Origin: Bacillota bacterium
GTDB lineage: Bacteria > Bacillota > Sulfobacillia > DUSP01 > JBFMCS01
Direction of reading: 5' to 3'
DNA: 64,000 nucleotides
NCBI GenBank assembly: GCA_040754315.1
Contig: JBFMCS010000059.1
Coordinates: 1-64,000, forward strand
Below, piece after piece: positions 1 to 64,000 of the stretch (positions within the stretch are counted from its first letter, which is position 1; each line of letters opens with the position of its first letter). The notes below the pieces were generated by a model. That model was not told the origin of the DNA and made no database searches. It worked only from the letters and a program-made list of their open reading frames with translations. Both the position numbers and the translations under genes were made by a program.

Positions 1-946
1 CATCCCCGGCCTCCTGGGCCGCCTCATCTCCATGGTACATGCTCACGATCTCCCTGGCCAACCTCATCTTGAGGTCCCTGGGGTGAAGGCTCCCATCCTC
101 CAGTCCCGCCTTGGCAGCCTCTATCTCCTCAATGGGCACCTCGGTCACCAGTTCCAGGTAGCGCAGCATCAGGTTGTCCGGGACAGACATGATCTTCCCG
201 TAGGTCTCCCGGGGGTCCTCGTTTATCCCAATGTAGTTGTTGAGGCTCTTGGACATCTTCTGCATACCATCGGTGCCCTCCAGGAGTGGCATTGTCACAG
301 CCACCTGCGGCTCCTGGCCATACTCCCGCTGGATATCCCTGGTGAGCAGGAAGTTGAAGGTCTGATCCGTGCCGCCCAGCTCCACGTCAGCCTTGATGGC
401 CACAGAATCGTAGGCCTGGGCCAGCGGGTAGAGGAGCTCGTGGACGCTCACGGGCCTCTCCTCCTCCATGCGGCGCTTGAAGTCATCCCGCTCCAGGAGG
501 CGGGCCAAAGTGTACTTGGCGGCCAGCTCTATGACCGACACGAAATCCAGCCGCCCCAGCCAGGAGCTGTTGAACACCACCTCGGTCCTCTCCGGGTTGA
601 GGATCTTGAATATCTGATCCTGGTAGGTCCTGGCGTTTGCCATCACCTCATCCTCTGTCAGCTGTCTCCTGGTCTCCGAGCGCCCGCTGGGGTCACCAAT
701 CCTGCCAGTGAAGTCCCCTATGATGAAGATCACGTGATGGCCCAGGTCCTGGAACTGCTTCAGCTTGCGGATTGGAACGGTGTGGCCCAGGTGTATGTCA
801 GGGGCACTGGGATCCGCCCCGTACTTCACCCGGAGGGGCCTCCCCTCCTTCTTGGCCCTCTCGATCTTGGCGAGGAGTTCCTCCTCGGACACTATCTGCG
901 CTATGCCTCTCTTCAGGAGCGCCATCTGTTCTTGGGGTTTCATCAT
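1..946 (-). CDS. tyrS: Tyrosyl-tRNA synthetase, C-terminal end beyond the window
   Basis: Charges tRNA-Tyr in the cytoplasm (class I aminoacyl-tRNA synthetase). Reverse-strand translation from the ATG pair at 946/943 reads MKPQEQMALLKRG, followed by the tyrosine-binding YGADPSAPDIHLGH segment (HIGH motif as HLGH), GDFTGRIGDPSG, the ELGGTDQTFN signature and KMSKSLNNYIG (KMSKS). About 315 residues are inside the window; the family has about 400, so the C-terminal S4-like domain is missing only because the sequence stops. Start choice is not clean. The strong AAGGAGG at about 990-1000 sits in front of an out-of-frame ATG (989), while the in-frame ATG pair has only a close AGAGG. The family N-terminus fits the in-frame ATG. 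Function is certain; the exact start is not. Confidence 0.95.
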   Translation of the reverse strand, partial: MMKPQEQMALLKRGIAQIVSEEELLAKIERAKKEGRPLRVKYGADPSAPDIHLGHTVPIRKLKQFQDLGHHVIFIIGDFTGRIGDPSGRSETRRQLTEDEVMANARTYQDQIFKILNPERTEVVFNSSWLGRLDFVSVIELAAKYTLARLLERDDFKRRMEEERPVSVHELLYPLAQAYDSVAIKADVELGGTDQTFNFLLTRDIQREYGQEPQVAVTMPLLEGTDGMQKMSKSLNNYIGINEDPRETYGKIMSVPDNLMLRYLELVTEVPIEEIEAAKAGLEDGSLHPRDLKMRLAREIVSMYHGDEAAQEAGD

Positions 947-1052
947 CCTCTTGGCGCGGGCCCCGCCGGGCAGGAATCCCTTGCGCCATCCCTCCTTACG
1001 AAAAGCGTGGCCGGAGCGGAGGGCCTTGGCCTCTCGCCTCCAATTGTAAAAG

Positions 1053-1083
1053 ATTATAGCATGAAAGAGGAGGGGGACACAAA
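1053..1083 (-). promoter_or_regulatory. Probable tyrS promoter with extended -10
   Basis: On the minus strand TGCTATAAT (TATAAT at 1058-1053) gives a perfect extended -10 about 110 bases upstream of tyrS. The -35 region is poor, as expected for an extended -10 promoter. No T-box core sequence is visible between it and tyrS. Confidence 0.55.
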
Positions 1084-1167
1084 GGGAACCATTCACCGGC
1101 ACCGGTCGTCTTTTCTATACTAGAACAGGACCCATTGCTGCTGGTCTTGATCTGGATCCGCTGCTCT

Positions 1168-1196
1168 TTTACGGAACGCGGGCCCTGTGTTATAAT
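1168..1196 (+). promoter_or_regulatory. Promoter of the penicillin-binding protein gene
   Basis: TTTACG (1168-1173), 17-base spacer, TATAAT (1191-1196) preceded by TGT, giving an extended -10 (TGTTATAAT). It lies about 40 bases upstream of the GTG start at 1236. Confidence 0.7.
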
Positions 1197-1235
1197 TTCA
1201 GGGACATTAAGTCCTCCAGTTCAGGAGGGATTCGG

Positions 1236-3500
1236 GTGACCGAGAAGCCCAAGAAGCCCAGGAGGAAACGCAGTGTTGCCCGGAGCCTGGTAGGATTGTT
1301 CCTCGTCCTATTGACCATAGCTGTCCTCCTTGGCATAGGATTAGGCGCAGGCTTTGTAGCATCCGCCGTGAAGAACCTCCCACCCCTCTCCAGCTTCGAG
1401 CCGAAACCCAACGTGACCTCGGTCATCTACGACGCTGAGGGAGCCGTTGTTGCTAAGCTCCATGCCCTGGAGAACCGCACCCCCATAAGCCTTGACCGGA
1501 TACCCCAGACCCTCCAGGATGCCTTCATAGTCATGGAGGATCGTAAGTTCTACCAGCACAAGGGGGTTAACCCCCTGGCTATCCTCAGGGCGCTCTACGC
1601 GAATGTCACCGGCGGCTCCGTCCAGGGTGGCAGCACCATTACCCAGCAGCTGGTCAAGAGCGCCCTTCTTAAGAACCCCGAGCAGACCTACACCCGCAAG
1701 GTCCAGGAGGCCATACTCTCCGTCCAGCTGGAGAGGCAATTCACAAAGCCTGAGATACTGGAGATGTACCTGAACCAGATATCCCTGGGCCACGGGGCCT
1801 ACGGCGTAGAGGCGGCTGCACAGACCTACTTCGGCAAGCCCGCCAGTCACCTGACCCTGGGCGAGTGCGCCATCCTGGTGGGTATAACACCCGCCCCCTA
1901 CAAGTACTCCCCTTATGTGGACCTGGACCTAGCCCTCAGCCGCAGGTCACTGGTTCTCACCAAGATGGTGGAACAGGGATACATCAGTGAAGAGCAGGCC
2001 GAGGCAGCCCAGGCGGAACCCGTGAGGCTGGCAGGGCTAAAGGAGGAACAGGAGTGGGCTGTGGCCCCGCACTTCCTGGACTACGTTCTCAGGCAGATCC
2101 TGGACCGCTACGGGCCCGACCTAGTTTACAGCGGGGGCCTGAAGGTCTATACAACCCTGGACGTGAAGGCCCAGGAGGCCGCCAAGAAGGCCATGGCGGA
2201 GGTGCTGGACGAGACATTCCCCATAGACGCCGAGGAACCCATGAGGGCTGGCGTGGCCATCGTGGAACCCTCCACAGGTCACATCAAGGCCCTGGTGGCC
2301 AGGAACTACGAGGGCAAGCTGGGCCACATCGACGCGGTGGATGCCTTTAGGCAACCCGGCTCCGCCTTCAAACCGGTAGTGGCCTATGCCCCGGCCCTGG
2401 AGGGCATGTTCACCTCTGGCACCGTCTTGGACGACGCCCCCATGTTCGATTCCCGCGGCGCAGTATGGCCGGAAAACTATGACCGGCGTTTCCGGGGCCT
2501 CATGACGGTCCGGAGGGCCCTGGAACTCAGCATCAATGTCCTGGCCGTCAAGACCCTGGACACCGTGGGCATAGAGACTGGCCTGGACTACGCCCTGCGG
2601 ATGGGCATCACCAGCCTGGCCACGGAGTGGGGTTCAGAACGCAGTGACTACACTCGCTCGCTGGCCCTGGGAGGCCTCACCAAGGGTGTCTCCCCCCTGG
2701 AGATGGCCGCGGCCTTTGGCACCTTTGCCAACAACGGGATCCACGTGAAGCCCGTCGCCATCCTGAAGGTGGTGGACCAGAACGGCGCTGTTGTGTACGA
2801 GGCCGAACCGGAACAAACCGTGGCCATGAAAGAGACCACCGCCTACATCATGACAGATATCCTTAAAGGGGTAATCACCAGGGGAACCGGTACCCGGGCC
2901 AACATAGGCAGGCCGGCCGCTGGGAAGACCGGCACCTCCAGCGACCATGCGGATGCCTGGTTCATTGGCTACACCCCGGACCTCTCCGGGGCGGTATGGA
3001 TGGGCTTTGAACAGCGAGAACCCATGGACAGGGTGGTGGGAGGCCAGTATCCCGCGGCAATATGGGCGTCCTTCATGAAGGTTCTCCACGAGGAGCTTCC
3101 GGTGAGGGACTTTGAGGTGCCCCCGGGGGCATCCTTAACCCGGGCCGCCATATGCACCAAGTCGGGCCTCAGGGTTGGTGACTGGTGCCCGGCGGAGACG
3201 GTCTCCAATGAGCCCTTCGTAAAGGGCACAGAACCCCTCTTGACCTGTGACGTCCACGTCCCGGTACAGGTATGCGCTGAGAACCCCACGGAGCTGGCTA
3301 CGCCGTGGTGCCCCGATGCGGTGAGCATGTCCTTTATCAGGAGGCGCGAGCCCTTCACGCCAGCACCCGACGGCCGAGTGCCCCTGGACGCTGCCCAGGA
3401 GGCACCAACGGAGCCCTGCAGCATTCACAGCGTGCAAACTCCCTTTGATCCCCCTCCGGGGTACGAGAACGAAAGGACAAGAAATCCAGGACAGGGATGA
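1236..3500 (+). CDS. Class A penicillin-binding protein (PBP1A family)
   Basis: Bifunctional peptidoglycan synthase: an N-terminal glycosyltransferase polymerises lipid II and a C-terminal transpeptidase cross-links stem peptides outside the membrane. A basic tail and a single membrane anchor (about residues 17-44) precede the GT51 domain. Its catalytic Glu is in MEDRKFYQHKG (E101), followed by GGSTITQQLVK. The transpeptidase has the three penicillin-binding motifs: SxxK in PGSAFKP, SxN in LELSINVLA and KTG in AGKTGTSSDH. The 754-residue length is normal. The GTG start is set by AGGAGG at 1223-1229. The gene is monocistronic, with its own promoter and a terminator at 3532-3554. The proline-rich, cysteine-containing tail after the transpeptidase domain is not assignable to a domain. 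Confidence 0.95.
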   Translation: MTEKPKKPRRKRSVARSLVGLFLVLLTIAVLLGIGLGAGFVASAVKNLPPLSSFEPKPNVTSVIYDAEGAVVAKLHALENRTPISLDRIPQTLQDAFIVMEDRKFYQHKGVNPLAILRALYANVTGGSVQGGSTITQQLVKSALLKNPEQTYTRKVQEAILSVQLERQFTKPEILEMYLNQISLGHGAYGVEAAAQTYFGKPASHLTLGECAILVGITPAPYKYSPYVDLDLALSRRSLVLTKMVEQGYISEEQAEAAQAEPVRLAGLKEEQEWAVAPHFLDYVLRQILDRYGPDLVYSGGLKVYTTLDVKAQEAAKKAMAEVLDETFPIDAEEPMRAGVAIVEPSTGHIKALVARNYEGKLGHIDAVDAFRQPGSAFKPVVAYAPALEGMFTSGTVLDDAPMFDSRGAVWPENYDRRFRGLMTVRRALELSINVLAVKTLDTVGIETGLDYALRMGITSLATEWGSERSDYTRSLALGGLTKGVSPLEMAAAFGTFANNGIHVKPVAILKVVDQNGAVVYEAEPEQTVAMKETTAYIMTDILKGVITRGTGTRANIGRPAAGKTGTSSDHADAWFIGYTPDLSGAVWMGFEQREPMDRVVGGQYPAAIWASFMKVLHEELPVRDFEVPPGASLTRAAICTKSGLRVGDWCPAETVSNEPFVKGTEPLLTCDVHVPVQVCAENPTELATPWCPDAVSMSFIRRREPFTPAPDGRVPLDAAQEAPTEPCSIHSVQTPFDPPPGYENERTRNPGQG

Positions 3501-3531
3501 TGACTCAAGCGGCATAGTGTACTAGAAGAAG

Positions 3532-3554
3532 GGCAGCCCCAGCGGCTGCCTTTT
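3532..3554. terminator. Bidirectional terminator between PBP gene and mutS2
   Basis: GGCAGCC (3532-3538), five-base loop, GGCTGCC (3544-3550), then TTTT. It ends the PBP transcript, and the hairpin lies just beyond the mutS2 stop at 3554 on the opposite strand. Confidence 0.8.
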
Positions 3555-5893
3555 CACTCCAGGCGGGCTACCGTGACTCCGTCTCCCCCTTCCCCTGGTC
3601 CCCCAGGCCGGAACGAGGCCACCATTGCGTGTCCACCCAGGTGCTCAGCAACGGCCTTCTTCAATGCCCCCGTCCCCTTGCCGTGGATGATGCGTACCTC
3701 AGCAGCCCCGGCTAAATGTGCATCGTCAAGGTACTTGTCCACCCTGAGAAGCGCTTCTTCCGAGGTGAGCCCCCTGAGGTCGAGTTCCGGCGAGAAGGCC
3801 TGCACCTTGGCGGCAGCCATGGACATGGCCCGCTCCCGCGTGTCCACCTGCACGGTGGTCTTGGCCTCCCTGAGGTCATCAAGGGACACCCGCACCCTCA
3901 CCGCCCCAGCCTCCACCAGGACAAGCCCCTCCTGATCAGGGGATGCCACGACGGTGCCCTTGACCCCCACGGATACCACCTGTACCTGGTCTCCCACCCT
4001 CAGGTCAGCCGGCGGCTCGCCGGGCTCCCTCTCCGGAGGCACCTCAAGGTCCGCCTGGAGACTGGCCAGGCGCTCCCTGGCTCCTTCCGCCTGGGGGAGA
4101 TGGTGTTCCTTCTGGGCCTTCCTGAGTTCCTTGAGTGCCTGGCGCACCTCCCGGTTAGCCTTCCGGACAAGGCTCTCCGCTTCCTCCCTGGCCTTGGCCA
4201 CCAGGCGCTCCCTCTCGGCCCTCACCCGCTCAGCCTCTGCCTCAGCCTGGGCCATGGCCCGCTCTGCCTGGACCCTGGCCTCGGCGGCCCTCCGGCAGTC
4301 TTCATGGAGCCTGAGGGAATCATCCTCCATCTGGCGGATGAGGGAATCCGCCTTGGACTGCTTGGCCCCCAGGTGCCCGCGGGCAGCCTCAACAATGCAC
4401 TCGGGGAGCCCCAGCCGGCGGGAGATCTCAAAGGCGTTGGAACGTCCCGGGAGTCCCATGATCAGGCGGAAGGTGGGTAAGAGCGTCTCCGGGTCAAACT
4501 CCATGGCGGCGTTCTCCACCCGGGGCTTCTGGAAGGCGTAGGTCTTCAACTCGCTGTAGTGGGTTGTGGCCAGCACCCTGGCCCCCCTCTCACCGAGGTG
4601 GTCAAGAATGGCCATGGCCAGGGAAGACCCTTCCGCCGGGTCCGTGCCCGCCCCCATCTCGTCCATGAGGATGAGCACCCCGGGCCCTGCCCGCCCAATG
4701 AACCGGCAGATGTTGTTCATGTGGGAACTAAAGGTGCTGAGGCTCTGCTCAATGCTCTGCTCATCCCCGATATCGCACAGCACCTCGTTGAAGACCCCGA
4801 GGCAGCTCCCGTCCCGGGCAGGTACCTGGAGGCCTGCCTGGTGCATGAGGCAAAGGAGCCCCACTGTCTTGAGGCTCACCGTCTTGCCTCCGGTGTTCGG
4901 GCCGGTGACAACAAGGATATCGAAGTCCTGCCCCAGGTGGATATCTATGGGCACCGCCCGGCCTCCAAGGAGTGGGTGCCTGGCTTCCAGCAGCCTGACC
5001 CTGGGTTCCTGGTCCTGGTAGGGGCGAGTGGCCCCCATCTCCAGGGCAAGCCGGGCCTTGGCGAAGGCGAAGTCAAGCCGCCCCAGGGCCTGCAGGGTCT
5101 CCTCCCACTGTACCTGGTCCTTGGCCACCAGCCCGCTGAGGCGGCGCAGCACCCTGCGAACCTCCTCCACCTCCTGGAGCTGGAGCCTCCTGATCTCGTT
5201 GTTCATGGAAACGATGGCCTCAGGCTCAATGAAGAGGGTGGCACCGCTGGAGGACTGGTCATGGACAATGCCTGGCACTTGGCCGCGGTGTTCCATCTTC
5301 ACAGGAACCACGTACCGGTCTTCACGGATGGTCACTATGGGTTCCTGGAGGTAGCGCCCGAACTCAGGCGAGCGCACCATGGACTCCAGGCGCTCCTTGA
5401 GCCTGGCTCCAAGGCTCCGGAGGAGGCTGCGGACCCGCCCCAGATCGGGACTGGCCTCGTCCTTCACGGCACCCTCTTGCGAGATGGCCCCTGAAACCTC
5501 CTCAGGGAAGCCCGGGAAGTCGTAGAGCCCGCTGGCTGCACCCTCCAGGATATCCCAGGGTGCCCCGTGTTCCCCGAGGTAGCCCCTGGCCCGCCTGGAT
5601 GCCAGGGCCGTGGAGGTCATGTCCAGGATCTCCATGGGTTCGAGGATAGCCCCCCGGCAGACCCGGGCCACAAGGTCCCTCACATCTCGTACCCCGCCCA
5701 GGCGGAACCCAGGGTGTGCCTGGAGGAACCCCTTTGCCTGGGCAGTCTCCTCCTGGACCCGGCCCACCTCAACCGGGGAGGTCAGTACCTCAAGGCCGAG
5801 AGCCTTCTCCCTGCCCAGGGCCCAGGTGGCCATTCCGGCCAGCGCCTGGCGGATCTTGGGGAATTCCAGTATCTCAAGACTCCTATCGTCCAA
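3554..5893 (-). CDS. mutS2: Endonuclease MutS2
   Basis: DNA-structure-binding ATPase/nuclease of the MutS2 family. In Bacillota it is linked to suppression of homologous recombination and to rescue of collided ribosomes. The 779-residue protein has the MutS core and clamp in the first half, Walker A GPNTGGKT at 331-338 and Walker B LILMDEMGAGTDPAEG. A long Ala/Glu/Arg-rich coiled coil follows, and the C-terminal Smr nuclease domain carries the LDLRG and HGKGTGAL motifs. There is no N-terminal mismatch-recognition domain, as expected for MutS2. The TTG start at 5893 overlaps the upstream ogt gene by 11 bases, so the two are probably translationally coupled. Confidence 0.95.
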   Translation of the reverse strand: MDDRSLEILEFPKIRQALAGMATWALGREKALGLEVLTSPVEVGRVQEETAQAKGFLQAHPGFRLGGVRDVRDLVARVCRGAILEPMEILDMTSTALASRRARGYLGEHGAPWDILEGAASGLYDFPGFPEEVSGAISQEGAVKDEASPDLGRVRSLLRSLGARLKERLESMVRSPEFGRYLQEPIVTIREDRYVVPVKMEHRGQVPGIVHDQSSSGATLFIEPEAIVSMNNEIRRLQLQEVEEVRRVLRRLSGLVAKDQVQWEETLQALGRLDFAFAKARLALEMGATRPYQDQEPRVRLLEARHPLLGGRAVPIDIHLGQDFDILVVTGPNTGGKTVSLKTVGLLCLMHQAGLQVPARDGSCLGVFNEVLCDIGDEQSIEQSLSTFSSHMNNICRFIGRAGPGVLILMDEMGAGTDPAEGSSLAMAILDHLGERGARVLATTHYSELKTYAFQKPRVENAAMEFDPETLLPTFRLIMGLPGRSNAFEISRRLGLPECIVEAARGHLGAKQSKADSLIRQMEDDSLRLHEDCRRAAEARVQAERAMAQAEAEAERVRAERERLVAKAREEAESLVRKANREVRQALKELRKAQKEHHLPQAEGARERLASLQADLEVPPEREPGEPPADLRVGDQVQVVSVGVKGTVVASPDQEGLVLVEAGAVRVRVSLDDLREAKTTVQVDTRERAMSMAAAKVQAFSPELDLRGLTSEEALLRVDKYLDDAHLAGAAEVRIIHGKGTGALKKAVAEHLGGHAMVASFRPGGPGEGGDGVTVARLE

Positions 5894-6410
5894 CTACTCG
5901 ACCGCCCTTCACGTCTATGCCCTCCAGGAGGAGAAGCCTCTCCTTCATTTGTAGCCCGCCCCCGAACCCACCGAGGCCCCCGCCTTGGGCCACCACCCTG
6001 TGGCAGGGTACCACCAGGGGAAGGGAATTGCGGGCACAAACGGAGCCGGCGGCCCGGGCAGCCCTGGGGCGCCCCGCGGACGCGGCAAGCTCCCCGTAGG
6101 AGACCACGCCCCCGAAGGGTATGGCCCTCATACCATTCATCACCGCAGCCTGGAAGGGAGTGAGGTTCCCGTAGTCCAGGGGACCGTGGTAGTCGATGGG
6201 GCCCCTTCCTGAAAAGTAGTGTCTCAGGACCTCCTCCAGGCCCTCCCCTACGGGACCCCAGCGGAGCCGCCAGGGTCCCGACAGGGCTTGTACCGCCTGG
6301 TCATGCCCGGGCTCAGGCAGTGTCAGAACCCTCAGGGCCGGGCCGTTGAAGGCCATTCCCAGGAAGCCCCAGTCTGTCTTGAAACATCGCGCCTCTAGCT
6401 CCATCTCCAT
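5883..6410 (-). CDS. ogt: Methylated-DNA--protein-cysteine methyltransferase
   Basis: Suicide repair enzyme that moves the alkyl group from O6-alkylguanine to its own cysteine. The acceptor motif is in LPLVVPCHRVV, preceded by the helix-turn-helix segment TPFQAAVMNGMRAIPFGGVVSYGELA. At 175 residues it has the normal Ogt length. The ATG at 6410 has AAGGAGG directly upstream. That site lies inside the end of the preceding gene, so the two reading frames overlap by 98 bases. It sits in a minus-strand run with mutS2 and polX, a small DNA-repair neighbourhood. Confidence 0.93.
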   Translation of the reverse strand: MEMELEARCFKTDWGFLGMAFNGPALRVLTLPEPGHDQAVQALSGPWRLRWGPVGEGLEEVLRHYFSGRGPIDYHGPLDYGNLTPFQAAVMNGMRAIPFGGVVSYGELAASAGRPRAARAAGSVCARNSLPLVVPCHRVVAQGGGLGGFGGGLQMKERLLLLEGIDVKGGRVVGR

Positions 6411-7329
6411 CCCCCTCCTTGCCCATCCTGGAAAGGCAGTCCATGACAGCCGGGGCGATGCCCAGAATGCTCCTTACCCCCCTGAAGGCCGCCCTCGATT
6501 GGACGGACCCCCCTAGCACCACCGTGGGAACCGGGTTGAGGGTGTGTTCACCGGTGGACAGGTCCTCCACGTTCCCATGGTCACTGGTCATCACCACCGA
6601 CACCCCCTCCCCAGGGTCCAGCGCTTCAAGAAACGCATCTATGTTCCCGAGCAAGCGGAGGGCTTGCTCCCTATCCTGGTGGTGCCCCGCCATATCTGTC
6701 AGGAAGAACTCGTACAGGGTAAGGTGGGTCCGGGAGGCAACACGCCGGGCGATGATGCCAGCCTCCCGGGGACTCCTCTTGGGGACCTCATAGCCTGAAG
6801 CCGCCAGGGTCTCGTGGGTCATGTCATGATAGACCGCCTCACCATGGAGAAGGTCACCGAAGTCCCTGAGCCGGATTCCGGACGCCAGGGCAGTCACGGT
6901 TGTCACCGAGGCATGGTAGGTGCCCTTCCCCATGGCCTCAAAGGCCAGGGGCCTGTATGCGTTGAGAAACTGCACCCGAAATCCTTGAGCCCTGGCCCTT
7001 CCCAAGAGGTTCTCCCGGCGCAGGAGTTCCCTGAGTTCCCGGGTGGGCAGGGCATTCACGTGGCATCCAACGATAGCGGGGGCGTTCTTCCCCGTCAGGA
7101 GGGCTGCCTGTCCTGTGGCGCTCTGGGGGATCCCCGGCACACCTAACAGGGCATCCGTGGAAATGACAAAGCCCAGGGGCCCTTCCTTGAAGCCCCCCGG
7201 CACATCCTCAGCCAAGAGCCGGGCCCCCAGGGCCCGGGTCAGGAAGGGCATCTTGGCTTGGGCAAGCGGGTTATTCTCTCCGCCGGGACCCAGCCCCAGC
7301 CCGTCCACGAAGAACAGGAACACTCCCAT
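6313..7329 (-). CDS. Alkaline-phosphatase-superfamily metalloenzyme
   Basis: Binuclear metal hydrolase/mutase fold shared with phosphopentomutase and cofactor-independent phosphoglycerate mutase (PF01676-type). Visible metal-site motifs are VDGLGLGPGG near the N-terminus, the nucleophile region SATGQAALLTGKN, FLTDMAGHHQD, and TSDHGNVED followed by GEHTLNP. At 338 residues it is shorter than true phosphoglycerate mutase (about 510), and it lacks an obvious insert domain typical of phosphopentomutase. The substrate is therefore unknown; a phosphoester or phosphonate is an inference. The ATG at 7329 lies 15 bases after the DUF421 gene, and the 3' end overlaps ogt. Confidence 0.8.
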   Translation of the reverse strand: MGVFLFFVDGLGLGPGGENNPLAQAKMPFLTRALGARLLAEDVPGGFKEGPLGFVISTDALLGVPGIPQSATGQAALLTGKNAPAIVGCHVNALPTRELRELLRRENLLGRARAQGFRVQFLNAYRPLAFEAMGKGTYHASVTTVTALASGIRLRDFGDLLHGEAVYHDMTHETLAASGYEVPKRSPREAGIIARRVASRTHLTLYEFFLTDMAGHHQDREQALRLLGNIDAFLEALDPGEGVSVVMTSDHGNVEDLSTGEHTLNPVPTVVLGGSVQSRAAFRGVRSILGIAPAVMDCLSRMGKEGDGDGARGAMFQDRLGLPGNGLQRPGPEGSDTA

Positions 7330-7344
7330 GCTAAGCCATTCTGT

Positions 7345-7941
7345 CTAGGAGAGGTTTCTCCTGCCTTCGGCCTCGGCGAAGAGCTGGGAGATCTCGGTGC
7401 GAAGGCTCCTGGCCGTCTCCTCCAAGACCGCCTCCAGGCGTATGTTCGCCAGTTCCTGGAGGTTCTTGGGTGTCAGGGGGGAAGCGTCCTTCTTCTTGAT
7501 CACGCTAGTCCTGCCATCTGGCTCCAGGCGAGCCTCCTGGACATCGGCAATGTCAGAAACCTCCTTCTCCCTGAGCATTACCCTGAGGTCCTCCAGGGTA
7601 ACCCTCTCTCTCTTCAGGTTTTTCCAGAGCACCTGGCCATTTTGGACCAGGAGGACAGGCACACCCTGGGTGATCTTCTCAAAGGGCCTCACATAGAGGT
7701 TCACCACGGACACCAGGTACTGGAAGAACCCCAGGAGCACCACCGGGATGATCCCCCGGAGCAGGTGGATGCTATCATCCTCCATGGGGATGGCCGCGGC
7801 GGAACCCATCACTATGATGACAGCCAGGTCGAAGGGGGCAAGGTTGGCTACGGAACGCTTGCCCATCATCCTCACGGTGAAGAGCACGAAGAAGTAAAGG
7901 ATGCTGGTGCGGATGGCTATGTCTATGACATCCCGGACCAC
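7345..7941 (-). CDS. DUF421 (YetF-family) membrane protein
   Basis: Family of small membrane proteins with a cytosolic sensor-like domain; some YetF/YdfS relatives affect spore properties. An N-terminal membrane region is followed by the family signature FTVRMMGKRSVANLAPFDLAVIIVMGSAAAIPM and the C-terminal domain with the PVLLVQNGQVLWKNLK strand. The frame stays open upstream to 8085, but that extension is antisense to nothing in its family and runs through polX sequence. I choose GTG at 7941, which has GGGGAGG eight bases upstream and gives 198 residues. Biochemical function is unknown. Confidence 0.85.
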   Translation of the reverse strand: MVRDVIDIAIRTSILYFFVLFTVRMMGKRSVANLAPFDLAVIIVMGSAAAIPMEDDSIHLLRGIIPVVLLGFFQYLVSVVNLYVRPFEKITQGVPVLLVQNGQVLWKNLKRERVTLEDLRVMLREKEVSDIADVQEARLEPDGRTSVIKKKDASPLTPKNLQELANIRLEAVLEETARSLRTEISQLFAEAEGRRNLS

Positions 7942-7993
7942 GACGCCACCTCCCCAGCTATTATTGAGTAACCGGGGAGATACTATCCTGAGC

Positions 7994-9700
7994 CTACCCC
8001 AGGTAGTCCAGGAGGTCCTCCAGGTCCAGCGTGTTAAGGATATCGGCTGGCTTGAGCCAGGCCCTCCTGGCCACGCCAACGCCATACCTCATGTCCGGCA
8101 GGGCCGATGCATCGTGGGCATCTGTGTTGATGGCTATCCTGACGCCCTGGGAGGCTGCCTTCCGGGCGTGTTCATCCTTGAGATCCAGGCGGTCTGGGCA
8201 GGCGTTTATTTCCAGGGCTGTTCCGGTCCTCGAGGCGAGGTCCAACACCCGCTCAAGGTCCACCGGGTAGGGCTCCCGGCGCCCGATGAGGCGCCCTGTG
8301 GGGTGGCCGATGATGTCCACATGGGGGTTTTTCAGGGCACCCTCCAGCCGTTCTGTCAACACCTCCCGGGGCTGTGAGAAGCCCTGGTGGATGCTGGCCA
8401 CCACAATATCGAGGTCCTCCAGGACAGCATCAGAGAGATCCAGGCGGCCGGAGGCCAGGATGTCCACCTCGGTACCCCGGAGCACCCGGAAGCTGTCCAT
8501 GTGCTCGTTTATCCCGTCTATCTCCCGGGCCTGCTCCCTGAGGCCCTCCTCATCAAGGCCCCCTGCTATCTTGAGGGAACTGGTGTGGTCCGAGATGGCC
8601 AGGTACTGGTAGCCCCGGGCCCTGGCGGCCTCGGCCATCTCGCCTATGGTGGCCACCCCGTCCGACCAGGTGCTGTGGATGTGAAGGTCTCCCTTGATAT
8701 CCTCCAGTCCCACCAGCTGGGGTAAATGGCCATCCAGGGCAGCCTCCACCTCACCCAGGTCTTCCCTGAGCTCCGGGGGCACATAGGCCATGCCCAGGGC
8801 ATGATAGATACCTCCCTCCGTCCAGATGCCCAGCGCCTCCCCATCCTCCCGGAACACCCCGTACTCGTTGATCCCGAGACCTGCCTTGCGGGCAATGCCC
8901 CTGAGCCGGGCGTTGTGTTCCTTGGACCCAGTGAAGTGGTGGAGTGCTGCAGGAAACTGGCCTGGTTCCACCACCCTGAGATCGACGTTGCCCACGGACG
9001 TGGCCACCGTGGATTCAGTCTTTCCTTTTCTGATCACACCCTTCACGCCAGGCATGGACACGAAACCCTCCATGAGGGCCAAGGGGTCCCAGGATGACAC
9101 CACAAGGTCGATATCCTTGACGCTCTCTTTCATCCTCCTGAGGCTCCCTGCCACCCGGGCATCTACTGCCTGGGGGAGTGACCTTAGGTAGCCTGCCATG
9201 GCCTCAGCCACCGGGAGGGCGATCCCCAGCAGCACACGCTCCCCGTGCCTCCTAAGGGCCTCAATTCCCTTGATGATGGCCTCCTCTTTCTTCTCGCCAA
9301 GGCCGGGGATGTCCCGGAGTTTGCGAGCCCGGGCGGCGGTTTCCAGCTCATCCAGGCCTACTATCCCCATCTCGCGGTAGATGAGGGCGGCCGTCTTGGC
9401 GCCCACCCCCGGGATCCGCATCATCTGGAGGACCTCCACAGGCACCTTCTCCCGGAGTTCCTCCAGGTAGCGGCAGGTCCCGCTTTCCAGGACCTCCTGG
9501 ATCTTGGAGGATAGCGCCTTGCCGACCCCCGGGATCTCCTGGAGTCGCCCCTGGGAGGCCATTTCCTCCAGGTCGCCCTGGTGTGTCTCAACGCTGCGGG
9601 CGGCCCTCCGGTATGCCCTGATCCTAAAGGGATCCCCTCCCAGGACCTCCAGAAGACCGGCAATTTCCAGGAAAGCCCTGGCCACCTCTAAATTCTTCAA
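7994..9700 (-). CDS. polX: DNA polymerase/3'-5' exonuclease PolX
   Basis: Family X repair polymerase fused to a PHP nuclease, acting in base-excision and gap-filling repair. The order is an N-terminal 8-kDa/HhH region (IPGVGKAL, IPGVGAKTA and IPGLGEKKE motifs), the nucleotidyltransferase core with GSLRRMKESVKDIDLV (catalytic Asp near 197/199) and VDLRVV (near 240), then a PHP domain starting at GDLHIHSTWSDG (about 338-350). Further metal ligands are in SDHTSSLK, HPTGR and NTDAHD. At 568 residues the length is typical. The start is a TTG at 9700 with a weak ribosome-binding site; a start a few codons away is possible. Confidence 0.93.
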   Translation of the reverse strand: MKNLEVARAFLEIAGLLEVLGGDPFRIRAYRRAARSVETHQGDLEEMASQGRLQEIPGVGKALSSKIQEVLESGTCRYLEELREKVPVEVLQMMRIPGVGAKTAALIYREMGIVGLDELETAARARKLRDIPGLGEKKEEAIIKGIEALRRHGERVLLGIALPVAEAMAGYLRSLPQAVDARVAGSLRRMKESVKDIDLVVSSWDPLALMEGFVSMPGVKGVIRKGKTESTVATSVGNVDLRVVEPGQFPAALHHFTGSKEHNARLRGIARKAGLGINEYGVFREDGEALGIWTEGGIYHALGMAYVPPELREDLGEVEAALDGHLPQLVGLEDIKGDLHIHSTWSDGVATIGEMAEAARARGYQYLAISDHTSSLKIAGGLDEEGLREQAREIDGINEHMDSFRVLRGTEVDILASGRLDLSDAVLEDLDIVVASIHQGFSQPREVLTERLEGALKNPHVDIIGHPTGRLIGRREPYPVDLERVLDLASRTGTALEINACPDRLDLKDEHARKAASQGVRIAINTDAHDASALPDMRYGVGVARRAWLKPADILNTLDLEDLLDYLG

Positions 9701-9748
9701 GATGCGCGCCGCTCCCCTGGGGAGCGCCTCCCTCCAACTCGTGTGGCA

Positions 9749-12148
9749 TCAACGAAGGCTGAGGCCCATCCCTGCCAGGGCCTTGCGCACCTTGCCCTGT
9801 ACCGCATCCACCTCGGGATCCGTAAGGGTTCTCTCCCTGGAGCGGTAGGTGAGGCTGTAGGCGAGGCTGCGGTGGCCCGCCGGGATTGGGTCCTGGTCAT
9901 ACACATCGAACAACACCATGTCTTCGAGGAGTTCCCCCGCGGCCAGCCTGGCAGCCCTGGCCACCTCCTCCGCGGGAAACCCCTCCGGGACGATCACGCT
10001 GATATCCCTGCGCACCGCGGGGTAGCGGGGCACCGGGACATACCGGGGGGTAAAGCCTGCCTTACCCCGGAGGGCCTCGAAGTCTATCTCGGCCATGAAC
10101 ACTGGGGTTTCCAGGCCGTAGGCCTCTCTCACAGCGGGGTGTGCCTCACCGGCGTATCCCAGGCTCTTACCTTCCCAGGACAGCCGGGCCTGCCTGTCCC
10201 TGGCATAGGAGGGGTGCGCCGAGGGCTCCCATAGGGCCTCCAGCCCCAGCCTGGAAAGGAGCACCTCCAGCATGCCCTTGAGGGCGTAGAAGTCCCACTG
10301 GGCATCCCTTTGCCTCCATGCCCTCGCCCGCGGGTTGCCAGTACAGGCCACCGCCAGCACCGTGGACTCTCCAGGCAGTCTCTCCGAAAACCCCTCCGAT
10401 GGGCGGTAGACCCGGGATACCTCGAAAACCGAGATGCCCTCCACGCCCCTCCTGGCGTTGGCCTCGAGGACCTCCAGGAGGCTGGGGAGGAGAATGGTCC
10501 TCATGATGGACTGGTCCTCCCTAAGGGGATTAGCCAGGGCTATGGCGTTCCTCAGGGGATCCCCAGGGTCCAGGCGCACCCGGTCAAAAACCCCCGGGTA
10601 GGAGAAGGCATATGTGTTCACCTCAGTAAGGCCCAGGGAGACAAGGATATCCCGGGCGGTGCCCTCCATGGCGCGCTCCCTGGGCTGCCAGCCGGAGGTT
10701 GAGGGTCCCTGGGGCATCGTCGTGGGTATGGCGCCGTATCCATGGATCCTGGCTACCTCCTCCACCAAGTCGACCTCTTCCGCCACGTCCACCCTCCAGG
10801 TCGGCACCTGTACCTGGTAGGCCTTGCCCTCCCTGGCCACGCCGAAGCCCAGTCCCTTCAGGATGCGGCTAACCTCCCTGGCAGGCATGGAGGTCCCCAG
10901 TATCTCATTCACCCGCTGCGGCCTCAGGGTGATCACCCTGGGACCTGTCCTTCCCGGGTACTCGTCTACCACCCCTGGCGCGGCCGTGGCCGCGCGCATG
11001 CCTTCCAGGAGCACGGCAGCCCTGTCCAGCGCCCTGACGGTGCCTTCCACATCGGTTCCCTTCTCGAATCGCGAGGAGGCCTCCGATCGCAGGCCAAGAC
11101 CCCTAGAGGTCATCCCGGTGGTCCTGGCGTCAAAGGCCGCGGATTCCAGGAGAACGCACCTGGTGCCCGGCACCACGGCGGTATCCTCTCCCCCCATGAC
11201 CCCTGCCAGGGCCACAGGGCCTAGTGGGTCCGCTATCACCAGCATGCCCTCGTCCAAGGGCCGGTCATGGCCGTCCAGGGTAAGAAGCCTCTCGCCCGGC
11301 CTGGCTGTCCTCACAATGATGGCGGGCTCCCTCAGCCGGTGGAAGTCGAAGGCGTGAAGGGGTTGCCCAAGTTCCAGCATGACATAGTTCGTCACATCCA
11401 CCACGTTATCGATGGGCCTTATGCCCGAGGCCCACAGGCGATACTGCATCCAGTGGGGCGAAGGTGCTATGGTCACCCCCTCGAAGAGTCTCGCTGAGTA
11501 GCGGGGGCACAGGCCGGGGTCCAGGATGTCCACGGTTACCCTTCCGTGGATTGGCCCACCGCTCTCCCGGGGTTTGCGAGGCCTGTGACGGGGGCGGCCC
11601 CCCGAGGTGACCAAGACCTCCCTGGCCACACCCAGCAGGGACAGGCAGTGGGCGTAGTTCGGGGTGAGGTCCAGCTCCATCACCTGGTCTTTCCAGTCCA
11701 GGAACTCCAGGACGTCCTGGCCGGGGTCCGCGCCCTCCAGGATAAGGATACCCTCACCCTCCCGGTGCTCCTCCCCCAGGAGGAGCTCGCTGGCTGAACA
11801 CAACATCCCCTGGGAGCGGACTCCGCCCAGCGAGGTCTCCCGGATGACCCTGCCCTTTGGCAGCCGGGCCCCGGGGAGCGCCAGGGGCACCACCTGGCCC
11901 ACACCTACCTTGGCACCGGCTACCACCCGGCAATTGCCCTCACCATGTCTTACCGTCACCACCAAGAGGTCCTGGTCAGGATGACTCTCTACCTTGAGCA
12001 CCCGGGCGGCCACAACGCCCTCCACCTCCGGGACGACATCCTCGAGGGACGCTACCTCCATCCCCGCCATGGTAAGGTTACCCGCGATGGTCTCTGCGGT
12101 GGCATCCGTATCGATGAACTCCCTCAGCCAAGTCATAGGTACCTTCAA
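9749..12148 (-). CDS. pheT: Phenylalanyl-tRNA synthetase beta subunit
   Basis: Forms the alpha2-beta2 PheRS that charges tRNA-Phe; the beta chain carries editing and tRNA-binding domains. The 799-residue protein begins MKVPMTWLREF. It has the EMAP-II-like tRNA-binding domain (residues about 40-150), the B3/B4 editing domain containing VDVTNYVMLELGQPLHAFD, a B5 domain and the C-terminal FDX-ACB anticodon domain ending RSLAYSLTYRSRERTLTD. Start is TTG with AGGGGG eight bases upstream. It lies 17 bases after pheS, in one T-box-controlled operon. Confidence 0.97.
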   Translation of the reverse strand: MKVPMTWLREFIDTDATAETIAGNLTMAGMEVASLEDVVPEVEGVVAARVLKVESHPDQDLLVVTVRHGEGNCRVVAGAKVGVGQVVPLALPGARLPKGRVIRETSLGGVRSQGMLCSASELLLGEEHREGEGILILEGADPGQDVLEFLDWKDQVMELDLTPNYAHCLSLLGVAREVLVTSGGRPRHRPRKPRESGGPIHGRVTVDILDPGLCPRYSARLFEGVTIAPSPHWMQYRLWASGIRPIDNVVDVTNYVMLELGQPLHAFDFHRLREPAIIVRTARPGERLLTLDGHDRPLDEGMLVIADPLGPVALAGVMGGEDTAVVPGTRCVLLESAAFDARTTGMTSRGLGLRSEASSRFEKGTDVEGTVRALDRAAVLLEGMRAATAAPGVVDEYPGRTGPRVITLRPQRVNEILGTSMPAREVSRILKGLGFGVAREGKAYQVQVPTWRVDVAEEVDLVEEVARIHGYGAIPTTMPQGPSTSGWQPRERAMEGTARDILVSLGLTEVNTYAFSYPGVFDRVRLDPGDPLRNAIALANPLREDQSIMRTILLPSLLEVLEANARRGVEGISVFEVSRVYRPSEGFSERLPGESTVLAVACTGNPRARAWRQRDAQWDFYALKGMLEVLLSRLGLEALWEPSAHPSYARDRQARLSWEGKSLGYAGEAHPAVREAYGLETPVFMAEIDFEALRGKAGFTPRYVPVPRYPAVRRDISVIVPEGFPAEEVARAARLAAGELLEDMVLFDVYDQDPIPAGHRSLAYSLTYRSRERTLTDPEVDAVQGKVRKALAGMGLSLR

Positions 12149-12165
12149 GAACGAGTCCCCCTTTT

Positions 12166-13170
12166 TCAGAACTGGGCGAGGAAACGCATGTCGTTCCCGA
12201 AAAAGAGCCGGAGGTCGTCAATCCCATACTTCAGCATGGCCACGCGTTCCAGGCCCATTCCGAAGGCAAAACCCGTGACAGCCTCGGGGTCATAGCCACC
12301 GTTCCTGAGCACCTGGGGGTGTACCATCCCCGAACCCAGTATCTCCTGCCAGCCGGTGTCCCCGCATGTCCTGCAGCCCTTCCCCATGCACACTGAGCAC
12401 GAAATGTCCACCTCGGCGCTGGGCTCGGTAAAGGGGAAGTAGCTAGGCCGGAACCGGACCTGGGCATCCTCCCCGTACATCCTCTTGGCAAAGGCCAGGA
12501 GCACGCCCTTGAGGTCCCCCATTGTGATGCCCTCCCCCACCGCCAGCCCCTCGATCTGGTGGAACATGGGGGAATGGGTGGCATCGTCGTCCCTGCGGAA
12601 GACCCTACCGGGGGCGATCACCTTCAAGGGTGTGCCAGGGGCCCTCTCCTCCATGACCCTGATCTGTACTGGGGATGTGTGGGTCCTCAGCAATACCTCC
12701 TCGGATACCTTGAAAGAGGATTGCATGTCCCTGGCGGGGTGACCCTTGGGGAAGTTCAGGGCCACGAAGTTATAGTAGTCGAACTCCACCTCGGGGCCTT
12801 CCACCACCTCGAAGCCCAGGCCCATGAAGATCTCCTCGATCTCCCTGAGCACGGTTCTCAAGGGGTGGGCCCTGCCCAGGGAAGGAGGGTCACCTGGCAG
12901 GGTAACGTCCAGGGGAGGCCCTGAGGATGCCTCATCCTTCAGGCTTCGGGTCTTGCGGGCGATGGCCTCCTCCAGGAGCCCCCTGATCTCGTTGGCCTCC
13001 CTACCCAGGCGCGGCCTCTCCTCGGGGGATGCATGCCCCAGGCTTCTTAGGACGACGGTCAGGTCACCCTTCCTCCCGAGGAAGTCCCTGCGGGCTGATT
13101 CAAGATCGTCCAGGCTCCGGGCCTCCTTTACCGCTTTCAGGGCCCTTGTCTTGATGTCATTCAAGTCCAT
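12166..13170 (-). CDS. pheS: Phenylalanyl-tRNA synthetase alpha subunit
   Basis: Catalytic subunit of PheRS (class II). An N-terminal coiled coil precedes the class II core with motif 2 (GRVFRRDDDATHSPMFHQ) and motif 3 (FGMGLERVAML). It also carries a Cys cluster (CSVCMGKGCRTCG) as seen in some thermophile and clostridial PheS. I choose ATG 13170, seven bases after AAGGAGG; the TTG two codons earlier abuts the ribosome-binding site. The protein is 334 residues, the normal length. Expression is under the upstream T-box leader. Confidence 0.96.
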   Translation of the reverse strand: MDLNDIKTRALKAVKEARSLDDLESARRDFLGRKGDLTVVLRSLGHASPEERPRLGREANEIRGLLEEAIARKTRSLKDEASSGPPLDVTLPGDPPSLGRAHPLRTVLREIEEIFMGLGFEVVEGPEVEFDYYNFVALNFPKGHPARDMQSSFKVSEEVLLRTHTSPVQIRVMEERAPGTPLKVIAPGRVFRRDDDATHSPMFHQIEGLAVGEGITMGDLKGVLLAFAKRMYGEDAQVRFRPSYFPFTEPSAEVDISCSVCMGKGCRTCGDTGWQEILGSGMVHPQVLRNGGYDPEAVTGFAFGMGLERVAMLKYGIDDLRLFFGNDMRFLAQF

Positions 13171-13187
13171 TGGCAACCCTCCTTAAA

Positions 13188-13465
13188 ACAAGAGCGGCCT
13201 CCGTCCATACCAGGACGAAAGCCTGCGCTTCCGCGGTACCACCTAGTATTAGGCACAGGGCCTCCCTTGATGGGGATCCGTGATCCCCAGCCCCCTTAAC
13301 GTGGGGGCAGCCGGCCCAGCCTACTTGGGCCCGAAAGCCTTTCAGCCTGCGGCTCCAGGGCGAACTTCCACCGGTGACGACCCGGGCGCTTTCAGTCTGG
13401 GCACCCTTCCTGTGGGGTCACCGCCCCGGTGTACTCCTCCCCTTCACTGCCTTTTGAGCGAGACA
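13188..13465 (-). ncRNA. T-box leader of pheST
   Basis: On the minus strand the conserved T-box core appears as AGGTGGTACCGCGG (plus-strand complement near 13230-13245), just before a GC-rich hairpin and a T-rich stretch (CTTGTTTT) next to the pheS ribosome-binding site. Upstream lie GC-rich stems, including one closed around CACGTTAAGG, and a GGAGTAC-type element consistent with stem I. A TTC (plus 13362-13364) in the sequence GTGGAAGTTCGCC is a candidate Phe specifier, but I did not fold the RNA. The 5' limit is approximate. Confidence 0.85.
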
Positions 13466-13484
13466 AGCCGGAAACGTTGGATTC

Positions 13485-13514
13485 ATGATACAGCAGTATA
13501 CATCTTCCTGTAAA
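13485..13514 (-). promoter_or_regulatory. Candidate promoter close to the T-box
   Basis: Minus-strand TTTACA (13514-13509), 18-base spacer, TATCAT (13490-13485), 20-odd bases before the T-box leader. It could be the proximal start for pheST transcription. Confidence 0.4.
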
Positions 13515-13629
13515 GGAGGTAAGCTGTTATTGACCCTGTCATCTGAAAGATGCGCCAGAAAAACTCGGCGTTCAAGGTTGCCAAGGTACTCACGCCCCTT
13601 CGCCCGAGCAGGGCCTGTCATTTAACTCA

Positions 13630-13658
13630 ATTATAGCAAAATCAAAGTGCCCGTTCAA
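13630..13658 (-). promoter_or_regulatory. Strong sigma-A promoter upstream of pheST
   Basis: Minus-strand TTGAAC (13658-13653), exactly 17 bases, TATAAT (13635-13630) with an extended TGC. Transcription from here would give a leader about 450 bases long, of which only the last part is T-box. The extra 5' sequence (about 13466-13625) contains no recognised element. Confidence 0.65.
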
Positions 13659-13803
13659 TGTGACTGCCTCCGGGTTTCCCAGGGCAATTCTCCCCGGGAA
13701 AGGCAACTAGTGGAAGCCTTGCTGGGCAAGGACCCGTGAAGGGAGGATTCCCCTGGCGGTTCCTAGAACGCTAGGGGAGAATCTCTAGAGGAGGGATGCC
13801 TCA

Positions 13804-14826
13804 ATGCCCCGGTTAGTCGACCCTATCCAGGTGGGAAGGGCCAGTGTTAGAAACAGGATCGTCATGCCCCCCATGGCCACGGAAAGCGCCACGGAGTCCG
13901 GGGAGCCAACCCAGGAGACACTCGAGCACTACCAGGCCAGGGCCAGGGCGGGCGTGGGTCTCATCGTCTTGGAGCACGCCTACGTCTCCACTAGCGGGAG
14001 GTTCTCGCGGCACCAGCTGGGGATCCACAGCGACGGGCTAGTGCCCCTCTACAGGGATATTGTTGGGGAACTCCACAGCGCCGGGGCTACTGTAGCCCTC
14101 CAGATTACCCACTGCGGGAGCGCGGGCACCCGGGACCTCACCGGGTCCACACCCTTGGGAGCCTCGGCGGCCCTTCACCCTAACGGCACCCAGATGCCCA
14201 GGGAGCTCCCGGCGGCTGAGATCGCCGGACTCAAGGAGGCCTTCCTCGAGGCTGCACTCAGGGTCGATCGTGCCGGGTTCGATATGGTGATGGTGCACTC
14301 GGCCCACGGCTACCTGTTGAGCCAGTTCCTTTCACCCTTGACCAACAAGCGGGAAGACATCTATGGCGGCCCAGTGGCCTCCCGGGCGGCACTCCTTGTC
14401 GTGATAGTCCAGGCCATCAAGGGGCGGGCCCCCGGGCTCCCGGTTATCGTACGCCTGGGGATCCAGGACCAGTACCCTGACAGCGTACCCCCGAACCCCA
14501 ACTTCAGCGGGGGCCTTACCCTGGAGGACGGCATCGAAGCGGCGAGGCTCACCGAGTCAGCCGGCGCTGACCTCCTTGACATATCCGGAGGCATGTGCGG
14601 CTCCAGGCCCTCAGGGGCACCTGCGGCCTACTTCCTGCCCTGGGTTGAACGGCTCAAGCCCGCGGTGGACATCCCAGTGGTGACCACCGGCGGCATCGCC
14701 CAGGCCCAGATGGCCGATGACATAGTGAGGCAGGGCAAGGCCGACATGGTAGGCGTGGGCAGGGCCATGCTGAAGGATGCGGACTGGGCGGCCAGTGCCA
14801 TCAGGACACTCAAGAACACGGGCTGA
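13804..14826 (+). CDS. NADH:flavin oxidoreductase, old yellow enzyme family
   Basis: FMN-dependent TIM-barrel ene-reductase related to OYE, 2,4-dienoyl-CoA reductase and enoate/TMA dehydrogenases. Landmarks are VRNRIVMPPMAT at the first strand, HYQARARAGVGLIVLE, the substrate-binding HSAHGYLLSQFLSP with the typical YGG, and the phosphate-binding end VVTTGGI...ADMVGVGRAMLKD. At 340 residues it is a single-domain enzyme without the Fe-S/FAD domains of the dienoyl-CoA reductase type. The start has AGGAGGG eight bases upstream. It is followed 22 bases later by an aldo/keto reductase-ferredoxin fusion, so the pair probably forms a small redox operon. The substrate cannot be read from sequence. Confidence 0.88.
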   Translation: MPRLVDPIQVGRASVRNRIVMPPMATESATESGEPTQETLEHYQARARAGVGLIVLEHAYVSTSGRFSRHQLGIHSDGLVPLYRDIVGELHSAGATVALQITHCGSAGTRDLTGSTPLGASAALHPNGTQMPRELPAAEIAGLKEAFLEAALRVDRAGFDMVMVHSAHGYLLSQFLSPLTNKREDIYGGPVASRAALLVVIVQAIKGRAPGLPVIVRLGIQDQYPDSVPPNPNFSGGLTLEDGIEAARLTESAGADLLDISGGMCGSRPSGAPAAYFLPWVERLKPAVDIPVVTTGGIAQAQMADDIVRQGKADMVGVGRAMLKDADWAASAIRTLKNTG

Positions 14827-14848
14827 CACTGGGCTGGAGGAGAGGTGC

Positions 14849-15796
14849 TTGGAAAGAAGGATCCTTGGAAAGAGCGGCATTGAGGTGACCAGGCTCTGCC
14901 TGGGAGTACTCCCCGTTGGGCCTCTTCAGCTAGACCTTCCCCCCGCCCAGGGCGCCAGGGTTGTCCGGGAAGCCCTGGAAAGGGGCATCAACTTCCTGGA
15001 CACCGCGGAGATGTACCGGACCTACACTCACATGGAGCCCGCCCTGGAGGGATATCGCGGGCGGGTCGTGATTGCCAGCAAGTCCACAGCCCAGACCTAC
15101 GACGGCATGCGGAAGGCCATCGAGGATGCCTTGAGGGCCCTCAGGCTGGACACGGTGGACATCTTCTGCCTCCACGCCGCGCGCTCTTCTCCCAGTGTGT
15201 TCTCCGAGAGGACTGGAGCCGTGGAGTGCCTGGCGAAAGCCAAGGAGGAAGGCCTCATCAGGGCCATGGGAATCACCACCCATTCGGTCCTGACGGTGCG
15301 CGCCGCGGCAAGACTGCCGGGGATCGATGTGATCTTCCCCATGGTAAACCTCACGGGCTTCGGCATACTGGACGGGACAAGGGACGACATGGTGCAGGCC
15401 ATCGACGATGCCCACAGGGCGGGGAAGGGACTGTACGGCATGAAGGCCCTGGCTGGCGGGAACTACGTCAAACGCCTGGAAGAGGGGTTTTCCTTCGTCA
15501 TGGGCATCCCGGGCCTGGCCTCAGTGGCCGTGGGAATGTCCAGCCCTGCTGAGGTCCGGGTGAACGTGGCCATCTTTGAGGGTAGGCCAATCCCTGATGA
15601 CCCCGAGTACTCGATAAAGGAGAAGAGGCTCTTCATCTTTCCCTTGATCTGCGTGGGATGCGGCACCTGCGTTGAGGTGTGCCACAATGGGGCCCTGTCC
15701 CTCCAGGGGGATAAGGTCGTGGTGGACCCCGATCTCTGTGTTCTCTGTGGCTACTGTGCGCCGCACTGCAAGGAGATGGCCATCAGAGTCATCTAG
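14849..15796 (+). CDS. Aldo/keto reductase with C-terminal 2[4Fe-4S] ferredoxin domain
   Basis: Oxidoreductase joining an AKR barrel to a ferredoxin tail, a domain order common in anaerobes. The barrel contains the catalytic-tetrad segments FLDTAEMYRTY (Asp/Tyr), VIASKST (Lys) and LHAARSS (His). From about residue 268 the tail has CVGCGTCVEVCHNGA and CVLCGYCAPHCKEMA, two CxxCxxCxxxC clusters. I choose the TTG at 14849 (GGAGG eight bases upstream, first residues LERRILGKSG), which gives 315 residues; the frame extends further upstream but overlaps the previous gene. Probable operon partner of the OYE homologue. Substrate unknown. Confidence 0.87.
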   Translation: MERRILGKSGIEVTRLCLGVLPVGPLQLDLPPAQGARVVREALERGINFLDTAEMYRTYTHMEPALEGYRGRVVIASKSTAQTYDGMRKAIEDALRALRLDTVDIFCLHAARSSPSVFSERTGAVECLAKAKEEGLIRAMGITTHSVLTVRAAARLPGIDVIFPMVNLTGFGILDGTRDDMVQAIDDAHRAGKGLYGMKALAGGNYVKRLEEGFSFVMGIPGLASVAVGMSSPAEVRVNVAIFEGRPIPDDPEYSIKEKRLFIFPLICVGCGTCVEVCHNGALSLQGDKVVVDPDLCVLCGYCAPHCKEMAIRVI

Positions 15797-15964
15797 GGGG
15801 CCTGGGGCAAACTCCCGTGGGGGATCGTTTCCACGCTTGGCTCTGTCGGCCTATCGCCAGGCTCAGAGAAGGTCTAATCCTCACGCTGGCAGTGAATAAA
15901 GGCGTGACTGTGGTAACGCCCTGTTCGACCATGACCACCCCGTACCCCTAACATGTTGTCGGCC

Positions 15965-16345
15965 CTACCGCTTGTGTGGCTCTAGTATTCTCAAGCGCTC
16001 CTTCAGCGCAGGCTGGAGCACTCGGGAGAAGTTGATGCGTTTCTCTTCCGCCAGGTCATTAAGCCATTTGGGGCAGCGTAAAAGTATTGTTCACGGACTT
16101 GTCTGCCATTCGCTCCCTGGCTGGCGGCATTACCGCCTGCACCAAGGCGATAAATGCTCCACCGGGCGCCTTGATATTCTCGGGTGGAGTGGGTGCAGGG
16201 GGATCTCGTCACCCTCCTTCTCCATTCCGTAAAGGTGCAGATGGAGCGTCTCTTGGGCCATCTTTAGAGCATCCTCAAGGCTATCCTCTTCGGTAATAAA
16301 ACCAGGAAGGTCCGTAAAAAACACCGTGTAACCGTAGCCATCTTC
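15965..16345 (-). pseudogene. Degenerate HicB-family antitoxin
   Basis: Minus-strand pieces add up to one HicB protein but lie in different frames. EDGYGYTVFFTDLPGFITEEDS and EALKMAQETLHLHLYGMEKEGDEIP-like sequence come from one frame. A shift follows to PPENIKAPGGAFIALVQAV and NNTFTLPQ, then another shift to WLNDLAEEKRINFSRVL ending at the TAG at 15967-15965. A stop codon (TGA, 16348-16346) immediately precedes the first recognisable residues, so the N-terminus is lost. At least two frameshifts plus 5' truncation make it non-functional. No hicA toxin gene is recognisable on either side. The remaining sequence (15797-15964 and 16346-16550) shows no gene. Confidence 0.75.
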
Positions 16346-16550
16346 TCATTTCGACTATGCTCCTATCTCTTCCCATGTAATTCCTGGGTGTTTCCGGGAG
16401 CACACGTATCAGATAGGCCATTGTGGAGAGCGTGGATAGAACCGCGAGGCGCTCCAGCTTTCACAAGAGGCCTTCCCCACTCATTAGCCCACGTAGGCGT
16501 AACCCATAGCGTTCACGGGGGCTTCTTGGATTGGCAAAGAGCCATTTCGG

Positions 16551-17264
16551 TCAGCTCCCCCGCCGGCCCAGGCCAACATTCAACTTGGCGCTAGGCTGCA
16601 CAGGAAACCCTTCTTCCTCGGCAATCCGTAGAGCGGGAATGGACCCGTCCTCTTTAAGGCGGGAGATAAGCCCTACGCTGAACACTGTCCTGGTCTCTGT
16701 GGCTAGGCCTTTTAGCAGACTCAGGACGCCCGACAGTTTCTCCACCGGCACTTTAATCTCTATGACAGCGGATAGCACTCTTTCGTCCAAGACCTCCTTC
16801 TGGATAGCACCTGTTGTCCGGTCTTCGAGGAGGAAAGTCACTGGGTTGTCATCACTGAAGAACACTTCTGCATTTGCCAATCGCCTGGTGAAGAGGTCTA
16901 TATCTCGCATTGAGGCTCCAAGCCCAGGACGGCCAATGTCGATCCCGATACCCACCTCTCCGTGGGAAAATCGCCCTGTGACATCGTTGCTCTTCATCTC
17001 CTCAGTTCCCCGCCCCGATACCCCTGTTCTCTCAAACTCCGAGCACACATCGCTAAACAGATTCCTGAGCGACCGAGGCCAGGGAAGGTGGGCTTCGGGC
17101 AAAATGGCTCCTGGTTTGCAGCAAGCTGACCTGAAACAGTTATTGCATTCCACGCATAGATCGGCAGTGACCACAGCTTTCTTGTCAACCATGCGTATAG
17201 CCTGTACTGGGCAAAACACAAGGCATTGCTTGCACCCCGTGCACTGATCTTGGTCTATGAACAT
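16551..17264 (-). CDS. Tandem 4Fe-4S protein with conserved C-terminal domain, copy 1
   Basis: The N-terminal 55 residues are a 2[4Fe-4S] ferredoxin domain: C8, C11, C14, C18 and C37, C40, C43, then C48/C49. The remaining about 180 residues belong to no family I can name. The domain opens with LPWPRSLRNLFSDV and GRGTEEMKSNDVTGR, followed by a glycine-rich GIGIDIGRPGLGA, and ends in an alpha/beta region with GLISRLKEDGSIPALRIAEEEG. A clear paralogue lies at 28518-29219 with the same arrangement. The upstream partner gene ends in TAATG, sharing one base with this start, so the two are translationally coupled. They lie downstream of tctA, so the module probably acts on or senses the compound imported by the TTT transporter. 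The redox role is inferred from the clusters only. Confidence 0.7.
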   Translation of the reverse strand: MFIDQDQCTGCKQCLVFCPVQAIRMVDKKAVVTADLCVECNNCFRSACCKPGAILPEAHLPWPRSLRNLFSDVCSEFERTGVSGRGTEEMKSNDVTGRFSHGEVGIGIDIGRPGLGASMRDIDLFTRRLANAEVFFSDDNPVTFLLEDRTTGAIQKEVLDERVLSAVIEIKVPVEKLSGVLSLLKGLATETRTVFSVGLISRLKEDGSIPALRIAEEEGFPVQPSAKLNVGLGRRGS

Positions 17265-17902
17265 TACTCTTCACGCTCCTTTCCGCCAATGTACCGCGAT
17301 AGGATGTCGGCCGCGCGGTGAGGATTGAAAACGCCGCAGGTGCAGGTCCTGGCTAGGTCTCGCCCTGCTTCCTCCAAGGACAGTCTTCCGCGCGCAACCT
17401 TCTTGGCCAACTCGTGGATTCTCATGGGTGTAACCAGGGCATGCCCGCACATAGTTGCTATGTCCAAGACGGCAGGCTCGGGCAGATCCGCTGTCCTGCC
17501 GAATATACCTAGCGAGACGTTGATCGTGTGCGGTTTAAGCCCAACAGATTTTGCCACCTCCAGCGTTGTGCGGTAATCGCCGCTGACCACTACGGACATC
17601 CCTTGATCGGCTTCCGACAGGTCGCGAAGCACCCTTTCCAATGTCTCGGTATCCGTGAACACAGCCGCCGGATAGGAGCTGTCCCGTATCTCTGCTTCTA
17701 GCTCATCCGCCGTCTTGCCCATGTAGACGCTATCAAAGCCATTTGATAGATTCACAGGACAATGCCGCCGTAGGATCGAGAAGATTTGCCTCAAGCGACA
17801 AGCAGCTCCTTCGCTGTTGAATCTCTGGGCTGCCAAGGCAAAAACTACGTAGTCCCCGGCAAGAGATGTGAACGAGCAGGATCGATGGAGGCTGTGGGTC
17901 AT
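17264..17902 (-). CDS. Conserved partner of the 4Fe-4S protein, copy 1 (unknown family)
   Basis: No named domain recognised. The 212-residue soluble protein shares with its paralogue at 29210-29860 the start MTHSLHR, then GDYVVF, AAQRFNSEGA, GMSVVVSGDY, GLKPHTINVSLGIFG, TMCGHALV and CTCGVFNPHRA. The conserved cysteines (one in MCGH, two in CTC) and histidines could ligate a metal or cluster shared with the neighbouring ferredoxin-domain protein; that is inference. The frame opens at 17944, but ATG 17902 matches the paralogue's start and has GGGAG nine bases upstream. It begins one base after the tctA stop, so it belongs to the TTT operon. Confidence 0.65.
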   Translation of the reverse strand: MTHSLHRSCSFTSLAGDYVVFALAAQRFNSEGAACRLRQIFSILRRHCPVNLSNGFDSVYMGKTADELEAEIRDSSYPAAVFTDTETLERVLRDLSEADQGMSVVVSGDYRTTLEVAKSVGLKPHTINVSLGIFGRTADLPEPAVLDIATMCGHALVTPMRIHELAKKVARGRLSLEEAGRDLARTCTCGVFNPHRAADILSRYIGGKEREE

Positions 17903-17903
17903 C

Positions 17904-19397
17904 CTAAACCGCTCCCTTTCGTCTTTTTGTGGTACAGCCGGCAATAGAAGGCCACAAGAACGACAGTACTGCCAGTAAAAGCAATACGAACGTGATGGGC
18001 CTTGTTACTATCGCGAGTACGTCACCGCCTGCAATGATGAACGCCCTTCGGAAAGACGCTTCGGCAATAGGACCGAGTACATACCCAAGGATGACAGGTG
18101 CTGTAGGAAATCCTGTCCTGCCCATCAGATAACCGATAATCGCAAAGCTAATTACGAACCAGATGCCGTATATGTCGCCAAGGGCGTAGGAGCCAACGAT
18201 GCAGAAAGAAGCTATGACGGTGGCGAGGAAGGGGTAGGGAATACTGAGAATCTTGGCCGCGTACCGGCAGGCAACAAGGCCCACGACAACCATCATGATG
18301 TTGCTCAGCAGCATACCACCAAAAAGTGCATAGACGAGCGGCCGATGTTCCACCATGAGGAGAGGGCCCAAGCGGAGGCCATGGATGAGAAAAGCACCAA
18401 CCATGACAGCCGTTGTGCCGCTTCCAGGTATGCCAAGGCTCAGCAACGGGATCATCGCGCCACCGACTGCAGCGTTGTTTGCGCTTTCAGGAGCTGCAAT
18501 ACCTTCCGCAATCCCGGTGCCAAACCTTTCTGGATGTTTGGAAAGCCTCACTTCTTGGCTGTATCCAATTATAGCGGCGGTAGTCGCCCCAACACCAGGC
18601 AAGATCCCCACCCAGGTTCCTATTATGGCACCCCTCAGGAGAGTCCACCTTAGACTCAGCAGTTCTCTCAATCCTGGAAGTTCGGACCTAATCTTCTCAA
18701 CTGCCGCCGTCTCACGACGGTCTTTGCGATAAGTGGTAATCTGGTTCAGGAGTTCCGTTGCAGCAAACAGCCCAATCATCGAAGAGATAAACGGGATGCC
18801 TCCAATCAGTGCCGTATTGCCAAAGGTAAAACGCAACGCACCAGAAATTGGATCCATGCCCACCGTAGATAGGAATAGCCCGAACAGCCCTGCCACCACC
18901 GCCTTGGTGGGCTGACTTGTTCCGACGGAAGGCATTACTGATAACCCGAGAACACATAGAGCGAAATACTCAGCCGGTCCGAAACGTAATGCAATGCCTG
19001 CCAGGATAGGCGCAAGGAGGATCATCACCATCACGCCGAATAGACCGCCAAAAGCCGAAGAACTAATGGCAATGCCAAGTGCCTTCCCAGCTTGTCCTTT
19101 CTTGGCCATTTCATATCCGTCAAGCGTAGTCATAACTGCTTCCGCAGAACCGGGTATGCGGAAAAGGACCGCGGTGATAGACCCGCCATACGTTCCCGCG
19201 CTGTACAGCGCCACTAGGAAGAGAAGCGCTTGAATAGGTGTCATTATGTATGTCATCGGTATAAGGAGCGCAACGCCCTCCATCGGGCCCACGCCGGGAA
19301 TTGCACCAAATATGACGCCCACAATAGTGCCTACCATGATCATCGCAAGGTTTTCGATGTGGAGGTTAACAAACAAACCGGCGATCAAATCTTCCAC
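17904..19397 (-). CDS. tctA: Tripartite tricarboxylate transporter, large permease TctA
   Basis: Twelve-helix secondary permease of the TTT family, which uses an ion gradient and a periplasm-type binding protein to import carboxylates. The 497-residue hydrophobic protein starts MEDLIAGLFVNL and carries the family segments GAIPGVGPMEGVALLIPMTY near the N-terminus, SYGGSITAVLFRIPGSAEAV-type sequence, and GILPGVGATTAAIIGYSQE with ESANNAAVGGAMIPLLSLGIPGSGTTAVM in the second half. The GTG start is preceded by a modest GGGGTG. Gene order tctC-tctB-tctA, followed by the two-gene Fe-S module, all on the minus strand. Confidence 0.93.
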   Translation of the reverse strand: MEDLIAGLFVNLHIENLAMIMVGTIVGVIFGAIPGVGPMEGVALLIPMTYIMTPIQALLFLVALYSAGTYGGSITAVLFRIPGSAEAVMTTLDGYEMAKKGQAGKALGIAISSSAFGGLFGVMVMILLAPILAGIALRFGPAEYFALCVLGLSVMPSVGTSQPTKAVVAGLFGLFLSTVGMDPISGALRFTFGNTALIGGIPFISSMIGLFAATELLNQITTYRKDRRETAAVEKIRSELPGLRELLSLRWTLLRGAIIGTWVGILPGVGATTAAIIGYSQEVRLSKHPERFGTGIAEGIAAPESANNAAVGGAMIPLLSLGIPGSGTTAVMVGAFLIHGLRLGPLLMVEHRPLVYALFGGMLLSNIMMVVVGLVACRYAAKILSIPYPFLATVIASFCIVGSYALGDIYGIWFVISFAIIGYLMGRTGFPTAPVILGYVLGPIAEASFRRAFIIAGGDVLAIVTRPITFVLLLLAVLSFLWPSIAGCTTKRRKGAV

Positions 19398-19425
19398 ACT
19401 GTATCACCCCATACAACAGTATCCT

Positions 19426-19923
19426 TCAATAGAAAAGGTGGCTGAATTCACGAAATATGCCTGTCCCCCTTGGGAGAGGGAGGGCCATTACTCTGACGAA
19501 AAGGATAAACAGCACAGAAGTCAAAACGAAAGGCACAACTAGGTTGCGCCACGAAACTTGCCTCTCCAAAATGTAGAGGAATACGGCTTGAAAGATGAGG
19601 CTTGAAATAATAAAGCCTAAATGCTTCATGAGGATTCCGTAGGCCACTAGGCTCAACAAGGCTGGGACCACCCTAGCTCTTATGTTGGCCATCTCCAGAG
19701 ATTGCTTGCCGCTAGGCGTTTCTGTGTCCCTTGCATTGTCACGCTTTCTAAGGCAGCCTATGATGTGAAACATGGTTAGCCCGACCAGCAACAGCAGGAC
19801 CATACGAGGCCAGAAGGCACCGCCCAAAGCTTCATGAGCAAAACCCTTGATGTGTTCGGTAAGATAAAGGAAGAAACACCCAAGAGCAAGTATGACGACA
19901 TTGGCCAAGATCTCACTCTTCAC
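19426..19923 (-). CDS. tctB: Tripartite tricarboxylate transporter, small permease TctB
   Basis: Four-helix accessory membrane subunit of the TTT transporter. The 165 residues hold four hydrophobic segments: about 7-25, 40-58, 85-102 with 105-122, and 130-150. This is the normal TctB topology and length. The GTG start has AGGGGGG seven bases upstream. Sequence conservation in this family is low, so the call rests on topology, size and position between tctC and tctA. Confidence 0.88.
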   Translation of the reverse strand: MKSEILANVVILALGCFFLYLTEHIKGFAHEALGGAFWPRMVLLLLVGLTMFHIIGCLRKRDNARDTETPSGKQSLEMANIRARVVPALLSLVAYGILMKHLGFIISSLIFQAVFLYILERQVSWRNLVVPFVLTSVLFILFVRVMALPLPRGTGIFREFSHLFY

Positions 19924-19990
19924 TCGAAAACCCCCCTACAGACGAAAGCCGACGGATCAGGACTGATCGCGTCGGCTTCACTGCTCATTG

Positions 19991-20998
19991 TCAATCTATG
20001 TACCCCAGTTCCTTCATAACATCTTCGTATATTTTCGTTTCTCTTGCTAGATCCGCTGCAAAATCCTTGGAACCCAGGTATCCAGGAACCAAGTCGAGCA
20101 ATCTGTCGCGGGCGAACAACTTGTACATCTGCGAATCGAGCGCCTCCGTATATAATCTCTCAAGGTACTCGACGATGTGTTCGGGCGTTCCTTTCTTAAC
20201 AGATAGGGCTCTCCAAAGAAGTGGTGTTTGCTCCCAATTGAAGTCGCCTAGGCTAACGGTATCGGGAAAACGTTCCAGTCTTTCTGTCTTAAACGTGAAG
20301 ATCGGCTGAATACCTCCATCGTCAATAAGAGGGAGCACAACGCTGTACTCTTCATACATGGCATCTATGTGTCCGCCCAAAAGGGCTGCATGCATCTCAC
20401 CAGCGGCTTCGTACGGTACATATTTGAATTTGAAGCCAGCCCACTCGGCTACCATTGCGGCGGACAATTCGTCAGACGACGCAGCTCCGCAACCCCCAAT
20501 GGTGAGAGGGCGTTTTTTTCCCTCAGCAACAAAACTCTCCCACGTGTCAAAGGTCCCGGGTAGTACATGCAGGGCAGCAACGTCAACATGCGCGCGTATT
20601 ATCGGGGTCAAGTCTTCGTGAGTGTACGGGCTGACGTCAACCAACGGGTTACTTAACACTTCGGTGCTGTGGGCGTAAAGCGTGTATCCGTCAGCCGGCT
20701 GCTCCATGACATAGGCCGTGGCCTTGGCCCCGCTAGCTCCAGGCATGTTGATCTCGACCAGCGGCACACCCATTTCTCTTCGTACGTACATGTCAACGGT
20801 GCGCGTAAAGATATCAGTACCTCCCCCTGCCCCCCATCCAATTATGATTTCTACCGTTCGGGAAGGATACTCCTCCTCCCCTACAGCCTCTGGCTCAGGC
20901 TCTGGCTCCACGGCTTGCTGAGCTGCACATCCCATTGCGGCAATCACGATAACCATCCCTATCGGCACAATTCTCACTAGAGATGAATTGATGCGCAC
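19991..20998 (-). CDS. tctC: TTT substrate-binding lipoprotein TctC (Bug family)
   Basis: Extracytoplasmic receptor that delivers a carboxylate-type ligand to TctAB. A lipoprotein signal peptide ends in the lipobox AAMGC (Cys about 24), then a Glu/Pro-rich linker. The Bug fold follows with YPSRTVEIIIGWGAGGGTD, GASGAKATAYVMEQPADGYTL and the C-terminal KELGYID. The 335-residue length is typical. The GTG start has GGGAG eight bases upstream, within the end of the small ORF 21001-21177. The ligand cannot be predicted; Bug receptors bind anything from citrate to amino acids and aromatics. Confidence 0.92.
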   Translation of the reverse strand: MRINSSLVRIVPIGMVIVIAAMGCAAQQAVEPEPEPEAVGEEEYPSRTVEIIIGWGAGGGTDIFTRTVDMYVRREMGVPLVEINMPGASGAKATAYVMEQPADGYTLYAHSTEVLSNPLVDVSPYTHEDLTPIIRAHVDVAALHVLPGTFDTWESFVAEGKKRPLTIGGCGAASSDELSAAMVAEWAGFKFKYVPYEAAGEMHAALLGGHIDAMYEEYSVVLPLIDDGGIQPIFTFKTERLERFPDTVSLGDFNWEQTPLLWRALSVKKGTPEHIVEYLERLYTEALDSQMYKLFARDRLLDLVPGYLGSKDFAADLARETKIYEDVMKELGYID

Positions 20999-21000
20999 TT

Positions 21001-21177
21001 CTACTTCTCCCTCCTTGAGTAGATTAGCCGGATAGTTGATTGAAGCTCCTTCTTATGTAGATCACCAGCTTCCTCTAGAGGCTTTCTAAGCCCAAATACG
21101 ACTGTTGGCACTATTCGGTGAACTTCCTCTACTGTCGCACAATCTTTTTCTGCGCCCAAGCATACGATCACCCGCAT
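21001..21177 (-). CDS. Small 58-residue protein ahead of tctC
   Basis: An uncatalogued small ORF. The ATG at 21177 is six bases after AAGGAG, and the TAG at 21003-21001 lies two bases before the tctC start codon. It starts MRVIVCLGAEKD, continues VEEVHRIVPTVVFGLRKPL and ends LIYSRREK. The excellent ribosome-binding site and tight junction support translation, possibly coupling to tctC. No family recognised, no membrane segment, two cysteines. It could alternatively be the rump of a longer ancestral gene, because decayed sequence lies just upstream. Confidence 0.5.
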   Translation of the reverse strand: MRVIVCLGAEKDCATVEEVHRIVPTVVFGLRKPLEEAGDLHKKELQSTIRLIYSRREK

Positions 21178-21399
21178 TCCGCACTCCTTGCCAAAGACGA
21201 ACCGCTATTCAACCGGACCGCAATTGCTAACCCCCCATTTTCCGCACCCTTCCCCCATAGGAGAGCCCACTTCACCGCGAATGAGAGAGGGCTCAGGGCA
21301 GCATCCAGTTAAAGGTAAGGATGCCAAATAGTTCACTTGCCCGTTACCCTGTTTCCCCTCTTTCCCGAAACCACGCTTCTTTCCAGATTCCCGGATTGC

Positions 21400-21881
21400 C
21401 AAGTGCTCCGGTTTCCTCCCAGATAGTGCTTCCTTAACCTAGCGAGCTGCCCTTATCTCCAGCTCCTGGTCCGCCGCCTCCGATCGCCACGCCGTGTGCG
21501 GGGTTACGATCACATTGTCGAGAACGACACGAACATCATCCGAGATTTCGCCCCTTGCTGCAGATTCAACATCAATGTTATCTGTACCCAGCCGTACTGC
21601 ACGACCATTAGCAGGTTGCTAGCTTTGAGCAATATCTCGGAATCGACCCTTCTGCAATCAACCATGAGGACATGTGCCTTAGGGTTAGGAAGGTGAGAGC
21701 AAAACGCCTCGCTATCCCACGATAAGGCCTTGAAACGGGCCACTTCACATATCGCTGCTTCCTGCAGGTGGACGTACGGCATGTGCGGTTCTGTGCAGAC
21801 TACCAGGTACTCGCTCACAATGTCACTCCTTGCTGGGCCAAGGGATTCAGTGACCACATAGACAGTCACGCGTTTGGCCAC
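21400..21881 (-). pseudogene. Internally deleted D-2-hydroxyacid dehydrogenase
   Basis: The N-terminal part (21881 to about 21540) reads like the outer domain of this family: ILLKASNLLMVVQYGW corresponds to the usual LKKAPNLKLVVQYGVG. It passes directly into the end of the catalytic domain in another frame: DNVIVTPHTAWRSEAADQ, a typical TPH(T/I)AW active-site histidine segment. An in-frame TAG then interrupts the sequence before VKEALSGRKPEHLA. The whole NAD-binding centre, over 150 residues, is missing. A deletion, a frameshift and a stop make it a relic, probably once part of the TTT catabolic operon. The 3' boundary is approximate; the remaining bases to 21178 show no gene. Confidence 0.65.
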
Positions 21882-22145
21882 CTAACAGCGCGAAATACAG
21901 CTCTCACGTCTCATTAGTGTTCCGAGGTCAACCGCGGTCTGCACCGGTTTCTAAGTCGCTATTCTATATTTTACGGCTATTTCCTTCTATCTCAACATTT
22001 CACTTCTTGTTTTTCTTACTCTAGGGATGCTCAATTTTCTCTCTTGCATAGCGCGTGGGCAGGAGAATTGAAATCCATCTAGAAATGTCACCCTAGTGAA
22101 CCGAGGTATAACAATATAAACCGAGATCAACCGGGGGCCTGCAGT

Positions 22146-22874
22146 GTGAGAGATATGGATACCAGGTGGGTACGCGATGTTAACCAAAAGCCCTACATGA
22201 TCGTTGTGGAGAGAATTCAGACGATGATTTCGAAAGGGGTTGTAAAGCCGGGGCATTGCTTACTCTCGGAGCGTATGCTGGTAGAGAAATTAAATGTGAG
22301 CAGAAATTCGGTTAGAGAAGCTTTGAAGGCCTTGGAATGCATGGGCTTGGTCAATATAGTCCCCGGGCAAGGTGCATTTGTTAAAAAGCCAGACTCTGAT
22401 GATTTAAAGATATTGGCAACTATAATGATGATGCAGGAGAAAAACCTGAAAGAAGTCCTTGAGGTACGAAGGATTATTGAAATGGGAGCAATAGAGCTTG
22501 TTTGCAGGGAACGAAGCATGGGAGACTTGGAGGAAATGCGAGAGACTCTCTCTCAGATGGAGAGTGCTACTTCTCTAGAGAAACGATGCGAAGCGGATGT
22601 TGAATTTCACGTCGCAATAGTCAGGTCTACGCATAATGCTCTCTTGTTAAGAATGATGGTGAATTTGGCAGAGGTGCTCAAGGACCAAATGCCGGTTATC
22701 TTAAAGAGCATAGCGGTTTCGTCCGAGAACGTAGTTCGCCTACTCCAAGAGCATCGCCGGATTTATGCCGCAATTGAAGCCGGGCGAGAAGACGTCGCGA
22801 GGGAAGAAATTGCGTGCCATCTCCGTGAACTTGAGAATATGGTAGGTGCACGACAATTTTATGATTATGAGTAA
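22146..22874 (+). CDS. GntR/FadR-family transcriptional regulator (FCD domain)
   Basis: DNA-binding repressor-type protein of the FadR subgroup, usually responding to a small organic acid related to the neighbouring catabolic operon. The winged helix is at about residues 10-75 (LLSERMLVEKLNVSRNSVREALKALECMGLVNIVPGQGAFVKK). An all-helical FCD domain follows with EVRRIIEMGAIELV, FHVAIVRSTHNALL, and a metal-binding-type histidine near EHRRIYAAIEAG and ACHLRELE. At 242 residues the length is normal. It is transcribed away from the tct operon, with about 1 kb between them. Base composition is clearly more AT-rich than the core genes, suggesting import. Start (GTG 22146) is uncertain by a few codons. 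Confidence 0.88.
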   Translation: MRDMDTRWVRDVNQKPYMIVVERIQTMISKGVVKPGHCLLSERMLVEKLNVSRNSVREALKALECMGLVNIVPGQGAFVKKPDSDDLKILATIMMMQEKNLKEVLEVRRIIEMGAIELVCRERSMGDLEEMRETLSQMESATSLEKRCEADVEFHVAIVRSTHNALLLRMMVNLAEVLKDQMPVILKSIAVSSENVVRLLQEHRRIYAAIEAGREDVAREEIACHLRELENMVGARQFYDYE

Positions 22875-22890
22875 ATATGGCAATTCCACT

Positions 22891-23131
22891 TTAGAGAACC
22901 TGCCGGAGGCTATTCGGCCGATAGCGAGCCCAGAATTCGTCAAATCTGCCGCTGAGCAGACAGCAGCGCAAGGCGATGATGGCGTTGGCGCCATTGACGC
23001 TCCAGAACATGCCTGAGCGTTTGAGCCGTTGGGCAATGACCACCCTGCAACCGGCCTCGACCACCCCAGAGCCAACGCACAGGCCAAGAGAACGGAAATA
23101 ATCGTATTGCATGCGGCGCCGGTTATTGGTG
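22891..23131 (-). pseudogene. ISKra4-family transposase, C-terminal fragment
   Basis: The minus-strand reading HTNNRRRMQYDYFRSLG then GSGVVEAGCRVVIAQRLKRSGMFWS and ANAIIALRCCLLSGRFDEFW matches the conserved C-terminus of ISKra4-type transposases. It ends at the stop near 22891. The N-terminal three quarters of the gene are missing: the IS21-type sequence begins exactly at 23132. No ISKra4 end is recognisable. This is a relic. Confidence 0.7.
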
Positions 23132-23132
23132 T

Positions 23133-23223
23133 GCATATTCCATCGGAATCGACCACTGATTCCGGTCTCAGTCGACCACGTATTCCATTTTGAGTCGACC
23201 AGTAATTCCGGGAAAACCGACCA
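23133..23223. repeat. Left terminal repeats of the IS21-type chimaera
   Basis: Four direct units: 23133-23155, 23156-23178, 23179-23201 (23 bases each) and 23202-23223 (22 bases). On the minus strand each begins TGGTCG followed by a variable middle and GGAAT. These are the multiple transposase-binding sites expected at an IS21 end. Confidence 0.75.
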
Positions 23224-23329
23224 CTGAGAGAATTTCCATTTGGCCAGCTCGGAGCGAAGCGACGAAGGAAAAGGAAAAGGATGACGCATCTCGCGTCATC
23301 CTGTAGGAGTCAAATTGAAAAGAGAATCG

Positions 23330-23757
23330 TTAGGTAGCGGCAGTGAACTTGTTGGAAGTCACCTTTCTGATGGACTCACCTTTCAGTGATATCCTGTATG
23401 AGTTGTGGATGATGCGGTCCATGACGGCATCGGCCAGGGTGGGATCCGGCAGAGTTTCATGCCAGTTTTCGAATGGCAACTGGCTGGCGATGATCAAAGA
23501 TCCCCTGCCACTGCGTTCTTCGATGACGTCTAGAAGATCGTGCCCCTGAGAATCCTTGAAGGGAACAAGGCCCCAGTCGTCCATGACCAGCAGATCATAA
23601 TTGGACATCTGGTGGATCAGGCGTGAATAGGAGCCATCACCCCTGGCGGCGGTCATTTCTGCAAGCAGGTTGGAGACGCGGTAGTACCGGGCGCTGAGCC
23701 CGTGCCGGCAGGCGGCATTGGCGAGGGCACAAGACAAATATGTTTTTCCCTTATGGA
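23330..23757 (-). pseudogene. istB fragment A (IS21 ATPase), 5'-truncated
   Basis: Encodes the C-terminal two thirds of an IstB helper ATPase: GKTYLSCALANAACRHG after Walker A, LLVMDDWGLVPF as Walker B, sensor segment LIIASQLPFENWHETLPDPTLADAVMDR and KGESIRK at the end. The frame enters through KAFHKGKT at the palindromic junction, where the first glycines of the P-loop should be. About 100 N-terminal residues and istA are absent. It is clearly different in sequence from fragment B, so two elements contributed. Confidence 0.8.
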
Positions 23758-24200
23758 AAGCTTTTCATAACGGCAAAACCTTCCTGGCCTGCGCCATTGG
23801 AAACGCAGCCTGCCGCCAGGGCTTCCGCACCCGCTACTACCGTCTCCCGCGGTTGCTTGAGGACCTCGAACTGGCCAGGGCTGATGGCTCCTTCCCCAGA
23901 TTCATCGACCATCTGGCCAGGCTGGAACTACTCATTCTCGATGACCTGGGCCTGGCTCCCCTGACCGGGGCCGAAGCCCGGTTATTGCTTGAAGTGGTCG
24001 ATGAACGCAGTATGCTGCGTTCCACTCTCATATCAAGCCAGCTCCCCGTGGAGAAATGGCATGCGACCCTCGCCGACCCTACTGTCGCTGATGCTATTCT
24101 GGACCGCCTGGTCCATTCCAGCTACAAGATCGCTTTGAAGGGGGAGTCGATGAGAAAGGTGATTCCCGAACAGGCGTCAAATAAATCAAAGGATAGATGA
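23752..24200 (+). pseudogene. istB fragment B (IS21 ATPase), 5'-truncated
   Basis: Second IstB C-terminal portion: KAFHNGKTFLACAIGNAACR, LLILDDLGLAPL, TLISSQLPVEKWHATLADPTVADAILDRL, KGESMRKVIP. It enters from the same junction as fragment A but in the opposite direction, and it likewise lacks the normal P-loop start. Its 3' side is followed by five terminal repeats. Non-functional. Confidence 0.8.
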
Positions 24201-24236
24201 GAGCAAAACCCCGGCATCGCTTCGCTCCGGAAAGGG

Positions 24237-24351
24237 TGGTCGCTTTGCGGCAGAATGGCTGGACGATTTCCTTCGGAACTACTGGCCGATTTCAATCGGA
24301 ACAGGTGGACGATTTGGATCGGAATCGGTGGTCGATTTCATCGGAATACGC
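24237..24351. repeat. Right terminal repeats of the IS21-type chimaera
   Basis: Five contiguous 23-base units starting at 24237, 24260, 24283, 24306 and 24329, each beginning TGG(T/A/C)CG and containing CGG(A/C)A. The outermost is followed by CA at 24351-24352, the expected IS21 terminus. Confidence 0.75.
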
Positions 24352-24352
24352 A

Positions 24353-24422
24353 GGAAGAAATTGCAAAGAGCGAGATCGAATCTCATCTTGGTGAAATTGA
24401 GAGGTTCCTTACGGAGGGGTAG
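24353..24422 (+). pseudogene. Possible C-terminal scrap of a second FCD-family regulator
   Basis: Directly after the IS end, the frame EEIAKSEIESHLGEIERFL followed by TEG and a stop resembles the last helix of FCD-domain GntR regulators (compare EEIACHLRELE in the regulator at 22146). Too short to be sure. It may mark the gene into which the IS21 material inserted. The bases from 24423 to 24521 hold nothing recognisable. Confidence 0.35.
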
Positions 24423-24521
24423 AGCGATACTCAAGGAACCAACGCAGGCATAGCCGGGACGCCGGTGACCCTGACCGGCCCCCTGGGGTTGTTGACTACG
24501 GTTTGGTCGCATTCCGGCACG

Positions 24522-25496
24522 TCAGTATCGGACGATAACTTGTCCGTCCGCTAATATGAGATCACCGTCCAGTTCAATGCTGGCTTCGCCGAACAGGACG
24601 TCATAGTGACCGGCTGCTTCTACGACACCCCCTATGTACGCACTGGTTCCGAAGGCAATATGGACCGTGCCAGCAACGCCTTCGTCAGTCAGCATACTAC
24701 CCTCGAGCTCGCATTTTGGATTCATTCCGATGCCGAGTTCCGCAATATGGTAGATGTTGGGATCTCCGGTCCTGCGAAGGAGTTCCGCAAATTCCGTTGC
24801 TTTGGGACCTCCACTCATGGAAGTGACACGCCCGCTGGATACTTCGATCGTAAACGGTTCGTCAATCAAGCCGATTCCAGGAATACTTGCATCAACTATA
24901 ATCCTTCCGTTTGCAGAGGTCTCTATCGGGGCTATGCTCGCTTCAATGCATGGCCCAGCCGAGATTTCCTTTTCGGTGGGGAACCCCGTGAGAGCCCGAC
25001 CCGTCCTGCCCTCCAGGCTCATGGTTATGTCTGTTCCTAAAGGCGTGCTCACTCTCGCAGTACCAGCCTTAGTAAGCCTGTCTGCCAGATATTCAACCTT
25101 GGGGGCTATGGCCTCGAAGTCTGCTTCAAGGCTGGGACTCATGAGAAGTTCCAGGGTTGCTTCCGGAAGTACAATGAAACGCGTGCCCGAGGCTTGTGCT
25201 TTAAATCTGGCCGAAGTATGGGCTATATTGGTTTTCATGGGGGCAACAACAAGGTCAGCTTGTTTGAACAATGCTGATACGCAATCCGGCAACTCTTCGC
25301 CATGCAATGTTCTCGGCGGAATTACCCCCAGCAATACGTTCTTCGTCAACTGAAACGCTGCGGCAACCAAAGGCTCAGCAACGTCTAGGGTCGAGAAATC
25401 AGCCAGGACCACAACTCTTGTTTCTTCAGATACCCTGCCCAGGAGCCCTACTAATCGGAAAGCCCCTCTGTTTACCAGTGCCCCTCGCACGACCAA
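24522..25496 (-). CDS. M29-type aminopeptidase-like metallohydrolase
   Basis: Resembles the aminopeptidase T / M29 fold, a family that also includes ring-cleaving 2,5-dihydroxypyridine dioxygenase (NicX). The diagnostic region is ELGIGMNPKCELEGSML followed by DEGVAGTVHIAFG, where family members have ELGIGTNP and GTVHIALG; the C-terminus continues with AGHYDVLFGEASIELDGD. At 324 residues it is shorter than classic M29 peptidases (about 410) but similar to the NicX-like group. It lies 21 bases downstream of dctM as the last gene of the sigma-54 operon. It may therefore process the imported compound. Start ambiguous between TTG 25496 and GTG 25490. Confidence 0.7.
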   Translation of the reverse strand: MVVRGALVNRGAFRLVGLLGRVSEETRVVVLADFSTLDVAEPLVAAAFQLTKNVLLGVIPPRTLHGEELPDCVSALFKQADLVVAPMKTNIAHTSARFKAQASGTRFIVLPEATLELLMSPSLEADFEAIAPKVEYLADRLTKAGTARVSTPLGTDITMSLEGRTGRALTGFPTEKEISAGPCIEASIAPIETSANGRIIVDASIPGIGLIDEPFTIEVSSGRVTSMSGGPKATEFAELLRRTGDPNIYHIAELGIGMNPKCELEGSMLTDEGVAGTVHIAFGTSAYIGGVVEAAGHYDVLFGEASIELDGDLILADGQVIVRY

Positions 25497-25517
25497 CCCC
25501 CCGTTCTCAGATTCGCG

Positions 25518-26792
25518 TTACCTAATAAGTAAGTTGGGAAGCCACAAAACAAGCCCGGGGAAGTACGCAATTGTCAGGACCGCCAGGATTAATGCGGCTA
25601 TGAAAGGCAAGGCTTCCCTGGTAAAGGCAACCACATTGATTCTGGCTATCGCAGTCACAATATACATGCATAGCCCGACAGGTGGAGTAATCAGGCCTAT
25701 CATGATCGTTAACACAGTGACTACGCCCAAGTGTATCGGGTCCATCCCCAGAGCAGTTGCTAGCGGCAGTACCACTGGTACAACGATGATTATTGAGGCT
25801 ATTGTCTCAACAAAGAGCCCCATCACAAAGAGTGCCCCAATGATGAAAGCCCTCAAGATAACAGGGTTTGTTGACAAGCCTGTCAAGAGTCCCACGACCA
25901 TTCTCCCGAACTGTTCCCTGACCAGTATCCAGCCAAAGATGGAGGCACTGGCGACGATGAACATAACGACTCCCGATATTACGGCAGCCCTCAGAAACAC
26001 TTGAGGGAGATCCTTCGTAGTCAGTTCCTTGCGTACGAGGACTTCAAGGATCAACGCATACACCACGGCAATCACAGCAGCCTCAGTGGGTGTAAAAACC
26101 CCTCCCATTATCCCTCCCACTATGATCAGGGGAAGCATGAGTTCGAGGGCCGACTCTCGGAGAGCCGAAAAGAGTCTCGAAAGCGAGAACAGAGACCGGC
26201 GTCGATAGCCGCGCCTGAGGGATAACACGTGAACAACTAGCATCATATACAGAGCCATAACTAGACCTGGAATGGCGCCTCCCAAGAAGAGTTTACCGAT
26301 AGAAATCTGCGCTATGGAACCGTATATGACGAAAGGCACACTTGGAGGAATTATGGGACCAAGCGTTGACGAAGCGGCTGTTACAGCTGCACTGAAGGGG
26401 GCATCGTATCCGTCCTCTTTCATGGCAGGTATTAGCATAGACCCCAAACCGGCAGCATCGGCCGTGGCTGAACCCGACATTCCGGCGAATATCATGCTTA
26501 CAACTATGTTGACCTGCGCCAGTCCACCCGGCACGTGACCGATAAGGGCATCCGAAAGACGAACGAGCCGTTTTGTTATGCCACCGGTGCTCATGATTTG
26601 CCCTGCGAGCATGAACAAGGGAGCCGCTATTAACGAAAAAGAATCGGTGCCTGCTATCATTCTCTGGGCCAGTGAGACAACAGGAATACCCTCCACGGAA
26701 AGATAGATCATAGAGGTAATAGCAAGGGCAAAGGATACAGGTACACCCAGGAACAATAGAACGAACAGTCCCAGGACTACGACAGCTAACAT
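25518..26792 (-). CDS. dctM: TRAP transporter large permease (DctM family)
   Basis: Twelve-helix permease that couples sodium gradients to uptake of organic acids presented by a DctP receptor. The 424 residues show the DctM signature FLGVPVSFAL near the N-terminus, SFSLIAAPLFMLAGQIM, GMSGSATADAAGLGSMLIPAMKE and the closing segment GLITPPVGLCMYIVTAIA. The start overlaps the last base of dctQ (26792), so the permease subunits are translationally coupled. Confidence 0.95.
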   Translation of the reverse strand: MLAVVVLGLFVLLFLGVPVSFALAITSMIYLSVEGIPVVSLAQRMIAGTDSFSLIAAPLFMLAGQIMSTGGITKRLVRLSDALIGHVPGGLAQVNIVVSMIFAGMSGSATADAAGLGSMLIPAMKEDGYDAPFSAAVTAASSTLGPIIPPSVPFVIYGSIAQISIGKLFLGGAIPGLVMALYMMLVVHVLSLRRGYRRRSLFSLSRLFSALRESALELMLPLIIVGGIMGGVFTPTEAAVIAVVYALILEVLVRKELTTKDLPQVFLRAAVISGVVMFIVASASIFGWILVREQFGRMVVGLLTGLSTNPVILRAFIIGALFVMGLFVETIASIIIVVPVVLPLATALGMDPIHLGVVTVLTIMIGLITPPVGLCMYIVTAIARINVVAFTREALPFIAALILAVLTIAYFPGLVLWLPNLLIR

Positions 26793-27274
26793 TACGTCCG
26801 ACCTTTCGTACGAGTCTTAGTGATACTCTGCACAACGGAGGCAACCAAGAAGAGTATCATGAGGCCCGCCGATACGGGCAATGAGAGATTGACATAGACT
26901 AGACTGATCCCGAGAGCCGGCGACAAGATATGGACTGACCTCGCCGCTGCACGTATGCTGATTGACACAAGAAAGCACAGAAAGACCGCGATGCCACCGT
27001 CTATGACTGCCATGCAAAAGCGGCGTCGTGGTTCGGAGAGAGAACCGAGAAACATGTCAATGACTATATGCTCACCTTTGTGGAAGGCGAGTGCAGCAGA
27101 CAGAAAGCATACCCATATGAACGAGTAGCGAGCAAGTTCTTCCGTCCAAAAAGGTGGTGCCTGCAAGATGTATCTAAAGACCACTTGTACGAAAACCACA
27201 CTTACAAGCGCCGCCATAATGATGACAAGCACGAATTCTACAGTATGGGCCAGCATGTCGCCTAATCTCTTCAT
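26792..27274 (-). CDS. dctQ: TRAP transporter small permease (DctQ family)
   Basis: Four-helix subunit that pairs with DctM. The signature TEELARYSFIWVCFLSAALAFHKGEHI is present at about residues 55-80 from the chosen start, between the first and second helices. The frame extends to 27340, but ATG 27274 (MKRLGDMLAHTV) gives 160 residues, a usual length, and has GGTGGGA seven bases upstream. Part of dctP-dctQ-dctM. Confidence 0.9.
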   Translation of the reverse strand: MKRLGDMLAHTVEFVLVIIMAALVSVVFVQVVFRYILQAPPFWTEELARYSFIWVCFLSAALAFHKGEHIVIDMFLGSLSEPRRRFCMAVIDGGIAVFLCFLVSISIRAAARSVHILSPALGISLVYVNLSLPVSAGLMILFLVASVVQSITKTRTKGRT

Positions 27275-27418
27275 GTTCCATCCCACCATCTTGAACTGTC
27301 CCACATGCCATCCTGCAACTTCCAGGCTATCCGACAACACGCTTGAGAGCGGAGACTGCCCTGCCCTAACCTCGGAATCGGACGACTGCGCCCGGGCCCC
27401 CTATCCGTTTCCGTAAGC

Positions 27419-28483
27419 TCAGCTTCCTGACTCCACGATACGCTCATATAAACCGGGCAACCACTTGTCAGCAAACTTGCTGGGCACATCTTTCACAGCT
27501 TCCTGGAAGGCCGAGATTTCGTCATGACCCAGTTCCACAACGTTCATTCCTGCCTCAGCCAGTTTGTTGATATAATCTCTTTCCTGCTCCTCAGTCAGTT
27601 GATCCCCATAAGTCAGAGCGTCTCTGGCCGCAGACGTTATTATGTTTCTGTCCTCTTCATCGATCTCTTTCCAAAACAGTTCGCTGATCAACAGCCACTG
27701 TACCTCCCGTACGTGTCCGGTCAGCATGAGATTGTCCTGGACCTCTTGGAAGCTGTTTCCATAAGTAACTTCCACCGGGTTCTCCTGTGCGTCTACGGTT
27801 CCCATTTGTAGCGCGGTATAGAGTTCTCCAAATGCCATAGGAACAGGGCTTGCGCCTAGAGCCCGCCATGCTTCCACTTGAACGGGGATCTCTCTTATCC
27901 TAATCTTCAATCCCTTTAGGTCCGCAGGTTGCCTTACTACTCTTGCCCCTTTAGTTGTCAAGTGTCTTGGCGCGCGATCCATGAAACCCAGCACTCTGAT
28001 GCCTTTCCGGTCCAAGATCTTCTCAGTCAGTTCCTGTCCAACAGGGCCGGATACAACGCTGCGAAGGTGCTCCTGACTCGCAAACAGATACGGCATATCC
28101 AATGCCCCGTATTCGGGTGCTACTGCAGCAATCAAGGCTGACCCGGACAAACCCATCTGCACGGCGCCAGACTCCATCAACTCATACATTTGCCGTTCGC
28201 TGCCAAGTTCTCCGGTGTGGTACACCTCGACCTGAATACGACCGTTTGATTTAGCCTCAACCATCTCGGCAAAACGCTCCAAAGTTGCGGCTACTGGTGT
28301 CCCGGCCCCCATTTCGTGGTTGACATGGATCACGTGTTCCTTCTTTTCCGCAGGCAAAGCCTCCTCTCCTTCTTCCGGAGCCGTCTCTTGCGTGATTGCA
28401 CATCCCGACAACAATACTCCAAGCACAAGCAAGAGTACTACAGCAAATCTGCCAGACCTCAACGTCTTTTCCCCCCTGAACAT
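27419..28483 (-). CDS. dctP: TRAP substrate-binding lipoprotein (DctP family)
   Basis: Extracytoplasmic solute receptor for the TRAP permease. A lipobox LLSGC at about residue 28 is followed by an acidic linker, then the DctP fold with GTPVAATLERFAEMVEAKSNGRIQVEVYHTGELGSERQ. The ligand-contact region is KGLKIRIREIPVQVEAWRALGASPVPMAFGELYTALQMGTVDAQENP; the arginine in KIRI usually salt-bridges a carboxylate. That suggests an organic-acid ligand, although the operon also contains a ureohydrolase. The gene is 34 bases downstream of the 4Fe-4S gene and has its own ribosome-binding site. Confidence 0.94.
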   Translation of the reverse strand: MFRGEKTLRSGRFAVVLLLVLGVLLSGCAITQETAPEEGEEALPAEKKEHVIHVNHEMGAGTPVAATLERFAEMVEAKSNGRIQVEVYHTGELGSERQMYELMESGAVQMGLSGSALIAAVAPEYGALDMPYLFASQEHLRSVVSGPVGQELTEKILDRKGIRVLGFMDRAPRHLTTKGARVVRQPADLKGLKIRIREIPVQVEAWRALGASPVPMAFGELYTALQMGTVDAQENPVEVTYGNSFQEVQDNLMLTGHVREVQWLLISELFWKEIDEEDRNIITSAARDALTYGDQLTEEQERDYINKLAEAGMNVVELGHDEISAFQEAVKDVPSKFADKWLPGLYERIVESGS

Positions 28484-28517
28484 GGTCCCTTACCCCCTTT
28501 TCCTGATCTTTTCTGTG

Positions 28518-29219
28518 CTATCTCCCCATGCCTACGTTGGTCTTGCCATTGGGCGCCACCGACATCCCCGCGGACTCCAGGTGCCTCCTGGCGGGGATGT
28601 CCCCGTCAACAACCCTGGAGATGACCCCCACGCTGAACACGGTGTCTACCTCGCCCTCAACCGCCTTCAGCGCCTGCACCACCTCAACGACCTTCTCCAC
28701 GGGTATGGTGAACTCAATGATCCCTGATACCACTCGCTCGTCCAGGACCTCCTTCATCAGGGCCCCCATACTCTTTGACTCCATGAGATAGCTGACTGGG
28801 TTCAAGGTCTCGAACTCCACCCCCAACAGCGCTATCGCCCTGGCCAAGGTGTCGATGTCCCGCAGGCGGCACCCAACGTTGGGGCGGCCCACGTCAACGC
28901 ACACACCCACCCAACCTGGCTTGTACCTCTCAGTAACATCGTTTGTCTTCATTTCCTCGGTCCCACGCCCTGTGACCCCCGTGGCTTCGAACTCCGTGAG
29001 GGGATCCGAGAATATGCTCCTTATTGAACGAGGCCAAGGGAGTTCCGGAGGCACCACGAAGGCATCCTCCAAGCACACCCCCAACCTGGCACAAACCCCA
29101 CATTCTGCACAAAGGTCCTGGTCAACCTTGGCGGTCTCACCCTCTAGCGATATCGCCCTCATGGGGCAATACTTGAGGCACTCGCCACATCCCACACAGG
29201 ATCTCTCGTCTATGAGCAC
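28518..29219 (-). CDS. Tandem 4Fe-4S protein with conserved C-terminal domain, copy 2
   Basis: Paralogue of the protein at 16551-17264. The ferredoxin domain has C8, C11, C14, C18 and C37, C40, C43 with C49 (CVGCGECLKYCP, CAECGVC). The unclassified C-terminal domain repeats LPWPRSIRSIFSDP, TGVTGRGTEEMKTNDVTER, VDVGRPNVGCRLRDID and VFSVGVISRVVDGD. The frame is open to 29288, but GTG 29219 aligns with copy 1 and has GGAGG eight bases upstream; it overlaps the partner gene by 10 bases. Sequence is GC-rich like the core genome, unlike copy 1. It stands between the U32-like/ureohydrolase genes and the TRAP genes. Confidence 0.75.
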   Translation of the reverse strand: MLIDERSCVGCGECLKYCPMRAISLEGETAKVDQDLCAECGVCARLGVCLEDAFVVPPELPWPRSIRSIFSDPLTEFEATGVTGRGTEEMKTNDVTERYKPGWVGVCVDVGRPNVGCRLRDIDTLARAIALLGVEFETLNPVSYLMESKSMGALMKEVLDERVVSGIIEFTIPVEKVVEVVQALKAVEGEVDTVFSVGVISRVVDGDIPARRHLESAGMSVAPNGKTNVGMGR

Positions 29220-29860
29220 TCTCGGTTCCTCCCCACGCACTCCTGGCTGATTATGGATTCGGCGCGATCCGGGTTGAACATGGCACATGTGCAGGGCTTG
29301 GCTAGGTCACGAGCCGCCTCGCCAGCAGTCATCTTGCTCTTTCGGACCAGGTCCATCACGTGTTCCACGTGGTCGGGACATACCATAGAGTGACCACACA
29401 TGGTGGTTATCTGAAGTACTGGCTCCCGCGGCAGGAGTTCTCTCTTCCCGAAGATCCCCAGGGACATGTTGATGGTGTGCGGCTCCAGACCAGCACTCCT
29501 TACCACCTCAAACACCTCCTGGAAGTCCCCGGTGACTACCACCGACATGCCGGTATCCAGTTCCTTCAGCTTCACGAGCACGGCCTTCACCTGATCCAGC
29601 GATGTGTATACACCCGCCATGTAGGCCTTGTCCCCTGCCTTTGCCCGGATTTCCTCCAGGGTGAGTCCTGTCAGGATCCCTCCCCGGTTATCGTCCCCGA
29701 CATTGCATGGGGCCCCCGCGGCCAACACATCTAGCATGGCCACGAGTTTACCCGAGGCACCCTCGCTATTTCGCTTCTGGGCGGCCATGCAGAACACTAT
29801 GTAATCCCCGGGCGCCTCTCCCGGACCCCTCTTTCGGTGGAGCGTGTGAGTCATCGACAT
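29210..29860 (-). CDS. Conserved partner of the 4Fe-4S protein, copy 2 (unknown family)
   Basis: Paralogue of 17264-17902 sharing MTHTLHR, GDYIVF, AAQKRNSEGA, GMSVVVTGDF, GLEPHTINMSLGIFG, TMCGHSMV and CTCAMFNPDRA. The invariant Cys-Gly-His and Cys-Thr-Cys motifs suggest metal binding. I choose ATG 29860, five bases after AAGGGG; an internal ATG at 29854 is the alternative and gives the MTHTLHR start exactly as in copy 1. No known domain. Always followed by the 4Fe-4S gene in this window, so the two are likely subunits of one complex. Confidence 0.7.
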   Translation of the reverse strand: MSMTHTLHRKRGPGEAPGDYIVFCMAAQKRNSEGASGKLVAMLDVLAAGAPCNVGDDNRGGILTGLTLEEIRAKAGDKAYMAGVYTSLDQVKAVLVKLKELDTGMSVVVTGDFQEVFEVVRSAGLEPHTINMSLGIFGKRELLPREPVLQITTMCGHSMVCPDHVEHVMDLVRKSKMTAGEAARDLAKPCTCAMFNPDRAESIISQECVGRNRECS

Positions 29861-29870
29861 GAACACCCCT

Positions 29871-30815
29871 TCAAGGCAGTTTCGGAATAGCCAGATCCTC
29901 GGCTCCGGGCTGGGACCACCGTATCTCCGAGTTCATTCCCTGCATTATCTCCAGCATTATGCTGGCGAAGCGAACCTTCTCCCTGACCCGGTGCTCGTTG
30001 AACGCCTGGGTGTTCCAGGGGTGATAGATGTACTCCTCTGACTCCCCCGGCTCGAACTTGAAGTAGCAGGGAGCGCATACCCTGGCCATCTCGTGCGCCT
30101 CATAGTAGCGAACGAACCCACCCATAGACTGGACAATGTGCACGTAAAGGTCCAGGGGCAGGCGCACTGACTGCCTGATGGCTGCTAGCATGGGAATACT
30201 CAGGTCCGCCAGGGGGTTGAAGCTGTTGGCCCCCAGTTCCTCGATGAGGCGAGCCCCAAAGGGATTGGCGTGTCCTGCGAAAACCGACACCTTGAAGATG
30301 GTATCCTGTGGGATAGAACCCTCCTCCCTCAGGCGCTTAAGGAGCCACATCATTCCCTCGTCAGCCACCAGGAACCCCCTGAAGCCTGCGTTCAGGCAAC
30401 GCTCCATGTCCTTCAGGTAGTAGTAGGCGTTGTCCGCCCCCCTGATCCTCATCCCGGACACCAAGCCTTCACTCGTGGCGATCTGCCGGCCAGTGTCCCA
30501 GGATCTGCGAGGCCCTAGCGTCACGATGACCTCTACCCGGGCGCCTGACGCTGCCTGGGCAAGATCCCTCAACTCAGCCTTATCCAGGAACGTAGCACCA
30601 CCCACTGTGGATATAACCCTGTGAACCGGTACGCCCCTGGCATCACTCTCCCGGGCCAGTGCTTCCATGGCCGATGCCCTCTCCACACCCGCGATTTCGA
30701 TGCGGCACTGCCCCCCGTCGGGAAAAGCCAGGGGAGAACTGGGCAGATCGTAGCGGTCCCCTGTGGGGAGGCCCAACCTCGCCAGCGCCCTTGAGATTTC
30801 GTCCACCCGTGTCAC
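29871..30815 (-). CDS. Peptidase-U32-like TIM-barrel protein
   Basis: Resembles the U32 peptidase/hydroxylase barrel: repeated strand motifs such as VEVIVTLGPRRSW, GFRGFLVADEGMMWLL, FKVSVFAGHANPFGARLIEELGAN and LDLYVHIVQSMGGFVRYYE. A VCAPCYFKFE segment near the C-terminus provides two cysteines where U32 proteins bind a cluster or metal. U32 family members act in tRNA and ubiquinone hydroxylation or as collagenases, so a precise role is not given. The start overlaps the ureohydrolase stop by four bases (ATGA-type), showing tight coupling. It may modify the same substrate. Confidence 0.6.
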   Translation of the reverse strand: MTRVDEISRALARLGLPTGDRYDLPSSPLAFPDGGQCRIEIAGVERASAMEALARESDARGVPVHRVISTVGGATFLDKAELRDLAQAASGARVEVIVTLGPRRSWDTGRQIATSEGLVSGMRIRGADNAYYYLKDMERCLNAGFRGFLVADEGMMWLLKRLREEGSIPQDTIFKVSVFAGHANPFGARLIEELGANSFNPLADLSIPMLAAIRQSVRLPLDLYVHIVQSMGGFVRYYEAHEMARVCAPCYFKFEPGESEEYIYHPWNTQAFNEHRVREKVRFASIMLEIMQGMNSEIRWSQPGAEDLAIPKLP

Positions 30816-31747
30816 CTCCCAGAGAAAATAGCTCCTAGAAACTCGATAACCAGGCTGGCAGCGCTCAAGGAGGTCACACCAGCCTGATCGAAAAAGGGGT
30901 TTACCTCTACCAGGTCAAAGCCGACTATCTCGGCCCTCTCGGCCAACCCCGCCAGGAGGGCTCGGAGCTCTTCGTAGGTGAGCCCATTCACCTCGGGTGT
31001 GCCGGTACCTGTAGCCAGCGCAGCGTCGAGCACGTCTATGTCTATGGTGACATAGGTCCGGTGCAGGGATGGGAGCATGTCCAGCGTCGCAGCTACTCCT
31101 TGTGTCTTAACCATGTGGCAGGGCACGAGTACCGCCCCCGAACCCGCGGCACGGGAGTAGTCCTCCTCGCTGGTCCTCAGGCCCCTGATCCCCACGGAGA
31201 CGTGCCGGTCAATCCAGGATATCTCCGATATCCGCCGGACCACGCTCCCGTGCCCGTGGCCTTCCCCCGCCAGTACGTCCCTGTAGTCTAGGTGGGCATC
31301 CAGGTGAACCAGGGATACAGGCCTAAGAGATTCCAGGGCAGAGAACACCGGCCAGCTTATGGAGTGGTCACCCCCTAGCACCACGGGAAACACACCTCGC
31401 TGGATAAGGGTCTTCACACAGCGTGCCGCATTCTCGAAGGTAACCTGGTAGCTTACTGGCACTGCGTCAACATCCCCGCAGTCGACAACCCGGGCACCCT
31501 CCAGGAGCCGCCTCTGGTGCCTGGCGTCCCAGTATCCCAGGCCTGCCCCCAGAAATCCAAACCTTGTGGATATGTCCCTGATAGCCCGCGGGCCAAAGCG
31601 TGCCCCAGGGCGATATCCTGCGCTGGAATCGTAGGGAACACCCAGTATGGCTACATCGGCTTCCCAGTCGCCGTCAACCTCAACCGCGGGAACCTTGGCG
31701 AAGGAAGGGATTCCGAAGAATGTCACGGGCGTCCCGCTGCTATTCAA
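30812..31747 (-). CDS. Ureohydrolase (agmatinase/arginase family)
   Basis: Binuclear manganese enzyme that hydrolyses a guanidino group to urea. All ligand motifs are present: GGDHSISWPV, DAHLDYRD, HGHGSVVRR and DIDVLDAALATGTGTPEVNGL. The 311-residue length fits agmatinase, guanidinobutyrase and formiminoglutamase alike, and I cannot choose among them. First gene of the operon, 54 bases downstream of a sigma-54 promoter. The position with transporter, M29-like and redox genes suggests catabolism of a guanidino or related amide compound. Its stop overlaps the U32-like gene. Confidence 0.88.
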   Translation of the reverse strand: MNSSGTPVTFFGIPSFAKVPAVEVDGDWEADVAILGVPYDSSAGYRPGARFGPRAIRDISTRFGFLGAGLGYWDARHQRRLLEGARVVDCGDVDAVPVSYQVTFENAARCVKTLIQRGVFPVVLGGDHSISWPVFSALESLRPVSLVHLDAHLDYRDVLAGEGHGHGSVVRRISEISWIDRHVSVGIRGLRTSEEDYSRAAGSGAVLVPCHMVKTQGVAATLDMLPSLHRTYVTIDIDVLDAALATGTGTPEVNGLTYEELRALLAGLAERAEIVGFDLVEVNPFFDQAGVTSLSAASLVIEFLGAIFSGR

Positions 31748-31800
31748 GTGGCCTTACTCCCCTTTCGTTTTCCGTTGAAACCCCGGCCAGATCTTCTTGC

Positions 31801-31816
31801 AGCAAGTTGCATGCCA
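31801..31816 (-). promoter_or_regulatory. Sigma-54 (-24/-12) promoter of the ureohydrolase-TRAP operon
   Basis: Minus strand reads TGGCAT, five bases, TTGCT: GG at -24 and GC at -12 with exact spacing, one mismatch to TGGCAC-N5-TTGC. It lies about 54 bases before the ureohydrolase start. The next gene upstream encodes a sigma-54 activator, which supports the call. Confidence 0.82.
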
Positions 31817-31992
31817 TGAGTTCTGGGCCACAGAGGCTGCATCACAGACCATGCGGATGCTGGGGTTGTTCTTTTCGAGACTGGCCGAGGGCAGAAAGGA
31901 TGAAAGAAAGAGATTTGCAGTTTGCCAACAGTGATTTGAACGCGGTGGCTTCCCGTATGACCATAGCAGCAGCTTAGTACGTATTCGCACAT

Positions 31993-32018
31993 CGCCAAGC
32001 ACATTGGCGTTACGCCAA
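31993..32018. promoter_or_regulatory. Overlapping palindromes, candidate enhancer sites
   Basis: CGCCAA-GCACA-TTGGCG (31993-32009) overlaps TTGGCG-TTA-CGCCAA (32004-32018). They lie about 190 bases upstream of the sigma-54 promoter and right after the activator's stop codon, the usual distance for an upstream activator sequence. Alternatively the sequence forms a terminator stem for the activator gene, but it has no T run. Confidence 0.5.
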
Positions 32019-33785
32019 CTACCCTTCCAGGCGCTTCAGCTTGCGGTACAGGGTGGACAGGTCAATGCCCAGGGCTTCAGCGGCCTTGCGTTTCCCTGCG
32101 AGGTCATTTCCGTAGGTATCGAGAGCCGCGACTATCATCCTGGCCTCCATTTGCCTGAGCGTCACCGGGCCCTGGCCTGGAAGCCTAGCCTTGCTCTCCT
32201 CTTGGATCAATCGAGAGGGCAGGCTAGCCCTGGACACCTTGGAGCCCGGCTCAACATTGACAGCATACTCGATGGTGTTCTCTAGCTCCCTCACGTTTCC
32301 GGGCCATGAGTGTTGCCGGAATATCCTCCATACCTCTTCCGATAATCCAGAGACATCCTTGCCGAAGACCGAGTTGTACTTCTGCAGGAGGTGATCAACC
32401 AGGAACTCCAGGTCGCCCCCGCGTTCCCGGAGAGGCGGGATCCGGATAGGCACCACAGCTATCCTGTAGTACAGGTCCTCCCGGAACTCTCCCCTTCTGA
32501 CCATCTCTTCGAGGTCTTGGTTGGTGGCGGCCAGGATACGCAGATCTATGCGGGTACTCTCAGTGGCTCCGATCCTGGTTACCGCCTTCTCTTCCAGGAC
32601 CCTGAGGAGCTTAGCCTGCAGGTGGAGCCTAAGGTCGCCGATCTCGTCCAGGAATATGGTGCCGCTGTTGGCCAGTTCGAACTTACCCGGTTTGCCCCGT
32701 CTCCTTGCCCCGGTAAAAGCACCCTCCTCGTATCCAAAGAGCTCGCTCTCCATCAGGCTCTCAGGGATTGCAGCGCAGTTCACGGCTATGAAGGGGCCGT
32801 CCCGGAATTCGCTCTCGCTGTGAATGGCCCTGGCGAAAAGGTCTTTCCCTGTCCCGCTCTCTCCCTTGAGCAGTACTGTCGAATCACTCCTGGCAAACCT
32901 GCGAGCTAGCGAGATTGCGTCCTGCAGGGCCTTGCTCACCCCGACCAGGTCGGAAAAACGCACTCTTCGCTGAGGGCTGGTCATCCTGTGGACCAGGTTA
33001 CGTACCTCACTGATATCCTTGAAGGTGATGACTGCCCCCAGGGCCGAACCTGACAGGAATAGGGGCTCAGCCGTTGTGAGTATGCGCAGGCGCTTCCCTC
33101 TTACCTCGCAAAGGATTTCCCGCTCGGAGTACCCCTTACGGCTCTCTATCACCCTGAGTATGTTGCTGTCCGGCATGATTTTACCCAGACCGGCGCCAAC
33201 TACTTCACCGGCACGGATGCCCAGTATCCTCTCGGCTGAGCGGCTGAACTCGACAACGGTCCCCTGGGCATCAACGGCGATTATCCCTTCGTGAACGGAG
33301 TTTATGATTGCCCTTACCTGGTTCATCAGGAAGTGGGATCTGTCAAGGAGCCTCTGTACTGCTATCTTGCCGGAGATCAGTTCTGCCATCTTTGAGAGGA
33401 AATCCGCATGTGAAGACTTCTTCCTCAGCAGTGCGTCCCTCTGGGTGTCTGTGAAAGCCGTTATGCTGATGGTTCCCACAGCCTTGTCTTCATAGGCAAT
33501 AGGACAGTTGAGTGAGGCCTTTTCGGGGCAATTGCCCCACAGTTCGCAGGGCCTGCAGAGGGGGTGGTGGCCCGGAGTCTCATTAATCACAGGCTTCATG
33601 GCCCTCATGGTTTCCCTCACTATGTGACCCCTCACCGGTCTCCCCTTGGGATTGTGGCCTGTGCCGCCCGTGGCAGCGACAACCTTCAGGTCCTCATCAT
33701 ATATGATAATCTCCAGGTCAATGACGGAAGCCATGGCCTCGGCCACGCGTTCAACGTCCGGCTGGATGCAGTCGAGAATGGACAA
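32019..33785 (-). CDS. Sigma-54-dependent transcriptional activator (PAS-AAA-FIS)
   Basis: Enhancer-binding protein that opens sigma-54 promoters by ATP hydrolysis. The N-terminal sensor has an unusual Cys-rich stretch (HHPLCRPCELWGNCPEKASLNCP, about residues 73-95), as in the PrdR/sugar-diacid-type N-terminal domains. It is followed by a PAS domain (about 155-255). The AAA+ core has GESGTGKD (Walker A), the sigma-54 contact loop as EEGAFTGARRRG and FLDEIGDL (Walker B). The C-terminal FIS-type helix-turn-helix is AAEALGIDLSTLYRKLKRL. The TTG start has GGAGG eight bases upstream. The four cysteines could sense redox state or bind a metal. The bases 33786-34009 show no gene. Confidence 0.92.
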   Translation of the reverse strand: MSILDCIQPDVERVAEAMASVIDLEIIIYDEDLKVVAATGGTGHNPKGRPVRGHIVRETMRAMKPVINETPGHHPLCRPCELWGNCPEKASLNCPIAYEDKAVGTISITAFTDTQRDALLRKKSSHADFLSKMAELISGKIAVQRLLDRSHFLMNQVRAIINSVHEGIIAVDAQGTVVEFSRSAERILGIRAGEVVGAGLGKIMPDSNILRVIESRKGYSEREILCEVRGKRLRILTTAEPLFLSGSALGAVITFKDISEVRNLVHRMTSPQRRVRFSDLVGVSKALQDAISLARRFARSDSTVLLKGESGTGKDLFARAIHSESEFRDGPFIAVNCAAIPESLMESELFGYEEGAFTGARRRGKPGKFELANSGTIFLDEIGDLRLHLQAKLLRVLEEKAVTRIGATESTRIDLRILAATNQDLEEMVRRGEFREDLYYRIAVVPIRIPPLRERGGDLEFLVDHLLQKYNSVFGKDVSGLSEEVWRIFRQHSWPGNVRELENTIEYAVNVEPGSKVSRASLPSRLIQEESKARLPGQGPVTLRQMEARMIVAALDTYGNDLAGKRKAAEALGIDLSTLYRKLKRLEG

Positions 33786-34009
33786 TGAGGACTCCTCCCC
33801 TCACCCGTTACCAGGACTGCGCCCCGGCGCTTGGTACTTCTCCCTCTGCCTGAGGGAAACCTGCTAGAACCTGCCTAGAGCAGCAAGGGGGCCTCCCCTC
33901 CCTAGGCAAAATCTCGCCGAACAGCCATGAGCGTACCAGTCTACCTAGGGTTTGACTGGAGGAAGGCGGTAATGCCCAGGTCATTGCGGGGGAAAACGAG
34001 GCGTCAGGG

Positions 34010-34819
34010 CTACCGCGCTCCAGAACGCTGGAGCCACGCCTCGTAGAGCAGTATGGCCAGGGCCGCGGTGACGTTCAAGGATTCAGCCCGCCCGGACATG
34101 GGAACCCGCACGGTGTCCTCGGCCATGGAGTGGGCCACAGGGGTAAGCCCGGATCCCTCGCTCCCGATAATCAGCGCCAGGGGACCTGTCAACCTGGCCT
34201 CGTGACACTGGGTTCCCCGGTGCGGGTCCGCCGCCACCAGCCTTAGGCCACGGGAGGCCAGCCAGCCCAGGCACATCCCCATGTCCTCCGCGCTGACCAC
34301 CGGGATCCGGAAGGTGGCACCCATGGATGCCCTGAGGCTCTTGGGCCCGAAGGGGTCAGCGCCGGAACCTGCCACAACCCCAGATGCCCCCATGGCACAG
34401 GCCGTCCTCATCATTGAGCCTGCGTTCCCCGGGTCCTGCACCCCGTCCATTACCACGACCAGGGGATTGGTGGCACGCAGCACGTCCTCGGGCCGGTAGG
34501 AGGGAACCCGGGCCACAGCCACGAGCCCCTGAGGGGAAGAGGTCTCGGAGAGGGATGCCATCACCCTCTCGCTAACAGCGAGAACCTCCACCGCCCTCTT
34601 CCTGGCGGTATCCAGGAGCCTGCCTGCCTCCTCGTCCGCGCGGTCAGGCTGGAAAAACACCGTAGATACACTCACCCCAGCCTGGAGCGCCTCACCAACC
34701 AGGTGAGGTCCCTCCACCAGGCACATGCCCTGGCGCCTCCTGTGTTTCCTCATGCCGAGCTGCCGGGCGGCCTTCACCTTGGGGTTGTCCACGCTGGAGA
34801 TTACCTCATCCCTTGTCAC
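34010..34819 (-). CDS. TrmH/SpoU-family RNA 2'-O-methyltransferase
   Basis: SPOUT-fold methyltransferase acting on rRNA or tRNA ribose. N-terminal substrate-binding domain with VDNPKVKAARQL and FLVEGPHLV-like GMCLVEGPHLV. The knot domain has the three motifs VVMDGVQDPGNAGSMMRTA, LALIIGSEGSGL and VRVPMSGRAESLNVTAALAILLYE. The frame opens at 34882, inside trkA. I choose GTG 34819, which has AAGGTGG nine bases upstream and gives about 269 residues, closer to the family length. It overlaps the potassium-channel gene's end. Confidence 0.9.
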   Translation of the reverse strand: MTRDEVISSVDNPKVKAARQLGMRKHRRRQGMCLVEGPHLVGEALQAGVSVSTVFFQPDRADEEAGRLLDTARKRAVEVLAVSERVMASLSETSSPQGLVAVARVPSYRPEDVLRATNPLVVVMDGVQDPGNAGSMMRTACAMGASGVVAGSGADPFGPKSLRASMGATFRIPVVSAEDMGMCLGWLASRGLRLVAADPHRGTQCHEARLTGPLALIIGSEGSGLTPVAHSMAEDTVRVPMSGRAESLNVTAALAILLYEAWLQRSGAR

Positions 34820-35468
34820 AGAGATTGCCCACCTTCTGCAGGCCATTGTTGGGCCCAACAACCACCAGGACATCCCCTTCATTCACGTAGTCATCGGCCT
34901 TGGGCGACACGTTCACCTCCTGGCCTCGCTTAAGGGCCAGGACGTTTATGCCAAAGCGGTTCCTGAGATCCAGCTGCTTGAGCTTCTTGGATGCCAGATG
35001 CCCCCTGGCGGTGACCTCCATAAGACTGACCTCGGGCGAGAGTTCTATGTAGTCAAGGATGTTGGTGGAAACCAGGTTGCTGGCGATCCGGTGGCCCATC
35101 TCCCGCTCTGGGAACACCACCCGGTCGGCCCCCACCCTGTAAAGAACCTTGGCATGCAGGTCAGTTGCGGCCTTGGCCACTATGTACTTCACGCCCATCT
35201 CCTTGAGGAGTAGAGTCGTCAAGATGCTGGCCTGGATCTCGTGGCCGATGGCCACCACCACCGCATCGAAGTTCCGTAAACCCAGGTTCTTCAGGGTCTC
35301 CTCGTCGGTGGTGTCTGCCTGGACCACCTTGGTTAAGACGTGCATGAGTGCGTTCACCTGGGCCTCACTGATATCCACACCCAGCACCGAGTGGCCCATC
35401 TCCTGCAGTTCCTCCGCAACACTGGCTCCGAACCGTCCCAGGCCGATAACGGCGAAATCCTTGCGCAC
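34806..35468 (-). CDS. ktrA: Potassium uptake regulatory subunit (KtrA/TrkA type)
   Basis: Cytosolic RCK protein that gates the Ktr/Trk potassium channel in response to nucleotides. The Rossmann motif is FAVIGLGRFGASVAEEL; ligand-binding VLGVDISEAQVNAL and QADTTDEE follow. The C-terminal RCK_C domain runs from about residue 135 to 220. At 220 residues it is a single-RCK KtrA-like protein, not the double TrkA of enterobacteria. The GTG start has GGGGGG eight bases upstream. It lies 16 bases downstream of the membrane subunit. Confidence 0.93.
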   Translation of the reverse strand: MRKDFAVIGLGRFGASVAEELQEMGHSVLGVDISEAQVNALMHVLTKVVQADTTDEETLKNLGLRNFDAVVVAIGHEIQASILTTLLLKEMGVKYIVAKAATDLHAKVLYRVGADRVVFPEREMGHRIASNLVSTNILDYIELSPEVSLMEVTARGHLASKKLKQLDLRNRFGINVLALKRGQEVNVSPKADDYVNEGDVLVVVGPNNGLQKVGNLCDKG

Positions 35469-35484
35469 GTGTTTAGCCCCCCAT

Positions 35485-36828
35485 CTAGCCTACCATTATC
35501 CTCTCTTCGGGAAACCGACGCATTCCGCCCGTGGGCGGAGCGGCTATGGCCATGGCCATCGTCAGGGGGCCCACACGCCCCACGAACATGGTGGCGATCA
35601 CCGCCAGCCTGCTTGCGGTGTTCAGTTGCGATGTTATGCCTGTGGAGAGTCCCACCGTGCCGAAGGCCGAGAATACTTCAAAGACTACCTGCAGGAAGTC
35701 CATAGACTCACTAATGGTGAGCACCAGGATGCAGGAGAACACCATCACCAGGGAAATGGCCAACACACCCATGGCTCGCCTCACAACCTCCAGGCCAAGC
35801 CTCCTGCCCATCACCTCCACATCAGGCGCGCCCTTGATGGCGGAGACTACCACAGCGACCAGCGTGAAGAAGGTCGTGGTCTTGATGCCCCCCGCCGTGC
35901 CCCCAGGGGACCCTCCGATGAACATCAGTGCTATGGTAATGAAGAGTGTGGCCGGCCTTAGATCCCCCGTGGGAAGTGTGTTGAACCCCGCTGTTCTAGG
36001 GGTTACGGAGTGAAACCAAGCCCCCATGATCTTACCGCCCCACCCCAGATTCCCCATGGTGGAGGGGTTGCCGTGCTCCAGAACCAGGACCGCCAGGAAC
36101 CCCACGGCCAGGAGGAACAAGGTCCCCTTCAGCGCCAGCCTGGTATGAAGGGAGGAAGGCCGCCCCTTGCCCGTCCAGATCTCCAGGACAACGAAGAAAC
36201 CAAGACCCCCCAGGATTATGAGGGAGGGAATAACGATGTTGATGTAGAGATCGGAGACATAGGGCGTGAAACTAACGCCGGTTATGTCGAAGCCGGCGTT
36301 GCAGAAGGCGGACACAGAATGGAAAATGCCCATCCAGAGGGCTCTCCCCAGGGGAAAGTCCCGGGCGAAACGCAATGCCAAGAGCACGGCGCCGGCGCCC
36401 TCGAAGGCCAGGGTAAAGAGGAGGATGTACTTCACCAGGCGCACGAGGCCACCGAAGGTGAACTGGCCTGTGGAGGCCTGGATCACCACCCGCTGCCTGA
36501 AGGTGATCCGCCTGCCCAGGAGGAGCGCGAACATGGTGGACATGGTCATGATGCCAAGCCCGCCCACCTGGATGAGAGCAAGTATCACAGCCTGTCCAAA
36601 AGGTGTCCAGTGAGAAGCGGTGTCCACCACTATTAGCCCTGTGACGCACACCGCCGATGTCGCTGTGAAGAGCGCCTCTATGAAGTCAGTACTCCGCCCT
36701 GGAACCGTGGCGGCGGGTGTTAATAGGAGGACAGTCCCCACAGTGATCGCAAGCGCAAAACTCAAGACAAGAACACGTGCGGGGTCCATTCCCGCTCGTA
36801 GCTTCAGTGGCTCCTCCGTGGCCTCCAC
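35485..36828 (-). CDS. ktrB: Potassium uptake membrane subunit (KtrB/TrkH type)
   Basis: Pore-forming subunit with four M1-P-M2 repeats. The selectivity-filter loops are visible as SAVCVTGLIV, SAFCNAGFD, TPRTAGFNT and SAFGTVGLST, each with the central glycine that defines the potassium filter. At 447 residues it matches KtrB. The GTG at 36828 is a likely start, but ATG at residue 14 (MDPARVLVL) is also possible. Immediately downstream of rplT's operon, and coupled to ktrA. Confidence 0.93.
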   Translation of the reverse strand: MEATEEPLKLRAGMDPARVLVLSFALAITVGTVLLLTPAATVPGRSTDFIEALFTATSAVCVTGLIVVDTASHWTPFGQAVILALIQVGGLGIMTMSTMFALLLGRRITFRQRVVIQASTGQFTFGGLVRLVKYILLFTLAFEGAGAVLLALRFARDFPLGRALWMGIFHSVSAFCNAGFDITGVSFTPYVSDLYINIVIPSLIILGGLGFFVVLEIWTGKGRPSSLHTRLALKGTLFLLAVGFLAVLVLEHGNPSTMGNLGWGGKIMGAWFHSVTPRTAGFNTLPTGDLRPATLFITIALMFIGGSPGGTAGGIKTTTFFTLVAVVVSAIKGAPDVEVMGRRLGLEVVRRAMGVLAISLVMVFSCILVLTISESMDFLQVVFEVFSAFGTVGLSTGITSQLNTASRLAVIATMFVGRVGPLTMAMAIAAPPTGGMRRFPEERIMVG

Positions 36829-36847
36829 CCCCTGAAGGAAACCCCAT

Positions 36848-37204
36848 TTAGGCTAGGCTGCTCTTAGCCTTGTCCACCAATTGCCCGAAGGCCTCGGCGT
36901 CATGCACAGCCATGTCTGCCAGCATCTTGCGGTTTACCTCTACCCCTGCCTTCTTTAGCCCGCTCATGAAACGGGAGTAGGTGAGGCCGTTATGCCTCGC
37001 CGCGGCGTTGATCCGGGCTATCCACAGCTTCCGGAACTCCCGCTTGATGGCCCGCCGGTCACGGTAGGAGTACCAAAGCCCCTTCAGGAGCGTCTCATTG
37101 GCTGCCCGGAAGATCTTGCCCTTCCGGCCCCAGTATCCCTTGGCCAGTTTCAGTACCTTCTTATGTCTTGCCCGTTTCGTAACACCCTTCTTGACCCTGG
37201 GCAT
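36848..37204 (-). CDS. rplT: 50S ribosomal protein L20
   Basis: Early assembly protein of the large subunit, and in Bacillota the autogenous repressor of the infC-rpmI-rplT operon. The 118 residues begin [24 protein letters not shown] and include the standard [23 protein letters not shown] 37204 has AGGGGG upstream. Last gene of the operon. Confidence 0.98.
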
Positions 37205-37223
37205 CCTCGTTAAGCCCCCTTCA

Positions 37224-37421
37224 TTACATGTACGGGATCAATCGCTTCAGTCGCCGGGACTCCGCCGGGCTCACTTCCCCTTCATGCCTCAGGGTGCGCC
37301 TCCTCTTGGCGCTCTTCTTCGTGAGCTTGTGGCTCTTGCCAGCCCTAGCGTGGACCACCTTGCCCGTGGCCGTCACCCTGAAGCGCTTCGCAGCCCCCCT
37401 GTGAGTCTTCATCTTGGGCAT
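37224..37421 (-). CDS. rpmI: 50S ribosomal protein L35
   Basis: Small basic subunit protein, 65 residues from [22 protein letters not shown] to LKRLIPYM. The frame is open to 37442, but the family always starts at MPKMKTHRG, so ATG 37421 is used. It lies between infC and rplT, as in nearly all Bacillota. Confidence 0.97.
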
Positions 37422-37438
37422 CAAACCCGCCTCCCCGG

Positions 37439-37948
37439 TCAATTCTGCCTTGGAGTGAGGATCATCACCATGTTGCGACCTTCGACCTTGGCGGGCCGTT
37501 CCACAACGGAAACATCCTGGAGTCTCTGCGCCATACGGTCAAGCAGGACCTTTCCCAGGTTTGCATGGACGATCTCCCGCCCCCTGAACATGATGGTGAC
37601 CTTAACCTTGTCTCCGTCCTGCAAGAACCTCAGCGCGTTCTTCATCTTCACGTCAAAATCATGGTCTTCAATGGAAAGGCGCATCTTCACTTCCTTGACG
37701 GTTACGGTCTTCTGTTTCTTGCGCGCCTCTCGCTCCTTCTTGGACATCTCGTACTTGTACTTCCCGTAGTCCATAATGCGGCACACCGGCGGTTTGGCGC
37801 TAGGCGCCACCTCCACGAGATCGAAGCCCTTTTCCATAGCCACTCTCAGGGCGTCCTTGATAGGCACGATGCCGAGCTGCTCACCGTCGGGGCTCACAAG
37901 CCTGACTTCGCGGGCACGGATAGCCTCGTTAACCCGCAGGTCTTTTAT
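37439..37948 (-). CDS. infC: Translation initiation factor IF-3, AUA start codon
   Basis: Binds the 30S subunit, prevents premature 50S joining and proofreads the initiator codon. The recognisable N-terminus [25 protein letters not shown] lies upstream of the first AUG/GUG. The only codon in the right place is ATA at 37948-37946, six bases after GGGAGGTGA. An in-frame TGA three codons upstream excludes an earlier start. IF-3 genes often use AUU to autoregulate, and AUA is an uncommon variant. The protein is 169 residues. The C-terminal domain includes [25 protein letters not shown]. It heads infC-rpmI-rplT. Confidence 0.95.
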
Positions 37949-37980
37949 AGCCGGTCACCTCCCTGTGATAGTTGGCACTG

Positions 37981-38126
37981 AAAAAGGCGGGTGAGCCTCT
38001 CACCCGCCTAGGACCCAAAATGACCGCCCCGCACCGGGGGTCCGCCTGGCAGAACCTTACTGACAGCCCGTGGCGTCGTAAGGTGAGAAGCTGGATGCTT
38101 CTTCTTAGCCTGAATTGCCGTCTTGA
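37981..38126 (-). promoter_or_regulatory. infC leader with attenuator (L20-leader type)
   Basis: The minus-strand leader contains GCATCCAGCTTCTCACC, similar to the conserved leader sequences of infC operons. It ends in a perfect 10-bp stem, GGCGGGTGAG/CTCACCCGCC (38008-37999 and 37995-37986), followed by TTTTT 32 bases before infC. This is a transcription attenuator; control by L20 is known in Bacillus and inferred here. Confidence 0.75.
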
Positions 38127-38156
38127 AGTATATCACACATGGGCGACGAGCGTCAA
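38127..38156 (-). promoter_or_regulatory. Promoter of infC-rpmI-rplT
   Basis: Minus strand TTGACG (38156-38151), 18-base spacer, TATACT (38132-38127). The -35 overlaps the end of thrS. Confidence 0.7.
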
Positions 38157-40081
38157 CGAGACCGCGGCGGCCGGGACTCATGGACCAGGTTCTCGATGAT
38201 CTCCTCCACGGGCTTGGAGCCCAGGTCGCCCTCGCCCCGCCTCCGGAGGGCGGCAGCCCTGGCGTCCTGCTCCCTGTCGCCCACTACTAGCATGTACGGG
38301 ATCTTCTCCATCTCCGCCCGCCTGATCTTGTATCCAACCTTCTCGTTACGGAGGTCCGCCTCTACCCTGATGTCCATAGCTCGTAGTAGGTCCACAAGCT
38401 CTCCTGCGTAGGTGTGGTTCCGTTCAGTGATGGGGATCACCTTTGCCTGTACCGGGGCAAGCCACAGGGGGAAAGCCCCCGCGTAGTGCTCCAGTAGGCC
38501 CCCCACAAACCTCTCCATGGAGCCCAGCACCGTCCTGTGGATCATCACAGGCCTGTGCGGGCGATTGTCCTCACCCATGTATGTTATGTCAAATCTCTCA
38601 GCCAGGTTGAAGTCCACCTGGATGGTGGGGCCCTGCCAGCCACGCCCCAGCGCATCCTTCAGGGTGATGTCGACGGCCGGCCCGTAGAACTTGGCCTCGC
38701 CCTCCCCCACCACGTACGGTAAGGAGCTAGCCTTAAGGGCGTCCAGGAGCGCCTGCTCAGCCATGGCCCATACCTGGTCGTTTCCTATGTACTTGGCCTT
38801 GTTTTCCGGGTCCCTCACCGAGAGCATGATCTCGTAGTCCGTGTACCCGAACACCCTTATCATATATAGTGCCAGGTCAATCACGCCGATTATCTCGCTT
38901 TCCAGCTGGTCAGGCCGGCAGAAGATGTGGGCGTCATCCTGGGTGAAACCCCGCACCCTCAAGGCTCCATGGAGCACGCCTGACCTCTCGTACCTGTACA
39001 CCGTACCTAGTTCAGCCCACCTCAAGGGCAGGTCCCTGTAACTGCGGGTGGAGGAGTTGAACATGAGGATGTGAAAGGGACAGTTCATGGGCTTGATGAG
39101 GTATTCCACCCCATCGACATCCATAGGGGAGTACATGCTCTCCCTGTACCAGTCCCAGTGGCCGCTGATCTTCCACAGGCCCACCCGGGCGATGTGCGGG
39201 CTGAATACGATGTCGTATCCCCGGCGCCGGTGCTCCGCCCTCCAGAAGTCCTCTACCAGCTGGCGGACGGTTCCTCCCTTGGGATGCCAGAAGACCAGCC
39301 CAGGACCAGCCTCCTCCTGGATGGAGAAGATATCGAGGTCCCTGCCGAGCCTCCGGTGGTCCCTCCTGCGTGCCTCCTCCATGCGCTCCAGGTGGGCCTC
39401 GAGATCTGCCTTGTTGGGGTAGGCCGTCCCGTAGATTCGCTGGAGCATGGGACGCTTTTCGTCCCCCCGCCAGTAGGCACCCGCCACGCTCAGAAGCTTA
39501 AACGCCTTGATCCTTCCGGTCGATGGAACATGGGGCCCGGCACACAGGTCAGTGAAGGCTCCGCTTGTATAGACGCTGGGTGGCCCGTCCAGGTCCTGGA
39601 GGAGTTCCAGCTTGTAGGGTTCCTCCTGGAAAAGGACCTTGGCCTCCTCGCCGGAGACCTCTCTCCTACAAAAGGGAGCATCCTCCCGGACAATCCTGGC
39701 CATCTCCTGTTCTATCCTATCCACGTCCTCAGGGGTGAACGGGCTGGGGACATCGAAGTCATAGTAAAACCCATCGTCAATGGCAGGACCGATGGCCAGG
39801 CGTGCGGCGGGGAACAACGTTTTGACCGCCTCAGCCAGCACATGGGAGGCGCTGTGCCAGAGCACCCTCTTCCCCTCAGGCTCCTCGAAGGTAAGAATCC
39901 GGACTGAGGCGTCCCCGCAAATGGCGGTTCCCAGGTCCACCGGTTCACCGTTGACCTCAGCCGCCAGGGCCGCCTTGGTAAGCCCTGTACCGATACACTT
40001 GGCTACCTCGCCTGGGGTTACCCCCTTGGGGTACTGCTTCTTGCTTTTGTCCGGGAACGTCACCACTATGCTTTCGCTCAA
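38153..40081 (-). CDS. thrS: Threonyl-tRNA synthetase
   Basis: Class II synthetase with editing of mis-charged serine. Domain order over 642 residues: TGS (1-62), editing domain with HSASHVLAEAV and the later Cys in DLCAGPHVPSTG, and the class II core with PMNCPFHILMF and YRYERSGVLHGALRVRGFTQDDAHIF. The catalytic zinc is held by Cys in MNCP, His in DDAH and His in MIHRT. The C-terminal anticodon domain follows. TTG start with GGGAGG eight bases upstream. Controlled by the T-box leader. Confidence 0.98.
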   Translation of the reverse strand: MSESIVVTFPDKSKKQYPKGVTPGEVAKCIGTGLTKAALAAEVNGEPVDLGTAICGDASVRILTFEEPEGKRVLWHSASHVLAEAVKTLFPAARLAIGPAIDDGFYYDFDVPSPFTPEDVDRIEQEMARIVREDAPFCRREVSGEEAKVLFQEEPYKLELLQDLDGPPSVYTSGAFTDLCAGPHVPSTGRIKAFKLLSVAGAYWRGDEKRPMLQRIYGTAYPNKADLEAHLERMEEARRRDHRRLGRDLDIFSIQEEAGPGLVFWHPKGGTVRQLVEDFWRAEHRRRGYDIVFSPHIARVGLWKISGHWDWYRESMYSPMDVDGVEYLIKPMNCPFHILMFNSSTRSYRDLPLRWAELGTVYRYERSGVLHGALRVRGFTQDDAHIFCRPDQLESEIIGVIDLALYMIRVFGYTDYEIMLSVRDPENKAKYIGNDQVWAMAEQALLDALKASSLPYVVGEGEAKFYGPAVDITLKDALGRGWQGPTIQVDFNLAERFDITYMGEDNRPHRPVMIHRTVLGSMERFVGGLLEHYAGAFPLWLAPVQAKVIPITERNHTYAGELVDLLRAMDIRVEADLRNEKVGYKIRRAEMEKIPYMLVVGDREQDARAAALRRRGEGDLGSKPVEEIIENLVHESRPPRSR

Positions 40082-40084
40082 CGT

Positions 40085-40348
40085 TTACGCCTCCCTGAGA
40101 ATCATTAAAGACTTCCAGTCCCAAAGGGACGGGAAGTCTTCTTTCCCGCGGTTCCACCCTTCTTGGCGCCTTGGCGCCCGCTCAAAGCCCTGTAACGCTC
40201 GGTGGCGGGCCGGTCTTTCGCCGGCCGGCTCAGGGGGTGGTGCCCGGTGAACAGTCCAGGAGACCCTTCCAGCCCTAGGGGTCCTCCTCTCTGCTGGCGC
40301 CATCAACCAGGGTCTGCCCCGTCATCGCCTTTTGCTCTATTACACGGT
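40085..40348 (-). ncRNA. T-box leader of thrS
   Basis: Minus strand shows the stem-I AGAGAG-type motif (CAGCAGAGAGGAGG) and a specifier region with a candidate ACC threonine codon in GTTCACCGGG. The exact T-box core AAGGGTGGAACCGCGGG follows. A terminator stem AAGACTTCC ... GGAAGTCTTTAA lies just before the thrS ribosome-binding site. Uncharged tRNA-Thr would stabilise the antiterminator. Confidence 0.93.
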
Positions 40349-40378
40349 ATTATAGGCACTGCTAGCCGCCAATGTCAA
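40349..40378 (-). promoter_or_regulatory. thrS promoter
   Basis: Consensus TTGACA (40378-40373), 18-base spacer, TATAAT (40354-40349), at the 5' edge of the T-box leader. Confidence 0.85.
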
Positions 40379-40482
40379 CTGAGGCAGGCCACCTAGCCTG
40401 TATCAAGGGGTTTCAAATAACAAAATCCCTGGGCCTTTATAGCCTTTACTTATATCACCCGGCTTCGTGCCCCGTTCTTGAG

Positions 40483-40517
40483 AAAACTTAAAGGCCTCAC
40501 CTCCAGGTGGAAGTGAG
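40483..40517 (-). terminator. Terminator after ytxC
   Basis: Minus-strand CTCACTTCC, loop ACCT, GGAGGTGAG (one G-U pair; 40517-40496), followed by GCCTTTAAGTTTT. It separates ytxC from the thrS promoter; the bases 40379-40482 hold nothing else recognisable. Confidence 0.55.
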
Positions 40518-40537
40518 ACCCGCCTAGGCTTTCTTGC

Positions 40538-41446
40538 TCAGGTTATCTTCTCGCCCGATGGTTCTCCCCGGCACCATGAGCAGCCATCACAGAGTTCCAG
40601 CCGTTTCCCGAAAACACCCTTCAGGGTCTCCGTCCCCATCCGGGAGAGGGAATGCCCTCCCCTGTGGATCACCACCCGGGCAGGAGCCAGGGTCACCAGG
40701 GAGCTAATGAGCACATCCTCGCACTCGATACCCTCACCCACCAGGTCCCGGGCGCAGTGGCTCAGGAATTCGTCCTCGATAGTCCGCCCGTTCTGGTCCC
40801 GCATGCGAAAGTTTCCCCCCGGGCGCAGGAAGACGTGGATCCGCTCCGCCTTGGGTTCCTGGAGGCCAGCAAAGTGCCTCAGGAGCTTGATGAACTCCTG
40901 GTACTCCCTATCCAGGAGGTACTCGTCTACAGCCTGGTCCACTACCTCTTCCAGTTCTTCCAGGTAGTCCTTGAGCCGGAACGTTACAAACCCGTCCAGG
41001 ATGAGCACATCGTTAAGGTCCAGGTACTCAAGGAGCTTGTTCAGGACCTTGGCTTTACGCGTAATCCGCCAGATGATGCCCCTGCTGCCGGAGGTGTCCT
41101 CAAGGCTATCCTCTACATTGCCGAACACCGCATCCTGCTCCTCAGGACTAAGGTGCTGGTAGTTCTGGCGGATGATCTTTCGTACCAGCATGCCCTCCCA
41201 ATCCTCGATGATGAGATCCGAGAGGGCATTCGCCACGTAGTGCCGGCACAACATGACAATGTCCCTGGTGGAGAGCAACGCCGGGTTCTGCCGTTCCACG
41301 TTGCACCCCAGGAACGTGAGGTATCCCCTGCTGGTCTCAATGATATCTATGTTGAAGCCTTCTCGCTCAAGGCCCTTGAGCTCACCGTCGAGACGGCGCC
41401 GTACCTGATCGATATGCCTAGAGGCGGCAATGGAAAGCAATGCCAT
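40538..41446 (-). CDS. ytxC: Putative sporulation protein YtxC
   Basis: Member of the YtxC family, found in endospore formers next to thrS and of unknown biochemical role. The 302 residues are soluble and charged. Landmarks are IDIIETSRGYLTFLGCNV, SDLIIEDWEGMLVRKIIRQNY, VFGNVEDSLED, and the long DGFVTFRLKDYLEELEEVVDQAVDEYLLDREYQEFIKLLRHF helix segment typical of the family. It ends in CDGCSWCRGEPSGEKIT, a short Cys-rich tail. ATG with GGGAGGGGAG upstream. Supports a spore-forming host. Confidence 0.88.
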   Translation of the reverse strand: MALLSIAASRHIDQVRRRLDGELKGLEREGFNIDIIETSRGYLTFLGCNVERQNPALLSTRDIVMLCRHYVANALSDLIIEDWEGMLVRKIIRQNYQHLSPEEQDAVFGNVEDSLEDTSGSRGIIWRITRKAKVLNKLLEYLDLNDVLILDGFVTFRLKDYLEELEEVVDQAVDEYLLDREYQEFIKLLRHFAGLQEPKAERIHVFLRPGGNFRMRDQNGRTIEDEFLSHCARDLVGEGIECEDVLISSLVTLAPARVVIHRGGHSLSRMGTETLKGVFGKRLELCDGCSWCRGEPSGEKIT

Positions 41447-41580
41447 TTACTCCCCTCCCAAGCCATCCAACACTGCTGTACTATTATATGTGCGGCCAGA
41501 TTTTTGTATACAGTAGCTAGAAGGCTCCACTGGGACAGAACGCCAGCATAGAAGCCCAATATCCAGTGGTCAAGCCTTCC

Positions 41581-41609
41581 TTTACTCCAAAACCCTTCTA
41601 TGCTATAAT
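41581..41609 (+). promoter_or_regulatory. Promoter of the tRNA cluster
   Basis: TTTACT (41581-41586), 17 bases, TATAAT (41604-41609) with extended TGC (TGCTATAAT), 49 bases before the first tRNA. The rest of 41447-41580 shows only a weak TATAAT-like element for ytxC on the minus strand. Confidence 0.7.
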
Positions 41610-41658
41610 CAATAAGCGCGGTGCGGCGCGGCTTGCTTTCGATGTGAAACAAGCCCAA

Positions 41659-41733
41659 GGGCGAATAGCTCAGCGGGAGAGCGCCTGCCTTACAAGCAGG
41701 AGGTCACAGGTTCAAGCCCTGTTTCGCCCACCA
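41659..41733 (+). tRNA. tRNA-Val (UAC)
   Basis: Acceptor GGGCGAA pairs with TTCGCCC; anticodon arm CCTGC-CTTACAA-GCAGG gives UAC; T-loop GGTTCAAGCC; encoded ACCA end. Confidence 0.96.
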
Positions 41734-41758
41734 TCAGAGTTCAAGGCTCCTTTTAACC

Positions 41759-41835
41759 GGAGGCGTGGTGTAGAGGCCTAACATGACAGACTGTCGATCT
41801 GTAGATCGCGGGTTCGAATCCCGTCGCCTCCGCCA
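41759..41835 (+). tRNA. tRNA-Asp (GUC)
   Basis: Acceptor GGAGGCG pairs with CGCCTCC; anticodon arm ACAGA-CTGTCGA-TCTGT gives GUC; encoded GCCA end. Confidence 0.96.
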
Positions 41836-41894
41836 TTAGGTTGTGTGCGAGGGCAGGAGGAACACTCAAGGCCGTCGCAGAAGATACTGGGTGC

Positions 41895-41970
<76 letters not shown>

Positions 41971-41979
41971 AGAAATCGT

Positions 41980-42054
41980 GCGGAAGTGGCTCAGCGGTAG
42001 AGCATCGCCTTGCCAAGGCGAGGGGCGCGGGTTCAAATCCCGTCTTCCGCTCCA
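41980..42054 (+). tRNA. tRNA-Gly (GCC)
   Basis: Acceptor GCGGAAG pairs with CTTCCGC; anticodon arm TCGCC-TTGCCAA-GGCGA gives GCC; encoded TCCA end. Confidence 0.96.
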
Positions 42055-42085
42055 TTTTTCCAGGCCGGCGAGAGCCGGCTCCCGA

Positions 42086-42159
42086 GGCGACGTAGCCAAG
42101 CGGTAAGGCAGAGGACTGCAAATCCTTTATCCCCGGTTCGAATCCGGGCGTCGCCTCCA
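42086..42159 (+). tRNA. tRNA-Cys (GCA)
   Basis: Acceptor GGCGACG pairs with CGTCGCC; anticodon loop CTGCAAA gives GCA; encoded TCCA end. Confidence 0.96.
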
Positions 42160-42168
42160 GGAAGTTTC

Positions 42169-42245
42169 GGGCGGCTAGCTCAGCTGGTCAGAGTGCCTGC
42201 TCGACAAGCAGGAGGTCACTGGTTCGACCCCAGTGCCGCCCACCA
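42169..42245 (+). tRNA. tRNA-Val (GAC) with C at position 33
   Basis: Acceptor GGGCGGC pairs with GCCGCCC; anticodon arm CCTGC-TCGACAA-GCAGG gives GAC. The base before the anticodon (position 33), almost universally U, is C here. All other arms are normal and the ACCA end is encoded. Confidence 0.93.
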
Positions 42246-42252
42246 CCTGCGA

Positions 42253-42279
42253 GGGAAGTCCGGGAGGGCTTCCCTTTCT
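42253..42279 (+). terminator. Terminator of the tRNA operon
   Basis: GGGAAGTCC ... GGGCTTCCC followed by TTTCT, eight bases after the last tRNA. Confidence 0.7.
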
Positions 42280-42296
42280 ACATGCCAGGATCTTAT

Positions 42297-42322
42297 GAGG
42301 GGAGGGCCGGAGCCCTCCCCTC
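42297..42322. terminator. Strong stem between tRNA operon and convergent CAP gene
   Basis: GAGGGGAGGGC, loop CGGA, GCCCTCCCCTC: an 11-bp perfect stem without a T run, probably a back-to-back transcription barrier. Confidence 0.5.
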
Positions 42323-42345
42323 GCTTGATACCTGGACCATCCTGC

Positions 42346-43065
42346 TTATTGTCCAATGAACATCTGGGTGAACATCATCCCACAGGAACCACCCTTGACT
42401 ATCCCTATTCCAACGTGCGTAAAGGCGGGGTTGAGGATATTCGCCCTGTGCCCGGGGCTGTTCATCAAGGCCGTATGTGCCCGGGTTGTGCTGGGCGCAC
42501 AGGCGATGTTTTCCCCGGCAGTCCTGTACCGGACCCCTGCGGCCTTCATCATGTCAAAAGGGGACCCGTACGTGGGGGAAGTGTGGGAGAAGTAGTTCTT
42601 GTTCACCATATCCTGGCTCTTCTGCCGGGCCAGCTGCGTGAGCTTGGTGTCCGCCACAAGGGGGGCTAGCCCCTGCTTGGCTCTCTCCTGGTTTACTTGG
42701 GAGAGCATCAAGGCCTCCTCCTGGGACAGGAACGCCGGTCTAGACCCGGTTGACGGCTCCTGCGGCTCAGGCTCAGGACTCGGCCTTGGGGGCGCTTGCG
42801 GTTCAGGAGCAGGCGCCGGTACTGGCGCTGGCGCCTTGGGGGAGCTGGGGACAGTGATGACCACCCTGTAGGTGTTTCCGTACCGGTACAGGGTGGTGAG
42901 TCTCCCCGAGCCAGGGGAAATCGGGGTGAGACGATATGTAACCTTCCCGTTGAAGTAGGTGAGCTTACCGCTGGAGCAAGGAGTGGCAGCCATGGATACC
43001 GCGGAAATGCTCAGCAGCAAGGTTAGCACCATGGCGACCACCAATGCCATCTTTCTCCTGTTCAT
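42346..43065 (-). CDS. Secreted CAP-domain (SCP/YkwD-like) protein
   Basis: Exported protein of the CAP superfamily, common in spore formers; function usually unknown. Signal peptide residues 1-27 (KMALVVAMVLTLLLSISAVSMAA, cut near ATP). A short beta-rich segment with LTYFNGKVTYRL follows, then a Pro/Glu linker (about 75-105). The CAP domain runs from about 115 with LSQVNQERAKQGLAPLVAD, ARQKSQDMVNKNYFSHTSPTYGSPFDMM, AGENIA and SPGHRANILNPAFTHVGIG; the catalytic-like His/Glu set is present. Upstream 43066-43260 contains no gene. Confidence 0.9.
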   Translation of the reverse strand: MNRRKMALVVAMVLTLLLSISAVSMAATPCSSGKLTYFNGKVTYRLTPISPGSGRLTTLYRYGNTYRVVITVPSSPKAPAPVPAPAPEPQAPPRPSPEPEPQEPSTGSRPAFLSQEEALMLSQVNQERAKQGLAPLVADTKLTQLARQKSQDMVNKNYFSHTSPTYGSPFDMMKAAGVRYRTAGENIACAPSTTRAHTALMNSPGHRANILNPAFTHVGIGIVKGGSCGMMFTQMFIGQ

Positions 43066-43260
43066 ATCAACCCTCCTTTCGCTTGATTTCGGGCAACGCC
43101 CGTTCTACAAGTATAGGTGGGGACCCCGCATTACGGCAAACCCGTGCAATCTTTCCTGCCAGGGATAATACCGGTTGCGCCCCCTTTTTATGTTAACTCG
43201 GGCCAGTCTCATCCAATCCCTTGCTCCCCCTTCCATATCCTGAACCATGTAACCAAATGG

Positions 43261-43281
43261 AAAAGCCCCCGCTCGGGGGGC
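43261..43281 (-). terminator. Terminator of the amidohydrolase operon
   Basis: Minus-strand GCCCCCCGAGCGGGGGC followed by TTTT (plus 43264-43261), 12 bases after the small ORF's stop. Confidence 0.8.
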
Positions 43282-43292
43282 CCAATATGACC

Positions 43293-43472
43293 CTATTTAG
43301 GGCTCTCCTCTGTAATCTCCTCAAGGTACCTGCCGCGCCTGCGCTGCTCGTCTGGGTCCAGCCACCCGAACCTCACCGGGATCTCCACGAAGGTAGCCTC
43401 CTCAGCAGTATTGTAGAGCAGGTCTTCATGGATGCCCTCTTCCGGCAAGGACCACACCCCCTTCCAACCCAT
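43293..43472 (-). CDS. Small conserved-looking protein coupled to the amidohydrolase
   Basis: A 59-residue ORF starting MGWKGVWSLPEEGIHEDLLY and ending YLEEITEESPK. Its ATG (43472) is one base after the TGA of the amidohydrolase (TGAAATG), and a terminator follows its stop, so it is the last gene of that transcription unit. The stretch TFVEIPVRFGWLDPDEQRRRGRY is acidic-basic and soluble. No family recognised. Translation by coupling or reinitiation is inferred; no separate ribosome-binding site. Confidence 0.55.
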   Translation of the reverse strand: MGWKGVWSLPEEGIHEDLLYNTAEEATFVEIPVRFGWLDPDEQRRRGRYLEEITEESPK

Positions 43473-43473
43473 T

Positions 43474-44784
43474 TCACCCAATGTATCTCTCCCACTCCCC
43501 GGCATACCCCTGCCTGGCAATCCTCGCTCTAAAGGCCCCCAGAATAGCCCTGGCCCTGCCCCCCCGGGGATGGAGGAGATCCAGTACCGTCATGGCCATT
43601 ATCTTCGCCGGGATTATGTAGGCCATTTCTTCGTCAACGATCCTGAAGTCACGGGTATGCGCCTGCCCCGTTGTGCCGCCTACCATGGGGTGAATGCCCG
43701 GCATAATGTGCGTGACATCCCCCATGTCTGTTGATCCCATCATGACCGAGCCCGGCGTGACGGCATCATGGCCCAGGATGGCCCGGGCGTTCTCCATGAA
43801 TACCCGGTTGAGCTCGGCATCGGGTTCCAGGGGCAAGTAACCTGGCATGTTGTCAATGTGGACAGAAGCCCCCACAGCATAGGCACCAGCCTGGAGCGCC
43901 CGGTCTACCTTGGCTGAGGCCTCCGCGACGGCCTCCATGGTGTTGCCGCGAACGTATGTCTCCATCCTGACGTCCGAGGGGACTATGTTGACCAGATCCC
44001 CCCCCTTTGTGAGCACAGGGTGTACCCTTATGTTGTCCCAGTCACGAAAGGTCTCTCGCTGCACGTGTATACCCATGAGCCCCAGCATGGCCGCATTGAG
44101 AGCGTTGATGCCTCTGTGCGGGTTGGACCCGGCGTGTGCCTCCCGCCCGGTGTACCGTATCATCTTTCCTATGAAGCCGTTGCTCGCGCTGCACAGCCTC
44201 ACCCTGCGCTCAGGCACGTCCGAGTCAAGGTGAAACATCATTGCCATGTCCACATCATCAAGGTGCCCCCGGTGTATCATCTCCTGTTTTCCCCCGAAGA
44301 AGGCGATCCGGCCCCGCCTCCTGAGGTGAGCCCTGGCCTCCATCTCCACGTACTCCTCGGCCGGGACCGCCATGAACCTAACCGAGCCATCCAGATGGGA
44401 TATCGCCCCAGACTCGATAAGGCCCATGGCCACCCCCGCCATGGCGGCAACCTGTGCGTTGTGCCCACAGGCGTGAACTGCCCCGGTGTCAGCGTGGGCA
44501 CCTGGATGGGCATGGCACACCACAGCATCCATTTCGCCGAAAACGCCCACGCAGGGCCTGGAAGCCAGGCCGGGGGCGATGGCCTTCACCCCCGTAATGG
44601 CCAGGCCCTCTTGGACCTCCAGCCCCAGGCCCCGGAGCACCCCCGCCGCCATGGCCGCCGTGTCGTGCTCCCGGTACCCCATTTCAGGCATCTGGAAAAC
44701 GCGGTTCCCCAGGGCCAGGATGTCACTGGCCCTGGCGTCTATAGCATCCATGACAGCTGCCTTCATCTCGATCAACGTCTCCAT
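43474..44784 (-). CDS. M20-family amidohydrolase
   Basis: Zinc-dependent deacylase/aminoacylase of the M20 peptidase fold, related to AbgA/AbgB and hippurate hydrolases. Metal-site motifs: GEMDAVVCHAHPG, VHACGHNAQVAAM, VPAEEYVEM and HLDSD, with the C-terminal His in GGTTGQAHTRDF. The lid/dimer domain GREAHAGSNPHRGINALNA is in the middle. The frame starts at 44820, but ATG 44784 (METLIEM) has AGGAGG five bases upstream. It is transcribed divergently from a DDAH-fold enzyme, so both may act on one amidino/amide substrate. Confidence 0.9.
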   Translation of the reverse strand: METLIEMKAAVMDAIDARASDILALGNRVFQMPEMGYREHDTAAMAAGVLRGLGLEVQEGLAITGVKAIAPGLASRPCVGVFGEMDAVVCHAHPGAHADTGAVHACGHNAQVAAMAGVAMGLIESGAISHLDGSVRFMAVPAEEYVEMEARAHLRRRGRIAFFGGKQEMIHRGHLDDVDMAMMFHLDSDVPERRVRLCSASNGFIGKMIRYTGREAHAGSNPHRGINALNAAMLGLMGIHVQRETFRDWDNIRVHPVLTKGGDLVNIVPSDVRMETYVRGNTMEAVAEASAKVDRALQAGAYAVGASVHIDNMPGYLPLEPDAELNRVFMENARAILGHDAVTPGSVMMGSTDMGDVTHIMPGIHPMVGGTTGQAHTRDFRIVDEEMAYIIPAKIMAMTVLDLLHPRGGRARAILGAFRARIARQGYAGEWERYIG

Positions 44785-44907
44785 GGCGTCCTCCTGGGGC
44801 CCCTTCCGGGGATCTGGCATGTTTCTGTAGCCTCTTCTCCATACTGCCCCAAACCCCTCTTCACCACCAGGTGCTTTGGCAAATCTGGGCCATCACCCTT
44901 CCGTCCC

Positions 44908-44929
44908 GAGCATGTTTCATGTTATGCTC
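44908..44929. promoter_or_regulatory. Inverted repeat between the divergent genes
   Basis: GAGCAT, ten-base spacer, ATGCTC in the 190-base space between the M20 gene and the DDAH-like gene. Size and position suit a shared operator. Unverified. Confidence 0.35.
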
Positions 44930-44974
44930 GATCCATGCCCAGAGCCCACTACAGGAAGGGAGGCCGTGGAAGTG

Positions 44975-45844
44975 ATGCAAACCTATGGTGTGTCTGATGA
45001 ATGCTCGCCGCTGAAGAAGGTGCTGGTTAGAAGACCCGGAGTGGAGTTCTCTAACATGGAGCAATACAAACTCTGGGGCTACCCAGGCAGGCCTGACCTT
45101 GAGGCGGCTCAGGCGGAGCATGACGCCTTCACCAGCATCCTCCGGAGCGAGGGTGCCGAGGTCATAGACCAGGATGAGGTCCACCCTGAGAAGCGGGAAC
45201 CCCTCTTTACACATGATGCCTCAATAATGACCCCGAGAGGAGCCATCATGTGCCGGTCAGGTAATCCTTTGAGGCAAGGAGAGGAGGAGTACACTGCCCG
45301 GGCTATGGCCAAGCTCAGCATTCCCATACTCTTCTCGGTCCACGGCGATGCCACGGTGGACGGCGGGGACACCCTGTGGCTTGACCCCGACACCTTTCTC
45401 ATCGGTCATTCCTACAGGACAAACCACGAGGCCTACCGCCAGATCAAGGCTGTCATGGAAGGGTTCGTCACCAGGGATGTCATCCAGATCCACCTCCCTC
45501 ACTACCTGGGTGCAGGACATGTTCTCCACCTGATGTCAGTTATTTCCCCAGTGGACCGTGACCTGGCAGTGGTTTACCCGAGGCTCGCCCCTATCCAACT
45601 CCTGGAGCTCTTCGAGGCTCGCGGCATAGACACGGTAACCGTACCGGATGAGGAATTTGACAGCCTGGGGCCAAACGTCCTGGCCATCTCCCCCAGGAAC
45701 GTGGTGCTTCACTCTGGGAACCCCGTGACGAAGGCTCGCCTCATCAAGCACGGGTGCCGGGTGCACGAGTACACGGGCCAGCAAATCTCAGTCACGGCTA
45801 CGGGAGGCCCTACCTGCCTCACTCGCCCTCTCCTTCGCTCCTAA
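44975..45844 (+). CDS. DDAH/arginine deiminase-fold amidinohydrolase
   Basis: Member of the guanidino-group-modifying superfamily (dimethylarginine dimethylaminohydrolase, arginine deiminase). The active-site set is visible: acidic motif in HGDATVDGGDTLWLD, His in LPHYLGAGHVLHLMSVI, and catalytic Cys near the C-terminus in TATGGPTCLTRPLL. About 289 residues, DDAH-like in size. The start is ATG 44975 or GTG 44972; GGAAGGGAGG at 44954-44963 favours this pair over the frame's first ATG at 44876. A clear terminator follows. Together with the ureohydrolase at 30812 it hints at use of guanidino compounds; the substrate is not known. Confidence 0.87.
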   Translation: MQTYGVSDECSPLKKVLVRRPGVEFSNMEQYKLWGYPGRPDLEAAQAEHDAFTSILRSEGAEVIDQDEVHPEKREPLFTHDASIMTPRGAIMCRSGNPLRQGEEEYTARAMAKLSIPILFSVHGDATVDGGDTLWLDPDTFLIGHSYRTNHEAYRQIKAVMEGFVTRDVIQIHLPHYLGAGHVLHLMSVISPVDRDLAVVYPRLAPIQLLELFEARGIDTVTVPDEEFDSLGPNVLAISPRNVVLHSGNPVTKARLIKHGCRVHEYTGQQISVTATGGPTCLTRPLLRS

Positions 45845-45863
45845 CCGGGCCTAGACACGCTCC

Positions 45864-45889
45864 GGCCCCGCCTCAGGGCGGGGCCTTCT
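45864..45889 (+). terminator. Terminator of the DDAH-like gene
   Basis: GGCCCCGCC, loop TCAG, GGCGGGGCC, then TTCT. Confidence 0.85.
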
Positions 45890-45956
45890 AGGTTGCCTGC
45901 GGCGAACCCTGTGAAACCCAGGGGGAAGGGATATTCTTTCCCACTTTTAACTTTTT

Positions 45957-45973
45957 TGTCGAAAGATGTCGAT
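45957..45973 (+). promoter_or_regulatory. Tandem Spo0A-box-like sites
   Basis: TGTCGAA (45957-45963, perfect 0A box) and TGTCGAT (45967-45973, one mismatch), ten bases apart, about 205 bases upstream of the signalling protein gene. Confidence 0.5.
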
Positions 45974-46113
45974 ATGCTCCTACAGGTGACGGGCCCTTTC
46001 TTACATGTACTGGGTATCTAGGGAAAACTAAAAATATGATGAAATACACGATTAAGAGCAGGAAAAAACTGCCTATAAGGAGAATAGACTCTGGCAATTC
46101 GAGATACGGTTTT

Positions 46114-46120
46114 TTCGACA
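46114..46120 (-). promoter_or_regulatory. Spo0A-box-like site
   Basis: TTCGACA, the complement of a perfect TGTCGAA box, 56 bases before the start codon at 46176 and therefore close to any promoter. The rest of 45890-46175 is AT-richer than its surroundings and holds no gene. Confidence 0.45.
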
Positions 46121-46175
46121 AGGTTTGCGGTGGAGGGGACCAGAACAAGATTGTAGGCATTAGGGGGTAGAGTCT

Positions 46176-49100
46176 ATGGGGTCGGACCCTGGACCTGGAA
46201 ACAAGTGCCATAACGGCTCGTGGCTTGCTCAGCAAAACCTGGCACAAGACCGCTTCCTTTCCACCGTCATCAACGCCATCCCCTTTCCCTTCTTGGTCCT
46301 GAACGTCGATCACAGTGTCGCCCTGGCCAACGAGAGCACCATGAAGGTCTGCGGCGGGGCTGGAGAGGGTGAGTTGTTCTGTTACCAGCTCACCCACCAC
46401 AGGGACACACCTTGTTCAGAATCTGATCATCCCTGCCCGCTGAGAGAGGTCGCCAGGACGGGCAAGTCAGTAGTTGTGGAGCACAAGCACATGGACAAAA
46501 ACGGTGACGCCGTGTACGTTGAGGTCCACGGCGTTCCCGTTTTCGACGATAACGGCAAGTTGTCCTACATGATCGAAATGGCCCTGGACATCACGGCCAA
46601 GAGACTTGCCGAGCAGGCCATCGCCTATGAAAAGGAAAGACTGGCGGTGACCCTGGCCAGCATAGGCGATGGCGTCATAGTGGTGGACACCAGTGAGCGG
46701 GTAGTCCTCTTGAACGCCGTGGCGGAGGCTCTCACAGGCTGGTCCCAGGAGGAAGCCGTAGAGCGGCCTGTGAATGAGGTATTCAGGATCCACAACGAGA
46801 AGACCCTCCGGCCAGTGGAGAGCCCCATCACCAGGGTGTTCAAGGAGGGCCGCATTGTAGGACTGGCAAACCACACCGCCCTCGTGGCCAAGGATGGCAC
46901 GGTGCGCTCCATAGCTGACAGCGCCTCCCCCATCCGGGACACCGACGGCACCATAACCGGCGTTATCATGGTGTTTCGCGATGTCACCCGGGAGCGTGAG
47001 AGGGAAGCGGCGCTGGAGGCCAGCGAAGCCCTCTTCCGCCTCCTGGCGGAGAACGCCAGTGACGTGATCTACCGGTTTCGACTGAAGCCTGACCAGGGGT
47101 TCGAGTATGTGAGCCCCGCTGCCAAGACCGTCACCGGCCATGAACCAGGGGATTATTATCGTGACCCCTCCGTGTGGAAGGCACTCCTGCCCGAGGCCAT
47201 AACCTGCCCTGAGAACCTGGGGAAAATGGACTTTGGGGGCACCATCGTCATGTCTTGCCAGCAGGAGCACGGCACCCGGTGGATGGAGCAACACCTCCAC
47301 CCTATCTACGACAGCCAGGGCCACTTGGTGGCGGTGGAGGGCATAGCCCGGGACGTCACCGAGCGCAAGATGATGGAGGAAGAACTGAGCCTCAAGCACC
47401 AGCAGCTGGTATCGATCTTCGACAGCATAGACGAGATCGTTTACGTGGTGGACCCGGATACCTATGAGATACTCTACGCGAACCAAGCCGCCAAGGCGGC
47501 CATGGGAGGAGTCGCCAGCCAGGTATGCTACAGGGCCCTGCAGCAAGGGGACAGCCCCTGCTCCTTCTGCACCAATCACATTATCTTTGGCGAGAAGCTG
47601 GGGCAGCCCCACGTGTGGGAGTTCCACAACTCGCTCAATGGGCGCTGGTACCGCTGCATAGACAGGGCCATCCCCTGGCCCACCGGCAAGATGGTGCGTT
47701 ATGAGATGGCAATTGATATCAGCGACCGCAAGAAGGCGGAAATGGACCTGGCCTTCAGGTACAAGTTTGAGAACCTCATCGCCGGAATATCCACAGAGCT
47801 CATAAGCCTTCCAGCGGAGCGCATGGACGAGTACATCACCAGGGCCCTGGAGCGGATCGGGGAATTCCTCGAGGTTGACAGGGCATACGTCCTGCTGTTT
47901 TCGGAGGCAGGCACCAGGATGGACAGCGCCTACGAGTGGTGCCGGGAGGGAATCCCGTCCCAGAGGGAGGAGTTAAGGGGGACTTTCGTGGACTCCCTTC
48001 CGTGGTTTTGCCAGAGGATCATGTCCAATGAGACCATAGTGGTGCCCATGGTGGAGGGCATGCCCGGAGAGGCCAGGATTGAGAAGGAGCGCTGGATGTC
48101 CCAGGGCATCTACTCAATCATAGTGGTCCCCATGGTGTGCGGGGGAACCCTGGCAGGTTTCGCCGGATTTGAATGGATAAGGGCACCCAACCCGTGGCTG
48201 TCGGAGAACTCCGGGCTTCTCAGGGTGGTTGGGGAGCTCATCTCCAACACCCTTCAGCGGAAGCGAGCAGAGGAATCGGTAAGACACCTAACCTTCCACG
48301 ATGCCGTCACGGGATTGCACAACAGGGCCCACTTCGAAGAGGCGATGCAGAGGCTCCAGGAGAGCGGTGAGTACCCGGTAACGCTGGTGAGCACTGACAT
48401 AGACGGGCTCAAACTGGTCAATGACACCATGGGCCACCTGAAGGGCGACGAAATGCTCAGGACCCTGGCTGACCTCCTCAAGAAGTGCTTCCGGGATACG
48501 GATGTGGTGGCGCGCATGGGAGGGGACGAGTTCGCGGTGATACTGCCCCGGACTACTGAGATAATAGCCGAGACGCTCTGCGCCCGCCTGGAAGAAGCCT
48601 GCCGCTCCTACAGCGAAGCCCACCCCGAACTGCCCATCAGCATCTCCCTGGGGATGGCCACTACCTACAACCCTTCCGCCCCGCTGGAGGAGGTCTTCAA
48701 CCTGGCGGACAGGAACATGTACCGGGACAAGATGCACCGTACCACCAGCGCCTCCCATGGCATGGTGAAGGCCCTCCGCGCGATCCTGGCCACCCGGGTC
48801 TACGCCAGTGAAGGCCACCTGGAACGGGTGTCAGATCTGTGCTCTCGTGTGGGACAGTCGCTGAGCCTGCCCATAAGGATCATGTCTAACCTAGCTCTCC
48901 TGGCGGAGGTGCACGACCTGGGAAAGATAGGCGTGCGTGACCAGAGCCTCTTCCAAAAGGACCACCTCACCGAGGATGAGATGGAAGAGATCCGCCAGCA
49001 CCCGGTAATAGGCTACCGCATAGCCCGGAACTCACCGGAGCTCTGCCACATAGCTGACCTCATCCTCCACCACCACGAGTGGTGGGATGGCAGCGGTTAT

Positions 49101-49307
49101 CCCGAAGGGCTCTCAGGCAGGAGCATACCCATGGAGTGCCGCATCCTGGCGGTGGTAGACGCCTATGAGGCCATGATCAGCGGGAGGCCCTACAGGCCGG
49201 CGGTGACACCGGAGGAAGCCATCCAGGAGCTCGAGGACAAGGCCGGATCCCAGTTCGACCCCGCCATAGTCCAGTGCCTGGTAGAGATCATATCCGGCCA
49301 GTGGTAA
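46176..49307 (+). CDS. Multi-PAS/GAF sensor with GGDEF and HD-GYP domains
   Basis: Large cytosolic signalling protein predicted to make and/or break cyclic di-GMP. No membrane helices. Order: PAS (about 25-145, with Cys-rich CYQLTHHRDTPCSESDHPC), PAS (about 150-275), PAS (about 285-405), PAS (about 408-515, again CYRALQQGDSPCSFC), GAF (about 530-690), GGDEF (motif GGDEF at 782-786) and HD-GYP (HDLGKIG at about 912, then HHHEWWDGSGYPEG). Both output domains keep their key residues, so diguanylate cyclase and phosphodiesterase activities are both possible. The Cys-containing PAS loops resemble cluster- or heme-binding redox sensors. ATG 46176 with AGGGGG nine bases upstream. Upstream Spo0A-like boxes suggest a sporulation-phase link. 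Confidence 0.92.
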   Translation: MGSDPGPGNKCHNGSWLAQQNLAQDRFLSTVINAIPFPFLVLNVDHSVALANESTMKVCGGAGEGELFCYQLTHHRDTPCSESDHPCPLREVARTGKSVVVEHKHMDKNGDAVYVEVHGVPVFDDNGKLSYMIEMALDITAKRLAEQAIAYEKERLAVTLASIGDGVIVVDTSERVVLLNAVAEALTGWSQEEAVERPVNEVFRIHNEKTLRPVESPITRVFKEGRIVGLANHTALVAKDGTVRSIADSASPIRDTDGTITGVIMVFRDVTREREREAALEASEALFRLLAENASDVIYRFRLKPDQGFEYVSPAAKTVTGHEPGDYYRDPSVWKALLPEAITCPENLGKMDFGGTIVMSCQQEHGTRWMEQHLHPIYDSQGHLVAVEGIARDVTERKMMEEELSLKHQQLVSIFDSIDEIVYVVDPDTYEILYANQAAKAAMGGVASQVCYRALQQGDSPCSFCTNHIIFGEKLGQPHVWEFHNSLNGRWYRCIDRAIPWPTGKMVRYEMAIDISDRKKAEMDLAFRYKFENLIAGISTELISLPAERMDEYITRALERIGEFLEVDRAYVLLFSEAGTRMDSAYEWCREGIPSQREELRGTFVDSLPWFCQRIMSNETIVVPMVEGMPGEARIEKERWMSQGIYSIIVVPMVCGGTLAGFAGFEWIRAPNPWLSENSGLLRVVGELISNTLQRKRAEESVRHLTFHDAVTGLHNRAHFEEAMQRLQESGEYPVTLVSTDIDGLKLVNDTMGHLKGDEMLRTLADLLKKCFRDTDVVARMGGDEFAVILPRTTEIIAETLCARLEEACRSYSEAHPELPISISLGMATTYNPSAPLEEVFNLADRNMYRDKMHRTTSASHGMVKALRAILATRVYASEGHLERVSDLCSRVGQSLSLPIRIMSNLALLAEVHDLGKIGVRDQSLFQKDHLTEDEMEEIRQHPVIGYRIARNSPELCHIADLILHHHEWWDGSGYPEGLSGRSIPMECRILAVVDAYEAMISGRPYRPAVTPEEAIQELEDKAGSQFDPAIVQCLVEIISGQW

Positions 49308-49398
49308 AAGGCAGGGCTGCCCCAGGCACCAGGGTTTCTACCCAAGACCCGCCCAGGATAGCCCCTTTTCGTTCTTACCGCCGGAGCCATCCCTCGCT

Positions 49399-49427
49399 GA
49401 GGCCCGCGGATCCTCTCCGCAGGCCTC
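49399..49427. terminator. Hairpin between convergent genes
   Basis: GAGGCCCGCGGA, loop TCCTC, TCCGCAGGCCTC: 12-bp stem with one mismatch, no T run, between the signalling gene and the SPOCS gene. Confidence 0.5.
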
Positions 49428-49446
49428 TCGCGTGGGCCATCAACCG

Positions 49447-51084
49447 TTAGCCGAGGGGTTCTATGCAGCGAACGAACCGGCCGAAGATGAACCCCACCAC
49501 GCCTCCGAGCCCTGGCACCTGGACCTTTCTCCAGGCTCCGACCTCTTGCAGTATGGTCACCTTGTCACCCAGGTTCACCTGGCCTATCACTGGGAACTGC
49601 GTACCAGGCCCGCTCCGTACATTCACCCTGTTTGCCGTCACCACTGCCAGGCAGACGAAGTCAACGGGTTTCGGAGGGCAGAAGACCGCCAGGACCACCC
49701 TGATCTGGCGAGATACCGCCACACGCACGTCCACGACCAGCACCGCCTGGACATCAACGGGACTGCGAGGACCGTTCTGGAGCTGGCAGGTGACATCCAC
49801 AACGCTCACAGAGGCGGACGGCTCGAGGTCTGGAGTGACACCTGGGATGTCCACGAAGGTCGAGAAGCTGAACACACCCGACAGCACGTGGGCGGCCTGG
49901 GCCTCGCTCTCATAGATAACCTTTATCTCCACCTCGCCCTCTACGACAACCTTGTCGACCAGCGCCTCGACGTTGGTGATCTTCGCGAAGGCCCGGCAGT
50001 CAATGACCTGTACAATGCAGGGTTTGTTCTGCGGTTCCGGATTAAGGACCTCCCTGACAATGACCTGGGCTGTCTGCTCGCCGATGACCTCCTCCACCCT
50101 GACCAGCTGCTTCGTTACCTCTATGCCCGGGACACCCGTGACGTCGGTGACCACCCGGATGGTCTTCTTCTCCAGCACCCTGGCGGTGACCTTGAGTATC
50201 ACCGTCTTGGTGATGGTCTCCTTGCGATTATCATCGTCCCGGTCTTCTGCCGTGACCGTAATGTGCTCAACTTCCACGTCCAGATCCACGTCAGCCCCGG
50301 GCTCCGCCCCTGGCACATCAATGAAGTCCCTGAAGGGGATATCCTCGGCCAGCACCACAACCTGCTGGGTCTTTGTGGCATACAACACCTTGACGTGCAC
50401 CATGCCCTGGAAGATCACCTTGTCCCTGATGACCCTGAAGTCCTCAATGTGAACCGTGGCGAAGGTATCGATGAGCTGGACGAAGGGCGGTTTCAAGAGG
50501 TCGTCGAGGTTTTCTGTCTCCCTGACGTTGATCTGCTTGGTAGTAACCGCCAGGGTACTCTGTACGTTGAGGATCTCCTTTCTGACCTCGATCCCCTTGG
50601 GCCCCGAGACATCAACAGCCACCTTGAGCACGCGCTCCTTGACAACCTTTACTAAGACCTCGACGACCACAGTCACCTGGATCTTCTTGAAGCCGTTCAC
50701 TTCCTTCCCGGTAAGAACGGCCTCGACATCCTCGATCCTGGCCTTGACAACGATCTTGGCGTCAGCCGTGGCGTCTTCAATGTCCACGAAGTCGGAGAAG
50801 GGTATCACGATGTCTGCGACGAATACCGGCTGGTCGTCCCTGGCCGCTTCGTAGATGACCTTGACCTCAACCTCTCCGTCAAATATCACCTTGCCATCCA
50901 CAACCCGGGTCCTCTTGATCTTCACCGAGGCTACGGTATCGATGATCTGCCGGGCAGGCGGCTTCTTGTGGGCCAGCAGGTCAATGGTACCCCTGGCTAT
51001 GACCTGCTTGGTAACCTCGCCAATGACTTCATCAAAGGTCAGGTCGGCGGTCTTCACAATGCAGAGGTTCTTGGGTAGCGTCAC
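49447..51084 (-). CDS. Triple SPOCS (DUF3794) protein with C-terminal SH3b domain
   Basis: Spore-coat-associated family (SipL-like). Three DUF3794/SPOCS repeats occupy about residues 15-150, 175-320 and 330-460. Each has an IIDT/LIDT/VIDC strand followed by VDGKVIFDGEVEVKVIYEA-type, RDKVIFQGMVHVKVLYA-type or VDKVVVEGEVEIKVIYES-type sequence and an F.DFVDI/F.TFVDI end. The last 68 residues are a bacterial SH3 domain (ANRVNVRSGPGTQFPVIGQV). Clostridial SipL normally ends in LysM instead. A role in anchoring spore coat layers is inferred from the family. No signal peptide. GTG 51084 with GGGGGAG seven bases upstream. Confidence 0.85.
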   Translation of the reverse strand: MTLPKNLCIVKTADLTFDEVIGEVTKQVIARGTIDLLAHKKPPARQIIDTVASVKIKRTRVVDGKVIFDGEVEVKVIYEAARDDQPVFVADIVIPFSDFVDIEDATADAKIVVKARIEDVEAVLTGKEVNGFKKIQVTVVVEVLVKVVKERVLKVAVDVSGPKGIEVRKEILNVQSTLAVTTKQINVRETENLDDLLKPPFVQLIDTFATVHIEDFRVIRDKVIFQGMVHVKVLYATKTQQVVVLAEDIPFRDFIDVPGAEPGADVDLDVEVEHITVTAEDRDDDNRKETITKTVILKVTARVLEKKTIRVVTDVTGVPGIEVTKQLVRVEEVIGEQTAQVIVREVLNPEPQNKPCIVQVIDCRAFAKITNVEALVDKVVVEGEVEIKVIYESEAQAAHVLSGVFSFSTFVDIPGVTPDLEPSASVSVVDVTCQLQNGPRSPVDVQAVLVVDVRVAVSRQIRVVLAVFCPPKPVDFVCLAVVTANRVNVRSGPGTQFPVIGQVNLGDKVTILQEVGAWRKVQVPGLGGVVGFIFGRFVRCIEPLG

Positions 51085-51120
51085 TATGTATCTCCCCCCT
51101 TTCGTTCTTCGATAATATAT

Positions 51121-51152
51121 GCGGCGCCCGTGACTGTTGTCACAGGCGCCGC
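51121..51152. terminator. Hairpin between nfu-like and SPOCS genes
   Basis: GCGGCGCC-C-GTGAC, loop TGTT, GTCAC-A-GGCGCCGC: a long stem between two minus-strand genes, no T run in the direction of transcription. Confidence 0.5.
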
Positions 51153-51178
51153 CAGCTCGTCCCGTCTATACGTCTACG

Positions 51179-51400
51179 TTACACCGAGACGACTTCCTCC
51201 ACCTCGGGCACTTCCTTCTTCAAGAGGCGCTCTATACCATGCTTCAGGGTCTGGGTAGCCATGGGACACCCGCCGCAGGCCCCCTTAAGGCGCACCTTCA
51301 CCAGCCCCCCCTCGACGTCAACCAGCTCCACGTCACCCCCGTCGGCCTGGAGCATGGGCCTTACCTTGGCCAGGGCCTTCTCGACTTCCTCCTTCACCAT
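51179..51400 (-). CDS. NifU C-terminal-domain protein (Nfu-type Fe-S carrier)
   Basis: Iron-sulfur cluster scaffold/carrier of 73 residues. The family core [20 protein letters not shown] is followed by [16 protein letters not shown], whose CxxC pair bridges a [4Fe-4S] cluster in a dimer. ATG with AGGGGG just upstream. It stands alone between the SPOCS gene and the AAA operon. The clients could include the many Fe-S proteins of this window, but that is speculation. Confidence 0.93.
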
Positions 51401-51512
51401 AACACCCCCTCACATCGAGTTTACAAGTGTCCTGTGTCTTCCTGGGCTGCCGGCGGGCCGTCCAGGCCGCCCCACCCAGAATACAACAATGGCGCCAGAT
51501 TGTCCAACAGGC

Positions 51513-53216
51513 CTAGATGTCCACCTCCATCTCAGCCTCCATGGCATCCAGGAAGGACTGGTCATCCGTATAGTGCCTTGCCTGCTCCAGGCAGGTTCTG
51601 ATAACGCCCTCCCTGTGGCGGTGGTCTACCCGGAAACTCCTGGCCGCGGTGATGAAGTCCTCCCTGGCCAGGTTCTCGGCCCCGCGGTCAAAGGCCACAC
51701 GCTTGCCCCGGGTCACCAGTTCTTCCAGCTCGGCGCAGGAGAAGTTCTTGGTCCTGGGGACTATCTCCCGGGACAGGAAGTCCCTCACCTCCTCCTCGGG
51801 CTCCCCCAGGGGTGCCCTGGGCCGGGTACCTGGCGTCACCCCCAGGTGCACCAGGAGAACCTCCAGCCGGGCCCTCTCCCCAGGGTAGAGGAAGGGGATC
51901 TTGTAGTCCAGCCGGCCGGTCCTGAGGAATGCCTCATCTAGGTGCCCTGGTACGTTGGTGGTCCCCACTATCATGGCACCCCGCTCCGGGTTTCCCAGCC
52001 ACTCCAGGAACTGGGAAAACACCCTCCGGGTCTCCTCCGCCGCCGAGCCTCCCGCCACGGCGCTCCTTTGACCGAAACGGTCGATCTCATCCACGAACAC
52101 AACTGCGGGGGACATCTTCTCCGCCATGCGAATGGCATTTTTCATGCGCTGGCCCGATTCCCCCAGCCACTTGGAGTAGATGTTCTCAGTGACCAGGTTG
52201 ATGAAGGGCAGCTGGATCTCCGTGGCCAGTGCAGACGCAAAGAGGCTCTTCCCGTTCCCCGGTGGTCCAAAGAACAGGATGCCCTTGGGGAGTGAGAGGC
52301 CGAAGCGCTTCGCCCTGTCCGAATTCTTCATGACATTGATGATGAACTTCCTCACGAAGTCCTTAATGGACTGGTAACCACCTATATCGCTGAACCCGTA
52401 TACGGGATCCCTTGCCTCTAGGACCCCCGAGCTTTGCACTAGGTCCGACTTCAGTGCCTTCACGGCCCTGAGGTCGAAGCGCTGCCACCGGTGGTAGGAT
52501 TCCAGGAGTATGCTCTCCATCTGGTGCAGGTTCAGCCCCGCGGTGGCCACCACCAGTTCGCCCATGAGCCCATCCAGTGGGATATCCAGTTCCCTGGAGA
52601 GCTCGGATATTATCGAAGCCCTCTCCCGGTCCGAGGAGGGGTCCACCTCCTTGGTGATGACCAGCTCGCGGGTGAAGTCGTCCAGAAGCCTGTCCGTGGC
52701 CGCGGTAAGCAGCACAATGGAGGAGCCCCGGGCTATTATCGAGGGGTCGATGGCCCAGGCCCTGAGGGCACTCTGCAGGCCTGTCTCCCACTCCCGGCTC
52801 TCGGATAGGTTCTGGATGATGAAGAGGGACCGGGAGGACTTCAGGTAGGGGTCAACCTCCTTGAGCACCGCCCTGAGCTGGGCCAGCTCAACGCCCTCCC
52901 GCCCCATGGCCCTGGCGGTCAAGGGCGAGCCCCCCACTCGTTTCCTGTAGGGCTCCGCAACGGGTCCCGATGGCGAAGGAAGCAACCTGGAGAGGCCGTC
53001 CCACTGGTCATATAGCAGGACGTTCTCGGCGGCCCTGGTCTCCTCGTTCTCCAGTAGATAGCACTTCAGCTGGTATATGCGCTTGGGGTCAGAGGTTTCA
53101 AAGCAGATGACAGGGGAATAGAGCGACTTCCTCTTGAGAAGCGCCTCCCTTATCCAGCCTGTCTCCAGCTCGTAGGCCAAGGGATCCCCTCCTAGCCGCA
53201 GGGTGAAGAGAAGCAC
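51513..53216 (-). CDS. Ycf46-like AAA+ ATPase
   Basis: AAA+ protein with a long N-terminal domain (residues 1-280) and one ATPase core. The core has Walker A GPPGNGKS (317-324), Walker B VVFVDEID (about 366), sensor 1 MIVGTTNVPGHLDEAFLRTGR and an arginine finger. The layout, a degenerate AAA-like N-terminal half with LFIIQNLSES and SSIVLLTA followed by an FtsH-like core, matches Ycf46 of cyanobacteria and plastids. The operon also encodes a Ycf35 (DUF1257) homologue and DUF2997, which supports the match. In cyanobacteria this set has been connected with carbon or stress metabolism; in a Bacillota the role is unknown. GTG 53216 with GGAGG seven bases upstream. Confidence 0.8.
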   Translation of the reverse strand: MLLFTLRLGGDPLAYELETGWIREALLKRKSLYSPVICFETSDPKRIYQLKCYLLENEETRAAENVLLYDQWDGLSRLLPSPSGPVAEPYRKRVGGSPLTARAMGREGVELAQLRAVLKEVDPYLKSSRSLFIIQNLSESREWETGLQSALRAWAIDPSIIARGSSIVLLTAATDRLLDDFTRELVITKEVDPSSDRERASIISELSRELDIPLDGLMGELVVATAGLNLHQMESILLESYHRWQRFDLRAVKALKSDLVQSSGVLEARDPVYGFSDIGGYQSIKDFVRKFIINVMKNSDRAKRFGLSLPKGILFFGPPGNGKSLFASALATEIQLPFINLVTENIYSKWLGESGQRMKNAIRMAEKMSPAVVFVDEIDRFGQRSAVAGGSAAEETRRVFSQFLEWLGNPERGAMIVGTTNVPGHLDEAFLRTGRLDYKIPFLYPGERARLEVLLVHLGVTPGTRPRAPLGEPEEEVRDFLSREIVPRTKNFSCAELEELVTRGKRVAFDRGAENLAREDFITAARSFRVDHRHREGVIRTCLEQARHYTDDQSFLDAMEAEMEVDI

Positions 53217-53377
53217 GTCCAGGCCTCCAGGCCCAGCTCCTCCAGGGCCTGGCGAAGCCCCTCCTCTCCCCCTCCGGACCTTTCATAGACCTCCACCCTG
53301 TCATGGTACACGGCCACCTCCACAAAGGCCTGTCCCTTTGAGGCCACGACCCTAACGGGTTCCCTCTGGGTCCGCAC
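53192..53377 (-). CDS. Small protein in the Ycf46/Ycf35-like operon
   Basis: About 61 residues from GTG 53377 (RTQREPVRVVASKGQAF), then VEVAVYHDRVEVYERSGGGEEGLRQALEELGLEAWTCFSSPCG. The GTG has GGAGG nine bases upstream. It overlaps the DUF2997 gene before it by 26 bases and the ATPase gene after it by 25. No family recognised; the beta-beta-alpha pattern resembles DUF2997 itself, so it may be a divergent relative. Two C-terminal cysteines. Confidence 0.6.
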   Translation of the reverse strand: MRTQREPVRVVASKGQAFVEVAVYHDRVEVYERSGGGEEGLRQALEELGLEAWTCFSSPCG

Positions 53378-53579
53378 TCCTTGAGGCCTCCTCTCCGATC
53401 TCCTCCTGGATCTGTTTTTCGCTCTTGGGACTCCTTTCAACCAGAGAGGTCACAAGGCCCAGTTCTGCCAGGGCCGCCTCCAGGACCGCCGCCTCCGCCA
53501 GGCAGTTGTCCTTGGAGAACCCCACGAAGTCTACCTTCACCCTGCCTCCCCGGCCCACCCTGGCCTCGATCCGGGGCAT
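53352..53579 (-). CDS. DUF2997 protein
   Basis: Small protein (75 residues) matching the DUF2997 pattern: PRIEARVGRGGRVKVDFVGFSKDNCLAEAAVLEAALAELG, where the family has PRIEV-x-DG-x-V-GF-x-GxxC. The remainder is an acidic tail. ATG 53579 overlaps the TGA of the DUF1257 gene (TGATG), so translation is coupled. In cyanobacteria DUF2997 genes sit beside ycf35 as here. The conserved cysteine may serve in thiol or cluster chemistry, unproven. Confidence 0.82.
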   Translation of the reverse strand: MPRIEARVGRGGRVKVDFVGFSKDNCLAEAAVLEAALAELGLVTSLVERSPKSEKQIQEEIGEEASRSADPEGTR

Positions 53580-54010
53580 CACAAGCCCCCCCTCACCAGG
53601 ACCTCCCTGCCCTCTGGGGAGGACACTTCCTCCACCTCAACCTCATAGTTGAGGCTCTCGAAGGCCCGGGTAACGGCAAGGGCCGCGAAGTTCTGCGAGA
53701 TCTCCTCTGCCAGGTCCCGGCTGGCCTCCTCCAGGCCGCCATAGTCGTCATAGAGGAAGAATACCTCCCCCGTGGCCTCGTCCACCTCGACACCCACACC
53801 CCTGGGCATCTCCGGAGTAACGAGGGCCAGGTCACACAGGCGCACCCGCCCGAAGAAGTCCGATATGGACCTTACTACACGGCCCCCATGGCTCTCGGCG
53901 GTGGCCTCTACGGCATCCACCAAGAGGGACCACCCCACAGTCTCCCGGAAGTCTTGACCCTCCCCGGTCTTAAGGCGGATGCGGGTGGTGTAAGAGGTTA
54001 TCACGCTCAT
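53579..54010 (-). CDS. DUF1257 protein (Ycf35-like)
   Basis: Resembles Ycf35 of plastids and cyanobacteria: start MSVITSYTTRIRLKTGE, central ISDFFGRVRLCDLALVTPEMPRGVGVEVDEATGEVFFLYDDYGG and the helical end QNFAALAVTRAFESLNYEVEVEE. From ATG 54010 it has 143 residues, near the family length; the open frame to 54073 overlaps the preceding gene. Function unknown. It forms one operon with the Ycf46-like ATPase and DUF2997. Confidence 0.82.
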   Translation of the reverse strand: MSVITSYTTRIRLKTGEGQDFRETVGWSLLVDAVEATAESHGGRVVRSISDFFGRVRLCDLALVTPEMPRGVGVEVDEATGEVFFLYDDYGGLEEASRDLAEEISQNFAALAVTRAFESLNYEVEVEEVSSPEGREVLVRGGL

Positions 54011-54021
54011 GGCCGTTCCCC

Positions 54022-54810
54022 CTATGCCAGGGTTATCTTGCTCTTCAAGAAGTCCTCTTTCTTTTGCCTCCACATGGCCAGTTCCCTGCGGGTGCCAGCC
54101 AGCTGCTGGTACAACAAGGCATCCTGGCCTGCGGCCTCCTGGGCTGTCCTGCCGTTCCCAGGGGCCTCGCGGGGCTCCTCACTGGCCAGGTAACTCCTGA
54201 CAAGGTCCAGGTGGGCCTGGTCATCGTCCCCATCCTGCCCCAGGGACTTCTCTATCTCCCGAGCCAGGGCCACCAGCTCCTCCCGGGTACTTTTCCTGAT
54301 CTCCCTCTCCCATCCCTCAACCTTCATGGTCCTGACCCTCACCGAGCCTCCCTGGAGCTTCCACCTCTCCACCCTGTCCCTGAGCTCCCGGGCACCTGAG
54401 GACGGGGCCTCTCTCCTCTCAGCATCCTCCCGCCTCACAGGCTCCCCGCGCCCGGCCCGCCTGAGGGCCTCCATTTCCTCCTCCAGGCGAAGTTCCTCCT
54501 CCTGGAGGGTGTATATCTTCCTCTCGTACTCCAGCTGCACTGTGAACCTCCACGCCTCTGCCAGGACAATTGCCAGGAGGGTGTAACAGGGTAGGAAGAA
54601 CAACGCCGCCAGGAACCAGAAGTAGGGGGTGCCCTCCAGCCCCGGGAAGTACCTGACCGTAACCCAGTAGCCCGCCAGTATACCGAAGGGAACGAGCCCC
54701 CGGAACACCGCCCGGGAACGAGGTGTGTGCTCGTAACGGGTCATGACCCTCACGCCCCCGGCCGCCAGGAGCCAGATGCCCAGTGCCACCGCGGCCAGAA
54801 GCAGCAGCAT
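54022..54810 (-). CDS. Membrane protein with cytoplasmic coiled coil
   Basis: 262 residues: an N-terminal helix (2-22), two more hydrophobic segments (about 37-55 and 63-85), then a long charged coiled coil (YERKIYTLQEEELRLEEEMEALRR), a basic central part and the tail LLYQQLAGTRRELAMWRQKKEDFLKSKITLA. No family recognised. It starts three bases after the stop of the HypE-like gene and ends just before the DUF1257 start. It therefore belongs to the Ycf46/Ycf35-like operon and could anchor that complex to the membrane. Confidence 0.6.
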   Translation of the reverse strand: MLLLLAAVALGIWLLAAGGVRVMTRYEHTPRSRAVFRGLVPFGILAGYWVTVRYFPGLEGTPYFWFLAALFFLPCYTLLAIVLAEAWRFTVQLEYERKIYTLQEEELRLEEEMEALRRAGRGEPVRREDAERREAPSSGARELRDRVERWKLQGGSVRVRTMKVEGWEREIRKSTREELVALAREIEKSLGQDGDDDQAHLDLVRSYLASEEPREAPGNGRTAQEAAGQDALLYQQLAGTRRELAMWRQKKEDFLKSKITLA

Positions 54811-54813
54811 CCC

Positions 54814-55842
54814 CTATCCCGCCCTTCCAGGGCTCCCGGACGCCAGGAGGGCATCCAGGCGGGCCCTTACGCGCCACAGCTCATCCCCTTGGGGGGGAGC
54901 TATGGTTCGAGGACCGTTTCCGGTGATTAGCACTCGCTGGGAGCCCGGGGTGAACCTTCCGATGACCTCGGCCCGTACACCCTGGGCTTCCAGGTGTTCC
55001 TTGAGGCATTCCCCTTCCCGAGCGGCGATGAGCATGGCGCCACTGGAGATCAGGGAGAGGGGGTCGGCCTCCAGGGCTTCACAGATGGCCCTGGTCTCCT
55101 CCAGGATGGGGATGCTGCATGCCCACACCTCCACCCCGGTCCCAGAGGCCTCCGCCATCTCGTAGACGGCCCCCAGGACCCCTCCCTCAGTCACATCGTG
55201 CATTGCAGTGGCCCCGGCCGTCGCGGCGAGAATGCCCTCCTTTACCACACTGATCATGGATACGAAACCCCGGGCCCTCTCCAGGATGCCCGGGGGCACC
55301 CTGCCCGCCAGGATGTCACCGTAGTCATAGGCAAGGATTGCGGTACCCTCAATGCCGGCTCCCTTGGTGAGGAGGAGCTGGTCCCCAGGCCTTGCGCCCC
55401 CGGAGGTCACCAGGCGGTCCCTGGGTGCCTTGCCCACGGCTGTCACCGTTATGATTGGTTTGGATAAGCCTGGCATGACTTCGGTGTGGCCCCCCAGGAT
55501 CTCTATCCCCAGCTCGCCGGCAGCCCTCTCGGCATCCGTCATGATGGCCTCCAGCCTCTCTGCATAGCCCGCCTCCGGGCACAAGACGGAGAGGAGCACC
55601 CCCACAGGCGTGGTGCCATTGGCCGCCACGTCATTGCAGGAGACGTGGACGGCGAGCCACCCAGCACCCTCGTCAGCCCCTGTTATGGGGTCCACCGACA
55701 GGGCGCACACGAAGTCCCCGAAGTCGATGACGGCGGAGTCCTCTCCCAGTGAGGCATGGACCAGGACCTCTGGGTTCCTGTTCTGTATCCGCCCGAGGAC
55801 TACAGACCGGAGGACATCGGGAGGGAGTTTTCCTCCCTGCAA
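54814..55842 (-). CDS. PurM/HypE-fold ATP-binding protein
   Basis: AIR-synthase superfamily protein like HypE, ThiL and SelD. N-terminal half SLGEDSAVIDFGDFVCALSVDPITGA, then the ATP loop VSCNDVAANGTTPVGVLLSVLCPEAGY and ILGGHTEVMPGLSKPIITVTAVG. The C-terminal half contains TKGAGIEGTAILAYDYGD, HDVTEGGVLGAVYEMAEASG and LISSGAMLIA. It lacks HypE's C-terminal Pro-Arg-Ile-Cys motif (it ends SGSPGRAG), so it is not a hydrogenase maturase. No other Hyp genes are near. The substrate is unknown. TTG start with GGAGGTGA eight bases upstream. Confidence 0.85.
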   Translation of the reverse strand: MQGGKLPPDVLRSVVLGRIQNRNPEVLVHASLGEDSAVIDFGDFVCALSVDPITGADEGAGWLAVHVSCNDVAANGTTPVGVLLSVLCPEAGYAERLEAIMTDAERAAGELGIEILGGHTEVMPGLSKPIITVTAVGKAPRDRLVTSGGARPGDQLLLTKGAGIEGTAILAYDYGDILAGRVPPGILERARGFVSMISVVKEGILAATAGATAMHDVTEGGVLGAVYEMAEASGTGVEVWACSIPILEETRAICEALEADPLSLISSGAMLIAAREGECLKEHLEAQGVRAEVIGRFTPGSQRVLITGNGPRTIAPPQGDELWRVRARLDALLASGSPGRAG

Positions 55843-55848
55843 CGGGTA

Positions 55849-56376
55849 TCACCTCCGCTTTCCCGGGCCTTCCCTGTAGCCAGCCACCTCGGGATAGGCC
55901 CTTCTCACGGCATTGGTCACCAGGAAGGCAATGATGCCGCCCACCAGTACCTGCCCGAGATCCCCCGCCACCTCTCTCGGTACGATTCGAGGGCCCTCGA
56001 TGAAGGCAACCGCCACCGCATAGCCTGCTATCATCACCAGGCCCCCTGCGGCCATGGCCGCGACATCCCTGCGCGGTTCCGCCTGGCCTGAGAGAAACCC
56101 CACCACAAAGCCTTCGAAGCCCTTTATCACGAAACTGAAGGGGGCCCAGACGGGAACCCCCAGGACCAGGTCAGCCAGGGCCGAGCCCACGGAGCCTGCT
56201 ATGGCTCCAGTCAACGGGCCAAACAGCAGGGCCGCCGTGAATATGATGGCTTCTCCCAGGTGGAAGTAGCCCCGGAAGCTGGTGGCCGGTATCCGGACGG
56301 CGGTAGCCGCCAGGGTGCCCACGATGAGGAGGCCCGGGATCACCAGGTGGCCCCGGGTCGATCCCTTTGTGTCCAT
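55849..56376 (-). CDS. ECF-transporter S component family protein
   Basis: Six-helix membrane protein that resembles the substrate-capturing subunit of energy-coupling-factor vitamin transporters: IPATSFRGYFHLGEAIIFTAALLFGPLTGAIAGSVGSALADLVLG, then VIKGFEGFVVGFLSGQ and a last helix VLVGGIIAFLVTNAVRRAYPEV. The motif FxGYFHLGE is seen in the HmpT/PdxU-like group. ATG 56376 (MDTKGSTRG) with AAAGGAG eight bases upstream. The EcfA/T partners must be elsewhere. The ligand is unknown. Confidence 0.82.
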   Translation of the reverse strand: MDTKGSTRGHLVIPGLLIVGTLAATAVRIPATSFRGYFHLGEAIIFTAALLFGPLTGAIAGSVGSALADLVLGVPVWAPFSFVIKGFEGFVVGFLSGQAEPRRDVAAMAAGGLVMIAGYAVAVAFIEGPRIVPREVAGDLGQVLVGGIIAFLVTNAVRRAYPEVAGYREGPGKRR

Positions 56377-56403
56377 TGGAATGGTTCTCCTTTGGTTGTT
56401 TTG

Positions 56404-56412
56404 ATTATAGCA
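56404..56412 (-). promoter_or_regulatory. Promoter of the ECF-to-Ycf46 transcription unit
   Basis: Extended -10 TGCTATAAT on the minus strand at the end of dnaE2, about 28 bases before the ECF gene. The -35 region (TTCCTG) is weak. Confidence 0.5.
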
Positions 56413-59400
56413 CAGGGCCCTCTTCCCAGGAAGCCAAGGCACCGGGACCCATTGGCTTTACCCAGGAGGCCACTATGCTTCCCCCCCTCCCCCTGCGTTT
56501 CAGGGTGCCCTCGACCTCTAGGGGCAGGACCTCCGGGGAGAATATGAACTGGCCGCACCGCTGGTATATGTTCTCAAACACAACGATGTCGATAAGCCCC
56601 GTCTCGTCCTCCAGCGAGAGAAACACAACGGTACGCCCGCTCCTGGTGGGGGGCCTGTGAGGCCTTACAGGGAGCCCCGCCACCCTCACCCGGGATCCAT
56701 CCCTTAATCTCTCCAGTTCGCAGCTGCTTAAAAACCCCCGCTTCCTGAGGCGCTCCCTGAAGACCTCCATGTAGTGGCCGCTTACCCACAAACACAGGAC
56801 CTCATATTCCTGGAGGATCCTCTCGGCATGACTGAAGTCCTGGGGCCTTCCCGGGAAACTCAAACCCCTTCTCCATGCCTCGATCTGGCAAAGGAGTGCC
56901 CTCCTGTTGTCATCCAGGGCATCGAAGGCACCCCCCAGCACGAGGCTGCCCGCGGTGTCCAGGCATACCCTCCTCCTCTCCAGGAAGTCCTGCAGGGAAG
57001 GATAGGGCCTGCCCTTCAGGATGGACACCACCTCTCCCTGGCGGATCCCCTTCACCCTGCTCAGGGCCACCCTGATGCCCTCTCCCTCCACCTGGAAGTC
57101 CCTCCCGCTCTCGTTTATGGACAAGGGCAGGATCCCAATCCCCCTGCGCCTTGCCTCCACCGTGATGGTGGCCGGGGAGTAGTATCCCATGGGCTGCCTG
57201 CTGAGGATGGCCGCGAAGAAGTGGGCGGGGTAGTGCTGGATGAGGTAGGCCGTCTTGTACGCGGTACTGGCAAAAGCCGCCGCGTGGGCCTCGCAGAAGC
57301 CGTAGCTGGCGTATCCCTTCATCATCTGGAATATCTCCCGGGCGGTGCCCTCGGGCACCCCCCGGGAGGCCGCCTTGGCCACGAAGTCCTTCCCGATATC
57401 CTCCATCTCCTCAGGGGAGCGGTAGTGGGTCATGGCCCTCCTGAGCCGGTCCGCGTCCCCGGGGGTAAACCCTCCCACCCTCGTTGCGATCTCGATAACC
57501 TGCTCCTGGAAGAGCACCACCCCGTAGGTCTTCTCCAGTATGGGTTTGAGATCTGGGTGAAGATAGGTAACCTTCTCCCTGCCGGCCCGCCGGGCCAGGA
57601 AGGGCTCCACCATGTTCCCCTTGATGGGCCCGGGCCTTATCAGGGCCACGCTGGATACAATGTCCTCCACCTCCCTGGCTCCCAGCCGGGACTGGAGGCT
57701 CCTCTGGGCTGGGCTCTCCAGCTGGAACACCCCTATGGTGTGCCCCGACTGGAGCATCCTGAAGGTTGAGGCATCGTCCAGGGGGATGTCCTCGTACCGG
57801 AAGGATGGATCCCCTGTCTTGATCGAGGACACTGCCGTATCCACCGCCGACAGTGTCTTCAAGGAAAGAAGGTCCATCTTGATGAGGCCTATGTCTTCGA
57901 TGCCGTCCTTGTCAAACTGGGTGATGGTGACCCCCTTGGCGGACCTCTGCAGGGGTACGATGCCATCCAGCGGGCTTCCCCCTATGACGATCCCTCCTAG
58001 ATGGGTATATGCCTGGGGAAGGAGGAAACCCGGGCACAGATGTCCAGGAGGAGCCCATATCGCTCAGGATGGGAACCTCCCAGCTCGGGGTAGTGGTCCA
58101 TGGCCTCCTTTATGGCATCGGACCTCAGGTAGGGCATGCGTTTGGCCAGGCGGTCTATCTCCCCCTCCGGGTAACCCATGGCCTTGCCCATGTCCCTCAG
58201 GGCAGAGCGTGCCCTGAAGGTGTTATATGTGCAGGTCCATGCCACCCGCTCCCCACCGTAGCGCTCCGTGACGTACCTGGCCACGTCATCCCTGTACCTG
58301 GCATCGAAGTCAAGGTCGATGTCGGGCTTCTCGGCCCGCTCAGCGCTGAGAAAGCGCTCGAACAAGAGATCCCGGGCTATGGCGTCCACCTCGGTGATCC
58401 TGAGGCAGTATGCCACGGCGGAATCCGCCGCTGAACCCCTCCCCGCGTAACGGATGCGTTTTTCCCGGGCGTGGCGGGCTATGTCCCATACTAGAAGGAA
58501 GTAGTCCTCGTAGCCCAGGCGGCCTATGATGTCCAGCTCGTGCCTGAGCCGCTCAGTGATCCTGTCGCCGATCCTCCCGTATCTCTCCAGGGCTCCCTCC
58601 ATGACCAGGTGCTCCAGGAGTCTCCCGGGTTCCTTTACCCCATATACAGGATAGTGCCTCTTTCCCAGTTCCGGGGTGGCCTGGCACTCCCGGGCGATCC
58701 ACTCCGCTGTCTCCAGGGCGCTTCGTTCCCCCACGGCCTCCCGCATCTCCCCAGGGCTCTTCAGGTAGTTCTCGGCATTGAGCCTGCGCTCAGGGTGGAC
58801 CTCCTCCAGCCTGGTCAGGGTCCTCACACAGGTAAGCACATCGTGGACAGGGAAGTCTTCCTTCCTCGCGTAGTGGGCGTTGGCGGTGGCCACCAGCCTC
58901 AGCCCAAGGACGCTGGACATCTCCTTCAGGCCCCGGTTCAAGAGCCCGGAACCGGGCAGCGATGCCGCCTCCATCTCTAAAAAGAAGTTCTCCCGGCCGA
59001 ACAGGGAGATGTAGCGCCGGGCTGCCTCCAGGGCCTTCTGGTACTTGCCCCTGAGGATCAGGGAAGGGATCTCCCCCCTCCGGCAACCCGAAAGGCAGAA
59101 GACCCCTTCAACCTGGGAGATATCTTCCCAAGAGGCTCTGGGCTTCAGGCGCTCGCTGCTAAGGTGAGCCTTGGTTATCGCCCGGGAAATACTGGAATAT
59201 CCCGTGGCGTCCCGGGCCAGCAAAACCAGGTGATAACCGCCCTCCAGGGTCAGTTCTACTCCCTGGATGGCCTTCATGCCCATCCTTTCAGCTGCCTGCC
59301 TGAAGGCCATAGCCCCCGCCATGCTGTCGTGGTCGGTTATGGCCATGGCAGGCATGCCCATGGACGATGCCCGCTCCAGCAAGGCCTTCACAGGGCTGGC

Positions 59401-59448
59401 ACCGTCCAGGAAGGAAAAGGGGGAATGAACGTGAAGATGGCAGAACAT
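56405..59448 (-). pseudogene. dnaE2: DNA polymerase III alpha, DnaE2/ImuC type, split by a frameshift
   Basis: Error-prone replicative-type polymerase of the mutasome, about 1,010 residues in two frames. Frame 1 (59448-57997) has the PHP domain (HLHVHSPFSFLDG), the palm with PDIDLDFD and the segment up to SSFPRHIPI, then TAG. Frame 2 resumes with LGGIVIGGSPLDG and LQRSAKGVTITQFDKDGIED and continues to 56405 through HHH and OB domains. Intact relatives have FPRH-xxx-H-x-GG; restoring one CATC unit gives RHIPIHLGGIVIGG. The best explanation is therefore a 4-base loss near 58000-58005. The ATG at 59448 has GGGAGG upstream and follows DUF6504 by 10 bases. It cannot make an active polymerase unless the ribosome or the assembly is at fault. 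Confidence 0.85.
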
Positions 59449-59458
59449 GGCGCCTCCC

Positions 59459-59686
59459 TCAATCGTAGACCTTGTAGAGGAACCACTCTTCCCCGGCCCG
59501 GTATATCTCAAGGAGGCTGCCGTCTGAGAGCCTCAAGCGGTAGAAGAGCTTCTCGGTTTCCCCCTGCCACCACTCCCCTGTGTCCCGCCAGAGCTCCATG
59601 ATATCAACTACCGGGTGCCAGCGCCCCTTCCACAGGATGGACCGGGGGTTATCACCGGCGGCCTTCACCCTCACCCTGCGGCTCAT
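59459..59686 (-). CDS. DUF6504 mutasome-associated protein
   Basis: Small protein (75 residues) found in imuB-dnaE2 cassettes: ILWKGRWHPVVDIMELWRDTGEWWQGE followed by FYRLRLSDGSLLEIYRAGEEWFLYKVYD. The WKGRWYxV, EWW and YRLRL-x-DG features fit DUF6504. ATG 59686 has GGGGTGG five bases upstream and overlaps the end of imuB by 35 bases. Function unknown; probably a mutasome accessory factor. The gene itself looks intact. Confidence 0.75.
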   Translation of the reverse strand: MSRRVRVKAAGDNPRSILWKGRWHPVVDIMELWRDTGEWWQGETEKLFYRLRLSDGSLLEIYRAGEEWFLYKVYD

Positions 59687-59975
59687 ACCGTCCACCCCTC
59701 AAGGGGTCCCACAGGGCCAGCACCCTCTCCCTGCGCCCCAGCTCCTTACCGGCGCTTATGATAGAAGAGCCGTACCTCCGCTTCAGACCACTAATCACGT
59801 TATCCAGGCCTTCCGGTTTCCCAAAGAGAACCCCCTGGCTGATACTGGCAGGGCCGAAATCCCCCGCTTCCAGGCATAATTCTGTCACATCCTGTGGCAG
59901 TCCCTTCAGGAACGGAGAGAGGGCGCCGAGGAGCCCGGGCAGGGAGACCCTCTGGGGAAAGGTTCTCTTCCATAT
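59652..59975 (-). pseudogene. imuB: imuB, C-terminal part (cut off by transposon)
   Basis: Little-finger and tail region of a Y-family polymerase-like protein. It resumes at IWKRTFPQRVSLPG directly at the transposon edge and ends ALWDPLRGGRYEPQGEGEGRR. The frame joins perfectly to the other half when the element and one copy of the 6-bp duplication are removed, giving DGPRVIWKRTFPQRV. Confidence 0.85.
59970..59975. repeat. Target-site duplication, copy 1 (CCATAT)
   Basis: Identical to 63213-63218; only one copy fits the uninterrupted imuB frame. Confidence 0.85.
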
Positions 59976-60036
59976 TGTTCGTGCCGGAATAGTTTGACGG
60001 GGATTGTCTACGAATAAATGGCGGGTTTGTATTAGG

Positions 60037-60067
60037 CCACGATGCGCCCGTTGCGGGCGCATCGTGG
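60037..60067. repeat. Perfect 14-bp inverted repeat near the element's end
   Basis: CCACGATGCGCCCG (60037-60050), TTG, CGGGCGCATCGTGG (60054-60067), between the AAA gene's stop and the element terminus. No T run follows on either strand. It could be a transcription barrier or a recognition structure for the transposase. Confidence 0.8.
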
Positions 60068-60096
60068 TTTGATAGCCGGGAGTGAATGAGGGAGTT

Positions 60097-60903
60097 TCAA
60101 GCCTCGAGGTCAGAGAGGACATGGGCAAGGTGAGAGTCCTCTACGAGGGGGTCTTGATGGAGAGCGGCATCGAGCAGGCAACCGCGGGCGAGGCGATTGA
60201 TGAGCCTAGGGAGTCCCTTGGAGTGAGCGTGGATCTTCTCGATGACTTGCTGGGTAAAGAGGGGCTGGTCACAGCCAGCGGTGCTGAGTTGGTGATGGAT
60301 GTAGTCCCGGGTCTCGGGCAGGGCGAGTCCTCCGAGGTGGAATGTTAGGTCGAGACGTTGAGCAATGGGGAGATAGGCCAGGAGTTTAAGGGTAGCCTTG
60401 AGTTCGGGCTGTCCCACCAGAAGGAGGGTAAAGAGGGAGTCAGAATCAAGGCGAAAGTTTAGTAAGAATCGGAGTTCCTGGAGCATGTCGTGCCCGAGGG
60501 TGTGTGCCTCGTCGATAGCCACGACCAGTTGACGCTCCTGGTTTTCCACGAGGTCCTGTACGGCTGTGCGGAAGTTCCGCTTTAGACGGGGTAGAAAGCC
60601 CATGGGAGCGATAGCCAGGGCGGCCAGGGCGTGTTCATAGAAGGCCCTTGGGGTAAGGCGGGAGTCAGCGATGTAGATAAAGCGGTAGACACTGGAGTCA
60701 AGTTGAGCAAAGAGGGCCCGGAGGGCGCTTGACTTGCCCGCGGCGGCATCCCCGGTGACGAGCATGAACGAGCGGTTGTTGCAGGCGTAGGTGAAGCGGG
60801 CCAGGAGTTCGGACAAAGCGGGGCCCAAGTAGAGGTCTCCGGCGGCGATACCCCTGCCAAATGGCATGTAGTCTAAGCCGAAGTGACAAAGGATGTTTTT
60901 CAC
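60097..60903 (-). CDS. Transposition AAA ATPase (ExeA/TniB-like)
   Basis: Helper ATPase probably guiding target choice for the integrase, like TniB, MuB or IstB. 268 residues with Walker A GDAAAGKSS (51-59), Walker B LVVAIDEAHTLG (about 126), sensor LLLVGQPELKATLKLLAYLPIAQRLD and a C-terminal lid KGLPRLINRLARGCLLDAA. The sequence pattern is of the ExeA/GspA type rather than IstB. The start overlaps the integrase stop by four bases (60900-60903), so the two are translationally coupled. Confidence 0.88.
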   Translation of the reverse strand: MKNILCHFGLDYMPFGRGIAAGDLYLGPALSELLARFTYACNNRSFMLVTGDAAAGKSSALRALFAQLDSSVYRFIYIADSRLTPRAFYEHALAALAIAPMGFLPRLKRNFRTAVQDLVENQERQLVVAIDEAHTLGHDMLQELRFLLNFRLDSDSLFTLLLVGQPELKATLKLLAYLPIAQRLDLTFHLGGLALPETRDYIHHQLSTAGCDQPLFTQQVIEKIHAHSKGLPRLINRLARGCLLDAALHQDPLVEDSHLAHVLSDLEA

Positions 60904-62243
60904 TTGGGTTTGCCTCCTTGTACTCCCCGGTAACTGAGCCGGGCACTGTCAAGACGCGCCTTGTGCTCATGCTCCAGGGCAGTGAGGAAGTTCAGGCCGC
61001 TGTCCGTTGGGGTGCAAACCGGCTCAGGTTTCTTTTTACCCGCATGCTCTGGCACGACCAGCATAGTAGCGTCATCCTGCCGGCCATCCCAGTGGACCTG
61101 GACCACCTGGGGGTCATAAGGGTCATAACGTACCAGCACCCTTCGGTGGGCCAGTTCCAGGGGCGCCTGGTAGGGTATCTGGTCTATTGTGAAGACCCCG
61201 GTCTTATCTACTTTGCGATATTCTTCCATCAAAAAGGCATCATGCAGCCCGGCCAGGTCCACACGGCGTAGCGGTGTAGGGTCATGCTCGAACCTCAGGG
61301 CCGGTTTTTCTTTGGTGGCTGAGTGGATACGCTCATGATAGTATGCCTGGAGCCATGCCCAGAACAGGTCATTGAGTTCCTCCAATGTAAGCGGGTGTTT
61401 CTCGAGTAACCTGTAGGCTTCAGAAGTGAAGCTGGTGCATACCAGCTGGAAGAATCTTTCCACTTTCCCGCGGCCCGCGGGACGGTAGGGGCGGGAATGG
61501 ATGAGCTGGATGCCCAGGTGACCGAGTATGCGCTCAAAGTGGTGGGCGGAGTAGATAGCCCCGTTATCGACGTGGATCTGCTCGGGGACCCCATGCTTTG
61601 TCAGGGCTTTCTTGAGCGAGTCTTCCAGCATGGGAAGTCTCTCGGCCCGGTAGATCTCCGCATGGGGCACAAAGCGGCTGTAGTCGTCGATGAAGGCCAC
61701 GAGGAACACCTTGCGCTTGGTCCCATCCGGCTGGGGTAGATAAAGCAGGTGATGCACATCTCCCTGCCATCTTTGGTTACGGCGCCGGGCCTGGTAGCGC
61801 TGGTAACTCTCTTTCCGGGGCATCTGGGACCGGGTAAGACCCAAGCGGGTGAAATGGTCGTACAGGGTGCTTCTTTTGAGTCGCCCGGGCTCTACCGTTC
61901 CTTCATCCTCCAGGACACGGATGATGCGGTCAATGCTTCTTTGAGGGTTTTCCTCTCGCAGCCTGACCGCCCAGTCCAGGACCTCCCCCGGCAGGCGGGG
62001 GGATGAAGTGCGGGGCGAGGGTAAAAGCCCCTCCCACCCCCGGGCCCGGTAGGCCTCGAGATACCGCTCCAGCGTGCGTACGCTCACCTGTGTGCGGGTG
62101 CTGTAGGGGATACGGTGCCGGGACGATGCTACCTCCCCCAATAGCCGGGCCTGTTCGCCGCGGTCAAGGTCCTGCCGGCTCACCACAGGGGCGATGAGAC
62201 CGTAGCGGAAGTTAGCGATCTCCTGGGCTTTGCGTCTGTCCAT
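60900..62243 (-). CDS. DDE integrase/transposase (rve fold, TniA/Mu-like)
   Basis: Catalyses strand cutting and joining. 447 residues: an N-terminal helix-turn-helix region (SVRTLERYLEAYRARGWEGLLP) and a second one with SIDRIIRVLEDEG. The retroviral-integrase core has D162 (WQGDVHHLLY), D226 (HVDNGAIY) and E262 (GRGKVERFFQ), a D-D(35)E triad. A C-terminal Mu-type beta barrel follows (VFTIDQIPYQAPLELAHRRVLVRYDP). Start ATG at 62243. The combination with an ExeA-like ATPase and a DUF6431 gene differs from classical IS21. Confidence 0.9.
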   Translation of the reverse strand: MDRRKAQEIANFRYGLIAPVVSRQDLDRGEQARLLGEVASSRHRIPYSTRTQVSVRTLERYLEAYRARGWEGLLPSPRTSSPRLPGEVLDWAVRLREENPQRSIDRIIRVLEDEGTVEPGRLKRSTLYDHFTRLGLTRSQMPRKESYQRYQARRRNQRWQGDVHHLLYLPQPDGTKRKVFLVAFIDDYSRFVPHAEIYRAERLPMLEDSLKKALTKHGVPEQIHVDNGAIYSAHHFERILGHLGIQLIHSRPYRPAGRGKVERFFQLVCTSFTSEAYRLLEKHPLTLEELNDLFWAWLQAYYHERIHSATKEKPALRFEHDPTPLRRVDLAGLHDAFLMEEYRKVDKTGVFTIDQIPYQAPLELAHRRVLVRYDPYDPQVVQVHWDGRQDDATMLVVPEHAGKKKPEPVCTPTDSGLNFLTALEHEHKARLDSARLSYRGVQGGKPK

Positions 62244-62371
62244 GGCACAGGACCTCCTTTTTTCTCCATTGTCGGCCCAGTGGTCCCCCGGGTCCAGGAC
62301 ACGCTATGTGGGGTGTGCCTTCTTATCACCCTCACGTTCACACACGGATACCCATCTGGAGGGTCTCGTCG

Positions 62372-62446
62372 TTGGCGAGCGGGCACCGGAAAGCCTGGCG
62401 GGCACCGGAGGTTCATTGGCGGGAAGGCACCGGAAAGGATTGGCGT
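62372..62446. repeat. Internal repeats resembling the element ends
   Basis: Between DUF6431 and integrase, the unit TTGGCG...GGCACCGGAAAG occurs about three times (GGCACCGGA at about 62392, 62401 and 62426). GCACCGGA resembles the CACCGG and GTGCCGG of the element termini. These are candidate transposase-binding sites, perhaps for autoregulation or marking a former end. Confidence 0.6.
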
Positions 62447-62451
62447 TCTGT

Positions 62452-63054
62452 CTAGAACAGGGGCTGGAAACTCAATTGGATCAGGGGGAGCACGGGGGTC
62501 GAATCTATGCCGTTCACGATGACCTGGTATGCCCTGGCCAGCCTGAAGAGTACCGCGAGGCGGTGGCGGACATCACGATAGCATCCGGTAACCCAAAGAC
62601 CCGGCTCAAATTCCAATACCCGTCTAGCCAGCCACCCGGTCAGGACCGACCAGTATTGCTCTCCCAGGGCCCTCAGCCAGCGCCGGAAGGTACGGGGTTC
62701 AAGGTCCCGGTCATAAGCCACCTTTTCCTGGCTCTGATCTCCTGTGGAATAGTCCAAAAGGGCTCCTTCATGGGCAAAAAGCGTGTAGGGACTGTAGGGG
62801 CGCAGGAAGTGCGGAAGCACTGTGAGGGTCTTTTGGCAATGGGGGCAGATTACCCGGTACAGGGGAATGCGCACAGCAGCCTCTCCAAGACTCGATCTCA
62901 CCCCGCGGAAGTACCGGCCGTGCCCATGCATCCTCACCCCGCAATCCGGGCAGGAAACCCGCACCTTCGGCCTTTCGTTCAAGAAACTCTCCAGGTATGA
63001 CTTGACACTCTTTGCGAGGTTGGCTACGATCAACTCGGAAGATCTACCTTCCAC
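62452..63054 (-). CDS. DUF6431 zinc-ribbon protein of the transposable element
   Basis: 200 residues. The N-terminal part has two CxxC knuckles, C35/C38 (CPDCGVRMHGHG) and C70/C73 (CPHCQKT), followed by LPHFLRPYSPYTL, the DUF6431 pattern. The rest is helical with TFRRWLRALGEQYWSVL (possible DNA-binding helix) and ends LIQLSFQPLF. It is carried within the element's boundaries, about 210 bases upstream of the integrase. Its role in transposition is unknown; sequence-specific end recognition or target selection by the zinc ribbon is a guess. The GTG start lacks a good ribosome-binding site. The region 63055-63212 up to the element end shows no gene. Confidence 0.7.
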   Translation of the reverse strand: MEGRSSELIVANLAKSVKSYLESFLNERPKVRVSCPDCGVRMHGHGRYFRGVRSSLGEAAVRIPLYRVICPHCQKTLTVLPHFLRPYSPYTLFAHEGALLDYSTGDQSQEKVAYDRDLEPRTFRRWLRALGEQYWSVLTGWLARRVLEFEPGLWVTGCYRDVRHRLAVLFRLARAYQVIVNGIDSTPVLPLIQLSFQPLF

Positions 63055-63212
63055 AGGCGAGAAGGGTCAGCTCTCGAAGGCGGGCCTTCTCGCCTGTCCT
63101 ATTCAAACACACTTCCTCTGGTTCGCCTCTCATACCCCAATCCCTTCCATACACCGTCAACTACTACCGGATTTCCCTCCCTCTTTAACGACATACTCTC
63201 CCGGTGTCAACA

Positions 63213-63218
63213 CCATAT
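63213..63218. repeat. Target-site duplication, copy 2 (CCATAT)
   Basis: Matches 59970-59975 at the other edge of the element. Confidence 0.85.
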
Positions 63219-64000
63219 AACCCTGGGGCCATCCCCCGAAAGGGTAATGGAGAGGAAACCTATGCCAAATCCCGCCTCAAGGCTGTCCAGCAGCGTCTTG
63301 AGCCTTTGCCTTATAAGATCATCCAGGGGCTGTCCCTCCAGGTGTTCACAGGTGATCCAAGGGGCATTCCCGTATGCCTTGACCCTGGAATCCCCCTGCC
63401 CGTTACGGCCCTGGTCGATCACGTGGGCCCAGGGGCCGAAAAGGCGCTCGAGTTCCTCAGTGGAAAAACGAAGGTCTCCTATGCGGTGGATCCCCAGCCT
63501 CCTCAGGGCTTCCTTGATATCCCCGGGCACCTCCAGGAGGCCTACGGGGAAGGGGGCTATGAATTGCCTCTCCTTGGCTTCCTCAACCCTTCGCAGAACA
63601 AGACCGGGCCCTGCTGCCAGAATCCCAGCTGCCCTGGCCACGAACTTGTTGGAGGCAATGGAGACAACAATCCTGTACCCTGCTCCAGGGATGAGGTCCG
63701 GGATCCTCATTGCCTCCTGGACCGAGCAGGCCAGGAATGATTCATGGAAGTCGATGGCTTCTATGAATGGGGTTATGGCAGTGAGCCTTCCCCGCATCTC
63801 CTCCGCAGGGGCCCTGAAGTTCCCGCTCCAGGGGAGAATCTCGAGGCGAGGGCATAGTCTCCGGGCAACTGTGGGGCTCATGCCACGTTCGACTCCACAG
63901 AGCTCTGCGGTGCCGGAGATATCCACCAGGGTATTGCCCTTCTGGACACTGGCGGGGCCCCTGCCTTGTCCCCTTCGCTCCACACCCACATAGAAGCCGT
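63213..64000 (-). pseudogene. imuB: imuB, N-terminal part (runs off the window)
   Basis: Y-family polymerase-like protein of the ImuB type: GFYVGVERRGQGRGPASVQ near its start, DISGTAELCGVERGMSPTVARRLCP, a palm with EAIDFHESFLACSVQEA, HhH-type LGIHRIGDLRFSTEELERLFG, and finger start ITLSGDGPRV. The first few residues are past 64000. At 63213 it runs into the transposon and stops after two foreign residues. ImuB proteins usually lack catalytic acidic residues and act as a scaffold for ImuA and DnaE2; here the cassette is inactivated. Confidence 0.85.

Follow-up and report, generated by a model that had tools for sequence, protein, structure and literature searches.

Two adjacent genes, here termed A and B, form a real, widespread and unnamed module that is present twice in the window, i.e. 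the whole 64,000-nt stretch of DNA analysed, on which feature coordinates are given. No Pfam or NCBIfam model covers the pair, which is probably carried by hundreds of anaerobic genomes, and no description of it was found in the open-access literature (the library searches cover Pfam, NCBIfam and PDB). We tentatively hypothesize that A and B constitute a two-subunit Fe-S oxidoreductase in the anaerobic catabolism of carboxylates that enter the cell chiefly through TTT transporters, a reading that we hold with slightly less than even confidence. Provided that A-B is an enzyme, current reconstructions of the use of TTT-imported organic acids by fermenters, syntrophs and sulfate reducers lack a redox step. 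Conserved operons, a sigma-54 promoter-like site and cultured hosts (Anaerospora hongkongensis, Halanaerobium) make the question open to experiment.

The two gene pairs and their proteins

Both copies are encoded on the minus strand. Copy 1 (16551-17902) is located behind tctCBA and consists of A (17264..17902, ATG start, 212 aa) and B (16551..17264, 237 aa), which overlap by 1 nt. Copy 2 (28518-29860) is located between ureohydrolase/U32-like genes and dctPQM. Here A is an unclassified protein of 216 aa (29210..29860, ATG start; residues are numbered on a 218-aa ORF), with a second ATG at 29854 matching the start position of homologues. Copy-2 B (28518..29219, 233 aa) comprises a 2[4Fe-4S] ferredoxin domain and an unclassified C-domain with the motifs TGRGTEEMKTND... 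K-x-N-x-G-x-G. Its GTG start at 29219, aligned with homologues, overlaps the stop of A by 10 nt; the ATG at 29288 is merely the start of the longest ORF. The first-pass annotation had described a pair with overlapping starts, present twice and each time beside a different tripartite transporter, and all of this was confirmed. Between the copies, sequence identity is 44% for A and 51% for B, and a search with A in 299 Bacillota genomes displayed these two pairs and no more in the window's own genome.

The first 60 residues of B were identified as a 2[4Fe-4S] ferredoxin (Fer4 clan) by Pfam Fer4 families, PDB sequence search and Foldseek. Each window protein has a CxxCxxCx3C and a CxxCxxCx5C motif, both complete with four cysteines. 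None of the eight cluster cysteines varies among 89 homologues, and E91, K93, G113-R114-P115, G154, K228 and G234 are likewise invariant; the assignment of B as a 2[4Fe-4S] protein therefore stands. Both cluster motifs are shared with bacterial ferredoxins and polyferredoxins (FwdF, RnfB, clostridial ferredoxin), which, however, have no counterpart of the 165-residue C-domain. Taking a score above the curated cut-off (Pfam-A, NCBIfam) as family membership, no Pfam family was found for this C-domain in the 55 members scanned, apart from scattered weak matches, and no NCBIfam family covers it in the two window proteins. Against PDB sequences a single weak match (E 0.005) was obtained; it is local, and glycerate kinase was rejected as an assignment.

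For A, nothing significant was found in Pfam or NCBIfam (96 members scanned) or by PDB profile search. SHOCT-like matches in 12 A proteins were weak and local, and were discarded. The AlphaFold2 models are of high confidence for A (pLDDT 90.8, pTM 0.87) and for B (pLDDT 91.5, pTM 0.89). With Foldseek, the A model matched no PDB structure at E <= 0.001 (best E 0.031); its weak matches, all at E > 0.03, are small ferredoxin-like ligand-binding folds (PII-like SbtB, CutA1, TM1266). The B model was matched through its ferredoxin part alone, and viral structures gave no match. Homology between A and B was likewise rejected (profile-profile probability 3%). The first-pass annotation had called A unnamed and the C-terminal domain of B unclassified, and these profile and structure searches agree.

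In 96 homologues of A, H7, H10, R11, H130, C157, G158, H159, C192 and C194 are invariant or nearly so, and G106, G113, G140 and N198 are also invariant. Of the motifs that the first-pass annotation had considered invariant in A, MTHxLHR, MCGH and CxC hold to this extent, whereas NSEGA and PHTIN do not, except for N33 (92/96) and H130. On sequence grounds, the conserved Cys/His residues resemble a site for a metal or a cluster.

Known enzymes were also compared. Neither A nor B contains a Pfam domain of the 2-hydroxyacyl-CoA dehydratase activator (archerase, an ASKHA-type ATPase with a [4Fe-4S] cluster at the dimer interface), or a Pfam match to Ni-CODH (Prismane/CODH fold, C-cluster ligands). 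The tungstopterin domains AFOR_N and AFOR_C of aldehyde:ferredoxin oxidoreductase (AOR) are absent from both proteins (Pfam) and occur in a separate gene neighbouring the pair. PrdA/PrdB and GrdA-E of proline and glycine reductase gave no NCBIfam match in either protein.

Pairing, gene order and distribution

B adjoins A in 149 of 154 A genes at 119 loci. Three of the five exceptions lie near a contig end or run off it; another, in Bathyarchaeota (L081), is flanked by N-masked DNA in which the tail of B can still be recognised (...TNVGLG), and the fifth is a 121-aa fragment. Some of the 119 loci overlap one another, and 131 distinct pairs remain once duplicates are removed; one genome scan confirmed 216 relatives, of which 78 loci were kept. 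Apparent B-less A genes were traced to an antisense ORF shadowing B in gene calling. An apparent B fusion of 485 aa was rejected, because its ORF simply begins before the usual start.

The two genes are closely spaced, with a median of 3 nt, 117 of 123 gaps at <=50 nt, and 32 overlaps. The distance matrices of A and B are correlated at 0.755, as compared to a maximum of 0.066 among 500 permutations. Among 299 Bacillota genomes, A is found in 20 (about 7%) and the C-domain of B in 19 of the same 20, and solely in A-carrying genomes; in the remaining one the locus is cut off by a contig end. Adjacency, shared genomes and correlated distances uphold the earlier proposal of a fixed two-gene unit, and a survey of neighbourhoods, as suggested there, found the genes anything but rarely together.

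In the window's own class, A is present in 22 of 121 genomes. Relatives are found in Bacillota, Desulfobacterota, Chloroflexota, Synergistota, Bathyarchaeota (archaea) and other lineages, with nine pairs in one of the genomes searched. A scan of viral contigs and a plasmid tblastn with A yielded no relatives. The rule that A always precedes B applies to the clade of the window but fails elsewhere: the order is B-A in 142 of 149 cases and A-B in 7. All in A-B order, the two window copies group with L078 and the G281/UBA3570 locus in a single clade supported by an SH-aLRT of 99. At L091:5789-7261, L126:2468-5131 and L092:6529-9362, one operon was observed to hold the pair in tandem array or A genes repeated in direct succession.

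Neighbouring genes and possible functions

The TTT genes of copy 1 encode TctA (17904..19397, minus strand; PF01970 at 18087-19349), TctB (19426..19923, minus strand; homology to TctB clusters) and TctC (19991..20998, minus strand; homology to cluster 1 TctC proteins). An FCD/GntR regulator (22146..22874, plus strand; Pfam) is divergent from this operon. Across 20 genomes, TctA lies within 5 kb of 31 of 50 A genes, where 0.92 would be expected from TctA density; conversely, A lies within 5 kb of 27 of 66 TctA genes. DctM is found near A in 6 of 50 cases against 2.43 expected, and the seven TRAP cases need seven tree changes, so that linkage to TRAP appears sporadic. Hence, the suggested association with TTT or TRAP is retained for TTT only and is not an even rule.

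In co-directional runs of the 131 distinct pairs, partners include TTT (70), GntR (22), 3-hydroxyacid-type dehydrogenase (20), Zn-alcohol dehydrogenase (12), AOR (13) and 2-oxoacid:ferredoxin oxidoreductase (KOR; 3), together with the electron-transfer set of CooF-type ferredoxin (24), FNOR (22) and CODH-like protein (21). Aldolase, FAH and PdxA-type enzymes also neighbour the pair. No recognised operon partner was found for 24 of the 131 pairs, 9 of which are at contig edges. AOR and KOR share an anaerobic, ferredoxin-linked catabolic setting with the pair, but are unrelated in sequence to A and to the C-domain of B.

The association of CooF, FNOR and CODH-like genes (about 21/131) resembles that in Clade G / mini-CooS Ni-CODH clusters (PMC8776680). 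It needs six tree changes for 21 rows, and thus is inherited within clades. Unlike the mini-CooS of Thermosinus, which has a complete metal-cluster motif (PMC8776680), the CODH-like neighbours keep only four N-terminal cysteines at >=60% conservation (16/16 sequences). Since the C-cluster ligands are not conserved, these proteins are probably not CO dehydrogenases, despite their likely annotation as such, and CO metabolism via this partner was rejected. This CODH-like family (422-603 aa), with CooF and FNOR as neighbours, is represented at L049:11244-12515, L050:7555-8823, L075:6198-7715, L077, L149:4452-5933 and other loci.

As judged from gene content, these neighbours favour a redox role that A-B would play in carboxylate catabolism. 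In an oxidoreductase of this kind, the two [4Fe-4S] clusters of B may carry electrons between the ferredoxin pool and A, in either direction. Cys157, His159, Cys192 and Cys194 of A would form an active metal or third cluster site, to which His7, His10 and His130 are probably added, and the C-domain of B might serve as an interface or as part of the substrate pocket. The site of A would then act on an oxo acid, semialdehyde or hydroxy acid derived from the imported carboxylate. Paralogues are proposed to differ in substrate, which would explain how one genome can hold nine. The physical complex of A and B, its catalysis, active site, electron direction and substrate are what we infer; the evidence counted for an oxidoreductase is pairing, tight coupling, co-evolution, the invariant Cys/His residues, operon partners, TctA enrichment and the exchange of the transporter between the window and L078. 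Against it, no sequence or fold match provides A with a known catalytic site, and the 24 pairs with no recognised operon partner also count on this side. The electron-transfer neighbours could also serve other enzymes of those operons, and the widely varying partner enzymes suit a general accessory role as well. A more far-reaching idea, which we regard as possible but rather doubtful, is that A-B represents an Fe-S enzyme class not known before, in which A would have both a novel fold and a novel catalytic site bound by Cys and His, and which would perform a redox step common to many anaerobic carboxylate pathways in bacteria and archaea.

On the other hand, A may be an Fe-S lyase, dehydratase or isomerase, in which a [4Fe-4S] cluster held by three cysteines leaves an open iron site to act as Lewis acid and B merely reduces or re-activates A; with B as reductant, this corresponds to the "reductive activating system" of the first-pass annotation. 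The number of invariant cysteines in A (C157, C192, C194) is that of a site-differentiated cluster, and the aldolase, FAH and PdxA-type neighbours handle hydroxy and oxo acids. However, B lacks any ATPase or archerase-type domain according to Pfam, A matches no known dehydratase, and the enzymes that recur most strongly as partners are of the redox type, which makes such a lyase unlikely. A non-catalytic accessory, maturation or metabolite/redox-sensing module, serving transporters or partner enzymes, appears improbable to a marginally greater degree. The many types of partner enzyme and transporter and the high copy number would suit it, as would the resemblance of A to PII-like and CutA1 folds, were these matches significant. 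The operons already possess dedicated regulators (GntR/FCD, sigma-54 activators), though, and electron-transfer sets recur within them. That A-B is tied to TRAP/TTT import itself, e.g. by energising or gating the permease, would fit the frequency of TctA and TTT near the pair, but is very improbable, as 39 of 66 TctA genes lack an A gene within 5 kb, many pairs adjoin AOR, KOR or CODH-like genes with TTT absent, and TRAP in the window is replaced by TTT in L078 (see below).

The copy-2 operon and its control

The copy-2 operon runs in one direction (31747 to 24522) and encodes ureohydrolase, U32-like protein, A, B, DctP, DctQ, DctM and an M29-like protein, all on the minus strand. Its first gene (30812..31747; Pfam, NCBIfam) belongs to the agmatinase/guanidinobutyrase/guanidinopropionase family of ureohydrolases, and PDB relatives of the protein include guanidinobutyrase and 3-guanidinopropionase. 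The U32-like gene (29871..30815) is directly upstream of A and matches PF01136 at just E=0.078. The TRAP transporter comprises the solute-binding protein DctP (27419..28483; homology to cluster 24 DctP proteins), the small membrane subunit DctQ (26792..27340; homology to cluster 34) and the large membrane subunit DctM (25518..26792; PF06808 at 25551-26774). The last gene (24522..25496) encodes an M29-aminopeptidase-like protein, assigned by cluster 14 homologues (a PF02073 match was obtained for one of them), and is a recurrent neighbour of the pair.

Adjacency of the U32-like gene and A is repeated in L078, L191 and L206; two genomes besides that of L078 show it, G355 and G308, and the run of G355 includes ureohydrolase and tctCBA. 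The U32-like protein itself has no curated family match; it is encoded by 22 of the 121 genomes in the class, only sometimes beside A-B, and in some genomes it adjoins AOR, Ldh2, TTT or 3-hydroxyacid dehydrogenase genes.

A sigma-54 (-24/-12) promoter-like site, TGGCATGCAACTTGCT (31801..31816, minus strand), is located upstream of the ureohydrolase gene. No other site in the window agrees exactly with the sigma-54 consensus applied, and 0.03 such matches would be expected. Further upstream, an activator with PAS, sigma-54-interaction and Fis-type domains is encoded (32019..33785, minus strand; Pfam, NCBIfam). The end of its gene is bordered by the palindrome TTGGCGTTACGCCAA (32004..32018, no strand assigned), a candidate upstream activator site. 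The best NCBIfam match of the activator is PrdR, at 442 bits and thus below the cut-off of 795. A PrdR-like sigma-54 activator and amino-acid-related enzymes are shared with Stickland-type reductases (Prd, Grd), whose NCBIfam models, however, match neither A nor B. Exact sigma-54 matches before A-B operons with a PrdR-like activator are also found at L131:7112-7127, L088:6108-6123 and L096:6094-6109. A scan of 24000-34000 for sigma-70 promoters and terminators displayed sites no commoner than in shuffled sequences.

The same arrangement is found in Clostridiaceae bacterium BRH_c20a (L078), with a match to the promoter consensus at 6041-6056 upstream of the ureohydrolase gene. Identity to the window amounts to 46% for the regulator, 54% for the ureohydrolase, 63% for the U32-like protein and 56% each for A and B. 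Where the window has TRAP, L078 has tctCBA; after these genes come a class III aminotransferase and another pair, whose order is B-A. As the transporter is exchanged and regulator, ureohydrolase, U32-like protein, A and B are kept, the pair belongs with the catabolic genes and not with one transporter. For the copy-2 operon, the likeliest substrate is a guanidino- or amino-carboxylate that would be opened by the ureohydrolase. The ureohydrolase, together with the omega-amino-acid-type aminotransferase of L078, may suggest an omega-guanidino acid, e.g. 4-guanidinobutyrate, which is a guess from family membership.

Two further regions of the window may be mentioned. At 13804-15796, an old-yellow-enzyme-type gene is found with an aldo/keto reductase that carries C-terminal ferredoxin motifs, and L046, L056 and L069 have a reductase of the same type close to A-B. 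Between both modules, at 22890-24200, several short ORFs, to judge by their sequence, resemble IstB-type transposase helper proteins, suggesting a decayed insertion element.
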